Part shown: positions 1-64,000 of the stretch, piece after piece
How positions within the stretch are numbered: the first letter of the stretch is position 1
Layout: every line of letters begins with the position of its first letter
Assembly: GCF_000526515.1 (NCBI RefSeq)
Contig: NZ_JAGF01000001.1
Span: forward strand, 434,001 to 498,000
Origin: Cellulomonas sp. KRMCY2
GTDB taxonomy: Bacteria; Actinomycetota; Actinomycetes; Actinomycetales; Cellulomonadaceae
Direction of reading: 5' to 3'
DNA length: 64,000 bases
Position numbers and translations under genes: made by a program
The notes under the pieces: generated by a model
The model's database searches: none
What the model saw: only the letters and a program-made list of their open reading frames with translations
What the model was told of the DNA's origin: nothing

Positions 1-303
1 ACCGTGCCGTACGAGAGAGAGTGTGAGCACCACATGAGCCTCCAGGCATCCGCGGAAGTGCCGGCCGAGCGTCGCCACCAAGCTAGGTTGCGCCGGTGGC
101 CGCACGGTGTCCGCGCGCTGCACGCCTTCTGTCGGCCCGGCGCACGGCTCCTGCCGGCAGCGTCACGCCCGGCACGATCCGTGCCGGACTCCTGACACGA
201 TCCGAACATCTCCCGCACGCGTCCGTGACGGCCGCCCGGCACCGTGGGTCACGGGCCGAGGGGCCCAGCGGCCCACGAGGGCCGGAGACCGAGGGAGACG
301 ACC
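1..303. other. Upstream non-coding stretch, no gene recognised
   Basis: I see no convincing gene before the first start codon at 304. Open frames here are arginine-rich shadows without family resemblance. The only structure noted is a perfect 8-bp inverted repeat with a 3-nt centre at 169-187 (ccggcacg / cgtgccgg). It is not followed by a T-run. It could be a weak terminator of a gene left of the window or an operator for the gene at 304. Confidence 0.4.
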
Positions 304-744
304 ATGTCGACACGGACCGCCCGATCCACGCGCCGCGCCCGCTGGGCCGGTGTCGCGGTGCTCACCGCGCTCGCGACCACCGTGCTGACCCTGCCCGCAT
401 CGGCGGTACCCGCGCCGGCCACCGCCGTGCCCACCGCCTCGATGGGCACCGCCGCAGACGCGACCGACCCGGACGACATGTCCCGCCTGTGCCGCGACCG
501 TCTGCCGATCATCCAGGCACGTGCCGCGCACCTCATCGAGGTCCTCGAGTCAGGGCCGGACGTCGTCGGTTCCGTGGAGTGGCTGCGAGCGAACGCGGAC
601 ACCGCAGAGGCCAACGGGAGGCCCGAGCGTGCTCAGCTGCTGCGTGCGCGGGCAGACCTGCGCGCCACGCGCGCCGACGACATCGCGCGCGTGGTCCAGC
701 GCCTGGAGGACGCTGCCGCGACGTACTGCACGGACGTCCCGTGA
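304..744 (+). CDS. Small secreted hypothetical protein
   Basis: A 146-residue protein of unknown function. The ATG at 304 follows a purine-rich ribosome site (gagggaga). Residues 1-34 form a classical signal peptide: an Arg-rich N-terminus, a hydrophobic core, and a likely cleavage after Ala-Ser-Ala near residue 34. The mature part is mostly helical and Arg/Ala-rich, with two cysteines, one early and one four residues before the end, that could form a disulfide. The stop overlaps the next start (GTGA at 741-744), so it is translationally coupled to a lipoprotein and then to a two-component system. It may be an extracytoplasmic partner of that sensor (inference). No family recognised. Confidence 0.75.
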   Translation: MSTRTARSTRRARWAGVAVLTALATTVLTLPASAVPAPATAVPTASMGTAADATDPDDMSRLCRDRLPIIQARAAHLIEVLESGPDVVGSVEWLRANADTAEANGRPERAQLLRARADLRATRADDIARVVQRLEDAAATYCTDVP

Positions 745-1001
745 GGCGGCTCGTCGCCGGTGCTCTGCTGGTCCTCAGCCTGGCCGGATGCGGCCCGAGG
801 GGTCCGGCCACCGAGGGGACGCCGCCGCAGGTGCCGGCAGATGAGCCGGTGACCACCGCGCCCGCCGCCGAGGCACCGCCCACCCCGACCCCGACAGCCG
901 TTGACCCGGCCGCGGTCGACGATCTGGCGCAGCTTCTCGACGAGGCGGACGGCATCATGGGCGATGTCGAGCAGGAGATGGCCGACGACGCCACGAGCTG
1001 A
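741..1001 (+). CDS. Small putative lipoprotein
   Basis: An 86-residue protein starting at the GTG that overlaps the previous stop. The N-terminus has two arginines, a hydrophobic core and the lipobox Leu-Ala-Gly-Cys, with Cys17 as the probable lipidation site. A Pro/Thr/Ala-rich linker follows, then a short acidic helical tail (residues about 60-86). It should sit on the outer face of the cytoplasmic membrane. It lies between the secreted protein and the response regulator in one overlapping operon, consistent with an accessory role for the sensor kinase, but this is inference only. Confidence 0.7.
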   Translation: MRRLVAGALLVLSLAGCGPRGPATEGTPPQVPADEPVTTAPAAEAPPTPTPTAVDPAAVDDLAQLLDEADGIMGDVEQEMADDATS

Positions 1002-1011
1002 CAGGACCACG

Positions 1012-1718
<707 letters not shown>

Positions 1719-1722
<4 letters not shown>

Positions 1723-3086
1723 GCAGCGCGTCGGCCGACCGCACCGACCGGCGTCGGACGACGCTCGCCACGCGGGTGACACTCGCATGCCTCGCGGTGG
1801 CGTTGGTCGCGGCCGCAGTCGCGGCGCTGTCGTCGACGCGCCTTGCCGGTCTGGCCGATCGCGACGCTTCGCAGGCGGAGCTCGCGGCCCACGCCGACCT
1901 CGTCGCGTCGCTGCTCACCGAGCACCCGGACCTCACCCTCGACGAGCTCGTCCGAGGTGACGACGAGGTGGTCCGGATCGGGCCGGACGGCCGGCTGGCC
2001 GGTGCACCGCGCGCCGTCCTCGCAGCGGGGCGGACCGCCGCGGCCGATGTCACCAGCGGGCGACCGGTCTCCGGCCAGGTGCGTCTGCGGGCGAGCACGA
2101 TGCTCGTCGAGGCCCGCCCGCTCGACGGCGGCGGCTTCGCTCTGGTGCGTGAGCAGCACCCGCTCCTGCTCGGCGGGGTCCGGCTCGCCCGCACCTTGCT
2201 CGTGGCCACAGCGGCCGGCGCTGTGGTCGCCGCGATCGCCGGGTCAGGTCTGGCGAGGCTGCTCGCCCGTCCCCTGCGGCATGTCACGTCGGCGGCTCGC
2301 GAGCTGCGGGCCGGGCGCCGCGACGGCCGGGTGCCGGTGGAGGGCCCGCGCGAGGTCGCCGAGCTGGGCGCGACGGTCAACGAGCTCGCCGAGACGCTGC
2401 AGCGCAGCGAGGCCCGGCAGCGCGAGTTCCTGCTCTCGGTCTCGCACGAGCTGCGCACTCCCCTGACCGGGGTCGCCGGGTTCGCGGAGTCGATCGCCGA
2501 CGGGGTGCTCAGCGAGCCCGACGAGGTGCGGGCCGCGGGCCGGACCATCGTGCGGGAGGCGGGTCGCCTGGAACACCTGGTCAGTGACCTGCTCGACCTC
2601 GCGCGGCTGGGCGCTGACGACTTCCGGCTCGACGTCGGCGACGTCGACCTTGCGCAGCTGGTGCGCGACGCAGCCCGCGTGTGGTCGGCTCGGTGTGCCG
2701 CGACCGGCTCGCACCTGGTGGTCGAGGCCGACGGGTCGGTCCCGGTGCGGACGGATCCCGTGCGCGCCCGGCAGGTCCTGGACGGTCTGGCGGAGAACGC
2801 CCTGCGCGCGTTGCCGCAGGGGGCGCCGCTCGTCCTCGCGGCGCGTACCCAGGACGGCGCCGCGGTGCTCGAGGTGCGCGACGGCGGCCCCGGCCTGACC
2901 GAGTCCGACTACGCAGGGGCCTTCCAGCGGGGTCTGCTCAACGAGCGCTACCGCGGTCGGCGGCCGGTGGGATCGGGTATCGGGCTCGCCCTCGTCGACG
3001 GACTGGTGGGGCGCCTCGGCGGCCGGATCACCGCGGGGCCCGCCACGGAGGGCGGCGCCGCGTTCACGGTCACCATCCCGGTGTGA
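1719..3086 (+). CDS. Two-component sensor histidine kinase
   Basis: A 455-residue membrane kinase. TM1 lies at about residues 19-40, an extracytoplasmic loop at 41-155 and TM2 at about 156-181. A HAMP linker follows, then the dimerisation/phospho-acceptor region with His243 in SVSHELRTPLTGV. The ATPase part shows the N-box (LAENALRAL), the DGGPGL G1 box and GSGIGLALVDGL. The start overlaps the response-regulator stop (ATGA). It probably phosphorylates the regulator encoded directly upstream. The sensor loop of about 115 residues matches no fold I recognise. The secreted protein and lipoprotein of the same operon may feed signals to it (inference). Confidence 0.94.
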
Positions 3087-3131
3087 CGGCAGCGGTCGAC
3101 GACCGAGACTCGCGCGGAGGCGGGGTGGGGC

Positions 3132-4079
3132 TCAGCAGGTCGCCCAGCTCGTGCAGCCGCTGTTCTCCAGCGTCGGCTCGACCGGCACGTCCTCGACCAG
3201 CCGCTGGTCCAGGTAGGTGCTCGACCAGTCGTCGGAGCTTCCCTCGAGATCGTCGGAGCTCTCCTCGAGCAGCAGGCCGGTCTCGGGGTCCCGGACCAGC
3301 GTCGTGACGACGCCGTCCGCCGTGTGCTCCAGGACCTCGCCGGTGCGACCCGTGGAGTCGGCACCGTCGGACGCTGTCACCCCCGGCACGCCCGCAGCCA
3401 CGGCCCACGCCGCCTGGCGAAGCCCGACCGGCAGGAGGCCCCCGTCGAGGAGCAGGTCACGCGCCATGCCGAAGACCTTGTCGTCGTCGGTCCCGCTGCG
3501 GCGGTCCGGCTCGACGCTCGCGCGCAGCACGTCCTCGAGGGCGGTGGGGTCGACCGGCAGGAGAGCGGGGTCCCGGAGCATGTCGATCCACTCGCCGTCG
3601 ATCCGGAACCGCCCGATGACGTCCCTCGGCCCGACGCCCGTAGCGGTGGTCAGGTCCCCGTCCGTGACCAGCAGGCCAGGCTCGTCGCGGCTGAGCCACG
3701 ACTCCTCCTGGTGCTCGTCGCCGGCGTACGACGACTGGCGGAGCGTGTACCAGTACGTCCCGGCCAGGACGGTCGGCTGCACGACGGGTGCGACGCTCGG
3801 CGTCGGGTCCGGCTCGGCGGTGGGTGTGACGCTCGGCGTCGGCACCGGGCCGACGAGCGCGGCCGGCGGTGCGGCGGCCCAGGAGCTCCACGGTCGGGCC
3901 TGCGCGGCCCAGCCGCCCCCCGCCACCACGGCAGCCAGCGCGAACGTGCCCAGACCGCGGACGACGGCACGGCGCCGACGCGCACGGGGCACGACGCGCG
4001 TGGTGTCGACGTCGAGCCGTGGTGCCACGGCGTCCAGCCGCATCCGCAGCGTCCGGGCGAAGTCCTCGTCGGTTCCCAT
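3132..4079 (-). CDS. CU044_5270-like membrane protein, putative partner of the ECF sigma factor
   Basis: A 315-residue protein. The N-terminal cytoplasmic part (about 1-40) is basic, one TM helix lies at about residues 41-60, and a Pro/Thr-rich linker leads to a large extracytoplasmic domain with an SGCTSWATC cysteine-containing tail. This layout resembles the CU044_5270 family, usually encoded after SigE-family sigma factors in actinobacteria; a negative-regulator role is inferred, not shown. The ATG at 4079 overlaps the sigma stop (TGATG) and has a GAGGAG site six bases upstream. A GTG one codon earlier is the alternative start. It converges with the kinase gene, 45 bases away. Confidence 0.75.
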   Translation of the reverse strand: MGTDEDFARTLRMRLDAVAPRLDVDTTRVVPRARRRRAVVRGLGTFALAAVVAGGGWAAQARPWSSWAAAPPAALVGPVPTPSVTPTAEPDPTPSVAPVVQPTVLAGTYWYTLRQSSYAGDEHQEESWLSRDEPGLLVTDGDLTTATGVGPRDVIGRFRIDGEWIDMLRDPALLPVDPTALEDVLRASVEPDRRSGTDDDKVFGMARDLLLDGGLLPVGLRQAAWAVAAGVPGVTASDGADSTGRTGEVLEHTADGVVTTLVRDPETGLLLEESSDDLEGSSDDWSSTYLDQRLVEDVPVEPTLENSGCTSWATC

Positions 4080-4759
4080 CACTCGCTCCTCGTCGTGGCA
4101 CTGCGTGAGTCTTCGTGCGTGTCGCTGCGTTCGTCGGCGCTGCGTTCCTCGGTGTTCCGGGACTCGGCGCTCAGGGACTCGGCGCGCCGGGCCTCACCGA
4201 GCACCTCGCGCAGACGCGCCAGGCTGCGCGATGCGGTCGACTTGACGGTGCCGATCGACACCCCGAGGTCGGTGGCGACCTCGCGTTCCGTCAGGCCCTC
4301 GAAGTGGCGCAGGACGACGATCCGCCGCTGCCGGGGACTCAGCACCGCCAGCGCGCGGACGAGCTGGTCGCGCTCGGCCTGCAGGTCCGCACCCGACGCC
4401 TCGCCGTTCTCCGGCACGGTGGCCGGGTCCATGAGCACCTCCCGGCGTCGGCGCCGCCAGGTCTCGATCCGCAGGTTCGCCAGCGTGCGGCGCGCGTAGG
4501 CCAGCGGGTCCCGCTCGCGCGCCCTCGACCACGCGAGGTAGGTGCGCACCAACGTCTGCTGCACCAGCTCGTCGGCCTGGTGCGCATCGCCGCACAGGAG
4601 CCACGCCGTCCGGGCGAGCGCCGGGGACGCGCTCGCCATGAACGCGGCGACCTCGGCCTCGTGATCGACGCCGGTCACGATCACGTGGACGACGGAGACG
4701 TCACGCGAGTCCGCAGCCGCCACGGGCTCGGTGGCATCGGCGGTGATCGACATGCTCAT
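4079..4759 (-). CDS. SigE-family ECF RNA polymerase sigma factor
   Basis: A 226-residue sigma-70 of the extracytoplasmic-function group. Region 2 begins near FMASASPALARTAWLLCG and includes DELVQQTLVRTYLAW; region 4 contains LSPRQRRIVVLRHFEGLTE and the helix-turn-helix TDLGVSIGTVKSTASRSLA. A charged tail of about 35 residues follows region 4. The ATG at 4759 is chosen because it lies seven bases after an ECF-type -10 box, giving a leaderless or nearly leaderless mRNA; an in-frame start at 4810 would begin inside or before the promoter. It is coupled by TGATG to the membrane protein gene downstream, its likely regulator. Confidence 0.9.
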   Translation of the reverse strand: MSMSITADATEPVAAADSRDVSVVHVIVTGVDHEAEVAAFMASASPALARTAWLLCGDAHQADELVQQTLVRTYLAWSRARERDPLAYARRTLANLRIETWRRRRREVLMDPATVPENGEASGADLQAERDQLVRALAVLSPRQRRIVVLRHFEGLTEREVATDLGVSIGTVKSTASRSLARLREVLGEARRAESLSAESRNTEERSADERSDTHEDSRSATTRSE

Positions 4760-4766
4760 GATGTGT

Positions 4767-4792
4767 ACACGCTCGTGACCGCGGAAAGGTTG
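4767..4792 (-). promoter_or_regulatory. ECF-type promoter of the sigma-factor gene
   Basis: Reading the minus strand, CAACC (4792-4788) is followed by exactly 16 bases and CGTGT (4771-4767). The AAC-type -35 and CGT-type -10 at this spacing are typical of ECF sigma promoters. The start codon at 4759 lies seven bases beyond, where transcription would begin. Autoregulation by the encoded sigma factor is the natural inference. Confidence 0.5.
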
Positions 4793-4846
4793 AGCCGAGC
4801 GGGCGGGCACGCGACGGCCTGCCGGCCGACCACTCCTGCACCCGAC

Positions 4847-5539
4847 TCAGGCGCCCGACCGCCGCAGGGGCTCAGAACCCCGATCGGCGACCTGGCCCGC
4901 ACGGCGCAGAGGCACCGGCACCAGGGCGCAGAGCTCGTCGAACGAGACGTCGAACGTCTCCCGGACGGTGACGCCCGTGCCGTCGAGGAGGAAGACGGCG
5001 AGGTCGCTGTAGATCCGTGACACGCACTGCACGCCGGTGAGCGGGTAGGTGCACTCGGACACGAGCTTGCTGCGCCCGTCGCGGGTGAGCAGGCTCATCA
5101 TGACGAAGGTGTCCTTGGCGCCGATCGCCAGATCCATCGCACCGCCGACCGCCGGGATGTCGCCCTGGGCCGCGGTGTGCCAGTTGGCCAGGTCGCCGCG
5201 CTGTGAGACCTGGTAGGCACCGAGCACGCAGATGTCCAGGTGACCGCCACGCATCATCGCGAACGAGTCGGCGTGGTGGAAGTAGGAGGCGCCGGGCAGC
5301 TCGGTCACCGGGATCTTGCCGGCGTTGATCAGGTCGAGGTCGACCTCGTCGCCGTGCGCCTCGGGTCCCATCCCGAGCATGCCGTTCTCGGTGTGCAGGG
5401 TCGCGCGGCCGGGCGGCAGGTGGTTGGCGACCAGGGTCGGCTGCCCGATGCCGAGGTTGACGTAGGCGCCCTGCGGGATGTCGTCGGCGACCAGGGCGGC
5501 CAGCTCGTCGCGGCCGAGCCCGCGCCGCTCGGAGCTCAC
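4847..5539 (-). CDS. pcaJ: 3-oxoadipate CoA-transferase subunit B
   Basis: A 230-residue beta subunit of the CoA-transferase that converts 3-oxoadipate and succinyl-CoA to 3-oxoadipyl-CoA and succinate. It shows the family GIGQPT turn and the HTENGMLGMG motif carrying the glutamate that forms the thioester with CoA. Length fits PcaJ (about 215-230). It is the last gene of the pca operon, and its start overlaps the stop of the alpha subunit by four bases. A short basic tail after the conserved core is unusual but harmless. Generic SCOT-type transferases are similar; the pca context decides the name. Confidence 0.93.
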   Translation of the reverse strand: MSSERRGLGRDELAALVADDIPQGAYVNLGIGQPTLVANHLPPGRATLHTENGMLGMGPEAHGDEVDLDLINAGKIPVTELPGASYFHHADSFAMMRGGHLDICVLGAYQVSQRGDLANWHTAAQGDIPAVGGAMDLAIGAKDTFVMMSLLTRDGRSKLVSECTYPLTGVQCVSRIYSDLAVFLLDGTGVTVRETFDVSFDELCALVPVPLRRAGQVADRGSEPLRRSGA

Positions 5540-6234
5540 TGCCCGGCCTCCGGCTCGGGGGTCCGAGCGGCCGGCACGGCGACGAGCCGGCCGGTGTGGA
5601 TACCGGGCGTCACGACGTTCTCCGGGTCGATCTGCCCCGCCGCGACGATCCGGGAGACCTGGACGATCGCTGTCCGAGCGGCGCTGGCCATGATCGGCCC
5701 GAAGTTGCGGGCCGTCTTGCGGTAGGTCAGGTTTCCCACCTCGTCCCCGACGTGCGCCTTGATCAGCGCGAAGTCGGCCCGGATCGGGTACTCGAGCACG
5801 TAGTGCCGCCCGTCGATCTCCCTGACCTCCTTGCCCTCGGCCAGCGGTGTGCCGAAGCCGGTCGGCGTGAAGAACGCCCCGATCCCGGCACCGGCCGCGC
5901 GGATCCGCTCGGCGAGGTTGCCCTGCGGGACGAGCTCGAGCTCGATCTCGCCGGCCGTGTAGCGCGCGTCGAAGTGGTGGCTGTCGGACTGCCGCGGGAA
6001 CGAGCAGATGATGCGGCGCACCCGCCCGGCGCCGATCAGCGCGGCGAGGCCGACGTCGCCGTTGCCCGCGTTGTTGTTCACCACGGTGAGGTCGCCCGCC
6101 CCCTGCCGTAGCAGCGCCTCGATCAGCTCGACCGGCTGCCCGGCCGTGCCGAAGCCGCCGATCATCACGGTCGCCCCGTCGGGGATGTCGGCCACCGCCT
6201 CCTCGACCGTCTGCAGGATCCGGACCATCGTCAT
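5536..6234 (-). CDS. pcaI: 3-oxoadipate CoA-transferase subunit A
   Basis: A 232-residue alpha subunit. The N-terminus has the CoA-transferase glycine motif MIGGFGTAGQP (residues about 22-32), then NNNAGNGDVGLAAL, the substrate-side segment GAFFTPTGFGTPLAEGKE and NLTYRKTARNF. The ATG at 6234 overlaps the thiolase stop (ATGA), and its own stop overlaps pcaJ, so the two subunits are made in a coupled 1:1 fashion. Together with PcaJ it activates 3-oxoadipate in the cytoplasm for the PcaF thiolase. Confidence 0.93.
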   Translation of the reverse strand: MTMVRILQTVEEAVADIPDGATVMIGGFGTAGQPVELIEALLRQGAGDLTVVNNNAGNGDVGLAALIGAGRVRRIICSFPRQSDSHHFDARYTAGEIELELVPQGNLAERIRAAGAGIGAFFTPTGFGTPLAEGKEVREIDGRHYVLEYPIRADFALIKAHVGDEVGNLTYRKTARNFGPIMASAARTAIVQVSRIVAAGQIDPENVVTPGIHTGRLVAVPAARTPEPEAGQ

Positions 6235-7424
6235 GCCGTCACGCTCTCGACCACGACCGCGATGCCCTGGCCCACGCCGATGCACAGCGCGGCCACGCCC
6301 CAGCGCCCGCCCGATCGCTCGAGGCTGCGCACCAGGGTGCCGAGCACGCGCGTGCCGGACGCGCCGAGCGGGTGCCCGACGGCGAGGGCGCCACCGTGCC
6401 GGTTGACGATCTCCGGGTCGACACCCCACGCGTCGATGCAGGCCAGCGACTGCACCGCGAAGGCCTCGTTGAGCTCCACCGCGGCCACGTCGCCCCAGCT
6501 GATGCCGGCCCGGCGCAGGGCGAGGTTCGCCGCCTCCACCGGGGCGAACCCGAACATCTGCGGGTCGAGGGCGGTGACCCCGCGGCCCGCGATCCGCGCC
6601 AGCGGCGGGCGGCCGAGCAGCTCCTCGGCGCGCTCGCTGCCGAGCACAGCACCCGAGGCACCGTCGTTGAGCGGGGAGGCGTTCCCGGCCGTGACCGTGC
6701 CGCCGGACCCGGACGACCGGAACACCGTCCGCAGCCCGGCCAGCCGCTCGAGGGTGGTGTCCGGCCGGATCGCCTCGTCGCGGTCCAGCTCGACGCCGGG
6801 GACCGGCACGACGAGATCGTCGTAGAAGCCCTCGGCCCAGGCCCGCTCGGCGAGCCGATGGGATCGCAGGGCGAACGCGTCCTGCTGCTCCCGGCCGATC
6901 CCGAACCGCTCGCGCAGCTGCTCGGTCGCCTCGCCGAGCGAGACCGTCCACGCGGCCGGCATGCGCGGGTTCACCAGGCGCCAGCCCAGCGTGGTCGACA
7001 CGAGCTCGAGATCCCCGCTCGGGTAGGGCCGCTCGGTCTTGGGCAGCACCCATGGCGCCCGGCTCATCGACTCGACTCCGCCCACCAGCAGCACGTCGGC
7101 CTCACCGGTCTCGATCTGGCGCGACCCGAGGATCACGGCGTCCAGGCTCGAGCCGCACAGTCGGTTGACGGTGGTGCCGGGCACGGTGGTCGGCAGGCCG
7201 GCGAGCAGGGTGGCCATCCGGGCGACGTTCCGGTTCTCCTCCCCGGCGCCGTTGGCGTTGCCGAGCACGACCTCGTCCACCCGGGCCGGGTCCAGCGCCG
7301 GAGCGCGGTCGACGAGGGTGCGCAGCACGTGTGCGGCCAGGTCGTCCGGCCGAGTGCCGGCGAGGGCCCCGCCGAGCCGGCCGAACGGCGTCCGGACCGC
7401 GTCGTAGACGAAGGCCGCGGTCAT
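6231..7424 (-). CDS. pcaF: 3-oxoadipyl-CoA thiolase
   Basis: A 397-residue thiolase catalysing the last step, 3-oxoadipyl-CoA plus CoA to succinyl-CoA and acetyl-CoA. It carries the acyl-accepting cysteine in NRLCGSSLDAV (about residue 91), the ELNEAFAVQ motif, the catalytic histidine in GHPLGASGTR and the C-terminal proton-shuttling cysteine in ALCIGVGQG. Length is normal for the family. The ATG at 7424 overlaps the pcaC stop (ATGA). Thiolases of fatty-acid degradation look alike; its place between pcaC and pcaIJ makes 3-oxoadipyl-CoA the expected substrate. Confidence 0.93.
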   Translation of the reverse strand: MTAAFVYDAVRTPFGRLGGALAGTRPDDLAAHVLRTLVDRAPALDPARVDEVVLGNANGAGEENRNVARMATLLAGLPTTVPGTTVNRLCGSSLDAVILGSRQIETGEADVLLVGGVESMSRAPWVLPKTERPYPSGDLELVSTTLGWRLVNPRMPAAWTVSLGEATEQLRERFGIGREQQDAFALRSHRLAERAWAEGFYDDLVVPVPGVELDRDEAIRPDTTLERLAGLRTVFRSSGSGGTVTAGNASPLNDGASGAVLGSERAEELLGRPPLARIAGRGVTALDPQMFGFAPVEAANLALRRAGISWGDVAAVELNEAFAVQSLACIDAWGVDPEIVNRHGGALAVGHPLGASGTRVLGTLVRSLERSGGRWGVAALCIGVGQGIAVVVESVTA

Positions 7425-7822
7425 CGCGCCGCCTCCTCGTCGCCGAGCACGTCGCGGGCCACGGCGAACGCGTGGTGGGCCGCCGGCACCCCGCAGTACA
7501 CCGCGGTCTGCAGCAGGACCTCCTGGATCTCCGGGACGCTCAGGCCGTTGCGGACGGCGGCGGACAGGTGCAGCGCGAGCTCGTCCCAGTGGCCCAGGGC
7601 GACCAGCGCGGTCAGCGTGACGGCGCTGCGGGTGCGCCGGTCCAGACCCTCCCTGGTCCAGATCTCGCCCCACGCGTAGCGGGTCAGGAGGTCCTCCAGC
7701 GGTGCGTCCAGCCCCGTGGACCGGGCCGTGGCTGCGTCGACGTGCGCGTCGGAGAGCACGGCGCGACGCACCGCCGTGCCCTCGGCGAACGCCTGTGCCT
7801 CGGTCCGGTCGGGTCGTCCCAT
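7421..7822 (-). CDS. pcaC: 4-carboxymuconolactone decarboxylase
   Basis: A 133-residue AhpD-fold protein that decarboxylates 4-carboxymuconolactone to 3-oxoadipate enol-lactone. Family segments seen are the TRYAWGEIWTREGLDRRTRS region, LTALVALGHWDELALH, and the C-terminal EVLLQTAVYCGVPAAHHAF stretch. Its ATG overlaps the stop of the enol-lactonase gene as TGATG. In many actinobacteria these two activities are one fused PcaL protein in the same order; here they are separate reading frames. Length is normal for a stand-alone PcaC. Confidence 0.93.
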   Translation of the reverse strand: MGRPDRTEAQAFAEGTAVRRAVLSDAHVDAATARSTGLDAPLEDLLTRYAWGEIWTREGLDRRTRSAVTLTALVALGHWDELALHLSAAVRNGLSVPEIQEVLLQTAVYCGVPAAHHAFAVARDVLGDEEAAR

Positions 7823-8619
7823 CAGACACCTCCGGTGAAGGCGTCACGCAGCAGCGCGGCCACCAGGTCGGGCGCCTCGGCCGGCGCCAGGTGCGCCACC
7901 CCGGGGACGACGGCCGAGCGGCCGGACCGGACCGCCGCCGCGAGCTCCTCGGCGAGCGCTGGTGGGGTGACGGCGTCCTCGCTGCCCGCGACGGCGAGCA
8001 GCGGGACGGCCAACGCAGACAGCTCGCCCCGGAGGTCGTGCCCGGCGAGCGCCTCGCAGCACCGCGCATAGCTGAACCGGTCCGCCTCCTGCAGGGACCA
8101 CAGCAGGGCCGTGCCGGTCTGCGGGTCGCGGTCGAGGAAGCCGGGCGCGAACCACCGGGACACCGAGGCGGCCAGCACCGCCGGCGTGCCGGCCTGCCGG
8201 ACCAGCTCGGCGCGCGCGTGCCAGTCGGCCGGTTCGCCGATCCGCGCGCCCGAGCAGACGACAGCGACCATGGCGACACCGGCGTCCGCCAGGGCGAGCT
8301 GGAGAGCCACGGCGCCGCCGAGCGAGACACCGGCGCAGAGCAGCCGGGCACCCGGGCCGAGTGCGTCGAGCTCCGGGCGCACGACGACGAGCACGGCCTC
8401 GGCCAGGTCGGCCACCGTGAACGCTGTGTCGACGGGCGCGCTCCTGCCGTGCCCGGGCAGGTCCCAGCCGAGGACGCGGTACCGGGGCCCCAGGAGCGCG
8501 GCGCAGGCGGACCACAACGGACCCACGGCTGTGCCGAGGGACGGTCCGAGCACGACGAGGTCCCGGGGGTCCCCGGAGCCCGGTGCGGTGAGGTCGGTCA
8601 GGGTGAGGTCCACGGTCAC
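7822..8619 (-). CDS. pcaD: 3-oxoadipate enol-lactonase
   Basis: A 265-residue alpha/beta hydrolase that opens 3-oxoadipate enol-lactone to 3-oxoadipate. Visible landmarks are the oxyanion region after LGPSLGT, WDLPGHGRS, the nucleophile elbow CAGVSLGGAVALQ, the Asp-bearing strand VAGSEDAVTPP, and the catalytic histidine in VPGVAHLAPAEAP. The GTG at 8619 overlaps the pcaB stop (GTGA), which fixes the start; the open frame upstream of it lies within pcaB. The stop is shared with the pcaC start (TGATG). Confidence 0.92.
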   Translation of the reverse strand: MTVDLTLTDLTAPGSGDPRDLVVLGPSLGTAVGPLWSACAALLGPRYRVLGWDLPGHGRSAPVDTAFTVADLAEAVLVVVRPELDALGPGARLLCAGVSLGGAVALQLALADAGVAMVAVVCSGARIGEPADWHARAELVRQAGTPAVLAASVSRWFAPGFLDRDPQTGTALLWSLQEADRFSYARCCEALAGHDLRGELSALAVPLLAVAGSEDAVTPPALAEELAAAVRSGRSAVVPGVAHLAPAEAPDLVAALLRDAFTGGV

Positions 8620-9998
8620 GCACCGTCCTGGGCCGCGGCGCCGGGCACCGGCTGCTGCCGGAGGGCCCGGTGCCGCGTGATCGCCCGGTCGACCAGGGCG
8701 TCGCTCGCGCCGAGGTACGTCGCGGGGTCGAGCAGGTCGTCGAGCCGGTCGTCGGACAGGTCGTCCGCCGGCACCGCCGCGCGCAGCAGCTCCCGCACCT
8801 GGGCCGTGCTCGCCCCCGAGCGCAGCGCCTCGATGAGCGGCGTGCGGACGGCCGGCCATCCCCCGACGACCGCCGCGAGCCGCTCGCCCAGCAGGGCCGG
8901 GCCGGCCGCGTCCACGTGGCCACGCATGGCGGTCGCATCGACCTGGAGCCCGGCGAGCACCTCGGCGAGCTGTGCCGCGGCCGCCGGGACCCGCCCCAGC
9001 AGCCGGAGCAGCGCCGGCCACTCGGCGTGCCAGGCACCGTCCGCGCGCTCGTCGGCCGCCAGCGCCGCCGCCGTGTGCAGCTGGGCCCCGAGGTACGGGG
9101 CCTCCAGTGCGACGCTGCGCACGAGCACCGACAGCACCGGGTTGTGCTTCTGCGGCAGGGTCGAGGACGCTCCCCTGCCGTCGCTCGTCGGCTCGGCGAG
9201 CTCACCGAGCTCCGGGCGGCTGAGCAGGACCACGTCCGAGGCGATCTTCCCGAGGGTGTCGGCGGCCCGGACCAGGGCGTCCCCGAGCCGGGTGACCGGT
9301 CCCCGGTCGGTGTGCCAGGGTCGCCCGGCGGCGGCGAGCCCGAGGTCGCCGGCCAGCAGGTCGGCGGCGTGCAGCGCCCGGCCGGGGGCGAGCGCCTCCA
9401 CGGCGGCGAGCGTGCCCACCGCTCCCCCGCACTGGACCGGCAGCGCCCGGTCGACGGCGTCGAGCTCGGCGAGCACGTCGTCGACGGCACCGAGCCAGCC
9501 GGCCGCCTTGAGGCCGAACGTGGTCGGCAGGGCGCTCTGGCCCAGGGTGCGCCCGACCGCGAGGGTGCCCCGGTGCGTGTCGGCAAGACCGGCGAGCGCG
9601 TCCCCGGCGGACCGCAGGCTCCCACGCAGGCCGTTCAGCGACCGCCGCGCGAGCAGCATCAGCGCGGAGTCCAGGACGTCCTGGCTGGTCAGACCCCGGT
9701 GCACGGCCTGGGCGGCCGCCGGGGAGCGCTGGGCGACCGCTGCCCGCAGGTCGGCGAGCAGCGGCAGCACAGGGCTGCCGCCCTGCTCGCTGCGGCCGGC
9801 CACGGACGCTGCGTCGAAGGGCGTCGTCCGGCAGACCTCCTCGACCGCCTGCACCATGCCGTCGTCGACCAGCCCGAGCGTGCGCTGCACCCGCACCCAG
9901 GCTGCCTCGACGTCGAGCAGGGCGCGCAGGACGGCGGCGTCGTCGGTCGACGAGGCCGTCCGTCCCGCACCCGGCTCGAGCAGGTGGTGGTCGCTCAT
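8616..9998 (-). CDS. pcaB: 3-carboxy-cis,cis-muconate cycloisomerase
   Basis: A 460-residue member of the fumarase/aspartase superfamily that lactonises 3-carboxy-cis,cis-muconate to 4-carboxymuconolactone. It shows the N-terminal acidic helix (LLDVEAAWVRVQRTLGL), HRGLTSQDVLDSALML, the GRTLGQSALPTTFGLK segment and the superfamily signature as GASSTLPQKHNPVLS. Length fits PcaB. It overlaps pcaG upstream by four bases (ATGA) and pcaD downstream (GTGA). The C-terminal domain (about 360-450) is the smaller helical domain of this family. Confidence 0.93.
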   Translation of the reverse strand: MSDHHLLEPGAGRTASSTDDAAVLRALLDVEAAWVRVQRTLGLVDDGMVQAVEEVCRTTPFDAASVAGRSEQGGSPVLPLLADLRAAVAQRSPAAAQAVHRGLTSQDVLDSALMLLARRSLNGLRGSLRSAGDALAGLADTHRGTLAVGRTLGQSALPTTFGLKAAGWLGAVDDVLAELDAVDRALPVQCGGAVGTLAAVEALAPGRALHAADLLAGDLGLAAAGRPWHTDRGPVTRLGDALVRAADTLGKIASDVVLLSRPELGELAEPTSDGRGASSTLPQKHNPVLSVLVRSVALEAPYLGAQLHTAAALAADERADGAWHAEWPALLRLLGRVPAAAAQLAEVLAGLQVDATAMRGHVDAAGPALLGERLAAVVGGWPAVRTPLIEALRSGASTAQVRELLRAAVPADDLSDDRLDDLLDPATYLGASDALVDRAITRHRALRQQPVPGAAAQDGA

Positions 9999-10591
9999 CG
10001 GTCCGCACCGTCCCGGTCGAAGGTCAGGAAGACCGTCTCGTCCTCGCCCTGCAGCCGGATGTCGAAGCGCAGGCCCCCGTCGGCCTCACGGACGGCGACG
10101 AGCGTGCGCCGCCGGTCCGGGTCGAGCGAGGTGAGCAGCGGGTCGGCCGCAACGGCCGCTTCGGGCAGGTACGCCCGGGTGAACAGCCGGTCCAGCAGCC
10201 CACGGGCGTGCACGCACACGGAGACGAACGCTGCGGCGCCGTCGACGGTCGCTCCCGGCTCGACGGTGGTGAACCGGTAGTGGCCCGCATCGTCCGTCGC
10301 AGACCGGCCCCAGCCGGTGAAGACGTGCGGGTCCCGCGCCAGCGAGCCCGGCTGCCTGCTGACCTGCCCGTGCTCGTCCGCCTGCCAGATCTCGATCATC
10401 GCGTCGACCACGGGACGGCCTGCGCCGTCGGTCACGGTGCCGTGCAGGCGCACGGCGGCCGGGTGGCCGGCCGGGACGAGGTCCTGCCCACCCCGGTAGG
10501 GAAGGGCGAAGTGGAAGAACGGCCCGACCGTCTGGCCGGGGGTGGGCTCGAGGCCGCCCGCGACACGCTCGGGCACGACGTCCTCAGGCAT
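9995..10591 (-). CDS. pcaG: Protocatechuate 3,4-dioxygenase alpha subunit
   Basis: A 198-residue intradiol dioxygenase subunit. It starts with the typical TPGQTVGPFFHFALPY segment and continues with VDAMIEIWQAD, FTGWGRSATDDAGHYRFTT and VSVCVHARGLLDRLFTRAYLP, where the beta subunit would carry iron ligands; as in other PcaG proteins the ligand tyrosines are missing. It pairs with PcaH to cleave protocatechuate between the two hydroxylated carbons. Its start lies inside the pcaH end (8-base overlap) and its stop overlaps pcaB. Confidence 0.94.
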   Translation of the reverse strand: MPEDVVPERVAGGLEPTPGQTVGPFFHFALPYRGGQDLVPAGHPAAVRLHGTVTDGAGRPVVDAMIEIWQADEHGQVSRQPGSLARDPHVFTGWGRSATDDAGHYRFTTVEPGATVDGAAAFVSVCVHARGLLDRLFTRAYLPEAAVAADPLLTSLDPDRRRTLVAVREADGGLRFDIRLQGEDETVFLTFDRDGADR

Positions 10592-11423
10592 GGTCGCCGT
10601 CCTGCTCCGGCTCGGTCCAGGTGGCGTGCGAGCCGGTCAGCACGATGTCCCAGGTGTAGCCGAGCAGCCACTCGTGCTCGGAGGTGTCGTGGTCGTACCG
10701 CGCGACGAGCCGGTCCCGGGCGCTCTGGTCGGTGATCGACTGGTAGATCGGGTCGAGCGCGAAGAGCGGGTCGCCGGGGAAGTACATCTGGGTGACCAGC
10801 CGCTGGGTGAACGCGTCGCCGAAGACCGAGAAGTGCACGTGGGCAGGACGCCAAGCGTTGCGGTGGTTGCGCCACGGGTAGGGGCCCGGCTTGATCGAGA
10901 CGAAGGAGTAGCCGCCGTCGTCGTCGGTCAGGGTCCGGCCGACCCCGGTGAAGTGGGGGTCGATCGGTGCGGGGTGCTGGTCGCGCTTGTGGATGTAGCG
11001 GCCCCCGGCGTTGGCCTGCCAGATCTCCACCAGCTGGCGTCGCACCGGGCGGCCCTCGCCGTCCAGCACCCTGCCGCTGATCCGGATCCGCTCGCCGATC
11101 GGCTCGCCGCCGCGCTGGATGGTCAGGTCGGCCTCGAGCGGGTCGACGTCCTGGTGGCCGAACACCGGCGAGAGGAGCTCGATCTCCTCGGGGTCGGCGT
11201 GGTGCAGGTCCTTGGTGGGGTGGCGCAGGATGGTGCTGCGGTAGGGGGGGAAGTCCAGGCGCGGCTGGACCTGCGCACTGGTCCGTGCGTCAGCCGCGTG
11301 CAGGGCGGCGATCTCCGCGCTGATCACCGACTGCGGGACCAGGCTCGTCGGTGCGGGCGCTCGCCGCGCGACCGGCGTCGGCTCGGCCGCTGCGTCCGGA
11401 CGCGTCGCGGTGCTGTCGGTCAC
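10584..11423 (-). CDS. pcaH: Protocatechuate 3,4-dioxygenase beta subunit
   Basis: A 279-residue catalytic subunit. The four non-haem Fe(III) ligands are visible at the expected spacing: Tyr143 in GGRYIHKR, Tyr182 in KPGPYPWR, and His195/His197 in RPAHVHFSV. The N-terminal extension includes PPYRSTILRHPTKDL, typical of PcaH. The GTG at 11423 is preferred because a GAGGTGGG ribosome site lies six bases before it; a GTG at 11432 would fall within that site. The gene begins 10 bases after the aldehyde dehydrogenase, so ring cleavage is expressed with it. Confidence 0.95.
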   Translation of the reverse strand: MTDSTATRPDAAAEPTPVARRAPAPTSLVPQSVISAEIAALHAADARTSAQVQPRLDFPPYRSTILRHPTKDLHHADPEEIELLSPVFGHQDVDPLEADLTIQRGGEPIGERIRISGRVLDGEGRPVRRQLVEIWQANAGGRYIHKRDQHPAPIDPHFTGVGRTLTDDDGGYSFVSIKPGPYPWRNHRNAWRPAHVHFSVFGDAFTQRLVTQMYFPGDPLFALDPIYQSITDQSARDRLVARYDHDTSEHEWLLGYTWDIVLTGSHATWTEPEQDGDHA

Positions 11424-11433
11424 GGTGCCCACC

Positions 11434-12891
11434 TCACATCGGGTAGGACGGCAGGTGACCCCTGACGGTCACCCACTGGGTGTCGGTGAAGGCGTCCAGG
11501 TTGGCCCGCGCGCCGCCGACGCGCGACCCCGTCCCCGAGTCCAGCACCCCGCCGAACGGGACGTTGGCCTCGTCGTTGATCGTCTGGTCGTTGATGTGCA
11601 CGAGTCCGGTGGGGATCCGCTCGGCGATCTCCATGGCCCGCATCACGTCGTTCGTGAGGATGCCGAGGGACAGACCGTACGGGGACTCCGACGCCAGGCG
11701 GACGGCGTCGTCGACGGTGTCGAACCGGGTCACCGGGGCGACCGGGCCGAACACCTCCTCGGCGTAGGCCGGGCTCGACGTCGGGACGTCCGCGAGCACC
11801 GTGGGACGGTAGAAGAGGTCCTGGTAGGTCCCGCCGGCCGCGAGCCGCGCGCCCGCGGCGACGGTCCCGGTGACCATCGCGTGGATCTTGTCCCGCTGAC
11901 CGGCATCGATCACCGGACCCAGCGCCACCTGCCCGCCGGACGGGTCGCCGACGGGCAGGGCGTCGGCTCTCGCCGCGAGCGCCTCGATGTAGGCGTCGGC
12001 GACCCCGCTCTGCACCAGGTGACGCCCCGAGGCCATGCAGACCTGCCCCTGGTGGCAGAAGGATCCCCAGGCGCCGACCGACGACGCGGCGTCCACGTCG
12101 ACGTCGTCCAGCACCAGGAGCGCCGAGTTGCCACCGAGCTCGAGATGCACCCGCTTGAGGTGCTGTGCACCGAGCATCCCGACCGCGCGCCCCGCCCTGG
12201 TCGAGCCGGTGAAGGCGATCACCCGCACGGCCCGCTCGATCACGAGGGCCTCGCCCACGTCCGCGCCCCCGGGCAGGACGTGCAGCAGTCCGTCCGGCAG
12301 CCCTGCCTCGGCGAAGATCCTCGCGAGCAGCACACCGCCGCTGACGGCCGTCCGCGGGTCGGGCTTGAGGAGCACGGCGTTGCCGAGCACCAGGGCGGGC
12401 GCCACGGCGCGGATCGCCAGGATGGTCGGCACGTTGAACGGTGCGATCACCCCGACCACGCCGACCGGGACCCGCCGCGAGAGGCTCAGCCGCGGCTCGG
12501 TCGAGCGCAGCAGCTCGCCATAGGGTGCCGACGCCAGCGCGGCGGCCTCGAAGCACTCCTGCGCGGACGTGCCGACCTGGAAGCCGGCGAAACCGGGGAC
12601 CGCACCTGTCTCGCGCACGAGCCAGCCGGAGATCTCCTCGGCGTTCGCCTCCCACAGGTCGCCGGCCCGGCGCAGCACGGCGGCGCGCTCGGTGTGCGGT
12701 CGGGCTGCCCACACCCGCTGGGCCGCCTGCGCGCGGGCCGCCGCGGTCGCGACGTCCTGGGGCGCCGCCAGCCCGCCGACGGCCAGCTCCTCACCGGTGG
12801 ACGGCGAGACGACGGAGTAGGTCCCGCCGGAGCCCGCCCGCCAGCCCCCGCTGTGGATCTTCCCGTGCCAGACGGGATCGGTGAGAAGCAT
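11434..12891 (-). CDS. Aromatic aldehyde dehydrogenase (benzaldehyde/vanillin type)
   Basis: A 485-residue NAD(P)-dependent aldehyde dehydrogenase. Key residues: oxyanion Asn in IAPFNVPTI, cofactor loop FTGSTRAGRAV, general-base Glu in HLELGGNSALLV and the nucleophilic Cys in HQGQVCMASGRH. The sequence style (ANLDAFTDTQWVTV ending) is that of benzaldehyde/vanillin/salicylaldehyde dehydrogenases. The ATG at 12891 has a near-perfect AGGAGG site. It sits between the IclR regulator and pcaHG, so it probably oxidises the aldehyde released by the divergently encoded benzoylformate-decarboxylase-like enzyme, delivering a benzoate that ends as protocatechuate. The exact aldehyde is not determined. 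Confidence 0.88.
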   Translation of the reverse strand: MLLTDPVWHGKIHSGGWRAGSGGTYSVVSPSTGEELAVGGLAAPQDVATAAARAQAAQRVWAARPHTERAAVLRRAGDLWEANAEEISGWLVRETGAVPGFAGFQVGTSAQECFEAAALASAPYGELLRSTEPRLSLSRRVPVGVVGVIAPFNVPTILAIRAVAPALVLGNAVLLKPDPRTAVSGGVLLARIFAEAGLPDGLLHVLPGGADVGEALVIERAVRVIAFTGSTRAGRAVGMLGAQHLKRVHLELGGNSALLVLDDVDVDAASSVGAWGSFCHQGQVCMASGRHLVQSGVADAYIEALAARADALPVGDPSGGQVALGPVIDAGQRDKIHAMVTGTVAAGARLAAGGTYQDLFYRPTVLADVPTSSPAYAEEVFGPVAPVTRFDTVDDAVRLASESPYGLSLGILTNDVMRAMEIAERIPTGLVHINDQTINDEANVPFGGVLDSGTGSRVGGARANLDAFTDTQWVTVRGHLPSYPM

Positions 12892-12935
12892 CGTTGCCTC
12901 CTGGTGCGCAATGACGTGCTGGGTGACGTGCAGGG

Positions 12936-13736
12936 TCAGCGGGACACGGCCTGTCGGCCCGCGGTGCCGCGCAGGTCCTCTTCGACCCGGCCGGCGGCCT
13001 CGAGCAGCGGGGGGAGCAGCTCCTTGCGGATCGCCTCGGAGCTGCCCCGGCTCGAGTGGGCCGAGACGTTCATCGCCCCGACGACGGCGCCGCCTGCGTC
13101 GTGCAGCGGGACGGCGAGCGAGCGCAGGCCCTCCTCGAGCTCCTGGTCGACGAGGGCGTAGCCGCGGGCCGCGATGCGGGTCAGGGCCGTCCTGAGCTTG
13201 TCCGGGTCGACGATCGTGCGCGGGGTGATCGGGCGCAGCTCGATGCGCTCCAGGTACGCGTCGAGCCAGTCGGCCGGCTGGGCCGCGAGCAGCACCCGGC
13301 CCATGGACGTCGCGTAGGCCGGGAAGCGGGTGCCGACGCTGATCGCGACGGTCATGATCCGGTGGGTGGGGACGCGGGCGACGTAGACCACCTCGTCGCC
13401 GTCGAGCACCGAGATCGAGCAGGACTCGCTGACCTGGGCCACGAGCTTCTCCATGTGCGGCAGCGCGACCTCGGGCAGCGACAGGCTGGACAGGTAGGCG
13501 TACCCGAGCTCGAGCACCCGGGGCCGGAGCGCGAACAGCCGCCCGTCGGTGCGCATGTAGCCGAGCTCGACCAGCGTGATCAGGAACCTGCGGGCCGCCG
13601 CCCTGGTCAGCCCGGTGCTCCTCGCGACGTCGCTCAGGGTCATCTGCGGGTGCTCGGCGTCGAAGGCGCGGATGACCGCCAGCCCCCGCTCGAGGGACTG
13701 GACGAAGCCGAGGGTCCGGTCGGCCAGCTCGCTCAC
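12936..13736 (-). CDS. pcaR: IclR-family regulator of the protocatechuate genes (PcaR/PcaU type)
   Basis: A 266-residue IclR regulator. The N-terminal winged helix (about 10-75) contains SLERGLAVIRAF and LSDVARSTGLTRAAARRFL. The C-terminal effector domain shows CSISVLDGDEVVYVARVP, FPAYATSMGRVLLA and the ALVDQELEEGLRSLAVP segment. These motifs are characteristic of the PcaR/PcaU/PobR branch. The GTG at 13736 follows AGGAGG. It is the first gene of the catabolic transcript, 44 bases ahead of the aldehyde dehydrogenase, and is divergent from the ThDP enzyme gene. The effector is probably an aromatic acid such as protocatechuate or 3-oxoadipate (family knowledge). Confidence 0.92.
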   Translation of the reverse strand: MSELADRTLGFVQSLERGLAVIRAFDAEHPQMTLSDVARSTGLTRAAARRFLITLVELGYMRTDGRLFALRPRVLELGYAYLSSLSLPEVALPHMEKLVAQVSESCSISVLDGDEVVYVARVPTHRIMTVAISVGTRFPAYATSMGRVLLAAQPADWLDAYLERIELRPITPRTIVDPDKLRTALTRIAARGYALVDQELEEGLRSLAVPLHDAGGAVVGAMNVSAHSSRGSSEAIRKELLPPLLEAAGRVEEDLRGTAGRQAVSR

Positions 13737-13860
13737 GGGTCCTCCTGGGTCGTGTCGATCGCCACGGTGGCGGTCCGATCCGCTCGTGCCGGGCCGGCCC
13801 TCCGGGGGCCCGCCGGTGCCTCACCGAGCGTTCGCGATACGTACATCCATGCTCAGGGCG

Positions 13861-13890
13861 AACATAGCCTCCTGGATCCAACGTCGTCAA
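13861..13890 (-). promoter_or_regulatory. Promoter of the pcaR-pca operon
   Basis: On the minus strand TTGACG (13890-13885) and TATGTT (13866-13861) are separated by 18 bases. The divergent promoter at 13940 has the same two hexamers at the same spacing. A GTTCGC half-site (13863-13858) overlaps the -10 and its inverse (GCGAAC on this strand) lies at 13835-13830, as expected for regulator binding. Confidence 0.5.
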
Positions 13891-13939
13891 CGATGCCGTA
13901 GAGGACCCGTCCCAGCGAGATCGGGCCCGCGACCGACCC

Positions 13940-13969
13940 TTGACGAGCACGGCGTGACGGGAATATGTT
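13940..13969 (+). promoter_or_regulatory. Promoter of the benzoylformate-decarboxylase-like operon
   Basis: TTGACG at 13940-13945 and TATGTT at 13964-13969 with an 18-base spacer, identical in hexamers and spacing to the divergent pcaR promoter. Transcription would begin near 13976, leaving a leader of about 107 bases before the GTG at 14083. Confidence 0.5.
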
Positions 13970-14000
13970 CCCTTACAGAACACATGTTCGCACAGCGAAC
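13966..14000 (+). promoter_or_regulatory. Candidate IclR (PcaR) operator cluster
   Basis: Two inverted repeats built from GTTC/GAAC half-sites lie side by side: TGTTC-N7-GAACA at 13966-13982, overlapping the -10 box, and GTTCGC-ACA-GCGAAC at 13986-14000. The same GTTCGC half-site appears at the -10 of the divergent pcaR promoter. The position suggests the adjacent IclR protein controls both directions. Confidence 0.45.
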
Positions 14001-14082
14001 GCACGACGACGGCGTCGGCGATCCCTCGGATCCGCACCTCCCCGTCGCACACGGACGCAGGCAGGATGAGAGGAGGTCGTCA

Positions 14083-15681
14083 GTGACCACCGTGCGCGAG
14101 GCGACCTTCACCGTCATGCGGGAGCTCGGCATGACCCGGGTGTTCGCCAACCCCGGCTCCACCGAGGTGGCCTTCCTGACCGACCTGCCCGACGACCTCG
14201 AGTTCGTGCTCGCCCTGCACGAGGGCTCGGTCGTGGGTATGGCCACCGGCCACGCGATCGCCACCAGCCGTCCCGCGCTGGTCGTGCTGCACACCACGGC
14301 GGGGCTCGGCAACGCCGTCGGCGCCCTGGCGACCGCGCGGGTCAACCGGGCTCCCCTGGTGGTCGTGGTCGGCCAGCAGGACCGCCGCCACCTCGCGCTC
14401 GAGCCCTTCCTCGCCGGCCACCTCGACCGCCTCGCCGAGCCGTACCCGGTCTGGGTGGACCAGCCGGCCCTCGCGCAGGACGTGCCGGCCGCGGTGCGTC
14501 GCGCCTGGCACGAGGCCCAGCACGCCGCCGGCCCCGCGGTGGTCGTGGTGCCGATGGACGACTGGTCGGCGCAGACCGACCCGTCGCTCGGCCTCGGCGC
14601 GCCGCGGGTCGTGGTGCTCGGGCCACGCGTCTCACACCCCGGCGCGACGGACGTGGCCGCCAGGCTCGACGCCGCCGGCGCGCCCGTCCTGGTCGTCGGC
14701 GCCGGCGCGGACGACCCTGCGTGCTGGGCGGCGCTGGTCACCCTGGCCGAGCGACTCGGCTGCCCGGTGTGGCAGGAGTCGTTCGGCGCTCGCGCCGGAT
14801 TCCCCCAGGACCACCCCCAGTTCGCCGGGCACCTGCCGGCGGCCCGCTCCCGGCTGCGTGCCGCGCTCGCCGGTCACGACCTCGCCCTCGTCGTCGGGAC
14901 CGGCGCCTTCCGCCAGTACCCCTTCGAGGACGGCCCGCTGACCCCCGAGGGCATGACGGTCGTGGTGGTCTCCGCCCACGCCGACGACCTGCACCACAGT
15001 GCTGCCGACCTCGCGGTGCTCGCTGCGCCCGCCGAGCTGTGCCGTGAGGTCTCCGGCCTGGTCGCCGAGCGTCAGGACCGGTTCCGTGCCCCCGCCGTCG
15101 TGCCGGTCGCGCCACCGGCTCCGGGTGCACCGCTGCGTGCGGAGCACGTCTTCGCCCTCCTGGCCGATGCGCTGCCGGCAGACACGGTGCTCGTCGAGGA
15201 GACACCGTCGAGCCGTCCGGACCTGCATCGCCTGCTCCCGGCCAGGGCACCGGGCGGCTTCGTCAGCGCGGCGATGGGCGGCCTCGGCTTCGGCCTGCCC
15301 GCGGCGGTCGGGCTGCGGATGGGCGCCCCCTCCCGACCCGTCGTGGCGGTGCTCGGCGACGGCTCGACCCTGTACGCGATCCAGGGCCTGTGGAGCGCGG
15401 CGCACTACGGCATCGGCCTGCTGGCCGTCGTCCTGTCCAACGGACGCTACGCGATCATGGACCGGCTCGCCGAGCAGCGCGGCGGAGTGCCGCCGTGGCC
15501 GGCGTTCGACGAGGTCGACGTGTGCGGACTGTCCCTCGCCCTCGGCTGCCCGGCCGAGCGGGTCGAGACCTACGACGAGCTGGCCCGTGCCCTCGCCGTC
15601 CTCGTGCCGGGTCTCGCCGACCGCCGCACGCCCCACCTGCTGGACGTGACAGTCGTCCCCGACCCCCACGTCGCACCGTGA
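14083..15681 (+). CDS. mdlC: Benzoylformate-decarboxylase-like ThDP enzyme
   Basis: A 532-residue thiamine-diphosphate enzyme. The N-terminal domain keeps the benzoylformate decarboxylase residues by position: Ser26 in ANPGSTEV, Glu47 in HEGS and His70 in VLHTTAG. The C-terminal ThDP domain has LGDGSTLYAIQGLW followed by the asparagine in VLSNGRYAIMD. At the place of the second catalytic histidine (His281 of the Pseudomonas enzyme, FRYHQY) it reads FRQYPF, so that histidine is absent. The GTG at 14083 follows AGGAGGT with a 5-base gap. It probably decarboxylates an aromatic 2-oxo acid to an aldehyde, but substrate and activity are uncertain. Confidence 0.8.
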   Translation: MTTVREATFTVMRELGMTRVFANPGSTEVAFLTDLPDDLEFVLALHEGSVVGMATGHAIATSRPALVVLHTTAGLGNAVGALATARVNRAPLVVVVGQQDRRHLALEPFLAGHLDRLAEPYPVWVDQPALAQDVPAAVRRAWHEAQHAAGPAVVVVPMDDWSAQTDPSLGLGAPRVVVLGPRVSHPGATDVAARLDAAGAPVLVVGAGADDPACWAALVTLAERLGCPVWQESFGARAGFPQDHPQFAGHLPAARSRLRAALAGHDLALVVGTGAFRQYPFEDGPLTPEGMTVVVVSAHADDLHHSAADLAVLAAPAELCREVSGLVAERQDRFRAPAVVPVAPPAPGAPLRAEHVFALLADALPADTVLVEETPSSRPDLHRLLPARAPGGFVSAAMGGLGFGLPAAVGLRMGAPSRPVVAVLGDGSTLYAIQGLWSAAHYGIGLLAVVLSNGRYAIMDRLAEQRGGVPPWPAFDEVDVCGLSLALGCPAERVETYDELARALAVLVPGLADRRTPHLLDVTVVPDPHVAP

Positions 15682-15706
15682 CGCGCAGCACAAGGAGAAG
15701 ACGAGC

Positions 15707-16759
15707 ATGTCGCAACCCCTGAGCCTCCAGTCGACCGGGAGCGAGCGGCGCCTTCCCGACCGCCAGCCCACCGTCGTCTCCACGGCGTGGTACCGGCGCC
15801 TGGTGCGCGACGAGACCGGCGTCACCGCGATCCTCGTGGTGCTCGTCCTCGGGGTGGGCCTGCTCCACCCGCAGTTCCTCGGCACGGACAACCTGCTCTC
15901 CACCGCCAGGAGCGCCGTCTTCGTCGGGCTGCTGGCCGCCGGGATGGTCTTCGCCCTCGCGATGCGCGAGGTCGACCTGTCGGTCGGCGGGAACTTCGCG
16001 CTGACCGTCGTCGCCGGCGCGATGCTCATGCGGGCCGGGCTGAACCCCTGGCTCGCCCTGCCGGTGATGCTGGTGCTCTCGACCCTGCTCGGCGTCGCCA
16101 ACGGGGTGATCACCACCTACGCGCGGATCCCGTCGTTCATCGTCACGCTCGCGACGGCACTGCTGTACCGCGGGATCGCGCTGGCGCTCGCCGACGGCAA
16201 GCAGATCTTCGAGCTGCCTCAGGACAGCTCGTACTTCACCTGGTTCGGCGGCAGGACGCTCGGCGTGCCGACGTCGCTCTGGGTCGTCGGGCTCTGCGTG
16301 ACGGCGCTCACCGTCGTGTTCACCCGCACCCGGTTCGGCGCGCAGGTGCGGGCCATCGGCTCCAACCCGGACGCGGCGGCGTTCACCGGGCTGCCCGTCA
16401 ACCGGGTGCGCATCGGGGCGCTCGGCCTGTCCGGCCTGATGGCCGGCGTCGCCGGAGCGACCGCCCTGGCCTTCTTCATGTCCGGCGACCCGACCCTCGG
16501 TCAGGGCTTCGAGCTGACCGCGATCGCCGCGGCGATCATCGGCGGCACACCGCTGGCCGGCGGTCGGGGCTCGGTCCCCGGTGCCCTCGTCGGGGCCCTG
16601 ATCCTCGCCGTCGTCACCTCGGCGCTCGTGTTCTTCCGCATCCCCATCAACTGGACCAGCTTCGCCACCGGCGGGGTGATCCTCTTCGCCGTCGCAGCCG
16701 ACGCAGGGCTGCGGCGCTACCGGGCAGCCCAACAGGCACGAGCCCCACGCGGCGCCTGA
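15707..16759 (+). CDS. CUT2-type ABC transporter permease
   Basis: A 350-residue membrane protein of the RbsC/AraH class. About nine to ten hydrophobic helices run through the chain. Family signatures are REVDLSVGGNFAL near residue 87, YRGIALAL, the cytoplasmic loop RAIGSNPDAAAFTGLPVNRVR and AAIIGGTPLAGGRGSVPGALVGAL near the end. A single permease gene implies a homodimer. It lies 25 bases after the ThDP enzyme and before a binding protein and ATPase, so the importer was probably recruited to bring in the aromatic substrate of this operon (inference). A sugar or aromatic glycoside substrate is also possible. Confidence 0.9.
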   Translation: MSQPLSLQSTGSERRLPDRQPTVVSTAWYRRLVRDETGVTAILVVLVLGVGLLHPQFLGTDNLLSTARSAVFVGLLAAGMVFALAMREVDLSVGGNFALTVVAGAMLMRAGLNPWLALPVMLVLSTLLGVANGVITTYARIPSFIVTLATALLYRGIALALADGKQIFELPQDSSYFTWFGGRTLGVPTSLWVVGLCVTALTVVFTRTRFGAQVRAIGSNPDAAAFTGLPVNRVRIGALGLSGLMAGVAGATALAFFMSGDPTLGQGFELTAIAAAIIGGTPLAGGRGSVPGALVGALILAVVTSALVFFRIPINWTSFATGGVILFAVAADAGLRRYRAAQQARAPRGA

Positions 16760-16825
16760 GCCGCACCAGCCCCACCCCGCACCGATCCCGCACCTGCATC
16801 GTCCCCACCACCGGAGGTACCCCCC

Positions 16826-17947
16826 ATGCGAACCCTCAACCGCCGCACGGCAGTCGGCAGCCTGGTCGCCGTGCTCGCCCTGGCCACCACCGCGTGCTCC
16901 TCCGGCGGCGCCGACACCGCCGACCCGGGCACGAGCTCGACCGAGTCGTCCGCCACGTCCGGGTCGCCCGCCGCGTCCGCCCCGCAGCTGCACATGGGCA
17001 TCGCCGTGGCCAACGCCAGCCTCAACTTCGCCAACGAGATGGCTGACGGGGCGACGATGGCGGCCACGAACGACGGCAACGTCGACTTCCAGGTCGTCGG
17101 GCCGCCGGACACCGACGGCCCGGCCGAGGTCCAGCTCTTCCAGAACCTGGTCACGACGGCCACCGACGGGGTGATCCTGGAGAACCTCAACCCACCGCTG
17201 TTCACGCGCCCCGCGGCCGACGCGATCGCGGCCGGTGTCCCGGTGATCGCCCTGGACACCTCGCCGACCGACGGTAGCGACGTCACGTTCTACGTCGGCA
17301 ACGACAACTACGACCTCGGCGTGCAGATGGCCCACGAGATGCTCAAGAACCTCGACGCCGACCCGCAGGGCGAGGTCGTCATCGGTGTGCCCAACCCAGC
17401 AGCGCCGGTGCTCGCCAACCGCGCCCAGGGCATCATGGACACCCTGGCGGCCGAGGCTCCCGGCATCACGGTCTTCGGCCCGTACGAGACCTACAGCGAG
17501 CCCACCAAGAACTACGGCGCCTGGGAGGCGCAGGTCCACGCCCACCCCGACGCCCTGGCCTTCCTCGGGGTCGGCGACGCGGACAGCTACGACCTGGCCA
17601 AGCTCAAGACCGAGCAGAACGGCACCTGGCTGACCGCGGGCTTCGACGTGGACGGCAAGACGTTGCAGGCCGTCAAGGACGGTCAGAACTTCATGACGAT
17701 GGACCCCGAGCACTTCCTCAAGGGCTACATCGCCAGCGCCCTGCTGATCGACTCCGTGCGCAACGGCACCGAGCTCCCGTCGGGCTGGTTCGTCAGCCCC
17801 GGGCTCGTGGTCACGGCGGACAACGTCGACGAGGTGATCACCAGGGAGACCACGCCGCAGGCCGCCTACGACTGGTACAAGCCGCAGATCGACGCCCTGC
17901 TCGGCGACGTCGAGGCCAGCATGAAGCCGCTCGGAGAGGCGCGCTGA
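16826..17947 (+). CDS. ABC transporter substrate-binding lipoprotein (CUT2 type)
   Basis: A 373-residue periplasmic-binding-type lipoprotein. The signal ends at the lipobox Leu-Ala-Thr-Thr-Ala-Cys region (TTACSSGG, near residue 24), followed by a Ser/Thr/Gly linker. The mature part begins HMGIAVANASLNFANEM and shows the type-1 binding-protein fold seen with ribose-like importers. The ATG at 16826 follows GGAGG at 16815. It sits between permease and ATPase genes; it should capture the solute outside the membrane. Which solute cannot be read from the sequence. Confidence 0.9.
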   Translation: MRTLNRRTAVGSLVAVLALATTACSSGGADTADPGTSSTESSATSGSPAASAPQLHMGIAVANASLNFANEMADGATMAATNDGNVDFQVVGPPDTDGPAEVQLFQNLVTTATDGVILENLNPPLFTRPAADAIAAGVPVIALDTSPTDGSDVTFYVGNDNYDLGVQMAHEMLKNLDADPQGEVVIGVPNPAAPVLANRAQGIMDTLAAEAPGITVFGPYETYSEPTKNYGAWEAQVHAHPDALAFLGVGDADSYDLAKLKTEQNGTWLTAGFDVDGKTLQAVKDGQNFMTMDPEHFLKGYIASALLIDSVRNGTELPSGWFVSPGLVVTADNVDEVITRETTPQAAYDWYKPQIDALLGDVEASMKPLGEAR

Positions 17948-17948
17948 C

Positions 17949-19457
17949 GTGCTCGTCGCCCAGGGGCTGACGAAGTCCTACGGCGGCGTGCACGCCCTGC
18001 TCGACGGGCGGATCAGGCTCGAGGCGGGTCAGATCCACGCGCTGGTCGGCGAGAACGGGGCCGGCAAGTCGACCATGGTCAAGATCCTGTCCGGCGTCGA
18101 GCGACGCGACGCGGGCACGATCGAGATCGAGGGCCGTCGGACGGAGTACGACACCCCGCGCGAGGCCGCCGCGCACGGCATCGCGATCGTCTCCCAGGAG
18201 CTGTCGCTGTTCCCGGACCTGTCCGTGGCGGAGAACCTGTTCGCCGCCGACCTGCCGCTCCACCGCGGGCTGCTGGACGTCCGGTCGATGGCGCAGCGGG
18301 CCAGACCCGTCCTGGAACAGCTCGGGCTCGACGTGTCGATGCGGGTCCGCGTCGGCATGCTGCCGCTGGCCGACCAGCAGCTGCTCGAGATCGCCCGGGC
18401 CCTGCTCAGCGAGCCACGGGTGCTCATCCTCGACGAGCCGACCTCCGCCCTGCCGGCGGCGGCGGCGCTGCGGCTCGAGGGGGTGCTGCACGCGCTCGCG
18501 GCCAGGGGCATCGCGCTGCTGTACATCTCGCACTACCTCGAGGAGGTTCGGCGGATCGCCGACCGGATCAGCGTGCTCCGCGACGGCGAGGTGGTCGTCG
18601 AAGGAGCAGCCGCCGGGGAGGTGAGCCTGGCGGCACTCGTCGAGGCGATGCTCGGCGACCAGGCTGCCCCGGTGGCCGCGGCGCGCCCCGCAACCGTCGG
18701 GTCGGCCCTTGCGCCGTCGCTCACGCTCGAGCACGTCAGCGTCGCGGGAGTCCTGACCGACATCGACCTCGCGGTGGCGCCCGGCGAGATCGTCGGCGTC
18801 GCCGGGCTGGAGGGGGCCGGGCACCTGACCGTCCTCGAGGTGGTCTGCGGGATCGCGCGGCCGACGTCCGGCCGGGTACGCCTGCCTGGCGGGGGCGCAC
18901 CGCGGTCCGTGCGGCAGGCTGTCCGGGCCGGGGTCGCCTTCGTCCCCGGCGACCGCAAGAAGCTCGGCCTGATGCTGGACAAGACCGTGTGGGAGAACGC
19001 CACGTCGGTCCGCTGGCTCGGGCAGGGCAAGGACGGACCGATGCTGCGTCGCGACGAGCTGGTCGCCCGCGCCGGCCGGAGCCTCGAGCGGATGCGGTTC
19101 AAGGGCGACGTGCACGCGGCGGTGGGCGAGCTCTCCGGCGGCAACCAGCAGAAGGTCGTGTTCGCCAAGTGGATGGACGCCGACCCGTCGGTCGTCGTCC
19201 TGGACGACCCGACGCGCGGCGTCGACATCGGGGCGCGCTCGGAGATGCACGAGCTGGTCCGTGCGATCGCGGCGGAGCAGAAGGTCGTCCTGCTGGCCTC
19301 GACCGACCTGGCGGAGCTGACCGAGCTGTGCCACCGCGTCGTGGTGCTCCAGCGCGGCCGGGTGGTCGCCGAGCTGTCCGGGACGGAGCTGACCGAGGCG
19401 GCACTGAGCGTCGCGATGAACGCCGGGTTCATCACGACCGGGACGGGACCCGGGTGA
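17949..19457 (+). CDS. CUT2-type ABC transporter ATP-binding protein
   Basis: A 502-residue double ATPase of the RbsA/MglA class. The first nucleotide-binding domain has GENGAGKST (Walker A), LADQQLLEIARAL in place of a standard signature, and [11 protein letters not shown]. The second has a degenerate Walker A (GLEGAGHLT), LSGGNQQKV and VVVLDDPTRGVDIG, where the usual Glu after the Walker B Asp is Asp. Such asymmetry is usual for this class. It starts with GTG one base after the binding-protein stop, and its stop overlaps the SDR start (GTGA). Confidence 0.92.
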   Translation: MLVAQGLTKSYGGVHALLDGRIRLEAGQIHALVGENGAGKSTMVKILSGVERRDAGTIEIEGRRTEYDTPREAAAHGIAIVSQELSLFPDLSVAENLFAADLPLHRGLLDVRSMAQRARPVLEQLGLDVSMRVRVGMLPLADQQLLEIARALLSEPRVLILDEPTSALPAAAALRLEGVLHALAARGIALLYISHYLEEVRRIADRISVLRDGEVVVEGAAAGEVSLAALVEAMLGDQAAPVAAARPATVGSALAPSLTLEHVSVAGVLTDIDLAVAPGEIVGVAGLEGAGHLTVLEVVCGIARPTSGRVRLPGGGAPRSVRQAVRAGVAFVPGDRKKLGLMLDKTVWENATSVRWLGQGKDGPMLRRDELVARAGRSLERMRFKGDVHAAVGELSGGNQQKVVFAKWMDADPSVVVLDDPTRGVDIGARSEMHELVRAIAAEQKVVLLASTDLAELTELCHRVVVLQRGRVVAELSGTELTEAALSVAMNAGFITTGTGPG

Positions 19458-20245
19458 GCCGGGCGACCCGAGCGGCTCCGGGGCAGCGGCCCGGACGCCT
19501 GGCCGGCAAGGTCGCGCTGATCACCGGCGGCGAGAGCGGGATCGGCCTGGCCACGGCCCGGGTGTTCGTCGCCGAGGGCGCGCACGTGCTGGTCAGCGGG
19601 ATCGACCGGGAAGCGCTTGCCCGAGCCGGGGACGAGCTCGGGCCGACGGCCCTGGTCGCGGTCGCCGACGTGACGGACGAGGGTGCGGTCGCGGCAGCCG
19701 TGGCCCGGACGCTGGAGGCGTTCGGCTCGCTCGACGTCGTGTTCAGCAACGCCGGCGTCGCCGGGCCGATCGGCCCCCTGACCGCCTGCTCGGTCGAGGC
19801 CTTCCGACGCGTGCTGGACGTGCACGTCGTGGGCGCGTTCATCGTGCTCAAGCACGCGCTGCCGGTGCTCTCCGACGGTGGCAGCGTGGTGATCAACTCC
19901 AGCGTCGTCGGCCTCACCGCCGACCCGGGCATCGCGCCGTACGCGACGGCGAAGCACGCCCAGGTCGGCCTGATGCGGGTGGCGGCCAAGGAGGTCGCCG
20001 CCCGGGGGATCCGGGTCACGACCATCCACCCCGGGCCGACGAGCACGCCGTTCCAGGCCGACGTCGAGCAGCGCGCCACGGGCCTCGAGCCCGCCGCAGC
20101 CGCCGACGCCTTCGACCAGGCCATCCCGCTCGGCCGGCACGCGAGCCCGGAGGAGGTCGCCCGTCTCGTCCTGTTCCTCGCCGGTGACGAGAGCCGCTTC
20201 CTCACCGGCGCCACGGTGGCCCTCGACGGCGGCATGAGCATCTGA
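19454..20245 (+). CDS. Short-chain dehydrogenase/reductase
   Basis: A 263-residue SDR of the classical type. Cofactor motif TGGESGIGLA (about 25-34), the NAG motif as SNAGVAGP, catalytic Ser in VINSSVVGL, and Tyr/Lys in APYATAKHAQ. An unusually long 15-residue lead precedes the Rossmann strand. The GTG at 19454 overlaps the ATPase stop. As the last gene of the operon it may oxidise a hydroxy acid such as a mandelate to the keto acid used by the ThDP enzyme; that is inference from context, and many SDR substrates are possible. Confidence 0.87.
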   Translation: MSRATRAAPGQRPGRLAGKVALITGGESGIGLATARVFVAEGAHVLVSGIDREALARAGDELGPTALVAVADVTDEGAVAAAVARTLEAFGSLDVVFSNAGVAGPIGPLTACSVEAFRRVLDVHVVGAFIVLKHALPVLSDGGSVVINSSVVGLTADPGIAPYATAKHAQVGLMRVAAKEVAARGIRVTTIHPGPTSTPFQADVEQRATGLEPAAAADAFDQAIPLGRHASPEEVARLVLFLAGDESRFLTGATVALDGGMSI

Positions 20246-20394
20246 CCCGTCCCGCCTGACGACGGCGATGCCGTCCCGGAGACCGAGAAGCCGGTCAGGC
20301 TGTGGGCGTCGACGTCCTCGTCGGCTCGCACCGGCGTCGAGCCGGATGCTCTCAGCATCGACGAGTGGTGGCCTGGGAACGACGTCGGACGAGC

Positions 20395-20437
20395 GCGCCG
20401 CAGGGCGGGTGGAGAGCTTCCACCCGCCCTGCGGCGC
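20395..20437. terminator. Bidirectional rho-independent-type terminator
   Basis: A perfect 19-bp inverted repeat (arms 20395-20413 and 20419-20437) with a 5-nt loop. It lies between the convergent SDR and amylase genes, six bases beyond the amylase stop. There is no clear T-run, as is common for actinobacterial terminators, but the stem strength and placement support bidirectional termination. Confidence 0.8.
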
Positions 20438-20442
20438 CGGCC

Positions 20443-22347
20443 TCAGAAGGTCGGGTAGATGTCGATCGTGCTGCCGCCCGTCCCGACGACGTTGGCACCG
20501 GTGGAGTACGTCACGTCGTTGATCAACGCCTTGAACTCGAAGAGCTCACCTGCGGGGATGCGCTCTGCGACGAACTCCCAGGTGTTGCTGCCGATGTAGC
20601 GGGCTCCGCGTCCGGCGGTCCAGGTCAGGGGGTACTCGTCGCCACGGATCGCGATCGAGTTCCCGTATCCGGGATCGAAGTGCACGCGGATCCGCGTCGT
20701 GTTGCGCGCCGCCGGCGTGTACGTGGAGACGGGCGTGCCGGGTGCGAAGACCTTGGACTCGTGCTCGCCCAGGGTCACGGTGATCTGCTTGCCCGTGACG
20801 CCGCCCGAGGCGACCGTCACCGTGTCGCTCGTGTTCATGAGGTTGGTCAGGACGGCGCCGACCGGGATGGTGCTCTCGGCCCGGAGCGGGATGGTCCTGG
20901 TCTGGTTGTCCCACGAGTTGCTGGACAACGTGATCGTCTCCGCGGCGGTCGCGTCGACGCGACGCGAGAAGCCGTACACGGTGGTGTCCGTCCACATCTC
21001 CCGCTGCACACCGACCTGCAGGGCGGGGTAGGCGGCCTTGATCTGGGTGAGCCGCTGGATGTGGGTGTACATGGTGCCGGTCTGGGAGAAGGACTCCATG
21101 TCCTCGCGGTTGTCCTTGTTCGCGATCGGGTTCTCGTTGGGGTTGCCGTTACCGTCCGCGGCCTGCTCGGTGCCGTAGTAGATCACCGGGACGCCGCGGC
21201 TGGTCATGAGGAACGTCAGCGCGGAGCGCAGCCGCTGGTAGCTGTCGTCGGCCCAGGTCAGGAAGCGTGCCCGGTCGTGGTTGTCGAGGAACGTCTCGAG
21301 CCGGTTCGGGTTCGGGTACTCGTAGTCCTGGGCGAACAGGGCACTGAGGGTGTTCATGTCGACGTCGGCGGCGAAGGCGTCGCGCACGTCGAAGAAGTAC
21401 GGGAAGTCCAGGACGCCCCACTCGTAGTCCTGGTACTCGGAGACGTAGTCGATGTCACCGACGAACACCTCACCGAACGTCGGGACGCCCATGGCCGTCT
21501 GGAAGCTCGCGAGCCATGGCTTGGGCACAGAGCGTGCGGCGTCGACCCGGATGCCGTCGAAGCCCATGTCGACCCAGTCCCGGTAGGTGCTCGTCAAGTA
21601 GGTGGACACCGCCGGGTTCGCCTGGTCGAGGTCGTCCAGGCCGCCGAGGTCGCAGTTCTCGATCTGCGTCTGACTCTCGGTGCCGTTGAAGAGGCAGTCA
21701 CCGGTGTGGTGGAAGTACGACGAGGTGTTCAGTGGGGCTGCCGGCGCATACGTCGTCGGCGAGTAGGTCGTCGATGTCCCGGCGAGGTAGTCCGCGGTGT
21801 GGTTCGGGACCACGTCCAGGATCATCTTGAGCCCGAGACCGTGGGCGGTGTCGATCAGCGCCTGCAGCTCGGTCGCGTCGCCGAAGTGCTCGTTCGGCGT
21901 GGCGAAGTCCGCCGTGAAGTACCCGTGGTAGCTCGCCTCGTTCCCGTCCCGCGAGAGCGGCTGCTGGGCGGACACCGGTGAGAGCCAGATGGCGGTGACG
22001 CCCAGGTCAGCAATGTAGCCGAGCTGGTCCGTCAAGCCCGCCCAGTCCCCGCCGTGGTAGAACCCGAGATCGGCCGGGTCGTACTCACCGGCACCGCTGT
22101 CGTTGTTCGTCGGGTCGCCGTCGGCGAACCGGTCGACCAGGACCTGGTAGATGACGTCGCCCTCTTCCAGGGGCCCTGGCGAGACGGCCGAACCGACCGC
22201 CGCCACCGGCGCTGCCGGTACCGCAGCCGCGGTTGCCGACGACGGCACGACGGCGATGAGCGCGCCGACGGCGCAGGTGACAGCGACCGCCGCGATCACC
22301 CGCTCCGAGCGCCTCTGGATGGATGATCCGAGTGGTATGAGCTTCAT
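20443..22347 (-). CDS. Secreted GH13 alpha-amylase-family enzyme with C-terminal carbohydrate-binding-like domain
   Basis: A 634-residue secreted glycoside hydrolase. Residues 1-42 are a signal peptide. The GH13 barrel runs from about 60 to 450, with LDVVPNH (region I), nucleophile Asp269 in DGIRVDAAR, acid/base Glu293 in FGEVF and Asp358 in FLDNHD. The final 90 residues form a beta-rich module (IRGDEYPLTWTAG, ending TIDIYPTF) resembling starch-binding domains. The ATG at 22347 follows GGAGGG. It probably attacks starch or dextrins outside the cell, feeding the maltodextrin importer encoded upstream. Alpha-amylase versus cyclodextrin-type activity is not resolved. Confidence 0.9.
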   Translation of the reverse strand: MKLIPLGSSIQRRSERVIAAVAVTCAVGALIAVVPSSATAAAVPAAPVAAVGSAVSPGPLEEGDVIYQVLVDRFADGDPTNNDSGAGEYDPADLGFYHGGDWAGLTDQLGYIADLGVTAIWLSPVSAQQPLSRDGNEASYHGYFTADFATPNEHFGDATELQALIDTAHGLGLKMILDVVPNHTADYLAGTSTTYSPTTYAPAAPLNTSSYFHHTGDCLFNGTESQTQIENCDLGGLDDLDQANPAVSTYLTSTYRDWVDMGFDGIRVDAARSVPKPWLASFQTAMGVPTFGEVFVGDIDYVSEYQDYEWGVLDFPYFFDVRDAFAADVDMNTLSALFAQDYEYPNPNRLETFLDNHDRARFLTWADDSYQRLRSALTFLMTSRGVPVIYYGTEQAADGNGNPNENPIANKDNREDMESFSQTGTMYTHIQRLTQIKAAYPALQVGVQREMWTDTTVYGFSRRVDATAAETITLSSNSWDNQTRTIPLRAESTIPVGAVLTNLMNTSDTVTVASGGVTGKQITVTLGEHESKVFAPGTPVSTYTPAARNTTRIRVHFDPGYGNSIAIRGDEYPLTWTAGRGARYIGSNTWEFVAERIPAGELFEFKALINDVTYSTGANVVGTGGSTIDIYPTF

Positions 22348-22387
22348 CGCGCAACCCTCCGTGGAGTCCCGGCACCTTCTCAGGTTT

Positions 22388-22409
22388 CCGGTTAAGTAAA
22401 TCGATCCAA
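22388..22409 (-). promoter_or_regulatory. LacI-operator-like element before the amylase
   Basis: On the minus strand ATCGATTTACTTAACC (22405-22390) matches 13 of 16 bases with ATCGGTTAACTAAACG in front of the alpha-glucosidase. It follows a weak -10 candidate TTGGAT (22409-22404; possible -35 TTGCGC 17 bases upstream). Probable site for the LacI protein of this cluster. Confidence 0.4.
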
Positions 22410-22452
22410 CCCCTAGTCGGACGGAAGCGCAACAGGGCCGTGTCAATAAACA

Positions 22453-22501
22453 CGAGCCGCTCGTCGACGGCGTTCGCCGGACGAACGCGGCACCGGGCTC
22501 G
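22453..22501 (-). terminator. Likely terminator after the lacI-type gene
   Basis: Starting at the regulator stop, CGAGCC (22501-22496) pairs with GGCTCG (22458-22453), and an inner 7-bp stem with a 5-nt loop lies at 22470-22488. On the minus strand a T-rich tract TGTTTATT follows directly. This would separate the regulator transcript from the amylase. Confidence 0.45.
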
Positions 22502-23557
22502 TCAGGACGAGGGTGCCCGGCCGGTCGACTCACGCAGCAGGAGAGCCGTGTGCAGGAGCTGCTGGTGCGGCGCGGTCCGGTCCGCCCCGGCGGCGAGCGA
22601 CTCGACGAGGTACTCGGCGGCGAGCCGGCCCTTGGTCTCGATCGGTTGCCGGATCGTGGTCAGGCTCGGACGCGAGAGCTGCGCCAGCTGGAGATCGTCG
22701 AAGCCCGTCACCGAGACCTCGTCGGGAACCTGCACCCCGAGCCGCCGGGCGCCCGCGAGCACACCCAGAGCGATGATGTCGCTGAAGCAGACGATCGCCG
22801 TCGGCCGCGTGCCCTCCGGCTGCCAGAGGCTCGCGAAGGCTCGCTCACCTGCGGAACGCGTGCAGGCCACCTCGATGACCTGCACATCAGGGTCGTCGAG
22901 GCTCCGACCGTGCCGCTCGAGGGCCGCGGACACGCCGTCGATCCGGCGCCTGACGGGCCCCCGCCAGTCCCGACGGTCTGCCCCGATGCCCGTCTCGATC
23001 ACCACGAAGGCGAACCGTCGATGCCCGAGGTCGAGGAGGTGCTCGACGAGGGTGTCCATCGCCGCGCCGTCGTCGATGTCGACGGAGGACACGCCCGGAT
23101 GGTGCTCGCTGTCCACCAGGACGAACGGGACGCCGCGCTGCCGGAGCGCGCTGACCTCTCCACGGTCGTACTCCAGACCACTGACGATGAAGCCGTCGAC
23201 GGCGGCGTACGGGATCGCCTTGAGCATCGAGCCGCGCAGGGGCGGGGCGAGCAGGAGGGTGAAGCCCTCCCGGTGACATGTCTGCCCGATGCCCTGCATG
23301 AACTCCGTGTAGTACGGGTTCGTCAGTGCGACATCGAGCTGCTGCGGCAGGAGGAGACCGAGGCTGTTGGTCTTGCGGGTGCGCAGCATGCGAGCAGCGG
23401 GATCCTGCGAGTACCCGAGCTCCTCGGCCACCGCCATGATGTGCCGGAGCGTCGCCTCGGAGAGCCGCGACGTGTCGTTGAACGCGAACGAGACCGCCGT
23501 CTTCGAGACGTTCGCGCGGTCGGCGACGTCCTGCATGGTGACTCGCCGCGACTTCAT
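22502..23557 (-). CDS. LacI-family regulator of the maltodextrin genes
   Basis: A 351-residue LacI/GalR regulator. The N-terminal helix-turn-helix reads TMQDVADRANVSKTAVSFAF, followed by the hinge helix with AARMLRTRKTNSLGLLLP. The effector core has the type-1 periplasmic-binding fold, with DGFIVSG, VLVDSEHHPGVSSVDIDD and VTGFDDLQLAQLSRPSLTTI. It follows the intracellular GH13 gene and precedes the amylase, so it probably represses the whole region in the absence of maltose or maltodextrin. Its start region contains a 20-bp tandem duplication that creates small upstream reading frames coupled to it. Confidence 0.92.
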   Translation of the reverse strand: MKSRRVTMQDVADRANVSKTAVSFAFNDTSRLSEATLRHIMAVAEELGYSQDPAARMLRTRKTNSLGLLLPQQLDVALTNPYYTEFMQGIGQTCHREGFTLLLAPPLRGSMLKAIPYAAVDGFIVSGLEYDRGEVSALRQRGVPFVLVDSEHHPGVSSVDIDDGAAMDTLVEHLLDLGHRRFAFVVIETGIGADRRDWRGPVRRRIDGVSAALERHGRSLDDPDVQVIEVACTRSAGERAFASLWQPEGTRPTAIVCFSDIIALGVLAGARRLGVQVPDEVSVTGFDDLQLAQLSRPSLTTIRQPIETKGRLAAEYLVESLAAGADRTAPHQQLLHTALLLRESTGRAPSS

Positions 23558-23592
23558 CGGTCGTCTCCCGGTCTCATCGGTCGTCTCCCGGT
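23554..23592 (-). repeat. 20-bp tandem duplication over the regulator start
   Basis: The stretch 23554-23572 is repeated exactly at 23574-23592. Each copy contains a GGGAGA ribosome-site-like sequence and an ATG. The upstream ATG (23577) opens a 7-codon frame that ends in a TGA overlapping the regulator ATG at 23557. Confidence 0.85.
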
Positions 23593-23602
23593 TCGGTGTC
23601 GG

Positions 23603-25033
23603 TCATCGCGTCAGCACCGCCGCACTGCGCGCCTCGACGCGGATCGTCACGTCGCCGGACTCGTGGCCGTCCGTCGTGGCTGATCCACAACGGACCGACC
23701 ACGGCCGGTCCGGCTCGGCGGACCAGGCCGCACCGAGCACGTCGCGGACGTTGATCATAGCTGCGCGTGGTCCCCGGTTGACGGCGACGAGGGCCTGCCC
23801 CGCGGCACCTGCATCGCGCAGCACGACCACCGTGTCGGGACCGTCGGCGTGCACGGACTGCCCGCCACGCCGCAGCGCGACGGTCTCGCGTCGCACCGTT
23901 GCGAGGGTCGTGAGCCAGTCGTGGAGGTCGTGGTCCCAGGTGGCTCGGTCCCACGGCATCGTGCCGCGGCAGTCCGGGTCGTTGTCACCCGTCATGCCGA
24001 CCTCGTCGCCGTAGTAGAGCATCGGCGCTCCCTGGGCGGCGAAGAGCAGCGCGTAGGCGAGCTTGGCCGCGCCGACGTCCCCCGTGTGACGCGTCAGGAC
24101 ACGCTCGGTGTCGTGGCTGCCGAGGAGGTTGAGCATCGCGGGCCGGGCCGGTGCCGGGATCCGGTCGCGCAGAACGTCCAGACCGTGGGCGAGCTCTCCC
24201 GCCCCCAGCCGACCGTCAGCGGTGAAGCCCAGCACGAGGTCGCGCAGGGTGTAGTTCATCGTGCCGTCCGCGAGATCGCCACCGAGCCACTCCTCGGGGT
24301 CGCGCCACTCCTCGGCGACGATGTACAGGTCCTCGCCGAGGTCCTTGACCGTCTCGCGGAAGCGGCGCCAGAAGCTCCGGTTGATGAAGTAGGGGACGTC
24401 GAGGCGCCAGCCGTCGATGCCCTCGGCGACCCAGTGCCGGGCGACCCGGACGTGGTGGTCGCGGACCTCCGGGTTGTACACGTTCCACTTGGGCAGGTAG
24501 TGGCAGCCGGAGCACGTGCGGTAGTTCGGCACGGGCGCAGCCGTGACGGGAAAGTCCTCCACCATGAACCAGTTGACGTAGGGCGAGGCCGCTTCGTTCT
24601 CCACGACGTCGCGGAAGGCCGAGTGACCGTCCCCGCAGTGGTTCAGGACGGCGTCCAGCACGACCCGGATGCCCCGCTCGTGCGCGCTGCGCACGAACGT
24701 CCGGAACGCCTCGAGGTCACCGAGACGGTGATCGATCGCGAAGTAGTCCTTGGCGTCGTACCGGTGGTTCGTGTCCGCCTCGAAGATCGGGGTCAGGTAG
24801 ATCGCGTTGGCGCCGAGGGCCTCGATGTGGTCGAGGTGCTGGGTGATCCCGGCGAGATCCCCGCCGAAGAAGTTGTCCCTCGTGGGCGCCTGCCCCCACG
24901 GCTGCACGTCCGGTGGGTCGATCGACCGGTCACCGTTGGCGTACCGGTCGGGGAAGACCTGGTAGAAGACGGCGTCGTTCAGCCAGTCGGGTGTGCGGGC
25001 TGCGGGCCCCGCGGAGGCTTCTGCGTCAGTCAT
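23603..25033 (-). CDS. Intracellular GH13 glycosidase (cyclomaltodextrinase/neopullulanase-like)
   Basis: A 476-residue GH13 enzyme with no signal peptide. It shows LTPIFEADTNHRYDAKDYF, region I VVLDAVLNHCG, nucleophile Asp in DGWRLDVPYF, acid/base Glu in VAEEWRDPEEW and Asp in LGSHDTER. The MPWDRATWD motif near the C-terminus is typical of cyclomaltodextrinases, neopullulanases and maltogenic amylases. It lacks the N-terminal CBM34-like domain many of those have. It follows the two importer permease genes by one base, so it should trim imported maltodextrins in the cytoplasm. Confidence 0.9.
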   Translation of the reverse strand: MTDAEASAGPAARTPDWLNDAVFYQVFPDRYANGDRSIDPPDVQPWGQAPTRDNFFGGDLAGITQHLDHIEALGANAIYLTPIFEADTNHRYDAKDYFAIDHRLGDLEAFRTFVRSAHERGIRVVLDAVLNHCGDGHSAFRDVVENEAASPYVNWFMVEDFPVTAAPVPNYRTCSGCHYLPKWNVYNPEVRDHHVRVARHWVAEGIDGWRLDVPYFINRSFWRRFRETVKDLGEDLYIVAEEWRDPEEWLGGDLADGTMNYTLRDLVLGFTADGRLGAGELAHGLDVLRDRIPAPARPAMLNLLGSHDTERVLTRHTGDVGAAKLAYALLFAAQGAPMLYYGDEVGMTGDNDPDCRGTMPWDRATWDHDLHDWLTTLATVRRETVALRRGGQSVHADGPDTVVVLRDAGAAGQALVAVNRGPRAAMINVRDVLGAAWSAEPDRPWSVRCGSATTDGHESGDVTIRVEARSAAVLTR

Positions 25034-25034
25034 C

Positions 25035-25856
25035 TCAGTCCTTGAGTCCGGTCATGGCGATCCCCCGTACGAGGGCTCGCTGGAAGAACATGAACACGGC
25101 GATGCTCGGCAGGGTCGCCATCATCGTTCCCGCCATGAGGTAGTTCCAGGACGTGCCGTAGCGGCCCTGGAAGGACGAGAGACCGACCTGGATCGTGCGC
25201 ATCTCGTCGGAGTTCGTCACGAGCAGCGGCCACAGGAAGTCGTTCCATGCGAACAGGAAGCTGAAGATGGCGAGCGTCGCGAAGGCCGGTGCCGACAACG
25301 GCACCATGATCCTGAAGAACGTCCCGGCCCGGCTGCAGCCATCGATCCGGGCGGCGTCCTCGAGCTCCTGAGGGATCGACGCGAAGTACTGCCGCAGCAG
25401 GATGATGCCGAACACGTCGGCGAGCCGCGGGACGATCAGCGCCGCATAGGTGTCGATCCAGCCGAAGCTCGCGACCAGCGAGTACGCCGGGATGACGGTC
25501 ACGAAGGTGGGCACCAGCAGGACGGCCAGGAGCAGGACGAACAGGGTGTTGCGCAGCGGGAAGTGCAGCCGGGCGAACGCGTAGGCCGCGAGGGAGTCCA
25601 GCACGAGGTGTCCCGCGACGATGCCCACCGCCATCAGCGTGCTGTTGAGGTAGTACTGCCCGAACGGCGCGGACTCCCAGGCGCGGGCGTAGTTCTCCCA
25701 GTGCCACGAGCTCGGCCAGATCGTGGTGTTGGTGTACGTCTCCGCCCGCGACTGGAGCGAGGTGGTGAACATCCACAGGAACGGGACGACGACGGTCACC
25801 GATCCGAGGATCAGGACGGCGTGACGCCCGACGGCGGCGAGGCGGCGGGGTCTCAT
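25035..25856 (-). CDS. malG: Maltodextrin ABC transporter permease, MalG type
   Basis: A 273-residue inner-membrane permease with six predicted helices. The EAA loop reads ELEDAARIDGCSRAGTFFRIMVPLS, the surface that docks the ATPase (shared MsiK-type ATPases serve such importers in actinobacteria; none is encoded here). The ATG at 25856 overlaps the MalF stop (ATGA). It ends with the short GIAMTGLKD tail common to MalG proteins. Substrate assignment to maltose/maltodextrin rests on flanking GH13 genes. Confidence 0.9.
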   Translation of the reverse strand: MRPRRLAAVGRHAVLILGSVTVVVPFLWMFTTSLQSRAETYTNTTIWPSSWHWENYARAWESAPFGQYYLNSTLMAVGIVAGHLVLDSLAAYAFARLHFPLRNTLFVLLLAVLLVPTFVTVIPAYSLVASFGWIDTYAALIVPRLADVFGIILLRQYFASIPQELEDAARIDGCSRAGTFFRIMVPLSAPAFATLAIFSFLFAWNDFLWPLLVTNSDEMRTIQVGLSSFQGRYGTSWNYLMAGTMMATLPSIAVFMFFQRALVRGIAMTGLKD

Positions 25857-26818
25857 CGCAGCGTCGACCTCCCCGAGCCGCTGGCCCGCCACTGCACGAG
25901 GGTCACCCCGAGCACGAGGAACAGTGTCACGAACGCGATCGCCGTCCCGTAGCCGAAGTTCCCGAGGCGGAAGGCCTCGCGGTACATGAACATGCCGAGG
26001 ACCTCGGTGCCGCCGCGCGGGCCGCCACCGGTCAGCACGTAGACCAGGTCGAAGGCCTGGAAGCTCGTGATGAGCGCCTGCACGACGACGAAGAACGTCA
26101 TCGGCTTCAGGAGCGGGACGGTGATCCGTCGGATGCGCTGCCACATCGACGCGCCGTCGAGCTGGGCCGCCTCGAAGACACTGACCGGGAGCGCCTGCAG
26201 CGCGGTCAGATAGAGGATCGCGTTGAAGCCGAGGCCCTTCCAGACGGTCAGCGAGGTGAGGACCCCCAAGGCGAGCCAGCGGTCGCCGAACCAGTCCGGG
26301 CCACCGATCCCCAGCTGCTCGAGCCAGGCGTTGACGTAGCCGGCCGGGTCGAAGAGGTACCGCCAGACGATCGCCGCGGCCACCGAGGAGGTCACCGCCG
26401 GCAGGAAGTAGATGCCCCGGTACACCCCGCGGCCGCGCAGCGGTGCATCGAGCAGCAGCGCGACCGCGAGCCCCGACACGACGCTCAGCACGCACACCCC
26501 GACGCCGTAGACGACAGTCACGAGGACCGAGTTCCAGAACGCCGGGTCGTGCGCCAGCTGCGTGTAGTTGTCGAAGCCGATGAGCTCCTTGACCGGGTCG
26601 AAACCGTTCCACGAGGTGAGGCTGATGTGCGCGGCCGAGACGATCGGGTAGAGGACGAACACGCCGAGGACCACCAGCGCCGGTGCGACGAAGGCGAAGG
26701 CGGTGAGGACCTCCTCGCGGTTGTACGAGCGACGCCGTCGGGCCTGTGACGGCCCGCGTCGGCCACTGGTCGTGGGCACGGCGCGGGTCGTCAGCAGTGG
26801 TGAGGTCACCGAGGTCAT
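25853..26818 (-). CDS. malF: Maltodextrin ABC transporter permease, MalF type
   Basis: A 321-residue permease. A basic 35-residue N-terminus precedes the first helix (FAFVAPALVVLGVFVLYP); six helices follow. The EAA loop is FEAAQLDGASMWQRIRRITVPLL, and VYVLTGGGPRGGTEVLGMFMYREAF is the typical periplasmic loop of sugar permeases. Both its start (with the binding protein) and stop (with MalG) overlap neighbours by four bases, so all three importer genes are coupled. It forms a heterodimer with the MalG-type protein. Confidence 0.9.
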   Translation of the reverse strand: MTSVTSPLLTTRAVPTTSGRRGPSQARRRRSYNREEVLTAFAFVAPALVVLGVFVLYPIVSAAHISLTSWNGFDPVKELIGFDNYTQLAHDPAFWNSVLVTVVYGVGVCVLSVVSGLAVALLLDAPLRGRGVYRGIYFLPAVTSSVAAAIVWRYLFDPAGYVNAWLEQLGIGGPDWFGDRWLALGVLTSLTVWKGLGFNAILYLTALQALPVSVFEAAQLDGASMWQRIRRITVPLLKPMTFFVVVQALITSFQAFDLVYVLTGGGPRGGTEVLGMFMYREAFRLGNFGYGTAIAFVTLFLVLGVTLVQWRASGSGRSTLR

Positions 26819-28101
26819 CCTTCCGCGATCACCGCGTTGACGGCAGCCTCGGCATCGCTGAGCGCCTGGTCGACGCCGACCTCACCGGCCAGTGCCTTCT
26901 CGATCTCCTGGGCGAAGGCGAACGAGATGGCCGGGTAGAGGGGTGTGTTGGGACGGGCGTGAGCGTCGGCCATCTGCTCGACGTACGGACGCAGCAGCGG
27001 CTGTGTCTCGTCGACCCAGCCGAGGTAGTCCTCGCCGGTCGCCACGCTGTCGGTGACGGGGAGCATGCCGGTCGTCTCGCTCCACGCGGTGACCTGCTCG
27101 GGCTCGAGGAACCAGGCGAGGAAGTCGGCTGCCGCCTGGGCGGCGTCGTCATCCGTACCGAAGACCATCGCCTGCTCGCCGCCGAGGTTAGTGGCCGCGA
27201 CGCCGTCCGAGGGCATCGGCACCGTCGCCGTGGCGAAGTCGAACGGCGGGTCCGGTGCCCAGATGCCCACCATCCAGGAGCCCTCCTGCGCGGCCGCCGC
27301 AGAACCCTTCTCGAACTCGCCCCACGCCGTGTAGGGGCTCACGCCGGCCCCGATGAGGTCGACCCAGTACTGCAGAGCCTGCGTACCCGCCTCGGTGTTG
27401 AAGGCGGCCGCACTGTTGTCCTCGGTGAGGAAGTCGCCGCCGGCCTGCCAGAGGTTGACCTGGAAGTTCCAGGTGAGTCCTTCACCGTTGTCCCCAGCAT
27501 GGGTGAAGAGCTCGTAGCCGGGCTTGCCGGTCTTCTCCAGGATGGTTGCGCCAGTGCTCAGGACCTCGTCCCAGGTCGTCGGCGGGGCGGCGGGGTCCAG
27601 CCCGGCCTCCTCGTACAGGGTCGTGTTGTACATGAAGGCGAGGTTGTTCGCCGAGACCGGCACGGAGACCTGCTGACCGTCGATCGACCCGAACGACACG
27701 AGCGCCGGGTTGATGTCCGCGATCGTCTCGGCGGGGAGCAGCTCGGTGAGGTCGGCGAGACTGCCGAGCTGAGCGATCTGCGGCACCCACACGAGGTCGC
27801 CGATCGCGATGGTCGGCAGGGTGTCCGACGTCGCGGCGGCGCGGAGCTTGGTGAGGAAGTCGGCGTTGGGGATGGTGGCCGTCGTGATCGCCACCCCGTC
27901 CGTCGCGTCGTCGTACTCCTGGACCATCGCGTCGAAGGTGTCGGCGTTGGTGCCGTCCCAGTAGGTCCAGGCGGTCACCTCGACGTCGTCCCCGCCCGTG
28001 TCGGGTGCGTCGGCCCCGGCAGAGGAGCACGCGGTGGCGACGAGTGCCATGGACAGGGCCCCGACTGTGGCGCCGAGCGATCGTGTTCTGCGGTGCATCA
28101 T
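26815..28101 (-). CDS. malE: Maltodextrin-binding lipoprotein, MalE type
   Basis: A 428-residue extracellular solute-binding protein (family 1). The signal ends at Val-Ala-Thr-Ala-Cys (near residue 25), the lipidation site, followed by an acidic linker and DVEVTAWTYWDGTNADTF. The middle shows NNLAFMYNTTLYEEAGLDPAAPPTTWDEV, a segment typical of sugar-binding proteins of this type, and EGSWMVGIWAPDPPF. It follows the alpha-glucosidase by 41 bases and starts the importer block. The flanking amylases suggest maltose or longer malto-oligosaccharides. Confidence 0.9.
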   Translation of the reverse strand: MMHRRTRSLGATVGALSMALVATACSSAGADAPDTGGDDVEVTAWTYWDGTNADTFDAMVQEYDDATDGVAITTATIPNADFLTKLRAAATSDTLPTIAIGDLVWVPQIAQLGSLADLTELLPAETIADINPALVSFGSIDGQQVSVPVSANNLAFMYNTTLYEEAGLDPAAPPTTWDEVLSTGATILEKTGKPGYELFTHAGDNGEGLTWNFQVNLWQAGGDFLTEDNSAAAFNTEAGTQALQYWVDLIGAGVSPYTAWGEFEKGSAAAAQEGSWMVGIWAPDPPFDFATATVPMPSDGVAATNLGGEQAMVFGTDDDAAQAAADFLAWFLEPEQVTAWSETTGMLPVTDSVATGEDYLGWVDETQPLLRPYVEQMADAHARPNTPLYPAISFAFAQEIEKALAGEVGVDQALSDAEAAVNAVIAEG

Positions 28102-28142
28102 TGCTCCCTTGGTGTGATCGAAGGCCTGGGGGTCAGGCCCGT

Positions 28143-29867
28143 TCAGCGTGTGCCTGGTGCGACGAGCTCACGCGTACGCCTGCCGCCGGCGGTCGTCGGT
28201 GTGCGGTGCGTTCGCGTGCGGTCGAGCCAGACGGCGTGGTTCCCGGCGAGCTCGGCGCCGGTGCGGAGGCCGCAGGACGAGGCGACGACGACCCCGGCCG
28301 GGTCGTCCGGCAGGTCGACGGGGTCCGAGCCGAGGTTGACGATGCAGACTCCGTCGCCGCGCGCGAACGCCAGGACCTGGTCGCTGCCGGTCTCGAGCCA
28401 GCGCAGTGCGTCGGAGTCGAACAACGTGCGGCGGGTACGCAGGAGGGTGCGATACAGGTTCAGGAACGAGGTGGGTGCGGCCTCCTGCCGGTCGACCGCG
28501 TAGCCGCCGAACGATGCGGGCTGCGGCAGCCACGGGGCCGCGGCCGTGCCCGCCGGGCTGAAGCCGAATGCCGGTTCGCCGGCAGCCCACGGCAGCGGGA
28601 CCCGGCAGCCGTCCCGCCCGAGCTCGGTCCCGCCGGACCGGATCCAGATGGGGTCCTGACGGACGGCGGCCGGAAGCTCGAAGACCTCGGGCAGCCCGAG
28701 CTCCTCGCCCTGGTAGAGGAAGACAGTCCCGGGCAGCGCCAGCAGCAGCATCGCGACGGCGCGTGCGCGTGCGGTGCCGAGCTCGAGGTCGACCGGCCCG
28801 CTCCGACGAGCCGCGGCGATCATGTCCGTGGGGTCCGCCTCCGCGGAGTCCTGCTCCTGCCCGTACCGGGTCACGACGCGATGCACGTCGTGGCTGTTCA
28901 GTGCCCAGGCGGTGGGCGTCCCGATCTGCCGGGCCTGGTCGAGACCGGCGTCGATCGCGGTGCGCATGCGTGCCGCGTCCCAGGGCTGGACGAGCAGGTC
29001 GAAGTTGAATGCCTGGTGCAGGTGACCCGGCGCCAGATAGGGGCGCAGACGCTCGAGGGTCGCGACCCAGATCTCGCCGATGAAGTACTTGGGCTCGGGC
29101 CGGTACGCGTCACCGATCGCACGCCACGTCCGGTACACCTCGTGCACCTCCGGCTGGTCCCACATCGGGTCGTCACGCGGGGAGCGACAGTTGCCGCCCT
29201 CCGGGATGTCCGCGAGGTCCTCAGCGGTGAACAGGCCGTGCGCCACATCGATGCGGAACCCGTCGACGCCGAGGTCGAACCAGAACGTCAGGACGTCCCG
29301 GAAGTGCTGCGGAACCTCGGGGTTGCGCCAGTTGAAGTCCGGCTGGCTGGAGTCGAAGGAGTGCAGGTACCACTGCCCGGGCGTCCCGTCCGGCTGGTGG
29401 AGCCGCGTCCAGGCGGGCCCACCGAAGACGCTGGCCCAGTTGTTCGGTGGCTCCTCGCCGGCCGGCCCGCGGCCGTCGCGGAACACGAAGCGGTCGCGCG
29501 CAGCCGAGCACGTCGGCGCCGCGACCGCGTCCTGGAACCACTCGTGCTGGTCGGAGCAGTGGTTGGCCACCATGTCCATGACGACCCGCAGACCGAGCAG
29601 GTGCGCGTCGGCGACGAGGCCGACCAGGTCCGTCGTCGAGCCGTAGGCGGGGTCGATCGCGAAGTAGTCGGCGATGTCGTACCCATGATCGCGCTGGGGC
29701 GAGGGGTAGCAGGGGTTCAGCCAGAGGGCGTCGACACCGAGGTCGGCCAGGTAGCCCAGTCGCTCGCGGAGGCCCGCCAGGTCGCCGACGCCGTCACCGT
29801 CCGCGTCGGCGAACGAACGCAGGTAGACCTGGTAGATCACCGCGTCCTGCCACCACGACTCCTGCAT
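28143..29867 (-). CDS. GH13 alpha-glucosidase
   Basis: A 574-residue cytoplasmic GH13 enzyme. It begins WWQDAVIYQVYLRSFADADGDG and has WLNPCYPSPQRDHGYDI, region I VVMDMVANHCS, nucleophile Asp in DGFRIDVAHGL, acid/base Glu in FIGEIWV and Asp in NSHDVHR. Length and the QRDHGYDIADY segment are those of actinobacterial alpha-glucosidases that release glucose from maltose and short dextrins. It is the first gene of the maltodextrin operon, with a promoter and a palindromic operator just in front. A C-terminal tail rich in Thr/Arg is not conserved. Confidence 0.92.
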   Translation of the reverse strand: MQESWWQDAVIYQVYLRSFADADGDGVGDLAGLRERLGYLADLGVDALWLNPCYPSPQRDHGYDIADYFAIDPAYGSTTDLVGLVADAHLLGLRVVMDMVANHCSDQHEWFQDAVAAPTCSAARDRFVFRDGRGPAGEEPPNNWASVFGGPAWTRLHQPDGTPGQWYLHSFDSSQPDFNWRNPEVPQHFRDVLTFWFDLGVDGFRIDVAHGLFTAEDLADIPEGGNCRSPRDDPMWDQPEVHEVYRTWRAIGDAYRPEPKYFIGEIWVATLERLRPYLAPGHLHQAFNFDLLVQPWDAARMRTAIDAGLDQARQIGTPTAWALNSHDVHRVVTRYGQEQDSAEADPTDMIAAARRSGPVDLELGTARARAVAMLLLALPGTVFLYQGEELGLPEVFELPAAVRQDPIWIRSGGTELGRDGCRVPLPWAAGEPAFGFSPAGTAAAPWLPQPASFGGYAVDRQEAAPTSFLNLYRTLLRTRRTLFDSDALRWLETGSDQVLAFARGDGVCIVNLGSDPVDLPDDPAGVVVASSCGLRTGAELAGNHAVWLDRTRTHRTPTTAGGRRTRELVAPGTR

Positions 29868-29877
29868 CAGCGCTCCT

Positions 29878-29899
29878 GGTTAACGTTTAGTTAACCGAT
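29878..29899 (-). promoter_or_regulatory. LacI-type palindromic operator of the maltodextrin operon
   Basis: A perfect inverted repeat GGTTAAC-N5-GTTAACC at 29878-29896, preceded on the minus strand by ATC. It sits directly after the -10 box of the alpha-glucosidase promoter, where a repressor would block transcription. A related sequence lies before the amylase gene. Confidence 0.6.
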
Positions 29900-29927
29900 A
29901 CACTAGCCGACTCCGGCGCGGTGTCAA
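29900..29927 (-). promoter_or_regulatory. Promoter of the maltodextrin operon
   Basis: Minus strand: TTGACA (29927-29922), a 16-base spacer and TAGTGT (29905-29900). The operator palindrome follows immediately, and the start codon lies at 29867 after an AGGAGC ribosome site. Confidence 0.55.
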
Positions 29928-29935
29928 GAGCGACG

Positions 29936-30081
29936 CGCGTCGGCTCCCTGGGTACCCCGAGTGATGCGTGGCGCGATGCCCACGCGAACGCCCCGATGGA
30001 GCATCAAGCCCTCCTTGATGCGGCCCTCGCTCGAGACGCGGAAGAAGCCGAGCGCGTTCTGCGCCAGCTCGTCGCATACGA
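29936..30081 (+). pseudogene. Remnant of a GntR-family (FCD domain) regulator
   Basis: One plus-strand frame reads about 48 residues including MEHQALLDAALARDAEEAER and VLRQLV. This is the pattern of the last helices of the FCD effector domain of FadR-type GntR regulators. No DNA-binding domain and no start lie upstream; the fragment begins at the alpha-glucosidase promoter, and the frame loses resemblance after about 30080. I read it as the 3' end of a gene lost by deletion. The identification rests on pattern alone. Confidence 0.4.
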
Positions 30082-30261
30082 GCAGCCCCGCCCCCGCAGT
30101 CGGCTCGCTCCCCGTCGTGCCGCCGACCACCAGGGACGCACCCGCCGCCGGCAGCGGGAGATGGCTCACGCACCCGGACCGGCGCAGCGGGACTTCAGGC
30201 ATACCTATCACGTCACGGACCGCTGGGCGCCGTGGGCCCCGGAGAGTGCAACGGCCCGCCC
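30082..30261. other. Non-coding remainder between the remnant and the TetR gene
   Basis: No gene, terminator hairpin or promoter could be supported here. Open frames on both strands are low-complexity shadows. Confidence 0.4.
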
Positions 30262-30816
30262 TCAGCCCTGGTTGCGAACGTCCTCGAGGGTGACCCGCAG
30301 GACGCGCCGGACAACACCCCGCAACAGCTCGGGCGCGGCAGTCGGGTACTCGTGGCACAGGCTCGCGATCCCACCGACGAGCAGGTTCGCGGTCATCTGG
30401 GCCGCAGGGTCGGTGGCGCCCAGGACGAGGGCCGAGAGGATGGTGTCCAGGGCGCGGCGGGCATCCTTGAAGTGCTCGAACTCCAGGATCGTCGGCAGCT
30501 CGCCGTGGAACAGCGCGAGGTCGTCCCGGTAGCGGACGGCGAGATCCGCAAGACCCTCGATCGCGCGCTCGCGCGCCGCCCGACCGTCCAGCTCCTCGAG
30601 CTCGCCTGCGAGGGCCTTCAGCTCAGTCCAGTGCGGGTCGAGCAACGCCTGCAGGATCGCGTCCTTGGAGTCGAAGTGGTACAGCAGGGAGGACTTCGCT
30701 CCGCCGTAGGCCCGGGCGATCTGGCTCAAGGACGATCCCCGGAACCCGGTCTCGGCGAAGCAGCGTCGAGCCGCCAGGAGGATGCCCTCCTTCGCGTGAG
30801 GCGCGGTACGGGCCAT
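30262..30816 (-). CDS. TetR-family transcriptional regulator
   Basis: A 184-residue regulator. The N-terminal helix-turn-helix (about residues 8-50) reads ILLAARRCFAETGFRGSSLS and continues QIARAYGGAKSSLLYHF, a standard TetR DNA-binding domain. The ligand domain (about 60-180) is helical and not informative about the effector. It lies 117 bases after the monosaccharide permease gene on the same strand and is probably the last gene of that transcript. A TGACCG-TT-CGGTCA palindrome of TetR-operator style lies before the first gene of the transcript, suggesting autoregulation. Confidence 0.9.
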   Translation of the reverse strand: MARTAPHAKEGILLAARRCFAETGFRGSSLSQIARAYGGAKSSLLYHFDSKDAILQALLDPHWTELKALAGELEELDGRAARERAIEGLADLAVRYRDDLALFHGELPTILEFEHFKDARRALDTILSALVLGATDPAAQMTANLLVGGIASLCHEYPTAAPELLRGVVRRVLRVTLEDVRNQG

Positions 30817-30933
30817 GACCTGCCTTCCTCGGGCGCATGATCAGCGCCACTGGGCGATGGCAGACCGCGCTGCCCTGAGGCCACGCGACCTCACGAAGCG
30901 CGGGCTCACAGAGGCATCCTAGGGACCACCGGC

Positions 30934-32184
30934 TCAGCCTGCGGTTGAGGCCCGGCGGCGGTTGTAGATGTCGAAGGCGACCGCGGCGAGGAGGATGGCG
31001 CCCTTGACGACCTGCTGCATGGACTGGTCCATCCCCAGCAGCTGCATGCTGTTGCTCAGGACAGCCATGATCAGGCCGCCGACCATCACGCCGCTCACGG
31101 TCCCGGCCCCGCCGCTCGCGGCTGCCCCTCCGATGAAGCACGCCGCGATCGCGTCCATCTCGAAGGCGTTCCCGGCCCCGGGCTGCGCCCCGTTCGTGCG
31201 GGAGGAGAACACCACGCCCGCGAGACCGGAGAGGATCCCCATGTTGGTCATGATCCAGAAGTTGAGCTTCTGCACCTTGACCCCAGAGAGCTGGGCCGCG
31301 TGCAGGTTGCCGCCGATCGCGTAGACGCCCCGCCCGAAGACCGACCCGCGCATGATCGCGGAGTACGCCAGCACGACCACCGCCAGGATGATGAGGATGT
31401 TGGGCAGGCCACGGCTGCGGGACAACTGGTAGGCGAACCACATGACGACCGCGCTGACGGCGAGGATCTTGAGGACGAACGCCGGGAACGCCTCGACGGC
31501 CTGCTGGTAGCCCAGGCGGCCCCTGCGGATGCGCCACTGGCTGGCCGCGAACCCGACGACGGCCAGCGCGAAGACCAGCAGTGTGAAGACGTCGTAGTCG
31601 CCACCGCCGAGCAGTCCGTGCTGGAAGCCGGCCGCGATCCCGGTGTAGGGCGCGCCGAACGGCGAGAGGGAGGTGTTCTTGAGCACGAGGAGGGTCAGAC
31701 CGCGGAACAGCAGCATCCCGGCCAGTGTCGTCACCCACGCCGGTATCCGAACGACGGCCACCCAGAACCCGTGCCACGCGCCGGCCGCGAAGCCGACGGC
31801 CACTCCGGCCAAGGCACCGACCCACCAGGGCATGCCCTCCTTGATGACCAGCGTGGCCGAGACCGCTCCGGCCAAGGCCACGATGGAGCCGACCGACAGG
31901 TCGATGTGGCCGGCGATGATGACGATGAGCATCCCGATGGCCAGGATGAAGATGTAGGAGTACTGCAGGACGAGATTCGTCAGGTTGTCGGGGCTGAGCA
32001 GCAGTCCCCTTGTTGTGATCGCGGCCAACGCGACGATCGCCACGAACGCGACGTAGATCCCGTTCTGGCGCAGGCCTCCGGTGAGCCCCTGCCACATCGG
32101 GTGGCCAGCTGCCGGGTGGGCCGGTTGCTCGCCTGGATCCGATGGGGTCCGGCGGGATGCGGTGGTGGTGGTGACGGCACTCAC
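30934..32184 (-). CDS. mmsB: Multiple-monosaccharide ABC transporter permease
   Basis: A 416-residue permease of the GguB/XylH/MmsB class with about ten to twelve helices. It has [16 protein letters not shown] near residue 92, [18 protein letters not shown], the long cytoplasmic [16 protein letters not shown] loop specific to this longer subtype, [16 protein letters not shown] and [19 protein letters not shown]. The start at 32184 overlaps the ATPase stop (ATGA). Relatives import arabinose, xylose, galactose or glucose. A binding-protein gene, normally adjacent, is not present in this cluster. Confidence 0.92.
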
Positions 32185-33722
32185 GGCAGTAGTTCCTTTT
32201 CCTTGGTCATGAGCTGCATCAGACGCTCCTGGGTGGCCTCGGCCGCGGGTACCTCACCGGTGATCCGGCCGAAGGCCAGGGTGAAGATGCGGTCGCAGAT
32301 GCCGATCAGCTCAGGTAGCTCGGAGGAGATCACGACGACCGCCTTACCCGCGGCCACGAGTCGGTTGATGATGGTGTAGATCTCGTACTTGGCACCGACG
32401 TCGATCCCACGCGTGGGCTCGTCGAGGATCAGGACGTCCGCGTCGGTGTAGATCCACTTGCTCAGCACGACCTTCTGCTGGTTGCCGCCGGACAGCTTGC
32501 CGGTCAGCGCCAGGACGGTCGGGGTCTTGATGTTCAGGGACGCCCGGTACTCCTCGGCGACCTTGAGCTCCTCGTTGCCGTTGACCCAGCCCCGGCTGGA
32601 CATCTTGTGCAGGCCGGCCGCCGAGATGTTCCGCTTGACGTCCTCGATGAGGTTCAGGCCGTACTTCTTGCGGTCCTCGGTGGCATAGGCGATGCCGTGG
32701 GCGATCGCGTCGCTGACCGTGTGGGCCTTGATCTCCTTGCCGTTCTTGTACAGCTGCCCGGTGATGCCGCGCCCGTAGCTGCGCCCGAACACACTCATCG
32801 CCAGCTCGGTACGCCCGGCGCCCATCAGACCCGCGATCCCCACGACCTCACCGGCACGCACGTCGAAGCTCGCACCCTCGACCACGATCCGGCCGATCTG
32901 GGTGGGGTGGTGGACGGTCCAGTCCTCGACCCGCAGCGCCTCGGCGCCGATGTCCGGGGTCCGCTCGGGGAAGCGGTGCTCCAGGTCACGCCCGACCATG
33001 CCCTTGATGATCCGGTCCTGCGTGGCCTCGGGCTTGCTCATGTCAAGCGTCTCGATGGTCTTGCCGTCGCGGATGATCGTGGTGACGTCGGCGATCTCGG
33101 CGATCTCGTTGAGCTTGTGGGAGATCATGATCGAGGTGATGCCCTGGCCCTTGAGGTGCCGCAGCAGCCCGAGCAGGTGCTCGGAGTCCTGGTCGTTCAG
33201 CGCCGCTGTGGGCTCGTCCAGGATCAGCAGCTTGACCTTCTTCGACAGTGCCTTCGCGATCTCGATCAGCTGCTGCTTGCCGACGCCGAGCGTGCCCACC
33301 GGGGTCGTGGGGTTCTCGTCCAGACCGACCCGGGCCAGCAGCTTGGCGGCCTCGGAGTTGGTGTGGTTCCAGTCGATCAGGCCGCCGCGGCCACGCTGCT
33401 CGTTGCCCAAGAAGATGTTCTCGGCCACCGACAGGTAGGGCACCAGCGCAAGCTCCTGGTGAATGATGACGATGCCACGAGCCTCGCTGTCGTTGATCGA
33501 CCCGAAACGCACGGGCTCACCCTCGAAGACGATCTCGCCCTCGTAGGTGCCATGGGGGTACACGCCGGAGAGAACCTTCATCAGCGTCGACTTGCCGGCG
33601 CCGTTCTCGCCACAGATGGCGTGGATCTCACCCCGGCTCACGCTCATCGAGACGTCCTGCAACGCCATCACGCCAGGGAACGTCTTCGTGATGGAGCGCA
33701 TCTCCAAGATGTCGTTGCTCAT
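32181..33722 (-). CDS. mmsA: Multiple-monosaccharide ABC transporter ATP-binding protein
   Basis: A 513-residue double ATPase (GguA/MmsA). First domain: [43 protein letters not shown]. Second domain: [44 protein letters not shown]. The ATG at 33722 is chosen because similarity begins directly there ([18 protein letters not shown]); codons upstream are not conserved in style. It is first in a transcript with mmsB and the TetR gene. Two palindromes 80-115 bases upstream probably carry the regulation. Confidence 0.92.
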
Positions 33723-33800
33723 GCGGACCTGTCTCACTTCGTCGTGGCCACCAGGGCGGGCGGCGCCCTGCGGTGCGTGCCTCTGCGGAGCGACTATTCC

Positions 33801-33835
33801 TGACCGTTCGGTCAAGTTACAGGGACGATCGTCCC
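33801..33835. promoter_or_regulatory. Tandem palindromes before mmsA (TetR-type operator candidate)
   Basis: TGACCG-TT-CGGTCA at 33801-33814 is an inverted repeat of the style bound by many TetR proteins. A perfect 14-bp palindrome GGGACGATCGTCCC lies eight bases away at 33822-33835. No convincing -35/-10 pair could be assigned, but the position upstream of the mmsAB-tetR transcript suggests an operator region. Confidence 0.5.
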
Positions 33836-33842
33836 GACCCGC

Positions 33843-34232
33843 TCACTCGTCGAACGCGCGATCACCGACGAGACGTGCACGCAGAGCCCTCGCGAGCTTG
33901 ACCAGCGGTGCCACGCACAACGGCGAGTCCGCAGCGATGTCCGGCATCGGCCCTGGCTCGACCTCGAGGAGCGGAAGGAGCACCGACGACGCTGATCCGC
34001 TGACCGGGGAAGCGTCCGGGAGACTGGCAAGGATGTTGGCTCTGAGAGCGCGGGGATCACAGTCGCTGTCCTTCGAGGCCCACTCTGCGACGTCGTCGGC
34101 GAAGTCCGGCACCAAGGACGGCCCCGTCGCCCCGTCGGACACCGGTCTGGTGGTGCAGCACCCTGGGCGCCGTGCTGCCCTCAGGCACTTCGACCGCCGC
34201 CCACGGCGCCGGCGGGCACCGGGTCGGTTCAC
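33843..34232 (-). CDS. Uncertain hypothetical reading frame
   Basis: A 129-residue frame starting with a GTG that overlaps the stop of the SDR remnant (GTGA). The first 35 residues are Arg/Cys-rich and look non-coding. The rest has a more protein-like composition (PDFADDVAEWASKDSD, LPLLEVEPGPMPDIAAD). No family recognised. It may be the 3' part of a decayed gene, since the neighbouring sequence is clearly degraded, or a chance frame. Confidence 0.25.
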   Translation of the reverse strand: MNRPGARRRRGRRSKCLRAARRPGCCTTRPVSDGATGPSLVPDFADDVAEWASKDSDCDPRALRANILASLPDASPVSGSASSVLLPLLEVEPGPMPDIAADSPLCVAPLVKLARALRARLVGDRAFDE

Positions 34233-34600
34233 TCGCCGGGCGGGACGTCGGTCGAGGCGGCCAGCTCGCGCTGCGCCTCGAAGCCGACGATCCGTTCGCG
34301 CAGCACCGCGACCGTGCCGTCCAAGGCCTGAGAGCCGAGGACCATCCGCAGCGGGGCCGGCTCGACATCGACACTCGCGATGATGGCCGCCGCCATCCGC
34401 GCCGGGTCACCCGGGGCGAGTCCGTTCGCCGCGTCCAGCATCCGTAGCTGGAGATCTGGATCACGCGCCCGCCGCCCTGTGCGCGCAGGTCGGGAAGCGC
34501 GGATCAGCCGGACGGACCCGAGCAGGTTGGCGTCCACGATGTGCGCGACCTGCTGGTCGGACAGCTCCTCCGCCGCCCATGCATCACCCCACCCCATCAC
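34229..34600 (-). pseudogene. Broken short-chain dehydrogenase gene
   Basis: Pieces of one SDR appear in two frames. One frame gives AAEELSDQQVAHIVDANLLG and SVRLIRAS, the helix after the NAG motif. A second frame then continues LRAQGGGRVIQISSYG, the strand with the catalytic serine. The first frame resumes at DAANGLAPGDPARM and runs to the C-terminal FEAQRELAASTD. The Rossmann N-terminus, the Tyr-x-x-x-Lys motif and about 90 residues are missing. A small deletion near 34495 and a larger one near 34442 explain this. The gene cannot make an active enzyme. Confidence 0.7.
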
Positions 34601-35621
34601 CGCTGGACAGGGGGAGGCAGGCCGCGCCGATCCGGGTACTGCCAGTACCTGCTGCGACGCGCAGCACGACGTCGCCCTTCTTGTGACCGGCGTCGACGAA
34701 GCGGTGCGCCTCGGCGATGTCGGAGAGCGCGTACGTCCGCTCGCTGACCGCCCGGTAGCGCCCCGACTCCGCGAGGTCGACGAGGAGGGCGAGGTCGTCA
34801 GCCCGGTACGTCCCGACGCTCGCGGTGACGAGCTTCCCGCTCCTCCGGCTGCGCCACGGCGCCCGGAGCACCCCCCAGAGGTCGGCGATGACCAGCAGAA
34901 GCGCTCCCCCTGGGTTCAGGAGGCCGCCGACCCGCTCGAAGGGAGCGTTGCCCACGCAGTCGACGATCACGTCGTAGGTGGTGGCCTCGGCGGTGAAGTC
35001 GTCAGTGGTGTAGTCGATCACCCGGTCCGCGCCCAACGCGGTCACCATGGCGCGGTTGGCGCCGCTGCACACACCGGTGACGTGCGCACCCGCCTGCTTC
35101 GCGAGCTGCACCGCCGCCGTACCCACCGCGCCCGACGCCCCGTTGGCGAGCACCGTGGCGCCTGGGCGGAGGTCGACCTGGTTGAGGTAGGCGCGTGCCG
35201 TGATCCCGCCGAACACGAGCGTCACCGCCTCCTCGAACGTCATCGTGCGCGGCTTGGCCGTGATGGCGCCGTCCTGCGGCACGCACGCGTACTCCGCGTG
35301 ACCGCCGAACCGGGCACCGAGCATCGCGATCACCTCGTCCCCCGGGCTGAACCGGGTGACGTCGGCGCCGACGGCCGTGACGACGCCGGCCACATCCATC
35401 CCCAGGACACGGCGGCGGGGCCGGAACACCCCGAGCGACAGCGCGGCCAGGATCCGCAGACCGCGGGGGACGTCCCGACTCCGGGCCCGGTGGTCGGCGG
35501 CACTGACGGTGCTCGCGTAGACCTTGATCAGGACGTCGCCACGGCCCGGGGTGGGCGTCGGCACCTCCTCGACCCGGACGGTCGACGGACCACCGAACCG
35601 TCGGTACACCGCGGCCCTCAT
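34584..35621 (-). CDS. Zinc-free MDR-type NAD(P)-dependent oxidoreductase
   Basis: A 345-residue medium-chain dehydrogenase/reductase of the quinone-oxidoreductase-like branch. It begins MRAAVYRRFGGPSTVRVEEV, has VLGMDVAGVVTAVG, FSPGDEVIAM, FGGITARAYLNQ and the cofactor motif ANGASGAVGTAAVQLA. No structural zinc cysteines are seen. The last ~25 residues after KGDVVLRV are not family-like, and the gene ends inside the SDR remnant, suggesting its 3' end was altered by the same rearrangement. Its start overlaps the DUF4386-type gene stop (ATGA). Substrate unknown. Confidence 0.85.
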   Translation of the reverse strand: MRAAVYRRFGGPSTVRVEEVPTPTPGRGDVLIKVYASTVSAADHRARSRDVPRGLRILAALSLGVFRPRRRVLGMDVAGVVTAVGADVTRFSPGDEVIAMLGARFGGHAEYACVPQDGAITAKPRTMTFEEAVTLVFGGITARAYLNQVDLRPGATVLANGASGAVGTAAVQLAKQAGAHVTGVCSGANRAMVTALGADRVIDYTTDDFTAEATTYDVIVDCVGNAPFERVGGLLNPGGALLLVIADLWGVLRAPWRSRRSGKLVTASVGTYRADDLALLVDLAESGRYRAVSERTYALSDIAEAHRFVDAGHKKGDVVLRVAAGTGSTRIGAACLPLSSGDGVG

Positions 35622-36709
35622 CGGGAGACCCCGCCAGACGAGAGCGCGGCGGTCGTTGCGGCGGGGCGGTCACCGGAGGCGGACGTCCCGCCGGCGGCGA
35701 CCATGCCCGCCGTGATCGGCGAGGGCTTGAAGCCCTTGACGACCAGGTAGACGCCGAGCGACAGCTCCCAGAAGGCGATCGGGAGCACGAGGATCCCGGT
35801 CGCGGTGGACGTCCGGTCGACGACGCCGAACATCGTGAGGACGACGGCGGTGAGCTGCAGGGGGGCTCCGACGAGTCCGACCAGGGGGATGAGACGCGGC
35901 ACTAGGCCCGATCGGTACATCAACGTGCCCAGCAGCAGGGCGTTCATGACCGGCATGAGGCTCTGCCCGAGCAGGAACGCTCCGTTGTAGGACGCGACGA
36001 GCGCCTGGCCCACAGCGGTCAACGAGGTCGCGTCCGCTCCGGAGGCTCCGGGCTGCCGCAAGGCGACGAGCGACAGGAGGCTCGCGACGCCGGCGAAGAT
36101 CATGGCGGCTTCGAGCGTGCGGGTGGCGACAAAGCCGAGCGCCATGGCTTCGTTCTGCCTCCTGACCACCGGGAACAGCGTGATGGCCGTTCCGATGCCG
36201 GCCAGGGCGACGATCACCTCGAGGAAGCCGCCCCAGAGCGCGCCAGTGCTTGCGGCCGAGCCGATGATGAAGTCCTCGCCCTTCACGGTGGCGTAGAGGC
36301 CGAGGGTGGGGATCGAGACGAACGTGATCAGGTAGAAGACGCCCGCGACGAGCGCGGTCCTTCTCGTTGAGTCCATCGGGACTCGCTTCGACGGCGTGGT
36401 TCGGGTGATGGCCATGTCTGTCTCCTCGTCGGAAGGGGTGAGCTGTCGGGACTCGGTGGTGGGTACGTCGGGGTGGTCGGGTTCGACCCGAGTGACCGAG
36501 ATCAGCGGCAGGCCGGTGTCGCGCACCGTGCGCAGCAGGCCGTGCAGCGCCGCCTGGTCGGCGACCGGCCCGTGGACGACGGTGGTGCCGTCGTCCTCGT
36601 TGCTCAGGCGCATGCCGTCGAACCAGGTCGTCCAGCGCTGGTCGAGGTGCCCCTTGACGCGGATCTCGTACCGTCCGGTGTCGCGATCGCCGCTCGAGAT
36701 CTCGCTCAC
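35618..36709 (-). CDS. Fused protein: small N-terminal domain plus DUF4386-like membrane protein
   Basis: A 363-residue frame combining two units. Residues 1-80 (GRYEIRVKGHLDQRWTTWFD and later LISVTRVEPDH) look like a small stand-alone protein often found in actinobacterial regulatory neighbourhoods. From residue 99 the sequence is a DUF4386-like membrane protein with about six helices (VAGVFYLITFVSIPTLGLYA, GFVATRTLEAAMIFAGV). Met99 (ATG at 36415) is preceded by GAGGAGA, so a second translation start inside the frame is likely. Usually these are separate genes; here no stop separates them. Function unknown. Confidence 0.75.
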   Translation of the reverse strand: MSEISSGDRDTGRYEIRVKGHLDQRWTTWFDGMRLSNEDDGTTVVHGPVADQAALHGLLRTVRDTGLPLISVTRVEPDHPDVPTTESRQLTPSDEETDMAITRTTPSKRVPMDSTRRTALVAGVFYLITFVSIPTLGLYATVKGEDFIIGSAASTGALWGGFLEVIVALAGIGTAITLFPVVRRQNEAMALGFVATRTLEAAMIFAGVASLLSLVALRQPGASGADATSLTAVGQALVASYNGAFLLGQSLMPVMNALLLGTLMYRSGLVPRLIPLVGLVGAPLQLTAVVLTMFGVVDRTSTATGILVLPIAFWELSLGVYLVVKGFKPSPITAGMVAAGGTSASGDRPAATTAALSSGGVSR

Positions 36710-36810
36710 GGCGCTCCTCCTTCGGGTCGCGGCCCCGGCTGGATCTCAGCCGGCGTCTGCGGACGTTCCTCGGTTCGATCCGGAACGTAGAAGGAGATGT
36801 GGTGAGCGGG

Positions 36811-36830
36811 GATCACCACATGTGGTGATC
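36811..36830. promoter_or_regulatory. Perfect 20-bp palindrome upstream of the fused membrane-protein gene
   Basis: GATCACCACA-TGTGGTGATC is a perfect palindrome lying 102 bases before the start at 36709 and 38 bases after the LuxR-type gene stop. No T-run follows, so an operator is more likely than a terminator. The LuxR-type regulator encoded next to it is a candidate binder. Confidence 0.45.
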
Positions 36831-36867
36831 GGTGTGGTGGTCTGGTCGGTGCCCTGCGCTGGACCGA

Positions 36868-39621
36868 CTACAGGTGGAGCTCCTGGGCCCGGCGCACCGC
36901 CGCCCGGCGGCTGGTCACGCCGAGCTTGGTGTAGATGCTCTTGGTGTGGGTCCGCACCGTGTTCAGGGACACGTGCAGCTCGCGCGCGATCTCCGGGCCG
37001 GCCAGGTCGGTGCCGAGCAGTCGGATCACATCGCGCTCGCGCTCGCTCAGCGGGTCGATCAGACCGTCGTGACGGGCTGCACGCTCCACGGACTCGCTGC
37101 CGGCCGCCAGAAGTCGGCGAACGTACGTCCGGGCGGAGCCCTCCTTCGCGATCGTCCTCAGCAAGGCGGCCATCGGGGGCCCCTCGTCCACGAAGACCCG
37201 GACGTAGCCCTCCGGCTCCGCCAGCGTCAGCGCGCGGCGCAGTGCCGCCAGCGCTGCCGGGACGTCCCTTCGCGCCTGATGGGCGAGGGCCGTCAGCACC
37301 AGGATCTCGATCACCGCCCCGGTCCGTCCCCCCTCGTCGGCCGCTCGCACGAGGCGCTCCAGGAGTCGCGTCGCGTCCTGGACCGAGCGGTCGGCGCGCT
37401 CGGTCGGCGCCTCGGCGAGCAGCACCCTGGCCAGGGTGATGTGCTCGAACTCGCGCAGGTACTCCAGGTCGTCGTCGACCGAGAGACCTCGCTCCCGGAC
37501 CCAGCCGAGCGCTTCGCCCACCCTCCCGTGCGCAGCGAGCACGCGCGCCCGCACCGCCGCGATGGGCCGCACGTCGGGGAAGAGGTCACCGTTGTAGAGA
37601 CGCTCGGCCTCGTCGAGCAGGGCGATGGCGCCGGCGAGGTCGCCCTCCGCCGCCCGGATCCGGGCCATCGCGACGCGCCAGCGGTGCGGGTTCTGCGGTA
37701 GCCCGGCATGATCGCCCAGCTCGCTGCTCGTCACAAGGTGCTGGGTCGCGGCATCGAGGTCGTTGCGTTCACAGAGCACACCGCTCATGCCCACGTGCAT
37801 GTCAGCCGCTCCCCTGAGCACGGGCGCGGCCGCCTCGGTCGCGCGCAGCCCGGTCGCACCCTGTCCGGTCGCAGCCTGTCCGGTCACACCCTGCAGTCCG
37901 CGCTCGTACGTGCTCATCGCCTCGTGGAGACGGCCCTGGGCGATCCGGATGTCGGCCAGGGCGATCGCGCACCCACACATGTCGGAGTAGTGCCCGGCCC
38001 TCTGCAGGCTCGCCCGGGAGTCGGCCCAGGACCGGTGCGCGACCTCGAGATCTCCGCTCGTCCAGTGCGCGAGGCCCAGCATGCCGGCGGCCGCGCCCCG
38101 CCCCAGGTGATCGTCCGCACCGACGAGGTCGAGCGCCCGCCCGCCATGGGCCATCGTGCCGGCGACGTCGCCGAGAACCCAGGCCTGCGCGGCGCGATAG
38201 ACGGCGACCGCGCACGGGAGACGGCGGAAGGCATCCTCGTCCACGACGACCATCCCAGTCGCTCGCGGCTCCGGCGCCTCGGCCGTCGCGCCCAACCAGC
38301 GCTCGGCATCGCGCAGGCGAGCCTCGACGCCCTCGAGCTCGCCGTGGACCAGGAGCATCGCGGCGTACCCGACGCTCAGCACCGGCCGGACGGTGAGCAC
38401 GTCGTCGGGGAGCGCCTCGAGCCAGCGACGCAGCGTGGCCTCCTGTCGGGCCTGGCTCATCTCCGGGATCGCAAGCTCGACCAGGTCCGCCGCTCGTCCG
38501 ACGTCCCCGCCGGCCATCGCGTGACGGATCGCCTCGGACCGTTCGCCGTTCTGCTCGGACCAGTGGCTCGCCCGCCGGTGGAGGCCAGGGACGTCGGCGG
38601 GCTGCTCGTCCAGCACGCGCGCCTCGAGCACGTCGGCGAAGAGGTGGTGATACCTGTACCACTGCCGACGATCGTCGAGCGGGACCAGGAAGAGGTTCCC
38701 TCGATCGAGAGCCTCCAGCATGGCCTTCGCGCCACCCTGGCCGGTCACGGCGTCGCACAGCGACCCGTTCAGCCGGCTCAGGATCGACGTCCGCAGCAGG
38801 AAGTCCCTGAACTGCGCCGGCTGCCGCTGCAGAACCTCCTCGACGAGGTAGTCGACGATGTAGCGGTCGTCCCCGGCGAAACCCGCGATGAAGCCCGCGA
38901 CGTCCGCCCGGCCCTGCATCGAGAGCGCCGCGAGCTGCAGAGCCGCGATCCACCCTTCGGTGCGCCCCTCCAGGGCCTCGACGTCCCGCGCGGTCAGCGC
39001 CAGTCCCATCGCCTCGTTGAGGTACGTCGCGGCCTCGTCGGACGTGAATCGCAGATCGGCGGCCCGGACCTCGACGAGCTCGCCACGCCCACGCAGGCGC
39101 GCCAGCGGCAACGCCGGATCGGCGCGGGTGGCGATCACCAGGTGGACCTGCGGGGGCAGGTGCTCCAGCACGAAGGCCATGCCTTCCTGCACGTCGCCCG
39201 CCTCGACGACGTGGTAGTCGTCGAGCACCAGCACGACGTCGTCAGGGATGGACCTGAGGTCGTTGACGAGGGTCGCGAGGACCGTCGCCATCGGCGCCTG
39301 GCCCGACTCCAGGAGCGCGAGCGCACCCGCACCGAACCCGTCCACGGCCGTCCGGAGCGCTGCGACGAGGTACGGCCAGAAGACCGCGGGGTCGTCGTCG
39401 CGCTGGTCGAGCGAGAGCCACGCCACGGACCGTCCGTCGGCCGGGAGATCCGCCAACCACTGGGTCAGCAACGTCGTCTTCCCGAAGCCGGCCGGTGCCG
39501 AGACGAGAGTCAGGGTCGACTCCCACCCTCTGCTCAGGCGTTCGCTCAGCCGCGGGCGTGCGACCTGAGCACGCCGCCGCCTGGGCACGTGGAGCTTGGT
39601 CTCGAGCAATGGGCCCGCCAT
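36868..39621 (-). CDS. Large LuxR/MalT-type ATP-dependent transcriptional activator
   Basis: A 917-residue LAL/MalT-like regulator. Walker A APAGFGKTTLL lies at residues 42-52 and Walker B VVLVLDDYHVVE near 127-138. A winged-helix/MalT central region follows (VIATRADPALPLARLRGRGEL, YHHLFADVLEARV), then about 400 residues of TPR-like helices. The C-terminal LuxR helix-turn-helix (about 855-915) reads LSERERDVIRLLGTDLAGPE and continues LHVSLNTVRTHTKSIYTKLG. It is encoded just before the DUF4386/MDR genes on the same strand and probably controls them. Ligand unknown. Confidence 0.93.
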   Translation of the reverse strand: MAGPLLETKLHVPRRRRAQVARPRLSERLSRGWESTLTLVSAPAGFGKTTLLTQWLADLPADGRSVAWLSLDQRDDDPAVFWPYLVAALRTAVDGFGAGALALLESGQAPMATVLATLVNDLRSIPDDVVLVLDDYHVVEAGDVQEGMAFVLEHLPPQVHLVIATRADPALPLARLRGRGELVEVRAADLRFTSDEAATYLNEAMGLALTARDVEALEGRTEGWIAALQLAALSMQGRADVAGFIAGFAGDDRYIVDYLVEEVLQRQPAQFRDFLLRTSILSRLNGSLCDAVTGQGGAKAMLEALDRGNLFLVPLDDRRQWYRYHHLFADVLEARVLDEQPADVPGLHRRASHWSEQNGERSEAIRHAMAGGDVGRAADLVELAIPEMSQARQEATLRRWLEALPDDVLTVRPVLSVGYAAMLLVHGELEGVEARLRDAERWLGATAEAPEPRATGMVVVDEDAFRRLPCAVAVYRAAQAWVLGDVAGTMAHGGRALDLVGADDHLGRGAAAGMLGLAHWTSGDLEVAHRSWADSRASLQRAGHYSDMCGCAIALADIRIAQGRLHEAMSTYERGLQGVTGQAATGQGATGLRATEAAAPVLRGAADMHVGMSGVLCERNDLDAATQHLVTSSELGDHAGLPQNPHRWRVAMARIRAAEGDLAGAIALLDEAERLYNGDLFPDVRPIAAVRARVLAAHGRVGEALGWVRERGLSVDDDLEYLREFEHITLARVLLAEAPTERADRSVQDATRLLERLVRAADEGGRTGAVIEILVLTALAHQARRDVPAALAALRRALTLAEPEGYVRVFVDEGPPMAALLRTIAKEGSARTYVRRLLAAGSESVERAARHDGLIDPLSERERDVIRLLGTDLAGPEIARELHVSLNTVRTHTKSIYTKLGVTSRRAAVRRAQELHL

Positions 39622-39703
39622 GGCCGCCTCCCCTCAGCAGCCAGCACTCCGGTCTCCGACGGGGGCGCCTGTCGCACGGGCACCACGGATGCGCGAGCCG
39701 GAC

Positions 39704-40132
39704 TCACCCCGCGATGTAGGCGGTCAGGTGGTCGCGCTCGTCCTGCACCTCGGCGATCCGGTTCTTGATCACGTCACCGATGCTCACGATCCCGGCGAGC
39801 CGTCCGTCCACGAGGACGGGGAGGTGCCGGATCCGGCGTTCGGTCATCACCGCCATGAGCTCGTCGAGGCTGTCCTGCGGGCCGCAGGTGTGCACCTCGG
39901 CGGTCATGATCGCCGACACCGGGCCGTCGAGGATGACGGCGCCGTCCGCGTGCAGCCGCCGGACCACGTCCCGCTCACTGACGATGCCGTCGACCTGGTC
40001 CCCGTCGCCGGAGACCACGAGCGCACCGATCCGGTGCTCGGCCAGCAGCCCGAGCAGCTCGTGCACGCTCCGGTCCGGGGCGATGGTGACGACCGAACCG
40101 CCCTTGCGCCTCAGCACCTCGGTGACCCGCAT
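39704..40132 (-). CDS. CBS-domain-pair protein
   Basis: A 142-residue soluble protein made of two CBS domains. The first has VTIAPDRSVHELLGLLAEHR, then GALVVSGDGDQVDGIVSERD; the second has TCGPQDSLDELMAVMTERRI, then RHLPVLVDGRLAGIVSIGDV. Such proteins bind adenine nucleotides or S-adenosylmethionine as energy sensors (family knowledge). The ATG at 40132 is preferred, with a GGGGGTG site before it; a GTG at 40159 would add nine residues. It lies 82 bases upstream of the LuxR-type gene on the same strand. No partner enzyme domain is attached. Confidence 0.9.
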   Translation of the reverse strand: MRVTEVLRRKGGSVVTIAPDRSVHELLGLLAEHRIGALVVSGDGDQVDGIVSERDVVRRLHADGAVILDGPVSAIMTAEVHTCGPQDSLDELMAVMTERRIRHLPVLVDGRLAGIVSIGDVIKNRIAEVQDERDHLTAYIAG

Positions 40133-40390
40133 GTCCACGCACCCCCATCGCACTCGCACGCCACGACCCGCGCCGTCGCGGTCATCCTGTGACGGTACGA
40201 CATGGCCGGGAGCGGGGATAGGCCTGAGGTGACCAGGTCACCGACGGTGAGCCCGAGCCCGTGGTCGGCCGGGGCCGCGTGCAAGCCGCGGTCGCCCGCC
40301 GACATGAACCTGGTACAGGCCTGTGCCGGCCGGTCACCGACGAGGTGATGCTGGGGCGCAGGTGCCGGATCTCCTCACCAGGGGTGTGCC
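40133..40390. other. Divergent intergenic region, nothing recognised
   Basis: Must contain the promoters of the CBS gene (-) and the lipoprotein gene (+). I could not assign convincing -35/-10 boxes, repeats or a riboswitch. Confidence 0.35.
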
Positions 40391-41371
40391 GTGGGCACTG
40401 GCATCGCACGACTCGCACGACTCGCACGACACGCACGACTCGGTGCCGGTTGGGCGCTCACCGTTGCCCTCGCGCTGGCGTTGACCGGCTGCCAGAGTCT
40501 GCCCGGCGGCGGTGCCGGGAGTCCCCCGACCGACGACGACGTCCCCAGCGGCACGCCTACGGAGTCCGGCGCGCCCACGGAGCCCGCAGCGCCCGGTGCG
40601 CCCGTGCTGCAGGTGTCGCGGTCCGGCGGCTTCGTGCCGATGGGCTACGACTTCTCCGCCGTGCCCGAGCTCACCGTCTACGCCGACGGGCGCGCCATCG
40701 TGCCCGGCCCGCAGATCCTCATCTACCCGGGACCTTTGCTGCCCAACCTCCAGGTGGTGCAGCTGAGCGAGGCCGACGTCGGTGCCCTGGTCGATGCGGC
40801 GCGTGACGCCGACCTGCTCGGCGCCGCACCCGACTACGGCCTGCCGAACGTCACCGACCTCCCGACGACGTACGTCACCCTGACGGTCGACGGCCGGTCG
40901 TACCTGCACGCGGCCTACGCGCTGGGCTTCGTCGAGGGTGAGGGGACGACGCAGGACGACGGGCTGCCGGCCGGCGGGTCCGGACTCACCGACGAGCAGG
41001 CGGCCGCCAGGATCTCCTTGACCGAGCTCATCGACGCGGCGAACGCGCTCGTCGCGGCGCGAGGCAGCAGCACGCCGTACGCGATCGAGGCGTTCGGCGT
41101 CCTGGCCCAGCCGATCGACCTCGCCGTGGAGGGGGCGGCGTCCCCGGACGCCCAGGTGATGCCCTGGCCGCTGGACGCCACGCTCGCCGACCTCGCCGAC
41201 ACTGCCGAGTGCACGGTGATCGACGGCGCGGCCGCGCGGACGCTGCTGGGTGCGCTCGGGAGCGCGAGGCAGGCGACCCTCTTCGAGCAGGACGACGACA
41301 CGTACAGCGTGTGGTTCCGGCCGCTGCTGCCACACGAGGACGGGTGCGAGGACCTGGGCGTGGGCGGCTGA
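40391..41371 (+). CDS. Putative lipoprotein of unknown function
   Basis: A 326-residue protein. The signal region has an unusual Ala-Arg-Leu repeat (residues 6-17) encoded by four 9-bp repeats, then a hydrophobic core and the lipobox Leu-Thr-Gly-Cys with Cys34. The mature part has Pro/Gly/Thr linkers and then GFVPMGYDFSAVPELTVYAD, ATYVTLTVDGRSY-like segments and a C-terminal cysteine-containing tail. I do not recognise a family. It is exported and membrane-anchored. The GTG start at 40391 lacks a strong ribosome site. It converges with the FHA gene. Confidence 0.75.
   Translation: MGTGIARLARLARHARLGAGWALTVALALALTGCQSLPGGGAGSPPTDDDVPSGTPTESGAPTEPAAPGAPVLQVSRSGGFVPMGYDFSAVPELTVYADGRAIVPGPQILIYPGPLLPNLQVVQLSEADVGALVDAARDADLLGAAPDYGLPNVTDLPTTYVTLTVDGRSYLHAAYALGFVEGEGTTQDDGLPAGGSGLTDEQAAARISLTELIDAANALVAARGSSTPYAIEAFGVLAQPIDLAVEGAASPDAQVMPWPLDATLADLADTAECTVIDGAAARTLLGALGSARQATLFEQDDDTYSVWFRPLLPHEDGCEDLGVGG
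40406..40441 (+). repeat. Four tandem 9-bp repeats in a signal-peptide region
   Basis: Units GCACGACTC, GCACGACTC, GCACGACAC, GCACGACTC at 40406-40441. In frame they encode Ala-Arg-Leu/His repeats in the positively charged part of the lipoprotein signal. The unit is in frame, so copy-number change would alter signal length without shifting the frame. Confidence 0.9.
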
Positions 41372-41436
41372 CTGGGCACTGGGCCGTTGGCCTCAACCAT
41401 TCGCCGAGGTTCGCGGCGTGCTCACGCCAGTCCCCG

Positions 41437-42186
41437 TCAAGCGCCGGCCGCGCGCTCGTCCTCGGTCGCCCGCCGCACCACGATCCGCGTCCACGCACCG
41501 ACGTAGACGCGGTCGTCCTCCGCCAGCTCGCGCCGCTGACCGGGGACGAGCGCAACCGTCGGCAGCGGATCGCTCGCGGGGCCGACGTAGGTACCGTTGG
41601 ACGACTGCAGGTCCTCGACGAACCACCGCGTCCCGTCCGTCGTCAGCTGCGCCTGGCGGCGGCTGATCGCCGAATCCGTCCCGCAGTCGATCTCCGGGTG
41701 GATGTTGCGACTGCGCGAGACGCGCCCGACGAGCAGGGACCGCACGGTGAGCGGGACGGTCGTCGGCAGGCCCGGTGAGGGGCACGGCTGATCGGCCTGG
41801 TCCTGGACCGCGTACCAGTCAGGGTCGACCCAGACCTCGGCGACCCACTCGAGCGGGACGGCCGGCGCGATCGGACCGGGGCCCGCGCCCGCGTCCGGTG
41901 CGGGCGCGCCAGGCGTCGCGGACGACGACGGCGCAGAGCTGCCGCGCGGCATCGCGCCGGTCGTGAAGTCGTAGCCGCACGCCTCGCAGAAGAGCGCGCC
42001 GGAGACGTTGCCCGCCTGGCAGTTCGGGCACGCCACGCCCGCAGCCGCCGGGGTGGGCAGGAGCGAGGGCAGGGTGGCCGACGCGGGCGCCGGAGTCGCC
42101 GCTCCGGCGTCCGCGATCGGCGCGCCGCACGTGTCGCAGTAGTCGGTCGAGACGCTCGGGTGCCCCTGCGGGCAGGTCGCGCTCAC
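41437..42186 (-). CDS. Zinc-ribbon FHA-domain protein
   Basis: A 249-residue protein with two small zinc-ribbon-like cysteine pairs near the N-terminus (CPQGH...CDTC and CPNC...CEAC), a Pro/Ala/Ser-rich linker, and a C-terminal FHA domain (about 150-240). FHA landmarks are LLVGRVSRSRN, SAISRRQAQL and LQSSNGTYVG; the usual His after Ser-Arg-x is Gln here. FHA domains bind phosphothreonine, so a PknG substrate or phospho-peptide reader is plausible. The GTG at 42186 overlaps the VWA stop (GTGA). It is the last gene of the PknG/TelA operon. It lacks the N-terminal double-threonine motif of GarA/OdhI as far as I can see. Confidence 0.88.
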   Translation of the reverse strand: MSATCPQGHPSVSTDYCDTCGAPIADAGAATPAPASATLPSLLPTPAAAGVACPNCQAGNVSGALFCEACGYDFTTGAMPRGSSAPSSSATPGAPAPDAGAGPGPIAPAVPLEWVAEVWVDPDWYAVQDQADQPCPSPGLPTTVPLTVRSLLVGRVSRSRNIHPEIDCGTDSAISRRQAQLTTDGTRWFVEDLQSSNGTYVGPASDPLPTVALVPGQRRELAEDDRVYVGAWTRIVVRRATEDERAAGA

Positions 42187-43463
42187 TTGCGCACCCGCGT
42201 GGTCTTCGTCGAGGCGGTGTCGAGCGCCATCTCGTCGAGCTTGTCGACCTGCGCCTTGAGGCGGACCTTCCCGGTCGCGGGCTCGTCGATGTCGACGACC
42301 CGGCGCAGCTTCGACGTCGCCTCGGCGTTGCCGGTCTCCGCCGCGAGCTGGGCCGCGCGACCCAGCTTCGCGGTCGCGGTCCGGTCGTCGCCGGCGGCGC
42401 GCGCCGCCAGGCCCTCCTGGATGACCTGCGCGAGCTCGGCCTGCCCCGTGTAGTGCGCGACCTCGGGGTTGATCTGCGCTGTCAGCTCGTTGTCGTCCGA
42501 CCACAGCGCCTTGACCAGCCCCTGGGCCTGGACCTGGTCACCGACCACCAGCTGCACGCGCGCGGCGAGCTGTTCCTGGCCGACGGCACGTGCACCGGGC
42601 AGGCGGACCGCGACGTGGAAGTCACGCGACTCGTCACCCCAGCTGCCGGTCGGGAAGCCGCCCGTGAGCGGGTTGACCTCCCGGCGGCGGGGTGTGAGGT
42701 CCTCGACGGTCGGCGAGACCTGGCGCACGAAGAGCACCTGCGCACCCTGCGGCGCCCACACGCGCAGGTCCGCGGATGCGACACCACGGCTCATGGCCGC
42801 GCGCATGAGGGAGGCGAACTCGGCGGCCATCTGGTCCGGCCGCGGGATGAGGTCGACGGTACCCATGAGGGCCGACGCGATGCGCCGCAGCTCGCGGACC
42901 TCCCAGTCGACGCCGACGCCGCGGCAGTCGCACTGGAAGACGCCGATCGCGGACGCGAGCCGCACGTCGAGGTCCTGCGGCGACTCGTGCTGGTTCTTGC
43001 CGTCGGTCAGCAGGATGGCGTGGCGCTGCGTCACGCCCGGGACCGACGTCGCGACGCGCGCCGCGAGCTCGAGCCACGTGCCCATCGCCGTGCCGCCTTC
43101 GGGCCGGAGGCTGGCGATCGCGCGCCGTGCCTCCTCGCGCGTCTGGGCCGACATGCGCGCCATCGCGCCCTCGCGCGTGTCGATCGGGTAGACGAGGTAC
43201 GCCGCGTGGCTGCCGGCGATGACGGCGAACCACGTGCCCTCGACCACCTGGTCGAGGGCGGCGTTCGCGGCCTCCTGCGCCGCCCGAACCCCCTCGTACC
43301 CCATCGAGGCGGACGTGTCGATGATGACCAGCTCGGCGGCGCCGGCGCCGGTCTGCCCGGCCTGGCCCGAGCCCGTGCACTCGACTGTGACGATCGCATG
43401 CACGTCCGTGCTGCCGTCCGCCAGGTACTCGTTCTGGTACACCGCCGCAGTGAAGCTCGTCAT
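42183..43463 (-). CDS. VWA (von Willebrand A) domain protein
   Basis: A 426-residue cytoplasmic protein. The VWA domain (about 35-220) keeps a complete metal-binding MIDAS: DTSASMGYE, the threonine in GGTAMGTW and the aspartate in LLTDGKN. A beta-rich middle domain follows (about 230-340) and a helical C-terminal part (about 350-426) ends in a basic tail. The ATG at 43463 overlaps the PP2C stop (ATGA). VWA, PP2C and kinase genes together recall the TerY-P triads of tellurite/stress modules. No signal peptide or membrane helix is present, so it acts inside the cell. Confidence 0.9.
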   Translation of the reverse strand: MTSFTAAVYQNEYLADGSTDVHAIVTVECTGSGQAGQTGAGAAELVIIDTSASMGYEGVRAAQEAANAALDQVVEGTWFAVIAGSHAAYLVYPIDTREGAMARMSAQTREEARRAIASLRPEGGTAMGTWLELAARVATSVPGVTQRHAILLTDGKNQHESPQDLDVRLASAIGVFQCDCRGVGVDWEVRELRRIASALMGTVDLIPRPDQMAAEFASLMRAAMSRGVASADLRVWAPQGAQVLFVRQVSPTVEDLTPRRREVNPLTGGFPTGSWGDESRDFHVAVRLPGARAVGQEQLAARVQLVVGDQVQAQGLVKALWSDDNELTAQINPEVAHYTGQAELAQVIQEGLAARAAGDDRTATAKLGRAAQLAAETGNAEATSKLRRVVDIDEPATGKVRLKAQVDKLDEMALDTASTKTTRVRK

Positions 43464-44587
43464 GCCGGGCCTCCTTCGTGCTTCCATGCGCCGACCCTGG
43501 CCAGCGCGACCGTGATGTTGTCCTTGCCGCCCTGCTCGTTGGCCCACCGGACCAGCTCCTCGGCCATCGGGAGCGGGTCACCGTCGGGGGTGGCGGCGGC
43601 CCGCACGACGACCTGGGCGGTCGCGGCCGCCTCCGAGGCGTAGTTCCACAGCCCGTCCGAGCACAGCAGGAGCCAGCCCGTCCCGTCGAGCCGGTGGTGC
43701 GTGATGGTCGGCACCTGGTCCTCGGCGTCGATGCCGAGCCACCGGGTGATCGCGTGCGCGTGCGGCCCCGTCTCCGCCTCGGTACGCGGAAGGCCCTCGG
43801 CGACCTGCTGGGCCGCGTACGAGTCGTCGACCGTGAGCGCCTTCGGGTCACCGGCGTCCGGCAGCCAGTAGGCCCGGCTGTCCCCGACGTTCCCGACGGC
43901 GACCTGGTCCCCGTCGAGGACGGCCGCGACGAACGTGCACGACGGCGGGCTGTCACCGTGCTCGACGCGCGTCACCTCCTCGACCGCCGCAGCGGCCGCG
44001 GCGCCCGCGGCGACCAGGCGGGCGCCGGCGAGCGCAGTCAACGCGGACCCGGACGCCAGGCCGGCACCGCGCTCACGCACGAGCACGTCGCGCGCGGCTC
44101 GGGCAGCTGCGAGCGATGCGACGTCCGAGCTCTCGGAGCTCGACACGCCGTCGCAGATGACGAGAACCGCCCACCGGCCGGGCCCCGGGTCGGCGGCGGT
44201 CGCCGCGGCGTCCTCGTTGCGGTGGTGGCGCCGGCCGCGGTCGCTCACTGCCGCGACCCACGGCTGGGGCTGCTCGACCATGTGGTCGCGGGGCAGCGGC
44301 GCCTTGGTCCCGCACTGGGTGCAGTAGCCATCGGCGTCGACCTCGCCGCCGCAGTCGACACAGGCGCCGCGCGCCGGTGCCGGCACCACGGCGCCACCCG
44401 CACGGACGGGCCGGGTCGGCGCAGACAACGGCGGGGCCTGCGCGGCGTCCGGCGAGGGCGCGGCGGCGAGGGGTAGCGGCGAGCCGCACTCCTCGCAGAA
44501 GCGCGCGCCGGCCGGTGCGGGGGTCCCGCAGGAGTCGCACGTGGCGGGCGCGACGCCGGCCACCGTGGTTCGGGAGGTGCCGGTCAC
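43460..44587 (-). CDS. PP2C-family protein phosphatase with N-terminal zinc ribbons
   Basis: A 375-residue protein. Two zinc-ribbon-like cysteine groups lie at about residues 17-34 (CDSC...CEEC) and 60-85 (CVDC...CTQC), then the PP2C domain from about 105. Metal and catalytic motifs are RHHRNEDA, ICDGVSSSE, NVGDSRAYWL, LLCSDGLWNY and GGKDNITVALA. The GTG at 44587 overlaps the pknG stop (GTGA). It should remove phosphates from serine/threonine residues, presumably reversing PknG action. No membrane anchor is seen, unlike PstP. Confidence 0.92.
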   Translation of the reverse strand: MTGTSRTTVAGVAPATCDSCGTPAPAGARFCEECGSPLPLAAAPSPDAAQAPPLSAPTRPVRAGGAVVPAPARGACVDCGGEVDADGYCTQCGTKAPLPRDHMVEQPQPWVAAVSDRGRRHHRNEDAAATAADPGPGRWAVLVICDGVSSSESSDVASLAAARAARDVLVRERGAGLASGSALTALAGARLVAAGAAAAAAVEEVTRVEHGDSPPSCTFVAAVLDGDQVAVGNVGDSRAYWLPDAGDPKALTVDDSYAAQQVAEGLPRTEAETGPHAHAITRWLGIDAEDQVPTITHHRLDGTGWLLLCSDGLWNYASEAAATAQVVVRAAATPDGDPLPMAEELVRWANEQGGKDNITVALARVGAWKHEGGPA

Positions 44588-46842
44588 CGGAACGTCCACC
44601 GCCGTACGTCGTTCGCGGCGTCGACCAGCGCGACGCGCTCGGCAGGCGTCGCGGCGGCCTCGGCCAGCTCGCGGAAGGTGCGCTCGAGGCCGTCTCGGAG
44701 CGTCGGCTCGGCTGCCGGCCACTCCCCGATCCGGACCGCAGGCTGTGGCCCGTGCGCGCGCACGTGCGCCAGGGCCGCAGAGAGTGCGGCCGCGGTGAGG
44801 CGCGTGCGCTCGTCCGGGTCGACGCCGACGTCGTGGATGGACGTCATGGCCTCGGCGAGAGCCGGCAGGCCGGTGTCGGACGTGACGAGGAGCTCGGCAC
44901 GCTGCCGGCGCGCCTCGGTGTACGCGCGGGACGTGGCGGGCACGAGGTCGAGCGCCACGACGGCATCGGGCACAGACCCGCGCGCGGCGCGGATGCGGGC
45001 CATCGCGAACGCGGCCGCTGGGACGTAGGCGGCGTCGGTGCGCGCGCACGTCCCGTAGAGCGCCTCGGCGATGTCCGGCTCGGCACTCGTCTCGCACGCC
45101 AGCGCCAGGGCCAGCTTGGGCGCGAGCTCGCCGGGAACCTGCCCGTACACCGCGTTGAACGCGGACTGGGCGCCGTGGCCGTCGGACGCGTCGAGCGCGA
45201 CGAGGCCCTGCAGCCACACCGCGCGCCACTCCCACGGGTCGGCGGCCAGCAGCTCGTCGGCTGCCTCTGCAACCAGATCCGGCCGCCCGGCCCGCAGCGC
45301 GGCCCGCCCCGTCGCGAGGAGCACCTCGGCGGACCGCTCGGGCGCCCGGTCCAGCTGGGCGAGGCGGGCGTGCGGGTCCTCGACGTCGACGGTCGCGAGC
45401 CAGCCGGCCTGCGGGTCGCCGGTGTCCACGCGCAGCTCGGGCAGGTCCTCCCAGCCTCGGACGGCGGTTGCGGAGCCCGGCGCGGCGAACAGGAGGGACG
45501 GCGCGGCGTCCCGGGCGGCGTCCTGGCCGGCCGGGCCGCTGAGCCGGCCGGCCGCCACAACCTCGCGCAGCACACCGTGCAGCTGGACACGCAGCTCGGC
45601 CACGGTCGCGAACCGGTCGGCCGGGTCCGTCGCGCACGCCTTCAGGATCAACCGGTAGAACGAGTCGTACCGCTCGAACAGCGGCGTCTCATCGACGGGC
45701 GGCAGGCTCGCGACGTACGTCGACTGGTACCCGCGGAACTCCATCGCGAGCACGAGCAGGGTGCGACCGAGCGTGTAGACGTCCGACGCGATCGAGACGC
45801 CCTGCTCGGCGACCTCGGGCGCCTGGTAGCCGACGGTGCCATAGATCGCCGAGTCCGTGTCGTCGAGCCGTCGCACGCCGCCGAGGTCGATGAGCTTGAC
45901 GTCGTCGCCGATCTGGATGAGGTTGTCCGGCTTGAAGTCGCAGTACACGAGGCCGAGGTCATGCAGGTACTCGAACGCGGGCAGGATCTCCAGCACGTAG
46001 GCGATGGCCTGGTCGAGCGGGAACGGGTCGTAGGCGCCGGCGGCGCGCATGCGCTCCTTGAGCAGCCCCTTGAGCGAGTGGCCGCCCACGTACTCCATGA
46101 CGGTGTAGCCGGCTCCCTCGTGCGTGACGAAGTTGTAGATCTCCACGATGCGCGGGTGCTCGACCTGCGCCAGGAACTGCCGCTCGGCGATGGCCGCGGC
46201 GAGCGCGTCGGCGTCACCCGTGTTGAGCAGCCCCTTGAGGACGACCCAGCGGTCGGAGACGTTCCGGTCACGCGCGAGGTAGATCCAGCCGAGGCCACCG
46301 TGTGCGAGCGCGCCGGCCACCTCGTACTGCCCGCCGACGACGTCGCCCGGCTGCAGCTTCGGCGTGAACGAGTACGGGCTGCGGCACTGGGGGCAGAAAC
46401 CCTCGGTGCGCCCAGGACGCCCCTCGACCGACCGCCCGACGGCGGCACCGCACGAGGGGCAGAACCGCTTCTCCTCGGCCACCTCCGGGTTGGTCATCAT
46501 CGCGGTCGACGCATCGATCGCTGGCGCGGGCGCGATTGTCGTGAGGCCGGCGCCGAGGCGCGCGGCGCGCAGCCGCTTCGACGAGCCGCCGACCCGGCGC
46601 GTGACGCCCGTACCGCGGCCCGTCCGGGCCGAGCCCATCGCGGTCGCGGCCAGCCGGCTCGACGTGCGGGTCGACGTTGCGCCGTCCGCACCCGCAGGCA
46701 GGGGGGCGCGGCGGGGCGAGGTCGGGGCCGAGGCCGTGCCGGGCACCGAGCCCGCGGCGGGGGCGGCGTCGGGCGGCGACCCGCAGACGTCGCAGTACCC
46801 GTCGACGATCGTGCCGGTGCAGCCGGGCTGGGTGCAGGTCAT
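44584..46842 (-). CDS. pknG: Serine/threonine protein kinase PknG
   Basis: A 752-residue soluble kinase with the layout of mycobacterial PknG (about 750). An extra zinc ribbon lies at Cys3/Cys8/Cys17/Cys20. A rubredoxin-like domain follows with Cys128/Cys131 and Cys150/Cys153. The kinase domain spans about 163-430: Lys203 in VVLKG, catalytic Asp302 in YCDFKPDN and Asp319 in LIDLGG. A C-terminal TPR-like helical region (about 480-750) completes it. The ATG at 46842 overlaps the upstream stop (ATGA). In mycobacteria and corynebacteria PknG controls 2-oxoglutarate dehydrogenase through FHA proteins in response to amino acids. Confidence 0.95.
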   Translation of the reverse strand: MTCTQPGCTGTIVDGYCDVCGSPPDAAPAAGSVPGTASAPTSPRRAPLPAGADGATSTRTSSRLAATAMGSARTGRGTGVTRRVGGSSKRLRAARLGAGLTTIAPAPAIDASTAMMTNPEVAEEKRFCPSCGAAVGRSVEGRPGRTEGFCPQCRSPYSFTPKLQPGDVVGGQYEVAGALAHGGLGWIYLARDRNVSDRWVVLKGLLNTGDADALAAAIAERQFLAQVEHPRIVEIYNFVTHEGAGYTVMEYVGGHSLKGLLKERMRAAGAYDPFPLDQAIAYVLEILPAFEYLHDLGLVYCDFKPDNLIQIGDDVKLIDLGGVRRLDDTDSAIYGTVGYQAPEVAEQGVSIASDVYTLGRTLLVLAMEFRGYQSTYVASLPPVDETPLFERYDSFYRLILKACATDPADRFATVAELRVQLHGVLREVVAAGRLSGPAGQDAARDAAPSLLFAAPGSATAVRGWEDLPELRVDTGDPQAGWLATVDVEDPHARLAQLDRAPERSAEVLLATGRAALRAGRPDLVAEAADELLAADPWEWRAVWLQGLVALDASDGHGAQSAFNAVYGQVPGELAPKLALALACETSAEPDIAEALYGTCARTDAAYVPAAAFAMARIRAARGSVPDAVVALDLVPATSRAYTEARRQRAELLVTSDTGLPALAEAMTSIHDVGVDPDERTRLTAAALSAALAHVRAHGPQPAVRIGEWPAAEPTLRDGLERTFRELAEAAATPAERVALVDAANDVRRWTFR

Positions 46843-48038
46843 GAGCTCCGTCCAGGGGTCACGTCGGTCGTACCGGGGGCGGTCGGTGCGCCGTCCGGCG
46901 GGAGGGCGGGCGGCGGGGACTCGAGAAGAAGACGGAACACTGCGACGACCGCGCGGGCGCGCGGCAGGTCGACGGGCGCCGCGGCGAGGACGTCGCCGGC
47001 GAGGGTCGCGAGTGCGGCGACCTCGGGGTAGCGGTCCCGCCCACGGGCGGCGGCCTGCGCTCGGGACGCGTCGAGCAGCCCGCGAAGGTCCGTCAGCTCG
47101 GCAACGGGGGCGCGGTACGCCTGCTCGGCACGGGTCAGCGCGCGCGCGACGGCGTCGAGGCGGGCGAGGTACGCGTCGACGTCGGCCGCGGCGTCGGGCA
47201 CCGGGCCGAGGGCGTCCACCTGCGGGATGCCGAGGACGGGTGCGGGCCGCACGCGTGCGACGCACTCGTCAGCGACGGCCGTGACGGTGCTGGCGCGCTC
47301 GACGAGCTCGGTGCGCCAGGCCTGCGCCCGGGCGAGGTCGCGCTCGTCGTCGCGCCGGGTCGCAGCGGCGACGATGAGATCACGCTCGGCATGGGCGGCG
47401 TCCGTCTCGAGCGGTCCGACGAGCCCGCCGACGTCGGCCCCCCGGCGCGCGCGGGCACTGATGTCCTCGAGCCGCCCGGACAGTCGCTCGAGCCGTCCGG
47501 CAGCGCTCTCCCGGTCAGGCCCGGACGGCACCCCGTCGACCAGGTCCCGGATGCGCTCGACGTCCGCTCGCAGCGCCTCGAGGTGCTCGGCGAGGTCGAC
47601 GGACACGGTCTCGAGCGCGAGGCGGCGCCGCAGCTGGGCCGTGACGGCGTCGGACAGGCGGCACGCCTCGGGCAGGGAGGTGCCCGTGCTCAAGGCCGCC
47701 GCCGCTCCGGCGGCCTCGGCGCGGCCCCAGACGAGCGAGGAGAGCCGTGCCAGCTCGACGGGTCCGACCCGTCCGCCGTCCCAGACACGCGCGAGCTCGT
47801 CGTACCGGGTTGCGACCGACTGCCAGAGCGCCATCGCGAGCGTCACGTCGCCCGTGAGGTCGACATCGGTCGACGAGAGCGCGGCCCGGTCGAGCTCGTC
47901 GAGCTCGGAGCGCCGGGCGTCGCGCCACGCGACGAGCCGGTCGAGGTAGCCCGCCATGGCAGCCGGCTCCACCGGACGCCCCCAGGCGGCCGGGGCCGCC
48001 GGTGCGGTCACGGAGACGGTCGCCATGGCGCGGGTCAC
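46839..48038 (-). CDS. Hypothetical helical protein of the PknG operon
   Basis: A 399-residue soluble protein rich in Ala, Arg, Asp and Leu, predicted by eye to be almost wholly alpha-helical with coiled-coil character (for example AAGRLERLSGRLEDISARAR). No catalytic motif, signal peptide or membrane helix. It starts with a GTG overlapping the glnH stop (GTGA), and its stop overlaps pknG. Its position between GlnH and PknG is not part of the minimal mycobacterial glnX-glnH-pknG set, so it may be a coupling or scaffold protein (inference). Confidence 0.75.
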   Translation of the reverse strand: MTRAMATVSVTAPAAPAAWGRPVEPAAMAGYLDRLVAWRDARRSELDELDRAALSSTDVDLTGDVTLAMALWQSVATRYDELARVWDGGRVGPVELARLSSLVWGRAEAAGAAAALSTGTSLPEACRLSDAVTAQLRRRLALETVSVDLAEHLEALRADVERIRDLVDGVPSGPDRESAAGRLERLSGRLEDISARARRGADVGGLVGPLETDAAHAERDLIVAAATRRDDERDLARAQAWRTELVERASTVTAVADECVARVRPAPVLGIPQVDALGPVPDAAADVDAYLARLDAVARALTRAEQAYRAPVAELTDLRGLLDASRAQAAARGRDRYPEVAALATLAGDVLAAAPVDLPRARAVVAVFRLLLESPPPALPPDGAPTAPGTTDVTPGRSS

Positions 48039-49033
48039 CGGCCGTAGACCGAGGCGGGTGGTGCGGGGGCCGGGCCGAGGGCCGCGGACAGCCAGCGGTC
48101 GTAGGACGCGGCCCAGGTACCGTCGGCCTTCGCCTGGTCGAGCACGGCGTTGACGAACCGGACCAGGTCGACGTCGTCGGCGTTCATGCCCAGCCCGTAC
48201 GGCTCGGCGGTGAACGCCTCGCCGACGACGGTCGCGTACGGGTCCTGGGCGGCCAGGCCCGCGAGCACGGTGTCGTCACCCGTGATCGCGTCGACCTCGC
48301 CCTGCTGGAACCGGACGAGGCAGTCGGTGTGGGTCGCGGCGGGGACGGCCTCGATGTCGGTGAACTCCTCGAGCTTGGTCAGGCTCGTGGACCCGGCGGG
48401 CGCGCACACCCGCCGGCCGCCCAGGTCGGCGAGGGATGTGGCGTCCGAGCCGAGCGGGACGAGCACCTTCTGGCCGGAGCGGTAGTACTCGGCCGAGAAC
48501 GCGATGTCCTGCCACCGCGCGCACGTGATGGTCATGTTGCGGGCCACCAGGTCCACCGTGCCGTCCTGCAGGGACCCGATGCGCTGGGCGGCCGTGATGA
48601 CACGCAGCTCAACCCGGTCCGCGTCGCCGAAGATCGCGGCTGCGACGAGCCGCGCCATGTCGATGTCGAAGCCCTCGAGCTCCCCGGACACCGGGTTGCG
48701 GGCGCCGAGCAGCATCGAGTCGGCCGAGACCCCGACGATGAGCCGACCGCGATCGCGGATCTCCGCCATCGTCGAGCCGGCCGGGAGGGCGTCCGGGCCT
48801 GCCGGCGGACCGTCCGGCGCGTAGGACGCGAGCGGGTCGGCACACTCGACCGGGGCCGCGGGCGCAGCCGGCGCGGCGGCCGACGACGGGCTGGGGGACG
48901 CCGTCGGGAGCGTGGTCTCGGTGTACGCACCCGACGTGCACCCGGTCAGGGTCGCCGCGGCGACGACGGCGAGCACCGTGAGCGTGCGGCGTGCACGGTG
49001 CGCGGGGTGCGAGCGGGACAGGATTGCGGTCAC
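48035..49033 (-). CDS. glnH: Amino-acid-binding lipoprotein GlnH
   Basis: A 332-residue solute-binding lipoprotein. The signal ends at Leu-Thr-Gly-Cys (Cys32). The mature protein shows the family-3 amino-acid-binding pattern: RGRLIVGVSADSMLLGARNP, LEGFDIDMARLVAAAIFG, VDLVARNMTITCARWQDIAF and EPYGLGMNADDVDLVRFVN. The GTG at 49033 overlaps the glnX stop. In mycobacteria GlnH binds aspartate, glutamate or asparagine outside the membrane and signals through GlnX to PknG. No ABC permease is encoded nearby, which supports a sensing rather than transport role. Confidence 0.92.
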   Translation of the reverse strand: MTAILSRSHPAHRARRTLTVLAVVAAATLTGCTSGAYTETTLPTASPSPSSAAAPAAPAAPVECADPLASYAPDGPPAGPDALPAGSTMAEIRDRGRLIVGVSADSMLLGARNPVSGELEGFDIDMARLVAAAIFGDADRVELRVITAAQRIGSLQDGTVDLVARNMTITCARWQDIAFSAEYYRSGQKVLVPLGSDATSLADLGGRRVCAPAGSTSLTKLEEFTDIEAVPAATHTDCLVRFQQGEVDAITGDDTVLAGLAAQDPYATVVGEAFTAEPYGLGMNADDVDLVRFVNAVLDQAKADGTWAASYDRWLSAALGPAPAPPASVYGR

Positions 49034-50328
49034 CGGTACTCCTCGAGCCGTCGGGCGAAGCCGGTCCAGCACAGGACCGCGACCGCGAGACCCGCCAGAG
49101 CGGCGAGCCACAGGCCGAGGACGAGACCGCCGCGGGCGGCGCCGAGCCCGACGGACGTCTGCTCCGACGTGGTCCGTAGCGCGTCGGCGCTGGCGGCGTC
49201 GAACTCGGCGAACGCGGCGTTCGCCGAGCCCTCGGCATCGTTCGTCGCGGCGGCCACGCCGTCCTCCCACGCGCCCCCGTCGTCGAGGTCGCGGATGGCC
49301 TGGTGCTGGGCGGCGTACGGCTCCCACGTACCGTCGAGGTCACGCGGGACGGTGCCCGTCGCCGACGCCTCCTGGAGGGCGACGACGGTCGTGTCCGACG
49401 ACACGACCCACGCATCCTCGAACGTCTGGCCCGAGCCGCGCGAGATGAGGGTGAGGCTCTCGTTGGCCTTGGCGTCGTAGGCCGCCAGGCGCGCTCGGGA
49501 GAGCGCACTCGCCGCGGCGAACGGCTCGCTGCGCACCCGGTCGACGTCGGCGGCCACCGACCAGAGCGCGACCCCGGAGCCGACCAGGAGCACAAGGAGC
49601 ACGAGGGCGGCGCCGGCGAGCGGCAGGTTGACGTACCGGTGCGTGTGCCGCGCGAGCCAGACGGACGCGGCGACGACCCCGGCCAACGCAAGCACGGAGG
49701 CTACGACGACGAGGACCCATGCGCGCTCAGCCGCCGAGAACTCGTCGGCCACCCGGACCTCGTTGGCGTCGATGAGCGCCGCGAGCGCGGGCAGGGCGTC
49801 CGTCCGCAGCGTCGCGCTGGCGTTGCGCAGATACTGCGCGCCGACCGGCAGTGCCTGCCGGTTCGCGGCGCGCGCCTGCTCGATGCCCGCGGCGTAGTCG
49901 AGGATCGACGCATTGAGTGCCGACAGCACGGTCCCGTCGGCGGGCTGCGCCCGGGCCGCCTGCGCCACGAGCCCGGCAGCCGAGGTGAGCGCGTCGTCGT
50001 AGACGGCGCGCCGATCGGCGGGCTCGAGGCCGCCGACGAGGAAGGCGTTGGTCGCGCTCGCGTCGGCGCTGACCAGGCGGGTCTGGAGCTCCTGGAGGCG
50101 TACCAGCTGGGCGGCGTTGGCGTCGGCCCGCGCGAGCGCGGCGTCAGCGGACGCGAACGACCATCCGCCGGCGATTGCCACGAGCACGCCCACGACGACG
50201 AGGGCCGCGGCGCGGAGCCGCATCCGGGTCGGCGTGGGCCGGCCGGTCCGGGCGGCGACCGGGGCGCCGGGCATGGGCACGGCGGCCGCCGCGGCCGGGG
50301 GGTGGCCAGGTGGGACCGTGGTGGTCAC
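49030..50328 (-). CDS. glnX: GlnX-like membrane signal transducer
   Basis: A 432-residue membrane protein with four helices at about residues 39-59, 203-225, 236-258 and 400-421. The two extracytoplasmic loops (about 60-202 and 259-399) are long and helical, as in the four-helix sensor loops of chemoreceptor-like proteins. This matches GlnX, which links external GlnH to cytoplasmic PknG. The start overlaps the AAA ATPase stop and the stop overlaps glnH, both by four bases. The N-terminus carries a Pro/Ala-rich cytoplasmic lead of about 35 residues. Confidence 0.85.
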   Translation of the reverse strand: MTTTVPPGHPPAAAAAVPMPGAPVAARTGRPTPTRMRLRAAALVVVGVLVAIAGGWSFASADAALARADANAAQLVRLQELQTRLVSADASATNAFLVGGLEPADRRAVYDDALTSAAGLVAQAARAQPADGTVLSALNASILDYAAGIEQARAANRQALPVGAQYLRNASATLRTDALPALAALIDANEVRVADEFSAAERAWVLVVVASVLALAGVVAASVWLARHTHRYVNLPLAGAALVLLVLLVGSGVALWSVAADVDRVRSEPFAAASALSRARLAAYDAKANESLTLISRGSGQTFEDAWVVSSDTTVVALQEASATGTVPRDLDGTWEPYAAQHQAIRDLDDGGAWEDGVAAATNDAEGSANAAFAEFDAASADALRTTSEQTSVGLGAARGGLVLGLWLAALAGLAVAVLCWTGFARRLEEYR

Positions 50329-51806
50329 GCGACTCCTCCTTCAGGGGTCGGGTCGTCAGGCGTGTCCGCCGCGGGCGGGACGGGGTCGCGGTCGTCGTGC
50401 CCCGGGCTGTCGGGCGGGGTGTCGGGGCTGGCGTCGTCCGGGCGGTCCTCGAGGTCGTGCGGGAGCAGCAGGCGCAGGTCGTCGGCGCTCGGGGACTCGA
50501 CATCGCGCAGCCGCCACGCGTGGCGGCCGATGGCGCCCTCGAGGACGTTGCGCGCGAAGCGCCCGTTGCCGAAGCCCTGCCCACGCGGCGTCGCGGCCAG
50601 CAGCTCGCGGAACCGCGTGCGGAACTCGGGGGTCGGTGTGAAGTCGGCGGCGTCGGCGAGCCGCTCGAGGATCGTCTCGATCTCGGCGTCCGTGTAGTCG
50701 GCGAACTCGATCGTCGTGCGGAACCGGCTGGCGAGGCCCGGATTGCTGTCGACGAACGTCTCCATCGGGCCCGGGTAGCCGGCGACGATGACCACCAGGT
50801 CGTCCCGGTGGTCCTCCATCTCCTTGACCAGGGTGTCGACCGACTCGCGGCCGTACTGGTCACCTGCGAGGGCGTACGCCTCGTCGATGAAGAGCACGCC
50901 GTCGATGGCACCCGCGACGACCTTCGACGTCTTCACGGCGGTCTCGCCGAGGTACTGGCCGACGAGCTCGGACCGGTCGACCTCGACCAGGTGCCCCTTC
51001 GCGAGCATCCCGAGCGCGGCGTAGATGCCGCAGACCAGGCGGGCGACGGTCGTCTTGCCCGTGCCGGGGTTGCCGGTGAAGACAAGGTGGCGGGAGATCG
51101 CCGGCGTCCGCAGGCCGTGCGCGGCCCGCAGGTTCTCCATCCGCAGGACGGCGGCCTGCTGGTGGACCTCGCGCTTGACGTCGGCGAGCCCGACGAGCGC
51201 GTCGAGCTCGGCGAGGAGCTCGACGACCGACCGGGTGGGCGGCGGGTCCTCCTCGGCGGCCGGGGCCGACGCAGTCCCTTCGGCGACGGCGGCGGCGGCG
51301 ATGGTTCCGCCCGCGCCCGCCGTGCTCCCGGGTGCCGGTCGGCCCGGAGCGCCGGGACCTGCGGCCGGCGGGAGCCGCGACAGGCTGCGACCTGGGACGG
51401 CACCCAGCTGGGCGCCGCACGCGCGGGTCGCGTTCTCCACGACCCGCTCGGTGGGCGTGCCGAGCAGGCATGCGGCCGTGGCCACGCCCAGCAATGCATC
51501 GACATAGGTGTCCGCATGCGGCGAGCCGGCCTGGACGAGGCGGGCCAGGTGGTCGGTCGGGCCGACACGCCAGCGCCGTCCGCGCGCGGCCGCGTCGAAG
51601 AACGCCTGCGACGCCGAACCATCGACCGGCCCGACGAGGGCGGCCCACGCGACGGGCGCACCAGGAGCGGACTCAGCAAGGGTCGCGGCGAACGCGGCCC
51701 CCTCGGCAGCTACCTGGTCGTCGTCGAGCCCGGCGCACCGGCCGACTGCGACCAGCGCCGCCAGGGCCGCGTCCAGCCCCGGCGAGTCCGTGCGGTACCC
51801 GGTCAC
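50325..51806 (-). CDS. AAA+ ATPase of the CbbX/EccA type
   Basis: A 493-residue protein. The N-terminal half (1-180) is helical and Ala-rich; a Pro/Gly linker follows. The AAA+ domain starts near 205 with LVGLADVKREVHQQAAVL, then Walker A GNPGTGKTTVARL, SELVGQYLGETAVKT, Walker B GVLFIDEAYAL, and the sensor/arginine region NPGLASRFRTTIEF. This is the CbbX/SpoVK/EccA group, which remodels other proteins. An acidic Pro/Asp-rich tail ends the chain. The GTG at 51806 overlaps the preceding stop. No ESX secretion genes are nearby, so an ESX role is unlikely. Confidence 0.9.
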   Translation of the reverse strand: MTGYRTDSPGLDAALAALVAVGRCAGLDDDQVAAEGAAFAATLAESAPGAPVAWAALVGPVDGSASQAFFDAAARGRRWRVGPTDHLARLVQAGSPHADTYVDALLGVATAACLLGTPTERVVENATRACGAQLGAVPGRSLSRLPPAAGPGAPGRPAPGSTAGAGGTIAAAAVAEGTASAPAAEEDPPPTRSVVELLAELDALVGLADVKREVHQQAAVLRMENLRAAHGLRTPAISRHLVFTGNPGTGKTTVARLVCGIYAALGMLAKGHLVEVDRSELVGQYLGETAVKTSKVVAGAIDGVLFIDEAYALAGDQYGRESVDTLVKEMEDHRDDLVVIVAGYPGPMETFVDSNPGLASRFRTTIEFADYTDAEIETILERLADAADFTPTPEFRTRFRELLAATPRGQGFGNGRFARNVLEGAIGRHAWRLRDVESPSADDLRLLLPHDLEDRPDDASPDTPPDSPGHDDRDPVPPAADTPDDPTPEGGVA

Positions 51807-52351
51807 CCGAGCGCCCCGGGCGGCTGCAGGCGGCCGTCGACGTCGAGCCGGCCGCCGGTCGAGGCGTGACCGAACTTCTCGGCGAGGAAGCGACCGTGCG
51901 CGATGAGCGCGGCGGCGTCCGACCGGTTCACGGCGTCGAGCACCTGGTCCATCGTGCGCGCCAGGAGGTCGAGCTGGTCGATGAGAACCATGAGGGACGT
52001 CCGGCCGTTGTCCACCGGGCGCACGTTTGCCCATTCGCGCGGCAGGCGCAGGTACCCGCCGACCGCCTCGGGGAGGTAGTCGGTCGCGGTCGCCATGACG
52101 ACGTACGCCTGCTCGCTGCCCGCCCCCAGCCGGTCCAGGCGCGGGATCGCGTCCCGAACGACCCGGGCCACCCGGGCCACGCGGGACGCGACCGGGCCGG
52201 GCACTGCGCCGTCGGCCACGAGCGTCTCAACGCGGTCGAGCGCGGCGAGCAGGTCGGCGGCGGTGGGCACGGGCGGCACGGCCGACACCTCGACCTCGGG
52301 CGATGAGCCCCGGCCGGTCAGGCGGGCGAGCAGGTCACCGAAGGCGCCCAT
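51803..52351 (-). CDS. Hypothetical protein encoded between TelA and the AAA ATPase
   Basis: A 182-residue soluble protein. An N-terminal amphipathic segment MGAFGDLLARLTGRG is followed by a helical domain with IPRLDRLGAGSEQAYVVMAT and YLPEAVGGYLRLPREWANV, then LIDQLDLLARTMDQVLDAV. The family is not named with certainty, but it may accompany TelA, as small helical genes often do (inference). The ATG at 52351 has GGGGTGA six bases before it; a GTG at 52357 is possible. It overlaps the AAA ATPase start by four bases and lies 30 bases after telA. Confidence 0.75.
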   Translation of the reverse strand: MGAFGDLLARLTGRGSSPEVEVSAVPPVPTAADLLAALDRVETLVADGAVPGPVASRVARVARVVRDAIPRLDRLGAGSEQAYVVMATATDYLPEAVGGYLRLPREWANVRPVDNGRTSLMVLIDQLDLLARTMDQVLDAVNRSDAAALIAHGRFLAEKFGHASTGGRLDVDGRLQPPGALG

Positions 52352-52381
52352 GGGCACTCACCCCTGCCCGCGCGAGCGTCG

Positions 52382-53641
52382 TCATCTGGCGGCTCCCGGA
52401 TCGTCGAGGTCGAGGCTGCCGGACGCCGCATGCTCGTCGTGCTGGCGCGCCCGATCCAGGTAGGACTGCGACTTGGTGACCTCGGTCTGGAGCGTCCCGA
52501 TCGTCGTCGCCATCGAGTCCAGCGCCTCCACCTTGAACGTGTCGATGGCGTCCATCGTCGCGTAGATGTTCGCGAACGCGGCCTGGAGCTGGGGCAGCCC
52601 GATGGTGGCTGACGCCGCTTGCTCCTGGATCGCGGCGGAGTTGTCCTTGAGCATCTGCGACGTGCGCTCGATGAGGGTCGACGTCGTCGTGTTCAGCGCG
52701 GTGATCTGGTCGAGGACGAGCTTCTGGTTCGTCAGGGCTTGCGAGACGATGACGGCCGTGCGCAACGCCGACAGGGTCGTCGTCGACGCGCGGTCGACGC
52801 CCTTGATGAGCTCGATGTTGTTGCGGATGAGGATGTCGATCGCGAGGTAGTTCTGGATCGACACCGCGAGCTGGGTGAGCAGGTCCTGGTGCTTCTGGCG
52901 GACGTAGAACAGGACGTCGTCGCGCAGCGCACGGGCCTTGTCGGGGTCCGTCGCCTCGAGGTCGGCGACGGCCGCGGCCAGGCGCGCGTCGAGGCGCTCG
53001 GCGACGTAGACGTACTGGTTGAGCCGACCCATCGCGGCCCAGAGCGCCGTCTTCTCCATGTTCAGCGAGACGTTGTCCTTGCGGAGCTCGTCCTGGCCGT
53101 CGCGGAGCGCGTGCATGATCCCGTTGAGATGCGACTGGGCGGACTGGTACTTGCGGAAGTAGTCGGTGAGCTTGTCGCCGAACGGGAAGAGGCCAAGGAC
53201 CTTGCGGGCTCCGGTCGCGCCGGACGGGTCGAGATCCTCCACCGTCCGGCGCAGTTCGAGGAGCGTGTTCCCGACCTTGGACCCCGACGCCAGGCCGCCC
53301 TCGCGAATCGCCTTGACCGGCGTCTGCAGCAGGCGGTTGGACGACTCGGCCGCCTCCCGGATGTCCCGGTCGCCCATGGTGCGCACGTCCGCGGCCTGCG
53401 CCGCGAACGCGGGCGAGCTGGCGGGCGCAGCGAGCAGCGACGCCAGGTAGGTGTCGACCTTGGCGTCGAGGCCAGGGACCGCGCCGGGGGCGACCGCGGG
53501 CGCCATGGCCGGAGCCGCGGTCGCGGCGACGGCGGTGACAGGTGCCGGCGCGGTGAGGACCAGTGGCTGCTCGACGGGCGTCGGTGGTGCGAGGGGGGCG
53601 ACGGCGTGCGCGCCGGCGCTCGACGGGTCTTCGGTGGTCAT
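52382..53641 (-). CDS. telA: TelA-family (toxic anion resistance) protein
   Basis: A 419-residue protein. A Pro/Ala-rich N-terminal 55 residues precede the helical TelA domain (about 60-400), with AAESSNRLLQTPVKAIREGG, FPFGDKLTDYFRKYQSAQSH, LNGIMHALRDGQDELRKDN, MEKTALWAAMGRLNQYVYV and LAVSIQNYLAIDILIRNNIE. These are strongly TelA-like. The ATG at 53641 follows AGGAAGGGA. It is the first gene of the ten-gene operon. TelA proteins occur with tellurite/Ter and envelope-stress systems; their biochemical role is not known. Confidence 0.92.
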   Translation of the reverse strand: MTTEDPSSAGAHAVAPLAPPTPVEQPLVLTAPAPVTAVAATAAPAMAPAVAPGAVPGLDAKVDTYLASLLAAPASSPAFAAQAADVRTMGDRDIREAAESSNRLLQTPVKAIREGGLASGSKVGNTLLELRRTVEDLDPSGATGARKVLGLFPFGDKLTDYFRKYQSAQSHLNGIMHALRDGQDELRKDNVSLNMEKTALWAAMGRLNQYVYVAERLDARLAAAVADLEATDPDKARALRDDVLFYVRQKHQDLLTQLAVSIQNYLAIDILIRNNIELIKGVDRASTTTLSALRTAVIVSQALTNQKLVLDQITALNTTTSTLIERTSQMLKDNSAAIQEQAASATIGLPQLQAAFANIYATMDAIDTFKVEALDSMATTIGTLQTEVTKSQSYLDRARQHDEHAASGSLDLDDPGAAR

Positions 53642-53655
53642 CGCATCGTCCCTTC

Positions 53656-53670
53656 CTGAGGCCGCCTCAG
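53656..53670. promoter_or_regulatory. 15-bp palindrome just before the telA ribosome site
   Basis: CTGAGGC-C-GCCTCAG is a perfect inverted repeat with a one-base centre, ending directly at the telA ribosome site. It may be an operator or an mRNA element for the whole operon. No clear -35/-10 pair was assigned. Confidence 0.4.
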
Positions 53671-53804
53671 CGTCCCGGTTCGCGTGCGGCCAACCTATCC
53701 GCTGGCGTAGTCGTCCGGGAGCACCTGCCCGTACCGGAGTAACGCGCGGCGGCGTCCCAGGTTCCGCACGGCTGGGAACGCAGGGCACTGCGCTGCGCCT
53801 GCCG

Positions 53805-55769
53805 TCACAGGTCGATGTGGGCGCCCATGAGCACGGTGCGCTCGGGCGGCAGGTGGAACACCTCGGTGCGGTCGGCAGCGTTGTGGGCCATCCAGATGAA
53901 CAGCCGGGTACGCCAGGTCCGCAAACTCCACGGGGCGGCATGGATGGTGGTGACCGACAGGAAGTAGTGCGCCGAGTCGAGGTCGAACGGGAGCAGCGGG
54001 TGCTGCCCGAAGGCAAGGGCGAGTCCGCGCGGGACGTCCTGGCTGTCGGTGAAGCCGACCCGGATGGAGACCGCGACGATGCCGACGCCGTCGTGGCCGA
54101 TGTCCTCGACCGTCACCCGGTCGACGTGCCGGACGTGCGGCACGTTCTCGTTGACGATCCGGACCAGGACGACGTGCTCGTGGACGACCTGGTTGAAGTC
54201 GACGTTCGAGCGCAGTGCGAGCGGGGTCGTGGTCGAGTTCGGGTGCGGGTAGATCGCAACGCCGGGGACCCGCGCCACGCGACCGTCCCGGAGGATCGCG
54301 ACGAACAGGTCGAGCGGCCCGCCCAGCTCGCGCTCCTGCTCCCGCAGCACCGCGGCCCCGGCTCTCCAGGTCGTCATCATCGTGACCACGACGACGGCGA
54401 TGACCAGTGGCAGCCACCCGCCGCTCACCACCTTGGTGAGGTTCGCGGCGAGGAAGACCAGCTCGAGGGTGCCGACCACGGCGACGAAGACGACGAGCTT
54501 CCAGACCGCGACCCGCCAGACCGTGTGTGCCAGGAGGAGGAACAGCGCACTGGTCAGGAGCAGCGTGCCGGTGACGGCCAGGCCGTAGGCGGTCGCGAGT
54601 CGTTCGGAGCTCTGGAACGCGGCGACCAGGACGAGCACGCCGGCGAACAGGCTCCAGTTGACGACCGGCACGTAGATCTGACCGCCCTCCTCGCGAGAGG
54701 TGTGCCGCACGGTCAGTCGGGGCAGCATCCCGAGCCGCACCGCCTGGCGGGACACGGAGAAGGCGCCGGAGATCACCGCCTGGGAGGCGATGACGGTCGC
54801 CACGGTCGCCAGGACGACCAGAGGCAGCCGCGCCCACGTGGGCGCGAGGGAGAAGAACGGGCTGGCGGCCGCCTGCGGGTCGACGAGGATGAGCGCGCCC
54901 TGGCCGAGGTAGTTGATGGCCAGAGCGGGGAACACCGCCACCCACCAGGCCGAGCGGATGGCCCGCGCCCCGAAGTGGCCCATGTCCGCGTACAGCGCCT
55001 CGGCGCCGGTGATGGTCAGCACGACGGCGCCCATCGCCAGGAACGCCTGCCACGGGTGGCCGGCGACGAACGCGAGCGCGTAGGTCGGGGACACGGACTG
55101 CAGGATCTCGGGAGCGCGCAGCACATGCGGCAGCCCGAGCGCTGCCAGCGTGACGAACCACACCGTCATCACCGGCCCGAACACCCGCCCGACCGCCTCG
55201 GTCCCCCACCGCTGGACGAGGAACAGGACCGTGAGGATCACCACGGACACGGGCAGCACGAGGCTCTCGAGCCGCGGGTCGACCACACCGATGCCTTCGA
55301 CCGCGGACATCACCGAGATCGCCGGCGTGATGACGCTGTCGCCGTAGAAGAGCGCCGCACCGATCATGCCGAGCAGCAGCACCGCGCCCAGCGCCCGCGG
55401 ACGGCCGGCGAGGCGGTCCCGAAGGAGCGCAACCAACGCGAGGATGCCGCCCTCGCCCTCGTTGTCGGCGCGCATCGCCAGTGCGACGTACTTGAACGAG
55501 ACGACGATCGTGATGGACCAGAGCACCATCGAGATGACGCCGAGGACGTCGTCACGGGTCGGCTCGACGGAGTGCTGCCCGATGCTGAACACGGCCTGCA
55601 TCGCGTAGAGCGGGCTGGTCCCGATGTCGCCGAACACGACACCGAGGGCTCCCAGACCGAGGGTGAGCCCGCCGCGGTGGCCGCCGGCCGAACCGACCAC
55701 CGCCGATGCGCGTCGCGATGTCGAGGGCACGCGCGCAACGTACACCGACCGCGCAGGATCAACCTGCAC
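53805..55769 (-). CDS. kup: KUP-family potassium transporter
   Basis: A 654-residue membrane protein. After a basic lead it has the KUP hallmark LGALGVVFGDIGTSPLYAMQ, then about twelve helices, with GDSVITPAISVMSAVEGI, ALYADMGHFGARAIR and VIASQAVISGAFSVSRQAVR. A C-terminal cytosolic domain of about 150 residues ends VLMGAHIDL. It takes up K+ with protons. The start is uncertain: GTG at 55769 is used, but a GTG at 55730 would remove 13 unconserved residues and leave a small inverted repeat (55753-55767) outside the gene. Confidence 0.93.
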   Translation of the reverse strand: MQVDPARSVYVARVPSTSRRASAVVGSAGGHRGGLTLGLGALGVVFGDIGTSPLYAMQAVFSIGQHSVEPTRDDVLGVISMVLWSITIVVSFKYVALAMRADNEGEGGILALVALLRDRLAGRPRALGAVLLLGMIGAALFYGDSVITPAISVMSAVEGIGVVDPRLESLVLPVSVVILTVLFLVQRWGTEAVGRVFGPVMTVWFVTLAALGLPHVLRAPEILQSVSPTYALAFVAGHPWQAFLAMGAVVLTITGAEALYADMGHFGARAIRSAWWVAVFPALAINYLGQGALILVDPQAAASPFFSLAPTWARLPLVVLATVATVIASQAVISGAFSVSRQAVRLGMLPRLTVRHTSREEGGQIYVPVVNWSLFAGVLVLVAAFQSSERLATAYGLAVTGTLLLTSALFLLLAHTVWRVAVWKLVVFVAVVGTLELVFLAANLTKVVSGGWLPLVIAVVVVTMMTTWRAGAAVLREQERELGGPLDLFVAILRDGRVARVPGVAIYPHPNSTTTPLALRSNVDFNQVVHEHVVLVRIVNENVPHVRHVDRVTVEDIGHDGVGIVAVSIRVGFTDSQDVPRGLALAFGQHPLLPFDLDSAHYFLSVTTIHAAPWSLRTWRTRLFIWMAHNAADRTEVFHLPPERTVLMGAHIDL

Positions 55770-55810
55770 AGCCGCTCCGACGAGCCCGGTGCACCTGACA
55801 GCGGAGAGAC

Positions 55811-56635
55811 TCAGACCCAGGGTGAGTCGATCGAGAACTCGTCCGCGACGGACGTGATCTCGGCCTGGGTCAGGCCTTCGGCGCGACCGCCGGCGACGAT
55901 GTCCATGTACTCGTAGTGCGCCCCCGTCTCGGCGTACTCGATCCGGTCGACGGCCCGGGTCACCGACAGGTCGGAGCGGGACATCACGCCGTGCTTGGAC
56001 CAGATGACGATCTCGAAGTCCCGCAGGCCCTCGACGTTGGCCGCCATCATCCCCTCGGAGCCGGGCACCAGGAACGGCAGCACCCCGACGCCCTGGGACA
56101 GGGCCACGATGCTCTCCGGCTCCCAGCGCAGGATCTTCCTGTTCATCGTGGCGGTGTCCCGGTAGGCGGGGATGTGCGAGAGGTAGGTCAGGTGCGGCGG
56201 CTGGGCGTGCACGACGGCCTGGAAGTCCACCCCGCGGCGGGCCACCTGGTCCTGGTGCACGGCCAGGTGGGAGTTGAACTCCGACGTCAGCTTCTCGAAC
56301 AGGCGCCGCGGGGAGGTGAACAGCGTCGCGGTGAGGCCGTCGTCGTGGATGCGCACGGCGCCGACGTTCGCCAGCGGGTCCTCGTGGATCTGGCGAAGGC
56401 GGCGGCCGGAGCCGGTCACCAGCAGCGATCGGCCGGCCAGCGCCGGGGCCGGGAGCGGCAGGACGAGCTCCGACTGCTCCGGGAACCGGCGGCGCAGCTC
56501 GATGTCCCAGCCGACGTAGACCGAGATGTTGCCGGCACCGGCCTCGCTGGCGTCGATCTCGCTGATCCTGGTCCCGCCGGCGCCCATGGAGGCGAGCAGC
56601 TCGTCAAGCTCGGGGAAGGGCTCATGAAGGGGCAT
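55811..56635 (-). CDS. rhaD: Rhamnulose-1-phosphate aldolase
   Basis: A 274-residue class II aldolase that splits L-rhamnulose 1-phosphate into dihydroxyacetone phosphate and L-lactaldehyde. Features are AGAGNISVYVGWD, LLVTGSGRRLRQIHEDP, SEFNSHLAVHQ, the metal-ligand pattern VVHAQPPHLTYLSHI and VIWSKHGVMSRS. Length equals that of known RhaD. It is the last gene of the rhamnose operon, 29 bases after the kinase gene. Confidence 0.93.
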   Translation of the reverse strand: MPLHEPFPELDELLASMGAGGTRISEIDASEAGAGNISVYVGWDIELRRRFPEQSELVLPLPAPALAGRSLLVTGSGRRLRQIHEDPLANVGAVRIHDDGLTATLFTSPRRLFEKLTSEFNSHLAVHQDQVARRGVDFQAVVHAQPPHLTYLSHIPAYRDTATMNRKILRWEPESIVALSQGVGVLPFLVPGSEGMMAANVEGLRDFEIVIWSKHGVMSRSDLSVTRAVDRIEYAETGAHYEYMDIVAGGRAEGLTQAEITSVADEFSIDSPWV

Positions 56636-56664
56636 GGTCAGGCTCTCTCCTCAGGTGGCGTGGC

Positions 56665-58161
56665 TCAGGGCCACAGGGTGCGCTCGGCCGCGTCCCACGC
56701 CGCCTCGCTCCCGGTGGGTTCCCACCGGGTCAGCTCGGACGAGGCCACGACGACCTCGCGGATGGCGGGCAGCCCGCCCACCAGGGCACCACCGGCCCAC
56801 GCCTGGACCAGCAGGTTGCCGATCGCCGTGCACTCGGCCGGTCCCGCGACCACGGGCAGCCCGGTCGCGTCGGCCGTGAGGCGGCAGAGCAGCCCGTTGC
56901 GTGACCCGCCGCCGACCACGTGCACGACCGAGATCTCGCGGTCGGACAGCACGGCGGCCTGGCGCACGGCACGCCGATAGGCCAGGGCGAGCGAGTCCAG
57001 GATGCAGCGGACCGTCGATGCCGGGTCTGCGGGAGGGCGCCGACCGGCCCGGCGCGCGGCGGCAGCGATCCGGGCCGGCATGTCGCCGGGCGGGATGAGT
57101 GCCGGGTCGTCGACGTCGATGACGCAGGCCAGGGACGGGACGTCCGCGGCAGCGGCGACCAGCTCCGCGAGGTCCTGCGGCCTGCCCTCGTCGACCCAGG
57201 TACGCATCGACTCCGACAGCAGCCACAGGCCGGCGACGTTGCGCAGGTAGCGCACGGTGCCGTCGACACCGAGCTCGTTGGTGAAGTTGGCCGCACGGCT
57301 CGCCTCGGTCAGCACAGGTGCGTCGAGCTCGACGCCGACCAGGGACCAGGTGCCCGAGGAGATGTACGCCGCCCTCGAGGGCTCCATCGGCACGGCCGCG
57401 ACCGCCGAGGCGGTGTCGTGCGAGCCGACGGCGACCAGCTCCGTCGCGGCCAGGCCGAGCTCGGCGGCGAAGCCGGGACGCAGCGGGCCGAGCACGGTCC
57501 CCGGTTCGACCAGCGGCGCCAGGAGCCCTGCCACCTCGGCACCGGTGGCTGCGGCCAGAGCGGCCAGGACCCTCGCGCTCCAGGTGCGGCTCGTCACGTC
57601 GAGCAGGGCGGTCGTCGAGGCGTTCGTCATCTCGGTCACCTCGACCCCGGACAGCCAGCTGCCGAGGAGGTCGGGGAGCATCAGCAGGCGGCGGGCCGCA
57701 GCGAGCTGTGCCGTCCCGGCCGCGGCGCCGAGCTGGAAGACGGTGTTGAACGGCTGGAGCTGGACGCCGGTCGTGGCATAGAGCTCCGACTCCGGGAGGT
57801 GGGCGAACAGACGGGACGGCACCCCGATCGTGCGCTCGTCGCGGTAGTGCACCGGGTTGCCCAGCAGCACGCCGTCGGCGTCGAGCAGTCCGTGGTCCAC
57901 CGCCCAGGTGTCGATGCCGACCGAGCGGACCGGACCGTGCTCGCGACCGGCGACCCGGAGCCCGTCCAGGGCACCGCGCCACAGGGCCAGCACGTCCCAG
58001 TGCAACGTGCTCCGCCCGCCTGCCGGCACCCGGACCGGCTCGTTGGCGAACCGCGCGACGTCTGTCGTGCTGAGCCGACCAGCCGCGAGCCGTCCGACCA
58101 CGACCCGCCCGCTGGACGCGCCGAGGTCGACCGCGGCGTAGGTGCCGGTCGCATCGTTCAT
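56665..58161 (-). CDS. rhaB: Rhamnulokinase
   Basis: A 498-residue FGGY-family kinase. It opens with AAVDLGASSGRVVVGRL, has SVGIDTWAVDHGLLDADGVL, GNPVHYRDERT, VAVGSHDTASAVAAVP and ISSGTWSLVGVEL, and the C-terminal VHVVGGGSRNGLLCRLTAD nucleotide motif. It phosphorylates L-rhamnulose. The ATG at 58161 follows GAAGGGC; upstream codons up to 58224 lie in the isomerase gene and lack similarity. It overlaps the rhaI stop region only at that discarded extension. Confidence 0.94.
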   Translation of the reverse strand: MNDATGTYAAVDLGASSGRVVVGRLAAGRLSTTDVARFANEPVRVPAGGRSTLHWDVLALWRGALDGLRVAGREHGPVRSVGIDTWAVDHGLLDADGVLLGNPVHYRDERTIGVPSRLFAHLPESELYATTGVQLQPFNTVFQLGAAAGTAQLAAARRLLMLPDLLGSWLSGVEVTEMTNASTTALLDVTSRTWSARVLAALAAATGAEVAGLLAPLVEPGTVLGPLRPGFAAELGLAATELVAVGSHDTASAVAAVPMEPSRAAYISSGTWSLVGVELDAPVLTEASRAANFTNELGVDGTVRYLRNVAGLWLLSESMRTWVDEGRPQDLAELVAAAADVPSLACVIDVDDPALIPPGDMPARIAAAARRAGRRPPADPASTVRCILDSLALAYRRAVRQAAVLSDREISVVHVVGGGSRNGLLCRLTADATGLPVVAGPAECTAIGNLLVQAWAGGALVGGLPAIREVVVASSELTRWEPTGSEAAWDAAERTLWP

Positions 58162-58198
58162 CGAAAGCCCTTCGGTCGGGGTGCGGGGACGGCTGTGG

Positions 58199-59365
58199 TC
58201 AGGCGCCCCAGCCGGCCTGCGCACCCCCGGCGCGCTCGTCGGCGACCCTCTGCAGGTAGCCGCTGCCGGCGAACGCGGCCATCGGGTCGGCCGGAAGACC
58301 TCGTTCCTGCCGCCACGCAGCCAGGGCCGGTCGGACGTCGGTGTAGAACGCGTCCATGAACACGGCGTTCGCGCCCAGCACGTCGTTGGCCTCCTGCGCA
58401 GCGTCCAGAGCGGGGCGGTCGAGCAGCAGTGCTCGGGCGACCATCTCCTGGACGTTGAGCACCGAGCGGATCTGCCCCGGGATCTTGTCCTCGATGTTGT
58501 GGCACTGGTCGAGCATCAGCGCAACGCCGTTGGCCGGGTCGAGGCCACCGCCGCGGGCCACCTCGACGATGATCCGGAACAGCTGGAACGGGTCGGCCGC
58601 CCCCACGATGAGGTCGTCGTCGGCGTAGAAGCGGGAGTTGAAGTCGAACGAGCCCAGCTTCCCCAGGCGCAGCAGCTGGGCCACGATGAACTCGATGTTG
58701 GTGCCGGGGGCGTGGTGGCCGGTGTCCAGGCACACCAGCGCCCGCTCCCCGAGCGCGGCCACGTGCACGTACGACGTACCCCAGTCCGGGACGTCCATGT
58801 GGTAGAACGCCGGCTCGAAGAACTTGTACTCCAGGACCATGCGCTGCTCGTCGCCCACCTGGGCATAGATCTCCGCGAGCGAGGACGCCAGGACGTCCTG
58901 GCGTCGCCGCAGGTCGGACTGGCCCGGGTAGTTCGTCCCGTCGGCCAGCCAGATCTTCAGGTCCCGCGACCCGGTCGCAGCCATGATCTCGAGGCACTCG
59001 AGGTGGTGGTCGATCGCCTTGCGCCGAACCGCCGCGTCCAGCGAGGCCAGCGAGCCGAACTTGTACGCCTCGTCCTGGAAGGTGTTCGAGTTCACGGTCC
59101 CCAGCCGGAGCCCGAGGTCCTCGGCGAACGCCCGCAGGGCCGCGTAGTCGTCGACCTTGTCCCACGGGATGTGCAGGGCGATGCTCGGCGACAGACCCGT
59201 CAGGGCGTGGACCTGGGCCGCGTCGGCGATCTTCTCCTGGACCGTGCGCGGTGTGCCCGGGCTGCCGAACACCCGGAACCTGGTGCCCGAGTTGCCGTAC
59301 GCCCAGGAGGGCACCTCGATGGCGAGGTGGTCGAGGGGCGCGAGGGTCTGCTGGTCGATGTCCAC
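58199..59365 (-). CDS. rhaI: L-rhamnose isomerase
   Basis: A 388-residue TIM-barrel isomerase of the Pseudomonas-type RhaI branch rather than the E. coli RhaA branch. Visible pieces are VPSWAYGNSGTRFRVFG, SIALHIPWDKVDD, LGTVNSNTFQD, LKIWLADGTNYPGQSD, VLEYKFFEPAFYHMDVPDW, CLDTGHHAPGTNIEFI and SFDFNSRFYADDDL, holding the Glu, Asp and His metal ligands. It converts L-rhamnose to L-rhamnulose. It lies 39 bases after the mutarotase gene. Confidence 0.94.
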   Translation of the reverse strand: MDIDQQTLAPLDHLAIEVPSWAYGNSGTRFRVFGSPGTPRTVQEKIADAAQVHALTGLSPSIALHIPWDKVDDYAALRAFAEDLGLRLGTVNSNTFQDEAYKFGSLASLDAAVRRKAIDHHLECLEIMAATGSRDLKIWLADGTNYPGQSDLRRRQDVLASSLAEIYAQVGDEQRMVLEYKFFEPAFYHMDVPDWGTSYVHVAALGERALVCLDTGHHAPGTNIEFIVAQLLRLGKLGSFDFNSRFYADDDLIVGAADPFQLFRIIVEVARGGGLDPANGVALMLDQCHNIEDKIPGQIRSVLNVQEMVARALLLDRPALDAAQEANDVLGANAVFMDAFYTDVRPALAAWRQERGLPADPMAAFAGSGYLQRVADERAGGAQAGWGA

Positions 59366-59404
59366 GAGAGGACCTTTCCGGTCGGAAGTACGGTGTGATT
59401 CGTC

Positions 59405-59776
59405 TCAGACGAGTTCGGAGGTGATGGGTGCAGATCCGTCGATGCCCGTGAGCTGGTCCTCGAGGTGGAACACCTCGTCGAGCTCGAGGAAGCCGGCGTC
59501 GGGCGAGGTGTCGTCCAGGCCGACGAAGAAGGGCGCCATCTCGGCCTGCCACCGGGCGTTGACCTCGGTCGCTGCCATCCCCGCTCGGGCCGCGTCCAGC
59601 GATGGCGTCTCGAAGTAGCCGATGAGCAGGCCGTCAGGCCGGACGAACAGCGAGTAGTTGTGCCAGCCCGTGTCGCGCAGGGCGCGCAGCATCTCCGGCC
59701 AGACGGCGGCGTGCCGGCGGCGGTACTCCGCCAGACGCTCAGGACGGACCTGGAGCTGGAAGCAGACGCGGTGCAT
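59405..59776 (-). CDS. rhaM: L-rhamnose mutarotase
   Basis: A 123-residue dimeric alpha/beta barrel protein (RhaM/RhaU). It starts MHRVCFQLQVRPERLAEYRR and includes HAAVWPEMLRALRDTGWHNY, SLFVRPDGLLIGYFETP and MAPFFVGL, containing the conserved His, Tyr and Trp of the active site. It interconverts the anomers of L-rhamnose to feed the isomerase. A strong hairpin separates it from the binding-protein gene upstream. Confidence 0.93.
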   Translation of the reverse strand: MHRVCFQLQVRPERLAEYRRRHAAVWPEMLRALRDTGWHNYSLFVRPDGLLIGYFETPSLDAARAGMAATEVNARWQAEMAPFFVGLDDTSPDAGFLELDEVFHLEDQLTGIDGSAPITSELV

Positions 59777-59797
59777 GGCGGTTCCCTGCGGTTCAGG

Positions 59798-59842
59798 GCT
59801 GCGGGTGCCCGGTCCCGGCCGGCCAGGCCGGGCACCCGCAGC
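59798..59842 (-). terminator. Intercistronic hairpin after the rhamnose-binding-protein gene
   Basis: A perfect 15-bp stem (59798-59812 with 59828-59842) around a GC-rich 15-base loop. It begins 8 bases beyond the rhaS-type stop and lies before rhaM. No T-run. As after malE-type genes elsewhere, it may stabilise the binding-protein message or terminate part of the transcripts. Confidence 0.6.
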
Positions 59843-59849
59843 GTCGAGG

Positions 59850-60908
59850 TCAGTAGTTGAAGTCGGCGATGTTGCTCTCGTCGAAGACGAACGGGTCGCC
59901 GAGGACCACGACGCCGTCCGCGCCGACGGTGAAGTCGGTCACCCCGCTGCTCAACCCCTCGGCAGTGAAGGTGTCGCCCTCGGCGCCGGTGATGTCGCCG
60001 TCGACCAGGGCCTTGGCGGCGAAGGCGGCCAGGATGCCCAGGTCCTCGGGGTTCCACAGCGCGAACGACGTGACGGTGCCGTCCGCGATGTAGTCGCGCA
60101 TGTCGTTCGGCGTGCCCAGGCCCGTGAGCGCCACCGTGCCCTTGAACTCGGACGTGGACAGGTAGCGGGCGGCGGCGGCGATCCCGACGGTGGTCGGCGA
60201 GACGATCCCCTTGAGGTCGGGGTAGGTCGAGAGCAGCGCCTCGGTCTTGTCGTAGGACGTCTGGTCGTCGTCGTCGCCGTAGACGACCTCGACCAGCTCG
60301 ATGTCCGGGTAGTCGGACGCGAGGTAGGTCTTCATGACCTCGATCCAGGAGTTCTGGTTCGTCGCGTTGGCCGTGGCCGAGAGGATCGCGATCTGACCGG
60401 CGCCGCCGATCTGCTCGGCGATGATGTCGATCTCCTTCTGAGCGATCAGCTCGGCGCTGGAGGCCTGGATGTACATCTCGCGGCACGAGACCTCGACGTC
60501 GGAGTCGAACGTCACGACGTGCACGCCCGCGTCGCGCGCCTCCTTGAGCGAGTCGCACAGCGCGTTGGTGTCGTTGGCCGAGAGCACGATCGCGTCGACG
60601 GCCTGCTGGGTCAGCGTGTTGATGTAGGTGACCTGCCCGTCAGCGGTCGCCTCGGTCGGGCCGACCTCCTTGAACGTGCCGCCGAAGCCCTCGACGGCCG
60701 ACTGGGCAGCGGCGTCCGACGCCTCGAAGTAGGGGTTCCCGAGGTTCTTGGGCAGGAAGGCGATGTCGTAGCTCCCCGCCTCGTCGCCCGAGGCCCCGGC
60801 GGGCTCCTCCTCGTCGGCGCCGGAGCAGCCGGCCGCGACCATGGTGATCGTGAGCGCCAGGGCCGCGGCCTTGGCCGTCGTCCTGCGCCGTGAAGACGTC
60901 AACTTCAT
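59850..60908 (-). CDS. rhaS: Rhamnose ABC transporter substrate-binding lipoprotein
   Basis: A 352-residue binding protein. The signal ends at Val-Ala-Ala-Gly-Cys (near residue 28), then an acidic linker. The mature chain begins YDIAFLPKNLGNPYFEASDA and shows VDAIVLSANDTNALCDSLKE, HVVTFDSDVEVSCREMYI, and IAILSATANATNQNSWIEVM, the pattern of the rhizobial-type RhaS binding protein. The ATG at 60908 follows GAGGAAG. Its neighbours (two permeases, mutarotase, isomerase) support L-rhamnose. Confidence 0.93.
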   Translation of the reverse strand: MKLTSSRRRTTAKAAALALTITMVAAGCSGADEEEPAGASGDEAGSYDIAFLPKNLGNPYFEASDAAAQSAVEGFGGTFKEVGPTEATADGQVTYINTLTQQAVDAIVLSANDTNALCDSLKEARDAGVHVVTFDSDVEVSCREMYIQASSAELIAQKEIDIIAEQIGGAGQIAILSATANATNQNSWIEVMKTYLASDYPDIELVEVVYGDDDDQTSYDKTEALLSTYPDLKGIVSPTTVGIAAAARYLSTSEFKGTVALTGLGTPNDMRDYIADGTVTSFALWNPEDLGILAAFAAKALVDGDITGAEGDTFTAEGLSSGVTDFTVGADGVVVLGDPFVFDESNIADFNY

Positions 60909-60988
60909 CGTTTCTTCCTCTCGGATGGATACCGCTGGGGACTGATGGCCTGACGGTCGGTGGTGCACGAGGAGCCCTGGTCGGGCCC

Positions 60989-62047
60989 TCACGCGGCGGA
61001 CGTCGCCGAGCGGCGTTGCCAGATCCTGCGCAGGGCTGCCAGGACGCTCGGGACGATGACGGTGATGACCAGGAGAAGCCCGGTGGCGACGTTGATCACG
61101 TCGGACGAGACGTCGGCGAGCCGCAGGGCGCTGCGCAGCGCGCCGATGACCAGGGCGCCGGCGACGACACCCGGCAGGGCGCCCCTGCCGCCGAAGATGG
61201 AGACCCCGCCGACGAGCACCGCAGCGACGACCGAGAGCTCCAGGCCCATGGCGTTGTCGCCGCGCGCCGAGTCGTAGCGCAGGGTCCAGTAGATCCCCGC
61301 GAGGGACGAGACCGCGCCCGTGGCCACCAGGAGCCAGAACTTGACCCGGCCGACGTCGATCCCCGAGAAGTGGGCGGCCTCGTCGTTCAGGCCGATCGCG
61401 TAGGTCGCGCGACCCGCCGGGGTGAAATGCAGGAGGACGACGAAGACCACCGCGAGCACGACGAACAGCAGGACGACGCCGGGCAGGGCCGTGCCGGGGC
61501 CGAGGAGGCGGTCGGAGACCAGGTCCTTGGCGCCCTGCGGGAACCCGGTGATCGCCGTGGTGCCCAGGAGCCCGACCGCGATGCCCCGGAACAGGGCCAG
61601 CGTGCCGATGGTCACCGCGAGCGACGGCAGGCCGACCACTGTCACGAGGAACCCGTTCAGGGCACCGCCGACGACCCCGACGACCAGCGCGACGAGGGCG
61701 GCGACACCGACCGGGACGCCCCGGTCGAACAGGACTCCGACCACCACGCTGCTCAGCCCGACCATGCTCCCGACCGACAGGTCGATCTCCGAGGTGATGA
61801 TGACCATGGTCATCGGCAGGGCGATGAGCAGGATCGGGAAGATGTCCAGGAGCAGGTAGTAGACGGTGCTCGGGGTGTTGAAGTTCTCCACCGCCGCCGA
61901 GCCGACCAGCCAGACCACGGCGAGCACGGCGAAGACCGCTGCGTCCCGGCCGAGCAGGAGCCGCCGCAGCCGCACCGCCCGGGCCGGCGCCGCCGGTGAG
62001 GTCCGGACCTGGGTCCCGGTGTCGACGCCGGTGTCGGTGGCGCTCAC
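60989..62047 (-). CDS. rhaQ: Rhamnose ABC transporter permease (second)
   Basis: A 352-residue CUT2 permease with about ten helices. It carries ITSEIDLSVGSMVGLSS, VVGLPSLAVTIGTLALFRG, YAIGLNDEAAHFSGIDVGRV and AVLVGGVSIFGGRGALPGVV. The ATG at 62047 overlaps the other permease stop (ATGA), so both are made together and likely form a heterodimeric pore. Short basic lead and a basic tail are cytoplasmic. Confidence 0.92.
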   Translation of the reverse strand: MSATDTGVDTGTQVRTSPAAPARAVRLRRLLLGRDAAVFAVLAVVWLVGSAAVENFNTPSTVYYLLLDIFPILLIALPMTMVIITSEIDLSVGSMVGLSSVVVGVLFDRGVPVGVAALVALVVGVVGGALNGFLVTVVGLPSLAVTIGTLALFRGIAVGLLGTTAITGFPQGAKDLVSDRLLGPGTALPGVVLLFVVLAVVFVVLLHFTPAGRATYAIGLNDEAAHFSGIDVGRVKFWLLVATGAVSSLAGIYWTLRYDSARGDNAMGLELSVVAAVLVGGVSIFGGRGALPGVVAGALVIGALRSALRLADVSSDVINVATGLLLVITVIVPSVLAALRRIWQRRSATSAA

Positions 62048-63108
62048 TGGTCTGCCTCCCCGAGCGCCGCGGCGACGGTGGACCCGTGCTGGTGCTCCGT
62101 CTGTGTGATGAGCCGGCGGGCGTTGCGCTGCGCCAGGACCCGGTCGAGCACGATCGCACCGATGATCAGGACACCGACCACGGCTTGCTGCCAGAAGTCG
62201 GGTATCCCGACGGTGGGCAGCGCCCGGTCGATCGTGGTCAGCAGGACGGCGCCGAGCGCGGCGCCCAGCACGGTCCCGCTGCCCCCGGCGATGGCGACAC
62301 CGCCGATCACCGCGGCGGCCACCGCCTGGAGCTCCAGACCGGTGCCGGCCGTGGAGCTGACGGTGGCGTACCGGGCGGCGAACAGGACGCCCGCCAGCCC
62401 GGCCAGCGTTCCCGAGGCGACGAACGAGGCGAAGACCCTGCGCCGGACCCTGAGCCCGTACAGGTCGGCGGCGTCGTCGTCGGACCCGATCGCGTACAGC
62501 TCCCGACCGGCCCGCATGGACCCGAGGACGAAGGCCACGACGGCGAGCACCACCACCGCGACGATCGTCAGCACCGGGATGCCCACCACGCTCGCGATGC
62601 CGATCCGCTTGAAGGCCACCGGCAGGTCGGCGGCGTTGATCCGGGTGCCACCGGCCCAGGCGATGTCGACCCCGCGGAAGATGTACAGCGTGCCGAGCGT
62701 GATGACCAGGGACGGCACCCGGGCGACGCTCACCAGCGCCCCGTTGACCACGCCCAGGAGGGCGCCGAAGCCGACGGCCAGCAGGACCACGACGACGACG
62801 GGCAGCCCTGGCCAGTCGGTGAACATCCGTCCGGTGGCGTACGCGGTGATGCCCAGGACCGCGCTGACCGACAGGTCGATGTTCTTGCTGACGATGACGA
62901 TCGCCTGCGCGACCGCCAGGACGATGAGCAGGGACGGGGTCAGCAGCAGGTTCCGGAACCCGTCGCCCCCGAAGGCGAAGCTCGAGTTGACGGAGGTGGC
63001 GATCGCCACCACGACGAGGATCGCCAGGACGACGCTGGTCTCGCGCCGCTTGAGGAGCTGGCGGACCCGATCCATGCGGTCGGTGGCGAGGGCGGCGGGC
63101 GCGCTCAT
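62044..63108 (-). CDS. rhaP: Rhamnose ABC transporter permease (first)
   Basis: A 354-residue CUT2 permease. It has VIVSKNIDLSVSAVLGITAY, VARVPSLVITLGTLYIFRG, YAIGSDDDAADLYGLRVRRR and AAVIGGVAIAGGSGTVLGAA. Start overlaps the ATPase stop (ATGA) and stop overlaps the next permease. Two permease genes in this order follow the ATPase gene in rhizobial-type rhamnose importers. Confidence 0.92.
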   Translation of the reverse strand: MSAPAALATDRMDRVRQLLKRRETSVVLAILVVVAIATSVNSSFAFGGDGFRNLLLTPSLLIVLAVAQAIVIVSKNIDLSVSAVLGITAYATGRMFTDWPGLPVVVVVLLAVGFGALLGVVNGALVSVARVPSLVITLGTLYIFRGVDIAWAGGTRINAADLPVAFKRIGIASVVGIPVLTIVAVVVLAVVAFVLGSMRAGRELYAIGSDDDAADLYGLRVRRRVFASFVASGTLAGLAGVLFAARYATVSSTAGTGLELQAVAAAVIGGVAIAGGSGTVLGAALGAVLLTTIDRALPTVGIPDFWQQAVVGVLIIGAIVLDRVLAQRNARRLITQTEHQHGSTVAAALGEADQ

Positions 63109-64000
63109 GCGGTCACCGCCGACCGCGTTGCAGCCATCATGACGCGCTCACTGGTGGCCTCGGTGCGTCCCAGCCGTCCGGTGATCTCGCCCTCGCGCAT
63201 GACCAGCACCCGGTCGCTCATCCCCAGGACCTCAGGGAGCTCGGAGGAGATCATCAGCACCGCCATGCCCCGACCGGCGAGCTCGTCCAGGAGCCGGTGC
63301 ACCTCGGCCTTGGTACCGACGTCGATCCCGCGGGTCGGCTCGTCGATGATCAGCAGACGGGGATCGGTCGACAGCCACTTGGCGATGACCGCCTTCTGCT
63401 GGTTGCCGCCGGACATCGTCCCGGCACGACTGTCCAGGTCACCGGACTTCACCTGGAGCCGCCTGGCCCAGTGGGCCGCGGTGCGGTACTCGGCGCCCGC
63501 GGTCAGCAGGCCCCAGCGGGTCAGGGTCTGCCGGAGCACGAGCGTCAGGTTGCGGCCCAGGGCGAGGTCGACGAGCAGCCCCTGCCGGCGCCGGTCCTCG
63601 GGGATCAGGGCCAGACCGGCTGCGATGGCGGCCCGTGGGTCTCCGACGGGGAGCAGCGAGTCGCCCATCCGGACCGTCCCGGAGTCGTAGCGGTCGACGC
63701 CGAAGACGGCGCGTGCCACCTCGCTGCGGCCCGCGCCGACGAGCCCGGCCAGGCCGACGATCTCACCGGCACGCACCTCGAACGAGATGTCGTTGAACAC
63801 TCCCGCCGAGGTGAGGCCGGCGACGCGGAGCATGACCTCGCCCGGCTCGATCCCCTCCGTCTTCGGGAAGAGCGACGCGACGTCCCGGCCGACCATCATC
63901 TTGACCACGGCGGCCGGCGTGAGGTTCTCGATCCGGTCGGTGGCCACGTACTCGCCGTCGCGCATCACGGTCACCGTGTCGCACAACGAGAAGACCTCGT
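63105..64000 (-). CDS. rhaT: Rhamnose ABC transporter ATP-binding protein (partial, 5' end outside window)
   Basis: Only the last ~298 codons are present; the frame is open to the window end (EVFSLCDTVTVMRDGEYVAT), so the true start lies beyond 64000. The visible part is the end of the first nucleotide-binding domain and the complete second one: degenerate Walker A GLVGAGRSEVARAVFG, IPEDRRRQGLLVDLALGRN, signature MSGGNQQKAVIAKW and Walker [15 protein letters not shown]. It energises import with the RhaP/RhaQ-like permeases. Its stop overlaps the first permease start. Confidence 0.92.
   Translation of the reverse strand, partial: EVFSLCDTVTVMRDGEYVATDRIENLTPAAVVKMMVGRDVASLFPKTEGIEPGEVMLRVAGLTSAGVFNDISFEVRAGEIVGLAGLVGAGRSEVARAVFGVDRYDSGTVRMGDSLLPVGDPRAAIAAGLALIPEDRRRQGLLVDLALGRNLTLVLRQTLTRWGLLTAGAEYRTAAHWARRLQVKSGDLDSRAGTMSGGNQQKAVIAKWLSTDPRLLIIDEPTRGIDVGTKAEVHRLLDELAGRGMAVLMISSELPEVLGMSDRVLVMREGEITGRLGRTEATSERVMMAATRSAVTA

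Follow-up and report, generated by a model that had tools for sequence, protein, structure and literature searches.

A conserved ten-gene operon of Cellulomonas sp. KRMCY2 that may connect GlnX-GlnH-PknG amino-acid sensing to an ArnA-ArnB-like FHA-VWA pair

PknG has been much studied, and the papers treat its three-gene form, the glnX-glnH-pknG operon of mycobacteria and corynebacteria. Signaling from GlnH through GlnX to PknG is supported for these relatives, with protein-protein contacts that are putative (PMC6069109, PMC9769921, and PMC8546545, each in part). The Asp/Glu pocket of GlnH comprises R147, T162, and W232 (PMC6069109, in part). A second described system is the ArnA-ArnB pair of Sulfolobus, a kinase-linked, nutrient-responsive pairing of a zinc-ribbon FHA protein with a three-part VWA protein that has a Ser/Thr C terminus (PMC6509490, in part). 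According to that paper, the phosphorylation sites of ArnB lie in its C terminus, ArnA-ArnB binding fades under nutrient limitation, and structure 4FX5 shares its three-part fold with the ArnB paralogue vWA2. It also reports that replacing phosphorylated ArnB threonines with alanine, one pair at a time, left motility unaffected and that no ArnB peptide fell alongside the loss of binding. Two other points of comparison are the TerY-P triads, which combine VWA, PP2C, and a kinase with a zinc ribbon (PMC11090510, in part), and the XpaC-TelA pair of Firmicutes, in which TelA adjoins a small partner gene (PMC12791056, in part).

The window analyzed here, 64,000 nucleotides of Cellulomonas sp. KRMCY2 (contig NZ_JAGF01000001.1, positions 434,001 to 498,000), carries ten genes from 53641 to 41437, all on the minus strand by ORF coordinates: telA, hyp1, an AAA+ ATPase gene, glnX, glnH, hyp2, pknG, and genes for PP2C, VWA, and FHA proteins. 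A start codon falls at an exact 4-nt overlap in eight of eight junctions, from hyp1|AAA through VWA|FHA, and telA and hyp1 lie 24 or 30 nt apart, according to the hyp1 start used. Coordinates and start codons thus bear out the ten same-strand genes and eight 4-nt overlaps described in the earlier note. A promoter and terminator scan found none, a result of little weight in a GC-rich genome. We tentatively read the locus as a single two-layered operon whose genes are translationally coupled, at a chance, held jointly with the mechanism proposed below, that falls somewhat short of even.

The ten genes occur in identical order in 83 of the 141 loci examined, a proportion that is not a population frequency because the loci were selected by PknG or GlnX. 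By set, the 80 named loci, taken as the best 80 of 581 confirmed relatives, contributed 63 cases; the 20 own-family loci, from 20 of 21 further PknG-bearing genomes (all but G438), contributed 16; 40 loci picked by hand across the class contributed 3; and the window itself is the last. The borders are sharp, with no flanking family common to more than 18 of the 83 ten-gene loci. One conserved unit, as the earlier note had proposed, is therefore upheld, and the gene-order survey it suggested shows that the order is not unique to this genome. The block keeps this order in many soil bacteria. The aaa|glnX overlap, where the two halves join, is present in 88 of 89 loci; a 4-nt pp2c|vwa overlap is present in only 16 of 113. 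The core, glnX-glnH-hyp2-pknG-pp2c-vwa-fha, is also found without telA-hyp1-aaa. VWA is dispensable in four f94 loci, since these keep PP2C and FHA without it, and in L266, which has none of the three. Alignments A1, A2, A5, and A6 are thinned subsets.

On the sensor side, the core encodes the membrane sensor GlnX (49030..50328, 432 aa; NF058618, 278 bits against a cut-off of 250) and the solute-binding protein GlnH (48035..49033, 332 aa; SBP_bac_3), whose top-scoring relatives of known structure are 6h1u and 6h2t, both M. tuberculosis GlnH (3.2e-70). Together with a PknG that has rubredoxin, kinase, and TPR domains, these proteins place the locus within the GlnX-GlnH-PknG operon type, and the glnX-glnH order and overlaps are likewise shared with it (PMC6069109, PMC9769921, and PMC8546545, each in part). 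R147 and the backbone-binding residues R169 and D250 of GlnH are kept in 83 of 83 ten-gene loci, where the S164 position is T or S. The side-chain pocket, in contrast, differs from that of the Asp/Glu-specific GlnH of the three-gene operon: the window has N at the T162 position and H at the W232 position, and across the 83 loci these positions hold N (58), A (16), or T (9) and H (59), D (17), or others (7), respectively. The window further departs from the three-gene operon in having hyp2, PP2C, VWA, FHA, and telA-hyp1-aaa and in the N-terminal zinc ribbon of its PknG. Hyp2 (46839..48038, 399 aa), a long helical core protein, matched nothing above a curated family cut-off; its predicted model is all-helical (pLDDT 91), with no PDB fold match at E 0.001.

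PknG (44584..46842, 752 aa) comprises the zinc ribbon (residues 3 to 20; 46783..46836), a Ser/Thr-rich linker, rubredoxin (PknG_rubred), the kinase domain, and TPR (PknG_TPR), and K203, D302, and D319 are present in 140 of 140 aligned PknG sequences. All 103 typed loci that have VWA or hyp2 show this ribbon, and none of the 16 without them does. The association, free of exceptions in the first set, was not strict in a follow-up set, and the proposal that VWA must dock on the ribbon was given up. We also dropped a possible docking code based on TQ counts in the N terminus of PknG, since TQ occurs within the zinc ribbon itself in many rows, and an ST[KR] motif (0.99 per ten-gene row versus 0.12 in shuffles) was left unused because the rows are related. 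A GarA-like gene with VETTM lies elsewhere in the genome (163.6 bits, below the cut-off of 200). That amino-acid sensing also governs steps beyond the GarA route is plausible.

The remaining core proteins are a PP2C phosphatase with an N-terminal double zinc ribbon (43460..44587, 375 aa; PF13672, PF00481, and PF12773), a VWA protein with VWA and VWA_3_C domains (42183..43463, 426 aa), and an FHA protein with a double zinc ribbon and an ArnA-like makeup (41437..42186, 249 aa; PF00498 and PF12773). MIDAS residues D49, S51, S53, T125, and D154 of the VWA protein are invariant in 37 sequences, and alignments show that the FHA residues of the FHA protein are kept. The C-terminal tail of the VWA protein (residues 410 to 426; 42186..42236), a candidate site of phosphorylation and FHA docking, has S418 and T421 in 113 of 113 sequences, T419 in 107 of 113, and T416 in 106 of 113. 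The match between the VWA protein and 4FX5 covers its whole length, tail included (2.6e-112); a beta-sandwich with a C-terminal helix bundle is a candidate fold for it. For the FHA family profile, the best solved relative is ArnA (8s05_C, 2.3e-12; 5a8i, 2.8e-12), matched across zinc ribbon and FHA, with a small lead over GarA (8.8e-11). The adjacent vwa and fha genes each match a separate chain of entry 8s05; for the VWA profile, 8s05_A was outscored by other VWA chains and its match covers the VWA domain only. An FHA gene with an N-terminal zinc ribbon adjoins a VWA gene, as in ArnA-ArnB, and the two proteins look similar to that nutrient-dependent archaeal pair. Unlike that pair, the window proteins share their operon with kinase, phosphatase, and sensor; they are also distant from ArnA and ArnB in sequence, and the bacterial tail motif is different.

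The outer layer comprises telA (52382..53641, 419 aa; TelA toxic anion resistance family, PF05816, 4.5e-91), the only TelA gene in the genome, hyp1 (51803..52351, 182 aa; alternative GTG start at 52357), and the AAA+ ATPase gene (50325..51806, 493 aa; AAA and AAA_lid_6). Hyp1 belongs to a helical TelA-partner family: it matched no Pfam or NCBIfam family but is homologous to proteins adjoining TelA where PknG is absent from the locus (hhalign, 99.7%), and its predicted model (pLDDT 85) has no PDB fold match at E 0.001. The arrangement recalls the XpaC-TelA pair, and we considered hyp1 as XpaC but found no support for it, there being no PF10112 match and no profile match, the latter in a comparison whose profile held only 2 sequences; XpaC occurred in 3 of 149 genomes searched. 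Walker A and B motifs of the AAA protein are conserved in 89 sequences. The telA-hyp1-aaa set is a separate layer associated with one PknG clade, and in other genomes TelA and its partner are located away from this operon; the single Ter/tellurite complex envisaged in the earlier note is accordingly not supported.

Trees were built from 65, 63, and 55 of the 140 PknG rows, with ten-gene rows thinned by hand and L297 added to the 55-row rooted tree. One PknG locus outside the host's class carries the core. With an out-of-class outgroup of one row, the PknG-PP2C-VWA-FHA core occupies the root and recurs in all main clades, and the three-gene operons are nested among core-bearing clades. The mycobacterial type was assigned to f7 on the strength of L110 and the 1268-bit match of its PknG to 2pzi, the M. 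tuberculosis PknG. Because of this nesting, the three-gene mycobacterial-type operon looks like a reduced form of the core, and a merger of the three-gene route with another module, the origin first suggested for this locus, has the wrong direction under this one-row rooting. A broader scenario, which we regard as doubtful, is that the phylum's original PknG pathway was a nutrient-controlled phosphoswitch of the ArnA-ArnB type, FHA with VWA, on a principle shared with archaea; the GarA-only mycobacterial and corynebacterial operon would then be a remnant after loss of the switch, and one large clade would have wired the switch to an envelope TelA-ATPase machine.

In the mechanism we favor, to which we give slightly less than an even chance, an external amino acid on GlnH would signal through GlnX to PknG. 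PknG would phosphorylate, and PP2C dephosphorylate, the conserved Ser/Thr tail of the VWA protein, and the phosphorylated tail would be bound by the zinc-ribbon FHA protein, by analogy with ArnA on the C terminus of ArnB in Sulfolobus. Hyp2 may, as a guess, be a scaffold at GlnX or PknG. Linkage suggests that telA-hyp1-aaa, a later layer, forms a TelA-partner-ATPase set that probably acts at the cell envelope and would be gated by the switch, and the GarA-like gene elsewhere may maintain a parallel GarA/OdhI arm. This model draws support from the fixed order and overlaps, the sharp borders, and a core found outside the class and at the root; from the retained kinase, MIDAS, and FHA residues, the invariant tail Ser/Thr, and GlnH R169, D250, and R147; and from the end-to-end 4FX5 match, ArnA as the best FHA relative, the two matched 8s05 chains, and the GarA-like gene. 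It is weakened by the loci without VWA, the VWA chains that beat 8s05_A, the small ArnA lead, the Sulfolobus alanine changes without an effect on motility, the different GlnH pocket, the infrequent pp2c|vwa overlap, and the single outgroup row.

Kinase, PP2C, and VWA genes in one operon also recall TerY-P, and the locus might instead be a stress or conflict module in which PknG runs a metal- or damage-sensing phospho-triad with TelA, amino-acid input being secondary. Actinobacterial conflict systems contain the kinase-PP2C-vWA set (PMC7159879), in C. difficile, tellurite proteins are acted on by kinases whose mutants are sensitive to tellurite (PMC9674922), and TelA adjoins a VWA protein in some other loci. 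We nevertheless consider this reading unlikely. The TerY-P kinase has a C-terminal zinc ribbon (or OB fold), whereas that of PknG is N-terminal, its C terminus is TPR, and it carries rubredoxin; FHA, GlnX, and GlnH are additional here, and GlnX and GlnH are in the core of every arrangement counted, whether of ten, seven, three, or four genes. PADLOC matched the kinase domain, weakly the AAA protein, and one PP2C, also weakly, and gave no match for VWA, FHA, or TelA; the operon VWA has VWA_3_C and an ArnB-type match instead. Most TelA genes are distant from GlnX when genome positions are compared, in a count that omits the 9 weakest VWA_3_C rows (E >1e-5), 3 TelA rows, and some GlnX positions (e.g., G508, G759, and G782).

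An AAA-VWA machine that remodels a client, with TelA as anchor and phosphorylation as gate, would be in keeping with AAA and VWA genes in one operon, the complete MIDAS, and known MoxR-VWA pairs (PMC9976466 and PMC13036017, each in part). The AAA protein, however, is nearest to SpoVK/EccA/CbbX models (TIGR02881, TIGR03922, and TIGR02880, all matched below cut-off), not MoxR; seven-gene and permuted loci keep VWA without an AAA gene, and L282 and L283 pair AAA with telA without VWA. We find such a machine very improbable, and the phospho-regulated chaperone of the earlier note yields to ArnB-ArnA, which fits the VWA-FHA pair better. Simple linkage, with PknG controlling GarA only and the other genes carried along for expression, would accord with the GarA-like gene and with a PknG-GarA/OdhI route that functions in three-gene species without extra genes (PMC6069109 and PMC9769921, each in part). 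It seems highly improbable, given that order and overlaps are kept across families and the core reaches outside the class, whereas neighbors are not kept.

By title and abstract, none of the matches listed, mainly from open-access literature, joined PknG with VWA, PP2C, and TelA or with ArnA-ArnB, although a STRING pknG neighborhood (PMC6069109, Fig. 2B) may show some of these genes. If the three-gene form is reduced, hyp2, PP2C, VWA, and FHA would be testable ancestral substrates and regulators, and Nocardioides, Kribbella, Cellulomonas, and relatives would gain a defined amino-acid signaling system; the archaeal ArnA-ArnB switch would also gain a concrete bacterial counterpart. The outer layer would offer a possible means of controlling TelA, a protein of unsettled function. 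TelA was also recorded on plasmids (17 records).

The ten-gene operon is real and widely conserved. In the window, the earlier note had described ten same-strand genes joined by eight successive 4-nt junctions, and both descriptions held: telA, hyp1, aaa, glnX, glnH, hyp2, pknG, pp2c, vwa, and fha occupy positions 53641 to 41437 on the minus strand, with exact 4-nt overlaps from the hyp1-aaa junction through the vwa-fha junction. Its gene family assignments were also confirmed, and domain searches placed rubredoxin and TPR domains in PknG and VWA_3_C in the VWA protein. Zinc ribbons were found in three of the encoded proteins (PknG, PP2C, and FHA). TelA is single copy in the 4.50-Mb genome (one contig). 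The closest named relative of the window PknG among the matches listed was that of Actinotalea solisilvae (88% identity). On the upstream side of telA lies a K+ transporter (53805 to 55769, minus strand), and beyond it (to 59404, minus strand) are genes for a class II aldolase, an FGGY kinase, and a xylose/rhamnose isomerase-like protein, likely a sugar cluster. On the downstream side, a MalT-like LuxR regulator (TPR_MalT plus GerE; 36868 to 39621, minus strand) lies close to a CBS-domain protein (39704 to 40159).

Gene order was read with profiles built for all ten families at 141 loci: the window, 80 named loci (the best 80 of 581 confirmed relatives of the window PknG), 20 loci from the 21 other PknG-bearing genomes of its own family, and 40 hand-picked across families of the class. 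The complete set occurred in the same order at 83/141 loci. The seven-gene core (glnX-glnH-hyp2-pknG-pp2c-vwa-fha) was found at 13, two of them (L144 and L180) at contig ends, and a permuted core with glnX-glnH at the end was found at seven, including L136, without pp2c and fha at the cut-off, and L137, without glnH. A three-gene form (glnX, glnH, and pknG) accounted for 12 loci, a four-gene form for 4, and partial or other arrangements, several at contig ends, for 22. Several of the ten genes were absent from L193 and L201, both full-length named loci. The 63 named ten-gene loci belonged to Kribbellaceae (15), Nocardioidaceae (15), Intrasporangiaceae (13), Kineosporiaceae (5), Propionibacteriaceae (4), Cellulomonadaceae (2), Microbacteriaceae (2), and Streptomycetaceae (1), with six lacking a family. 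Overlaps of 4 nt were kept at aaa-glnX (88/89), glnX-glnH (119/130), hyp2-pknG (98/113), vwa-fha (75/106), and pknG-pp2c (65/119), and at pp2c-vwa in only 16/113. Since the commonest family of flanking ORFs inside the fetched stretches occurred at 18 of the 83 ten-gene loci, the operon borders look sharp.

Family searches of a 394-genome class sample matched GlnX in 158 genomes, VWA_3_C in 101, and TelA in 75; PknG was present in 22/61 genomes of the window's own family. Among 111 VWA_3_C matches compared, 73 lay no more than 15 kb from a listed GlnX, 4 were far off on the GlnX contig, and the contigs of the other 34 had no listed GlnX. For TelA (78 matches), the corresponding counts were 8 near, 10 far off, and 60 whose contigs had no listed GlnX. 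For the most part, therefore, TelA does not neighbor a GlnX gene, and the element in common is the core. The hyp1 protein is homologous to proteins adjoining TelA at loci without PknG (hhalign, 99.7%), and in 5 of 12 PknG-free TelA regions (L285, L287, L288, L289, and L293) an ORF with a weak VWA-profile match separates telA from the hyp1-like gene. At L282 and L283, the gene directly after telA is strongly homologous to the operon aaa (630 and 624 bits), with hyp1 and glnX absent nearby. Together, these arrangements make TelA, hyp1, and AAA a loose, separate module. Pfam found SBP_bac_11 and VWA domains in both of the weak-VWA ORFs searched (L285 and L287), and TelA there has solute-binding and VWA domains next to it in a second setting, without PknG. 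Earlier work has already linked TelA with kinases: Clostridioides difficile kinase mutants are tellurite-sensitive (PMC9674922), and disruption of lmo1967 in Listeria raises nisin and tellurite sensitivity (PMC12791056).

On PknG trees, the ten-gene loci formed one clade (support 100/100), with four-gene loci nested within it. The tree was rooted with a single outgroup row, L297, the locus of a PknG from outside the class; there, glnX-glnH lie on the strand opposite hyp2-pknG-pp2c-vwa-fha, and both the zinc ribbon of PknG and the tail motif of VWA are present. With this outgroup, the 12 three-gene rows fell inside a 27-row clade with 15 core-bearing rows (100/99), and 10 of the 12 were sister to second copies bearing the core in their own family, f7 (100/99), which we term mycobacterial because one of its PknG proteins (L110) matches Mycobacterium tuberculosis PknG at 1268 bits. 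Under rooting by one outgroup row, the simplest reading would be that core partners were lost in the mycobacterial-type line and a few others. Three PknG rows from another family, f95 (L126, L128, and L132), grouped on one long branch; they lack the zinc ribbon, have neither VWA nor PP2C in the fetched stretch, and have glnX-glnH on the opposite strand from pknG.

The PknG zinc ribbon was present in the first set at 103/103 typed loci with VWA or hyp2 and at 0/16 without, and among 21 partial or other loci it was present at 16 and absent at 5, two of which are cut at the contig start. Ribbon and core agreed on the tree at 4/4 independent changes (P = 0.125), too few for significance. A follow-up set comprised eight genomes of family f94 with GlnX and without a VWA_3_C match, one of them without PknG; all seven PknG-bearing genomes kept the ribbon. 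Four loci (L262, L264, L265, and L268) have PP2C then FHA, with no VWA gene at the cut-off, while L263 has PP2C alone, L266 has PknG-GlnX-GlnH alone, with none of PP2C, VWA, and FHA, and L267 has a weak VWA match. The f94 loci keeping the ribbon without VWA rule it out as an obligate VWA partner, and VWA is thus, judged by gene content, dispensable in some species.

GlnH residues R147, R169, and D250 were kept in 83/83 ten-gene loci. In these loci, the T162 position held N (58 loci), A (16), or T (9), and the W232 position held H in 59 and W in none. The 12 three-gene loci had T162 in 10 and W232 in 11. Both residues are side-chain contacts of Asp in PMC6069109. The ligand in the ten-gene operon is probably an amino acid but need not be Asp or Glu. 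PknG K203, D302, and D319 were kept in 140/140 sequences. Elsewhere, the genome encodes a GarA-like protein bearing a VETTM motif (G000:C1:3520691; 163.6 bits versus a cut-off of 200), so the classical PknG route may coexist with the operon. At six Nocardioides loci (L169, L173, L176, L181, L182, and L207), a second PknG-profile ORF lies ~4 to 6 kb downstream of fha.

The GlnX-GlnH-PknG sensing triad (PMC6069109 and PMC9769921) and kinase-PP2C-VWA triads (PMC11090510 and PMC7159879) are already known, and archaea offer a parallel to the FHA-VWA pair (PMC6509490). In the literature searched, nothing was found on these systems combined with PknG in a fixed arrangement, and nothing that treats the short three-gene operon as a reduced form. 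The best solved relative of the operon FHA profile was ArnA, the FHA protein of the Sulfolobus pair (8s05 chain C, 2.3e-12; 5a8i, 2.8e-12), with GarA at 8.8e-11. The VWA profile matched 8s05 chain A over the VWA domain at 6.4e-9, with two unrelated VWA chains scoring better. The entry title gives just "Conserved protein," and we take the chain as ArnB because its C-terminal stretch holds phosphopeptides printed in PMC6509490. The same source reports that pairwise alanine changes of ArnB phosphorylated threonines left motility unaffected and gives Catenulispora acidiphila as the source organism of structure 4FX5. It also describes one three-part fold for 4FX5 and vWA2, a paralogue of ArnB, and reports that ArnB is phosphorylated in its C terminus and that its binding by ArnA weakens when nutrients are limiting. 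The window VWA protein aligns with 4FX5 over residues 4 to 425, with the tail within the alignment, and tail residues S418 and T421 were kept in 113/113 sequences.
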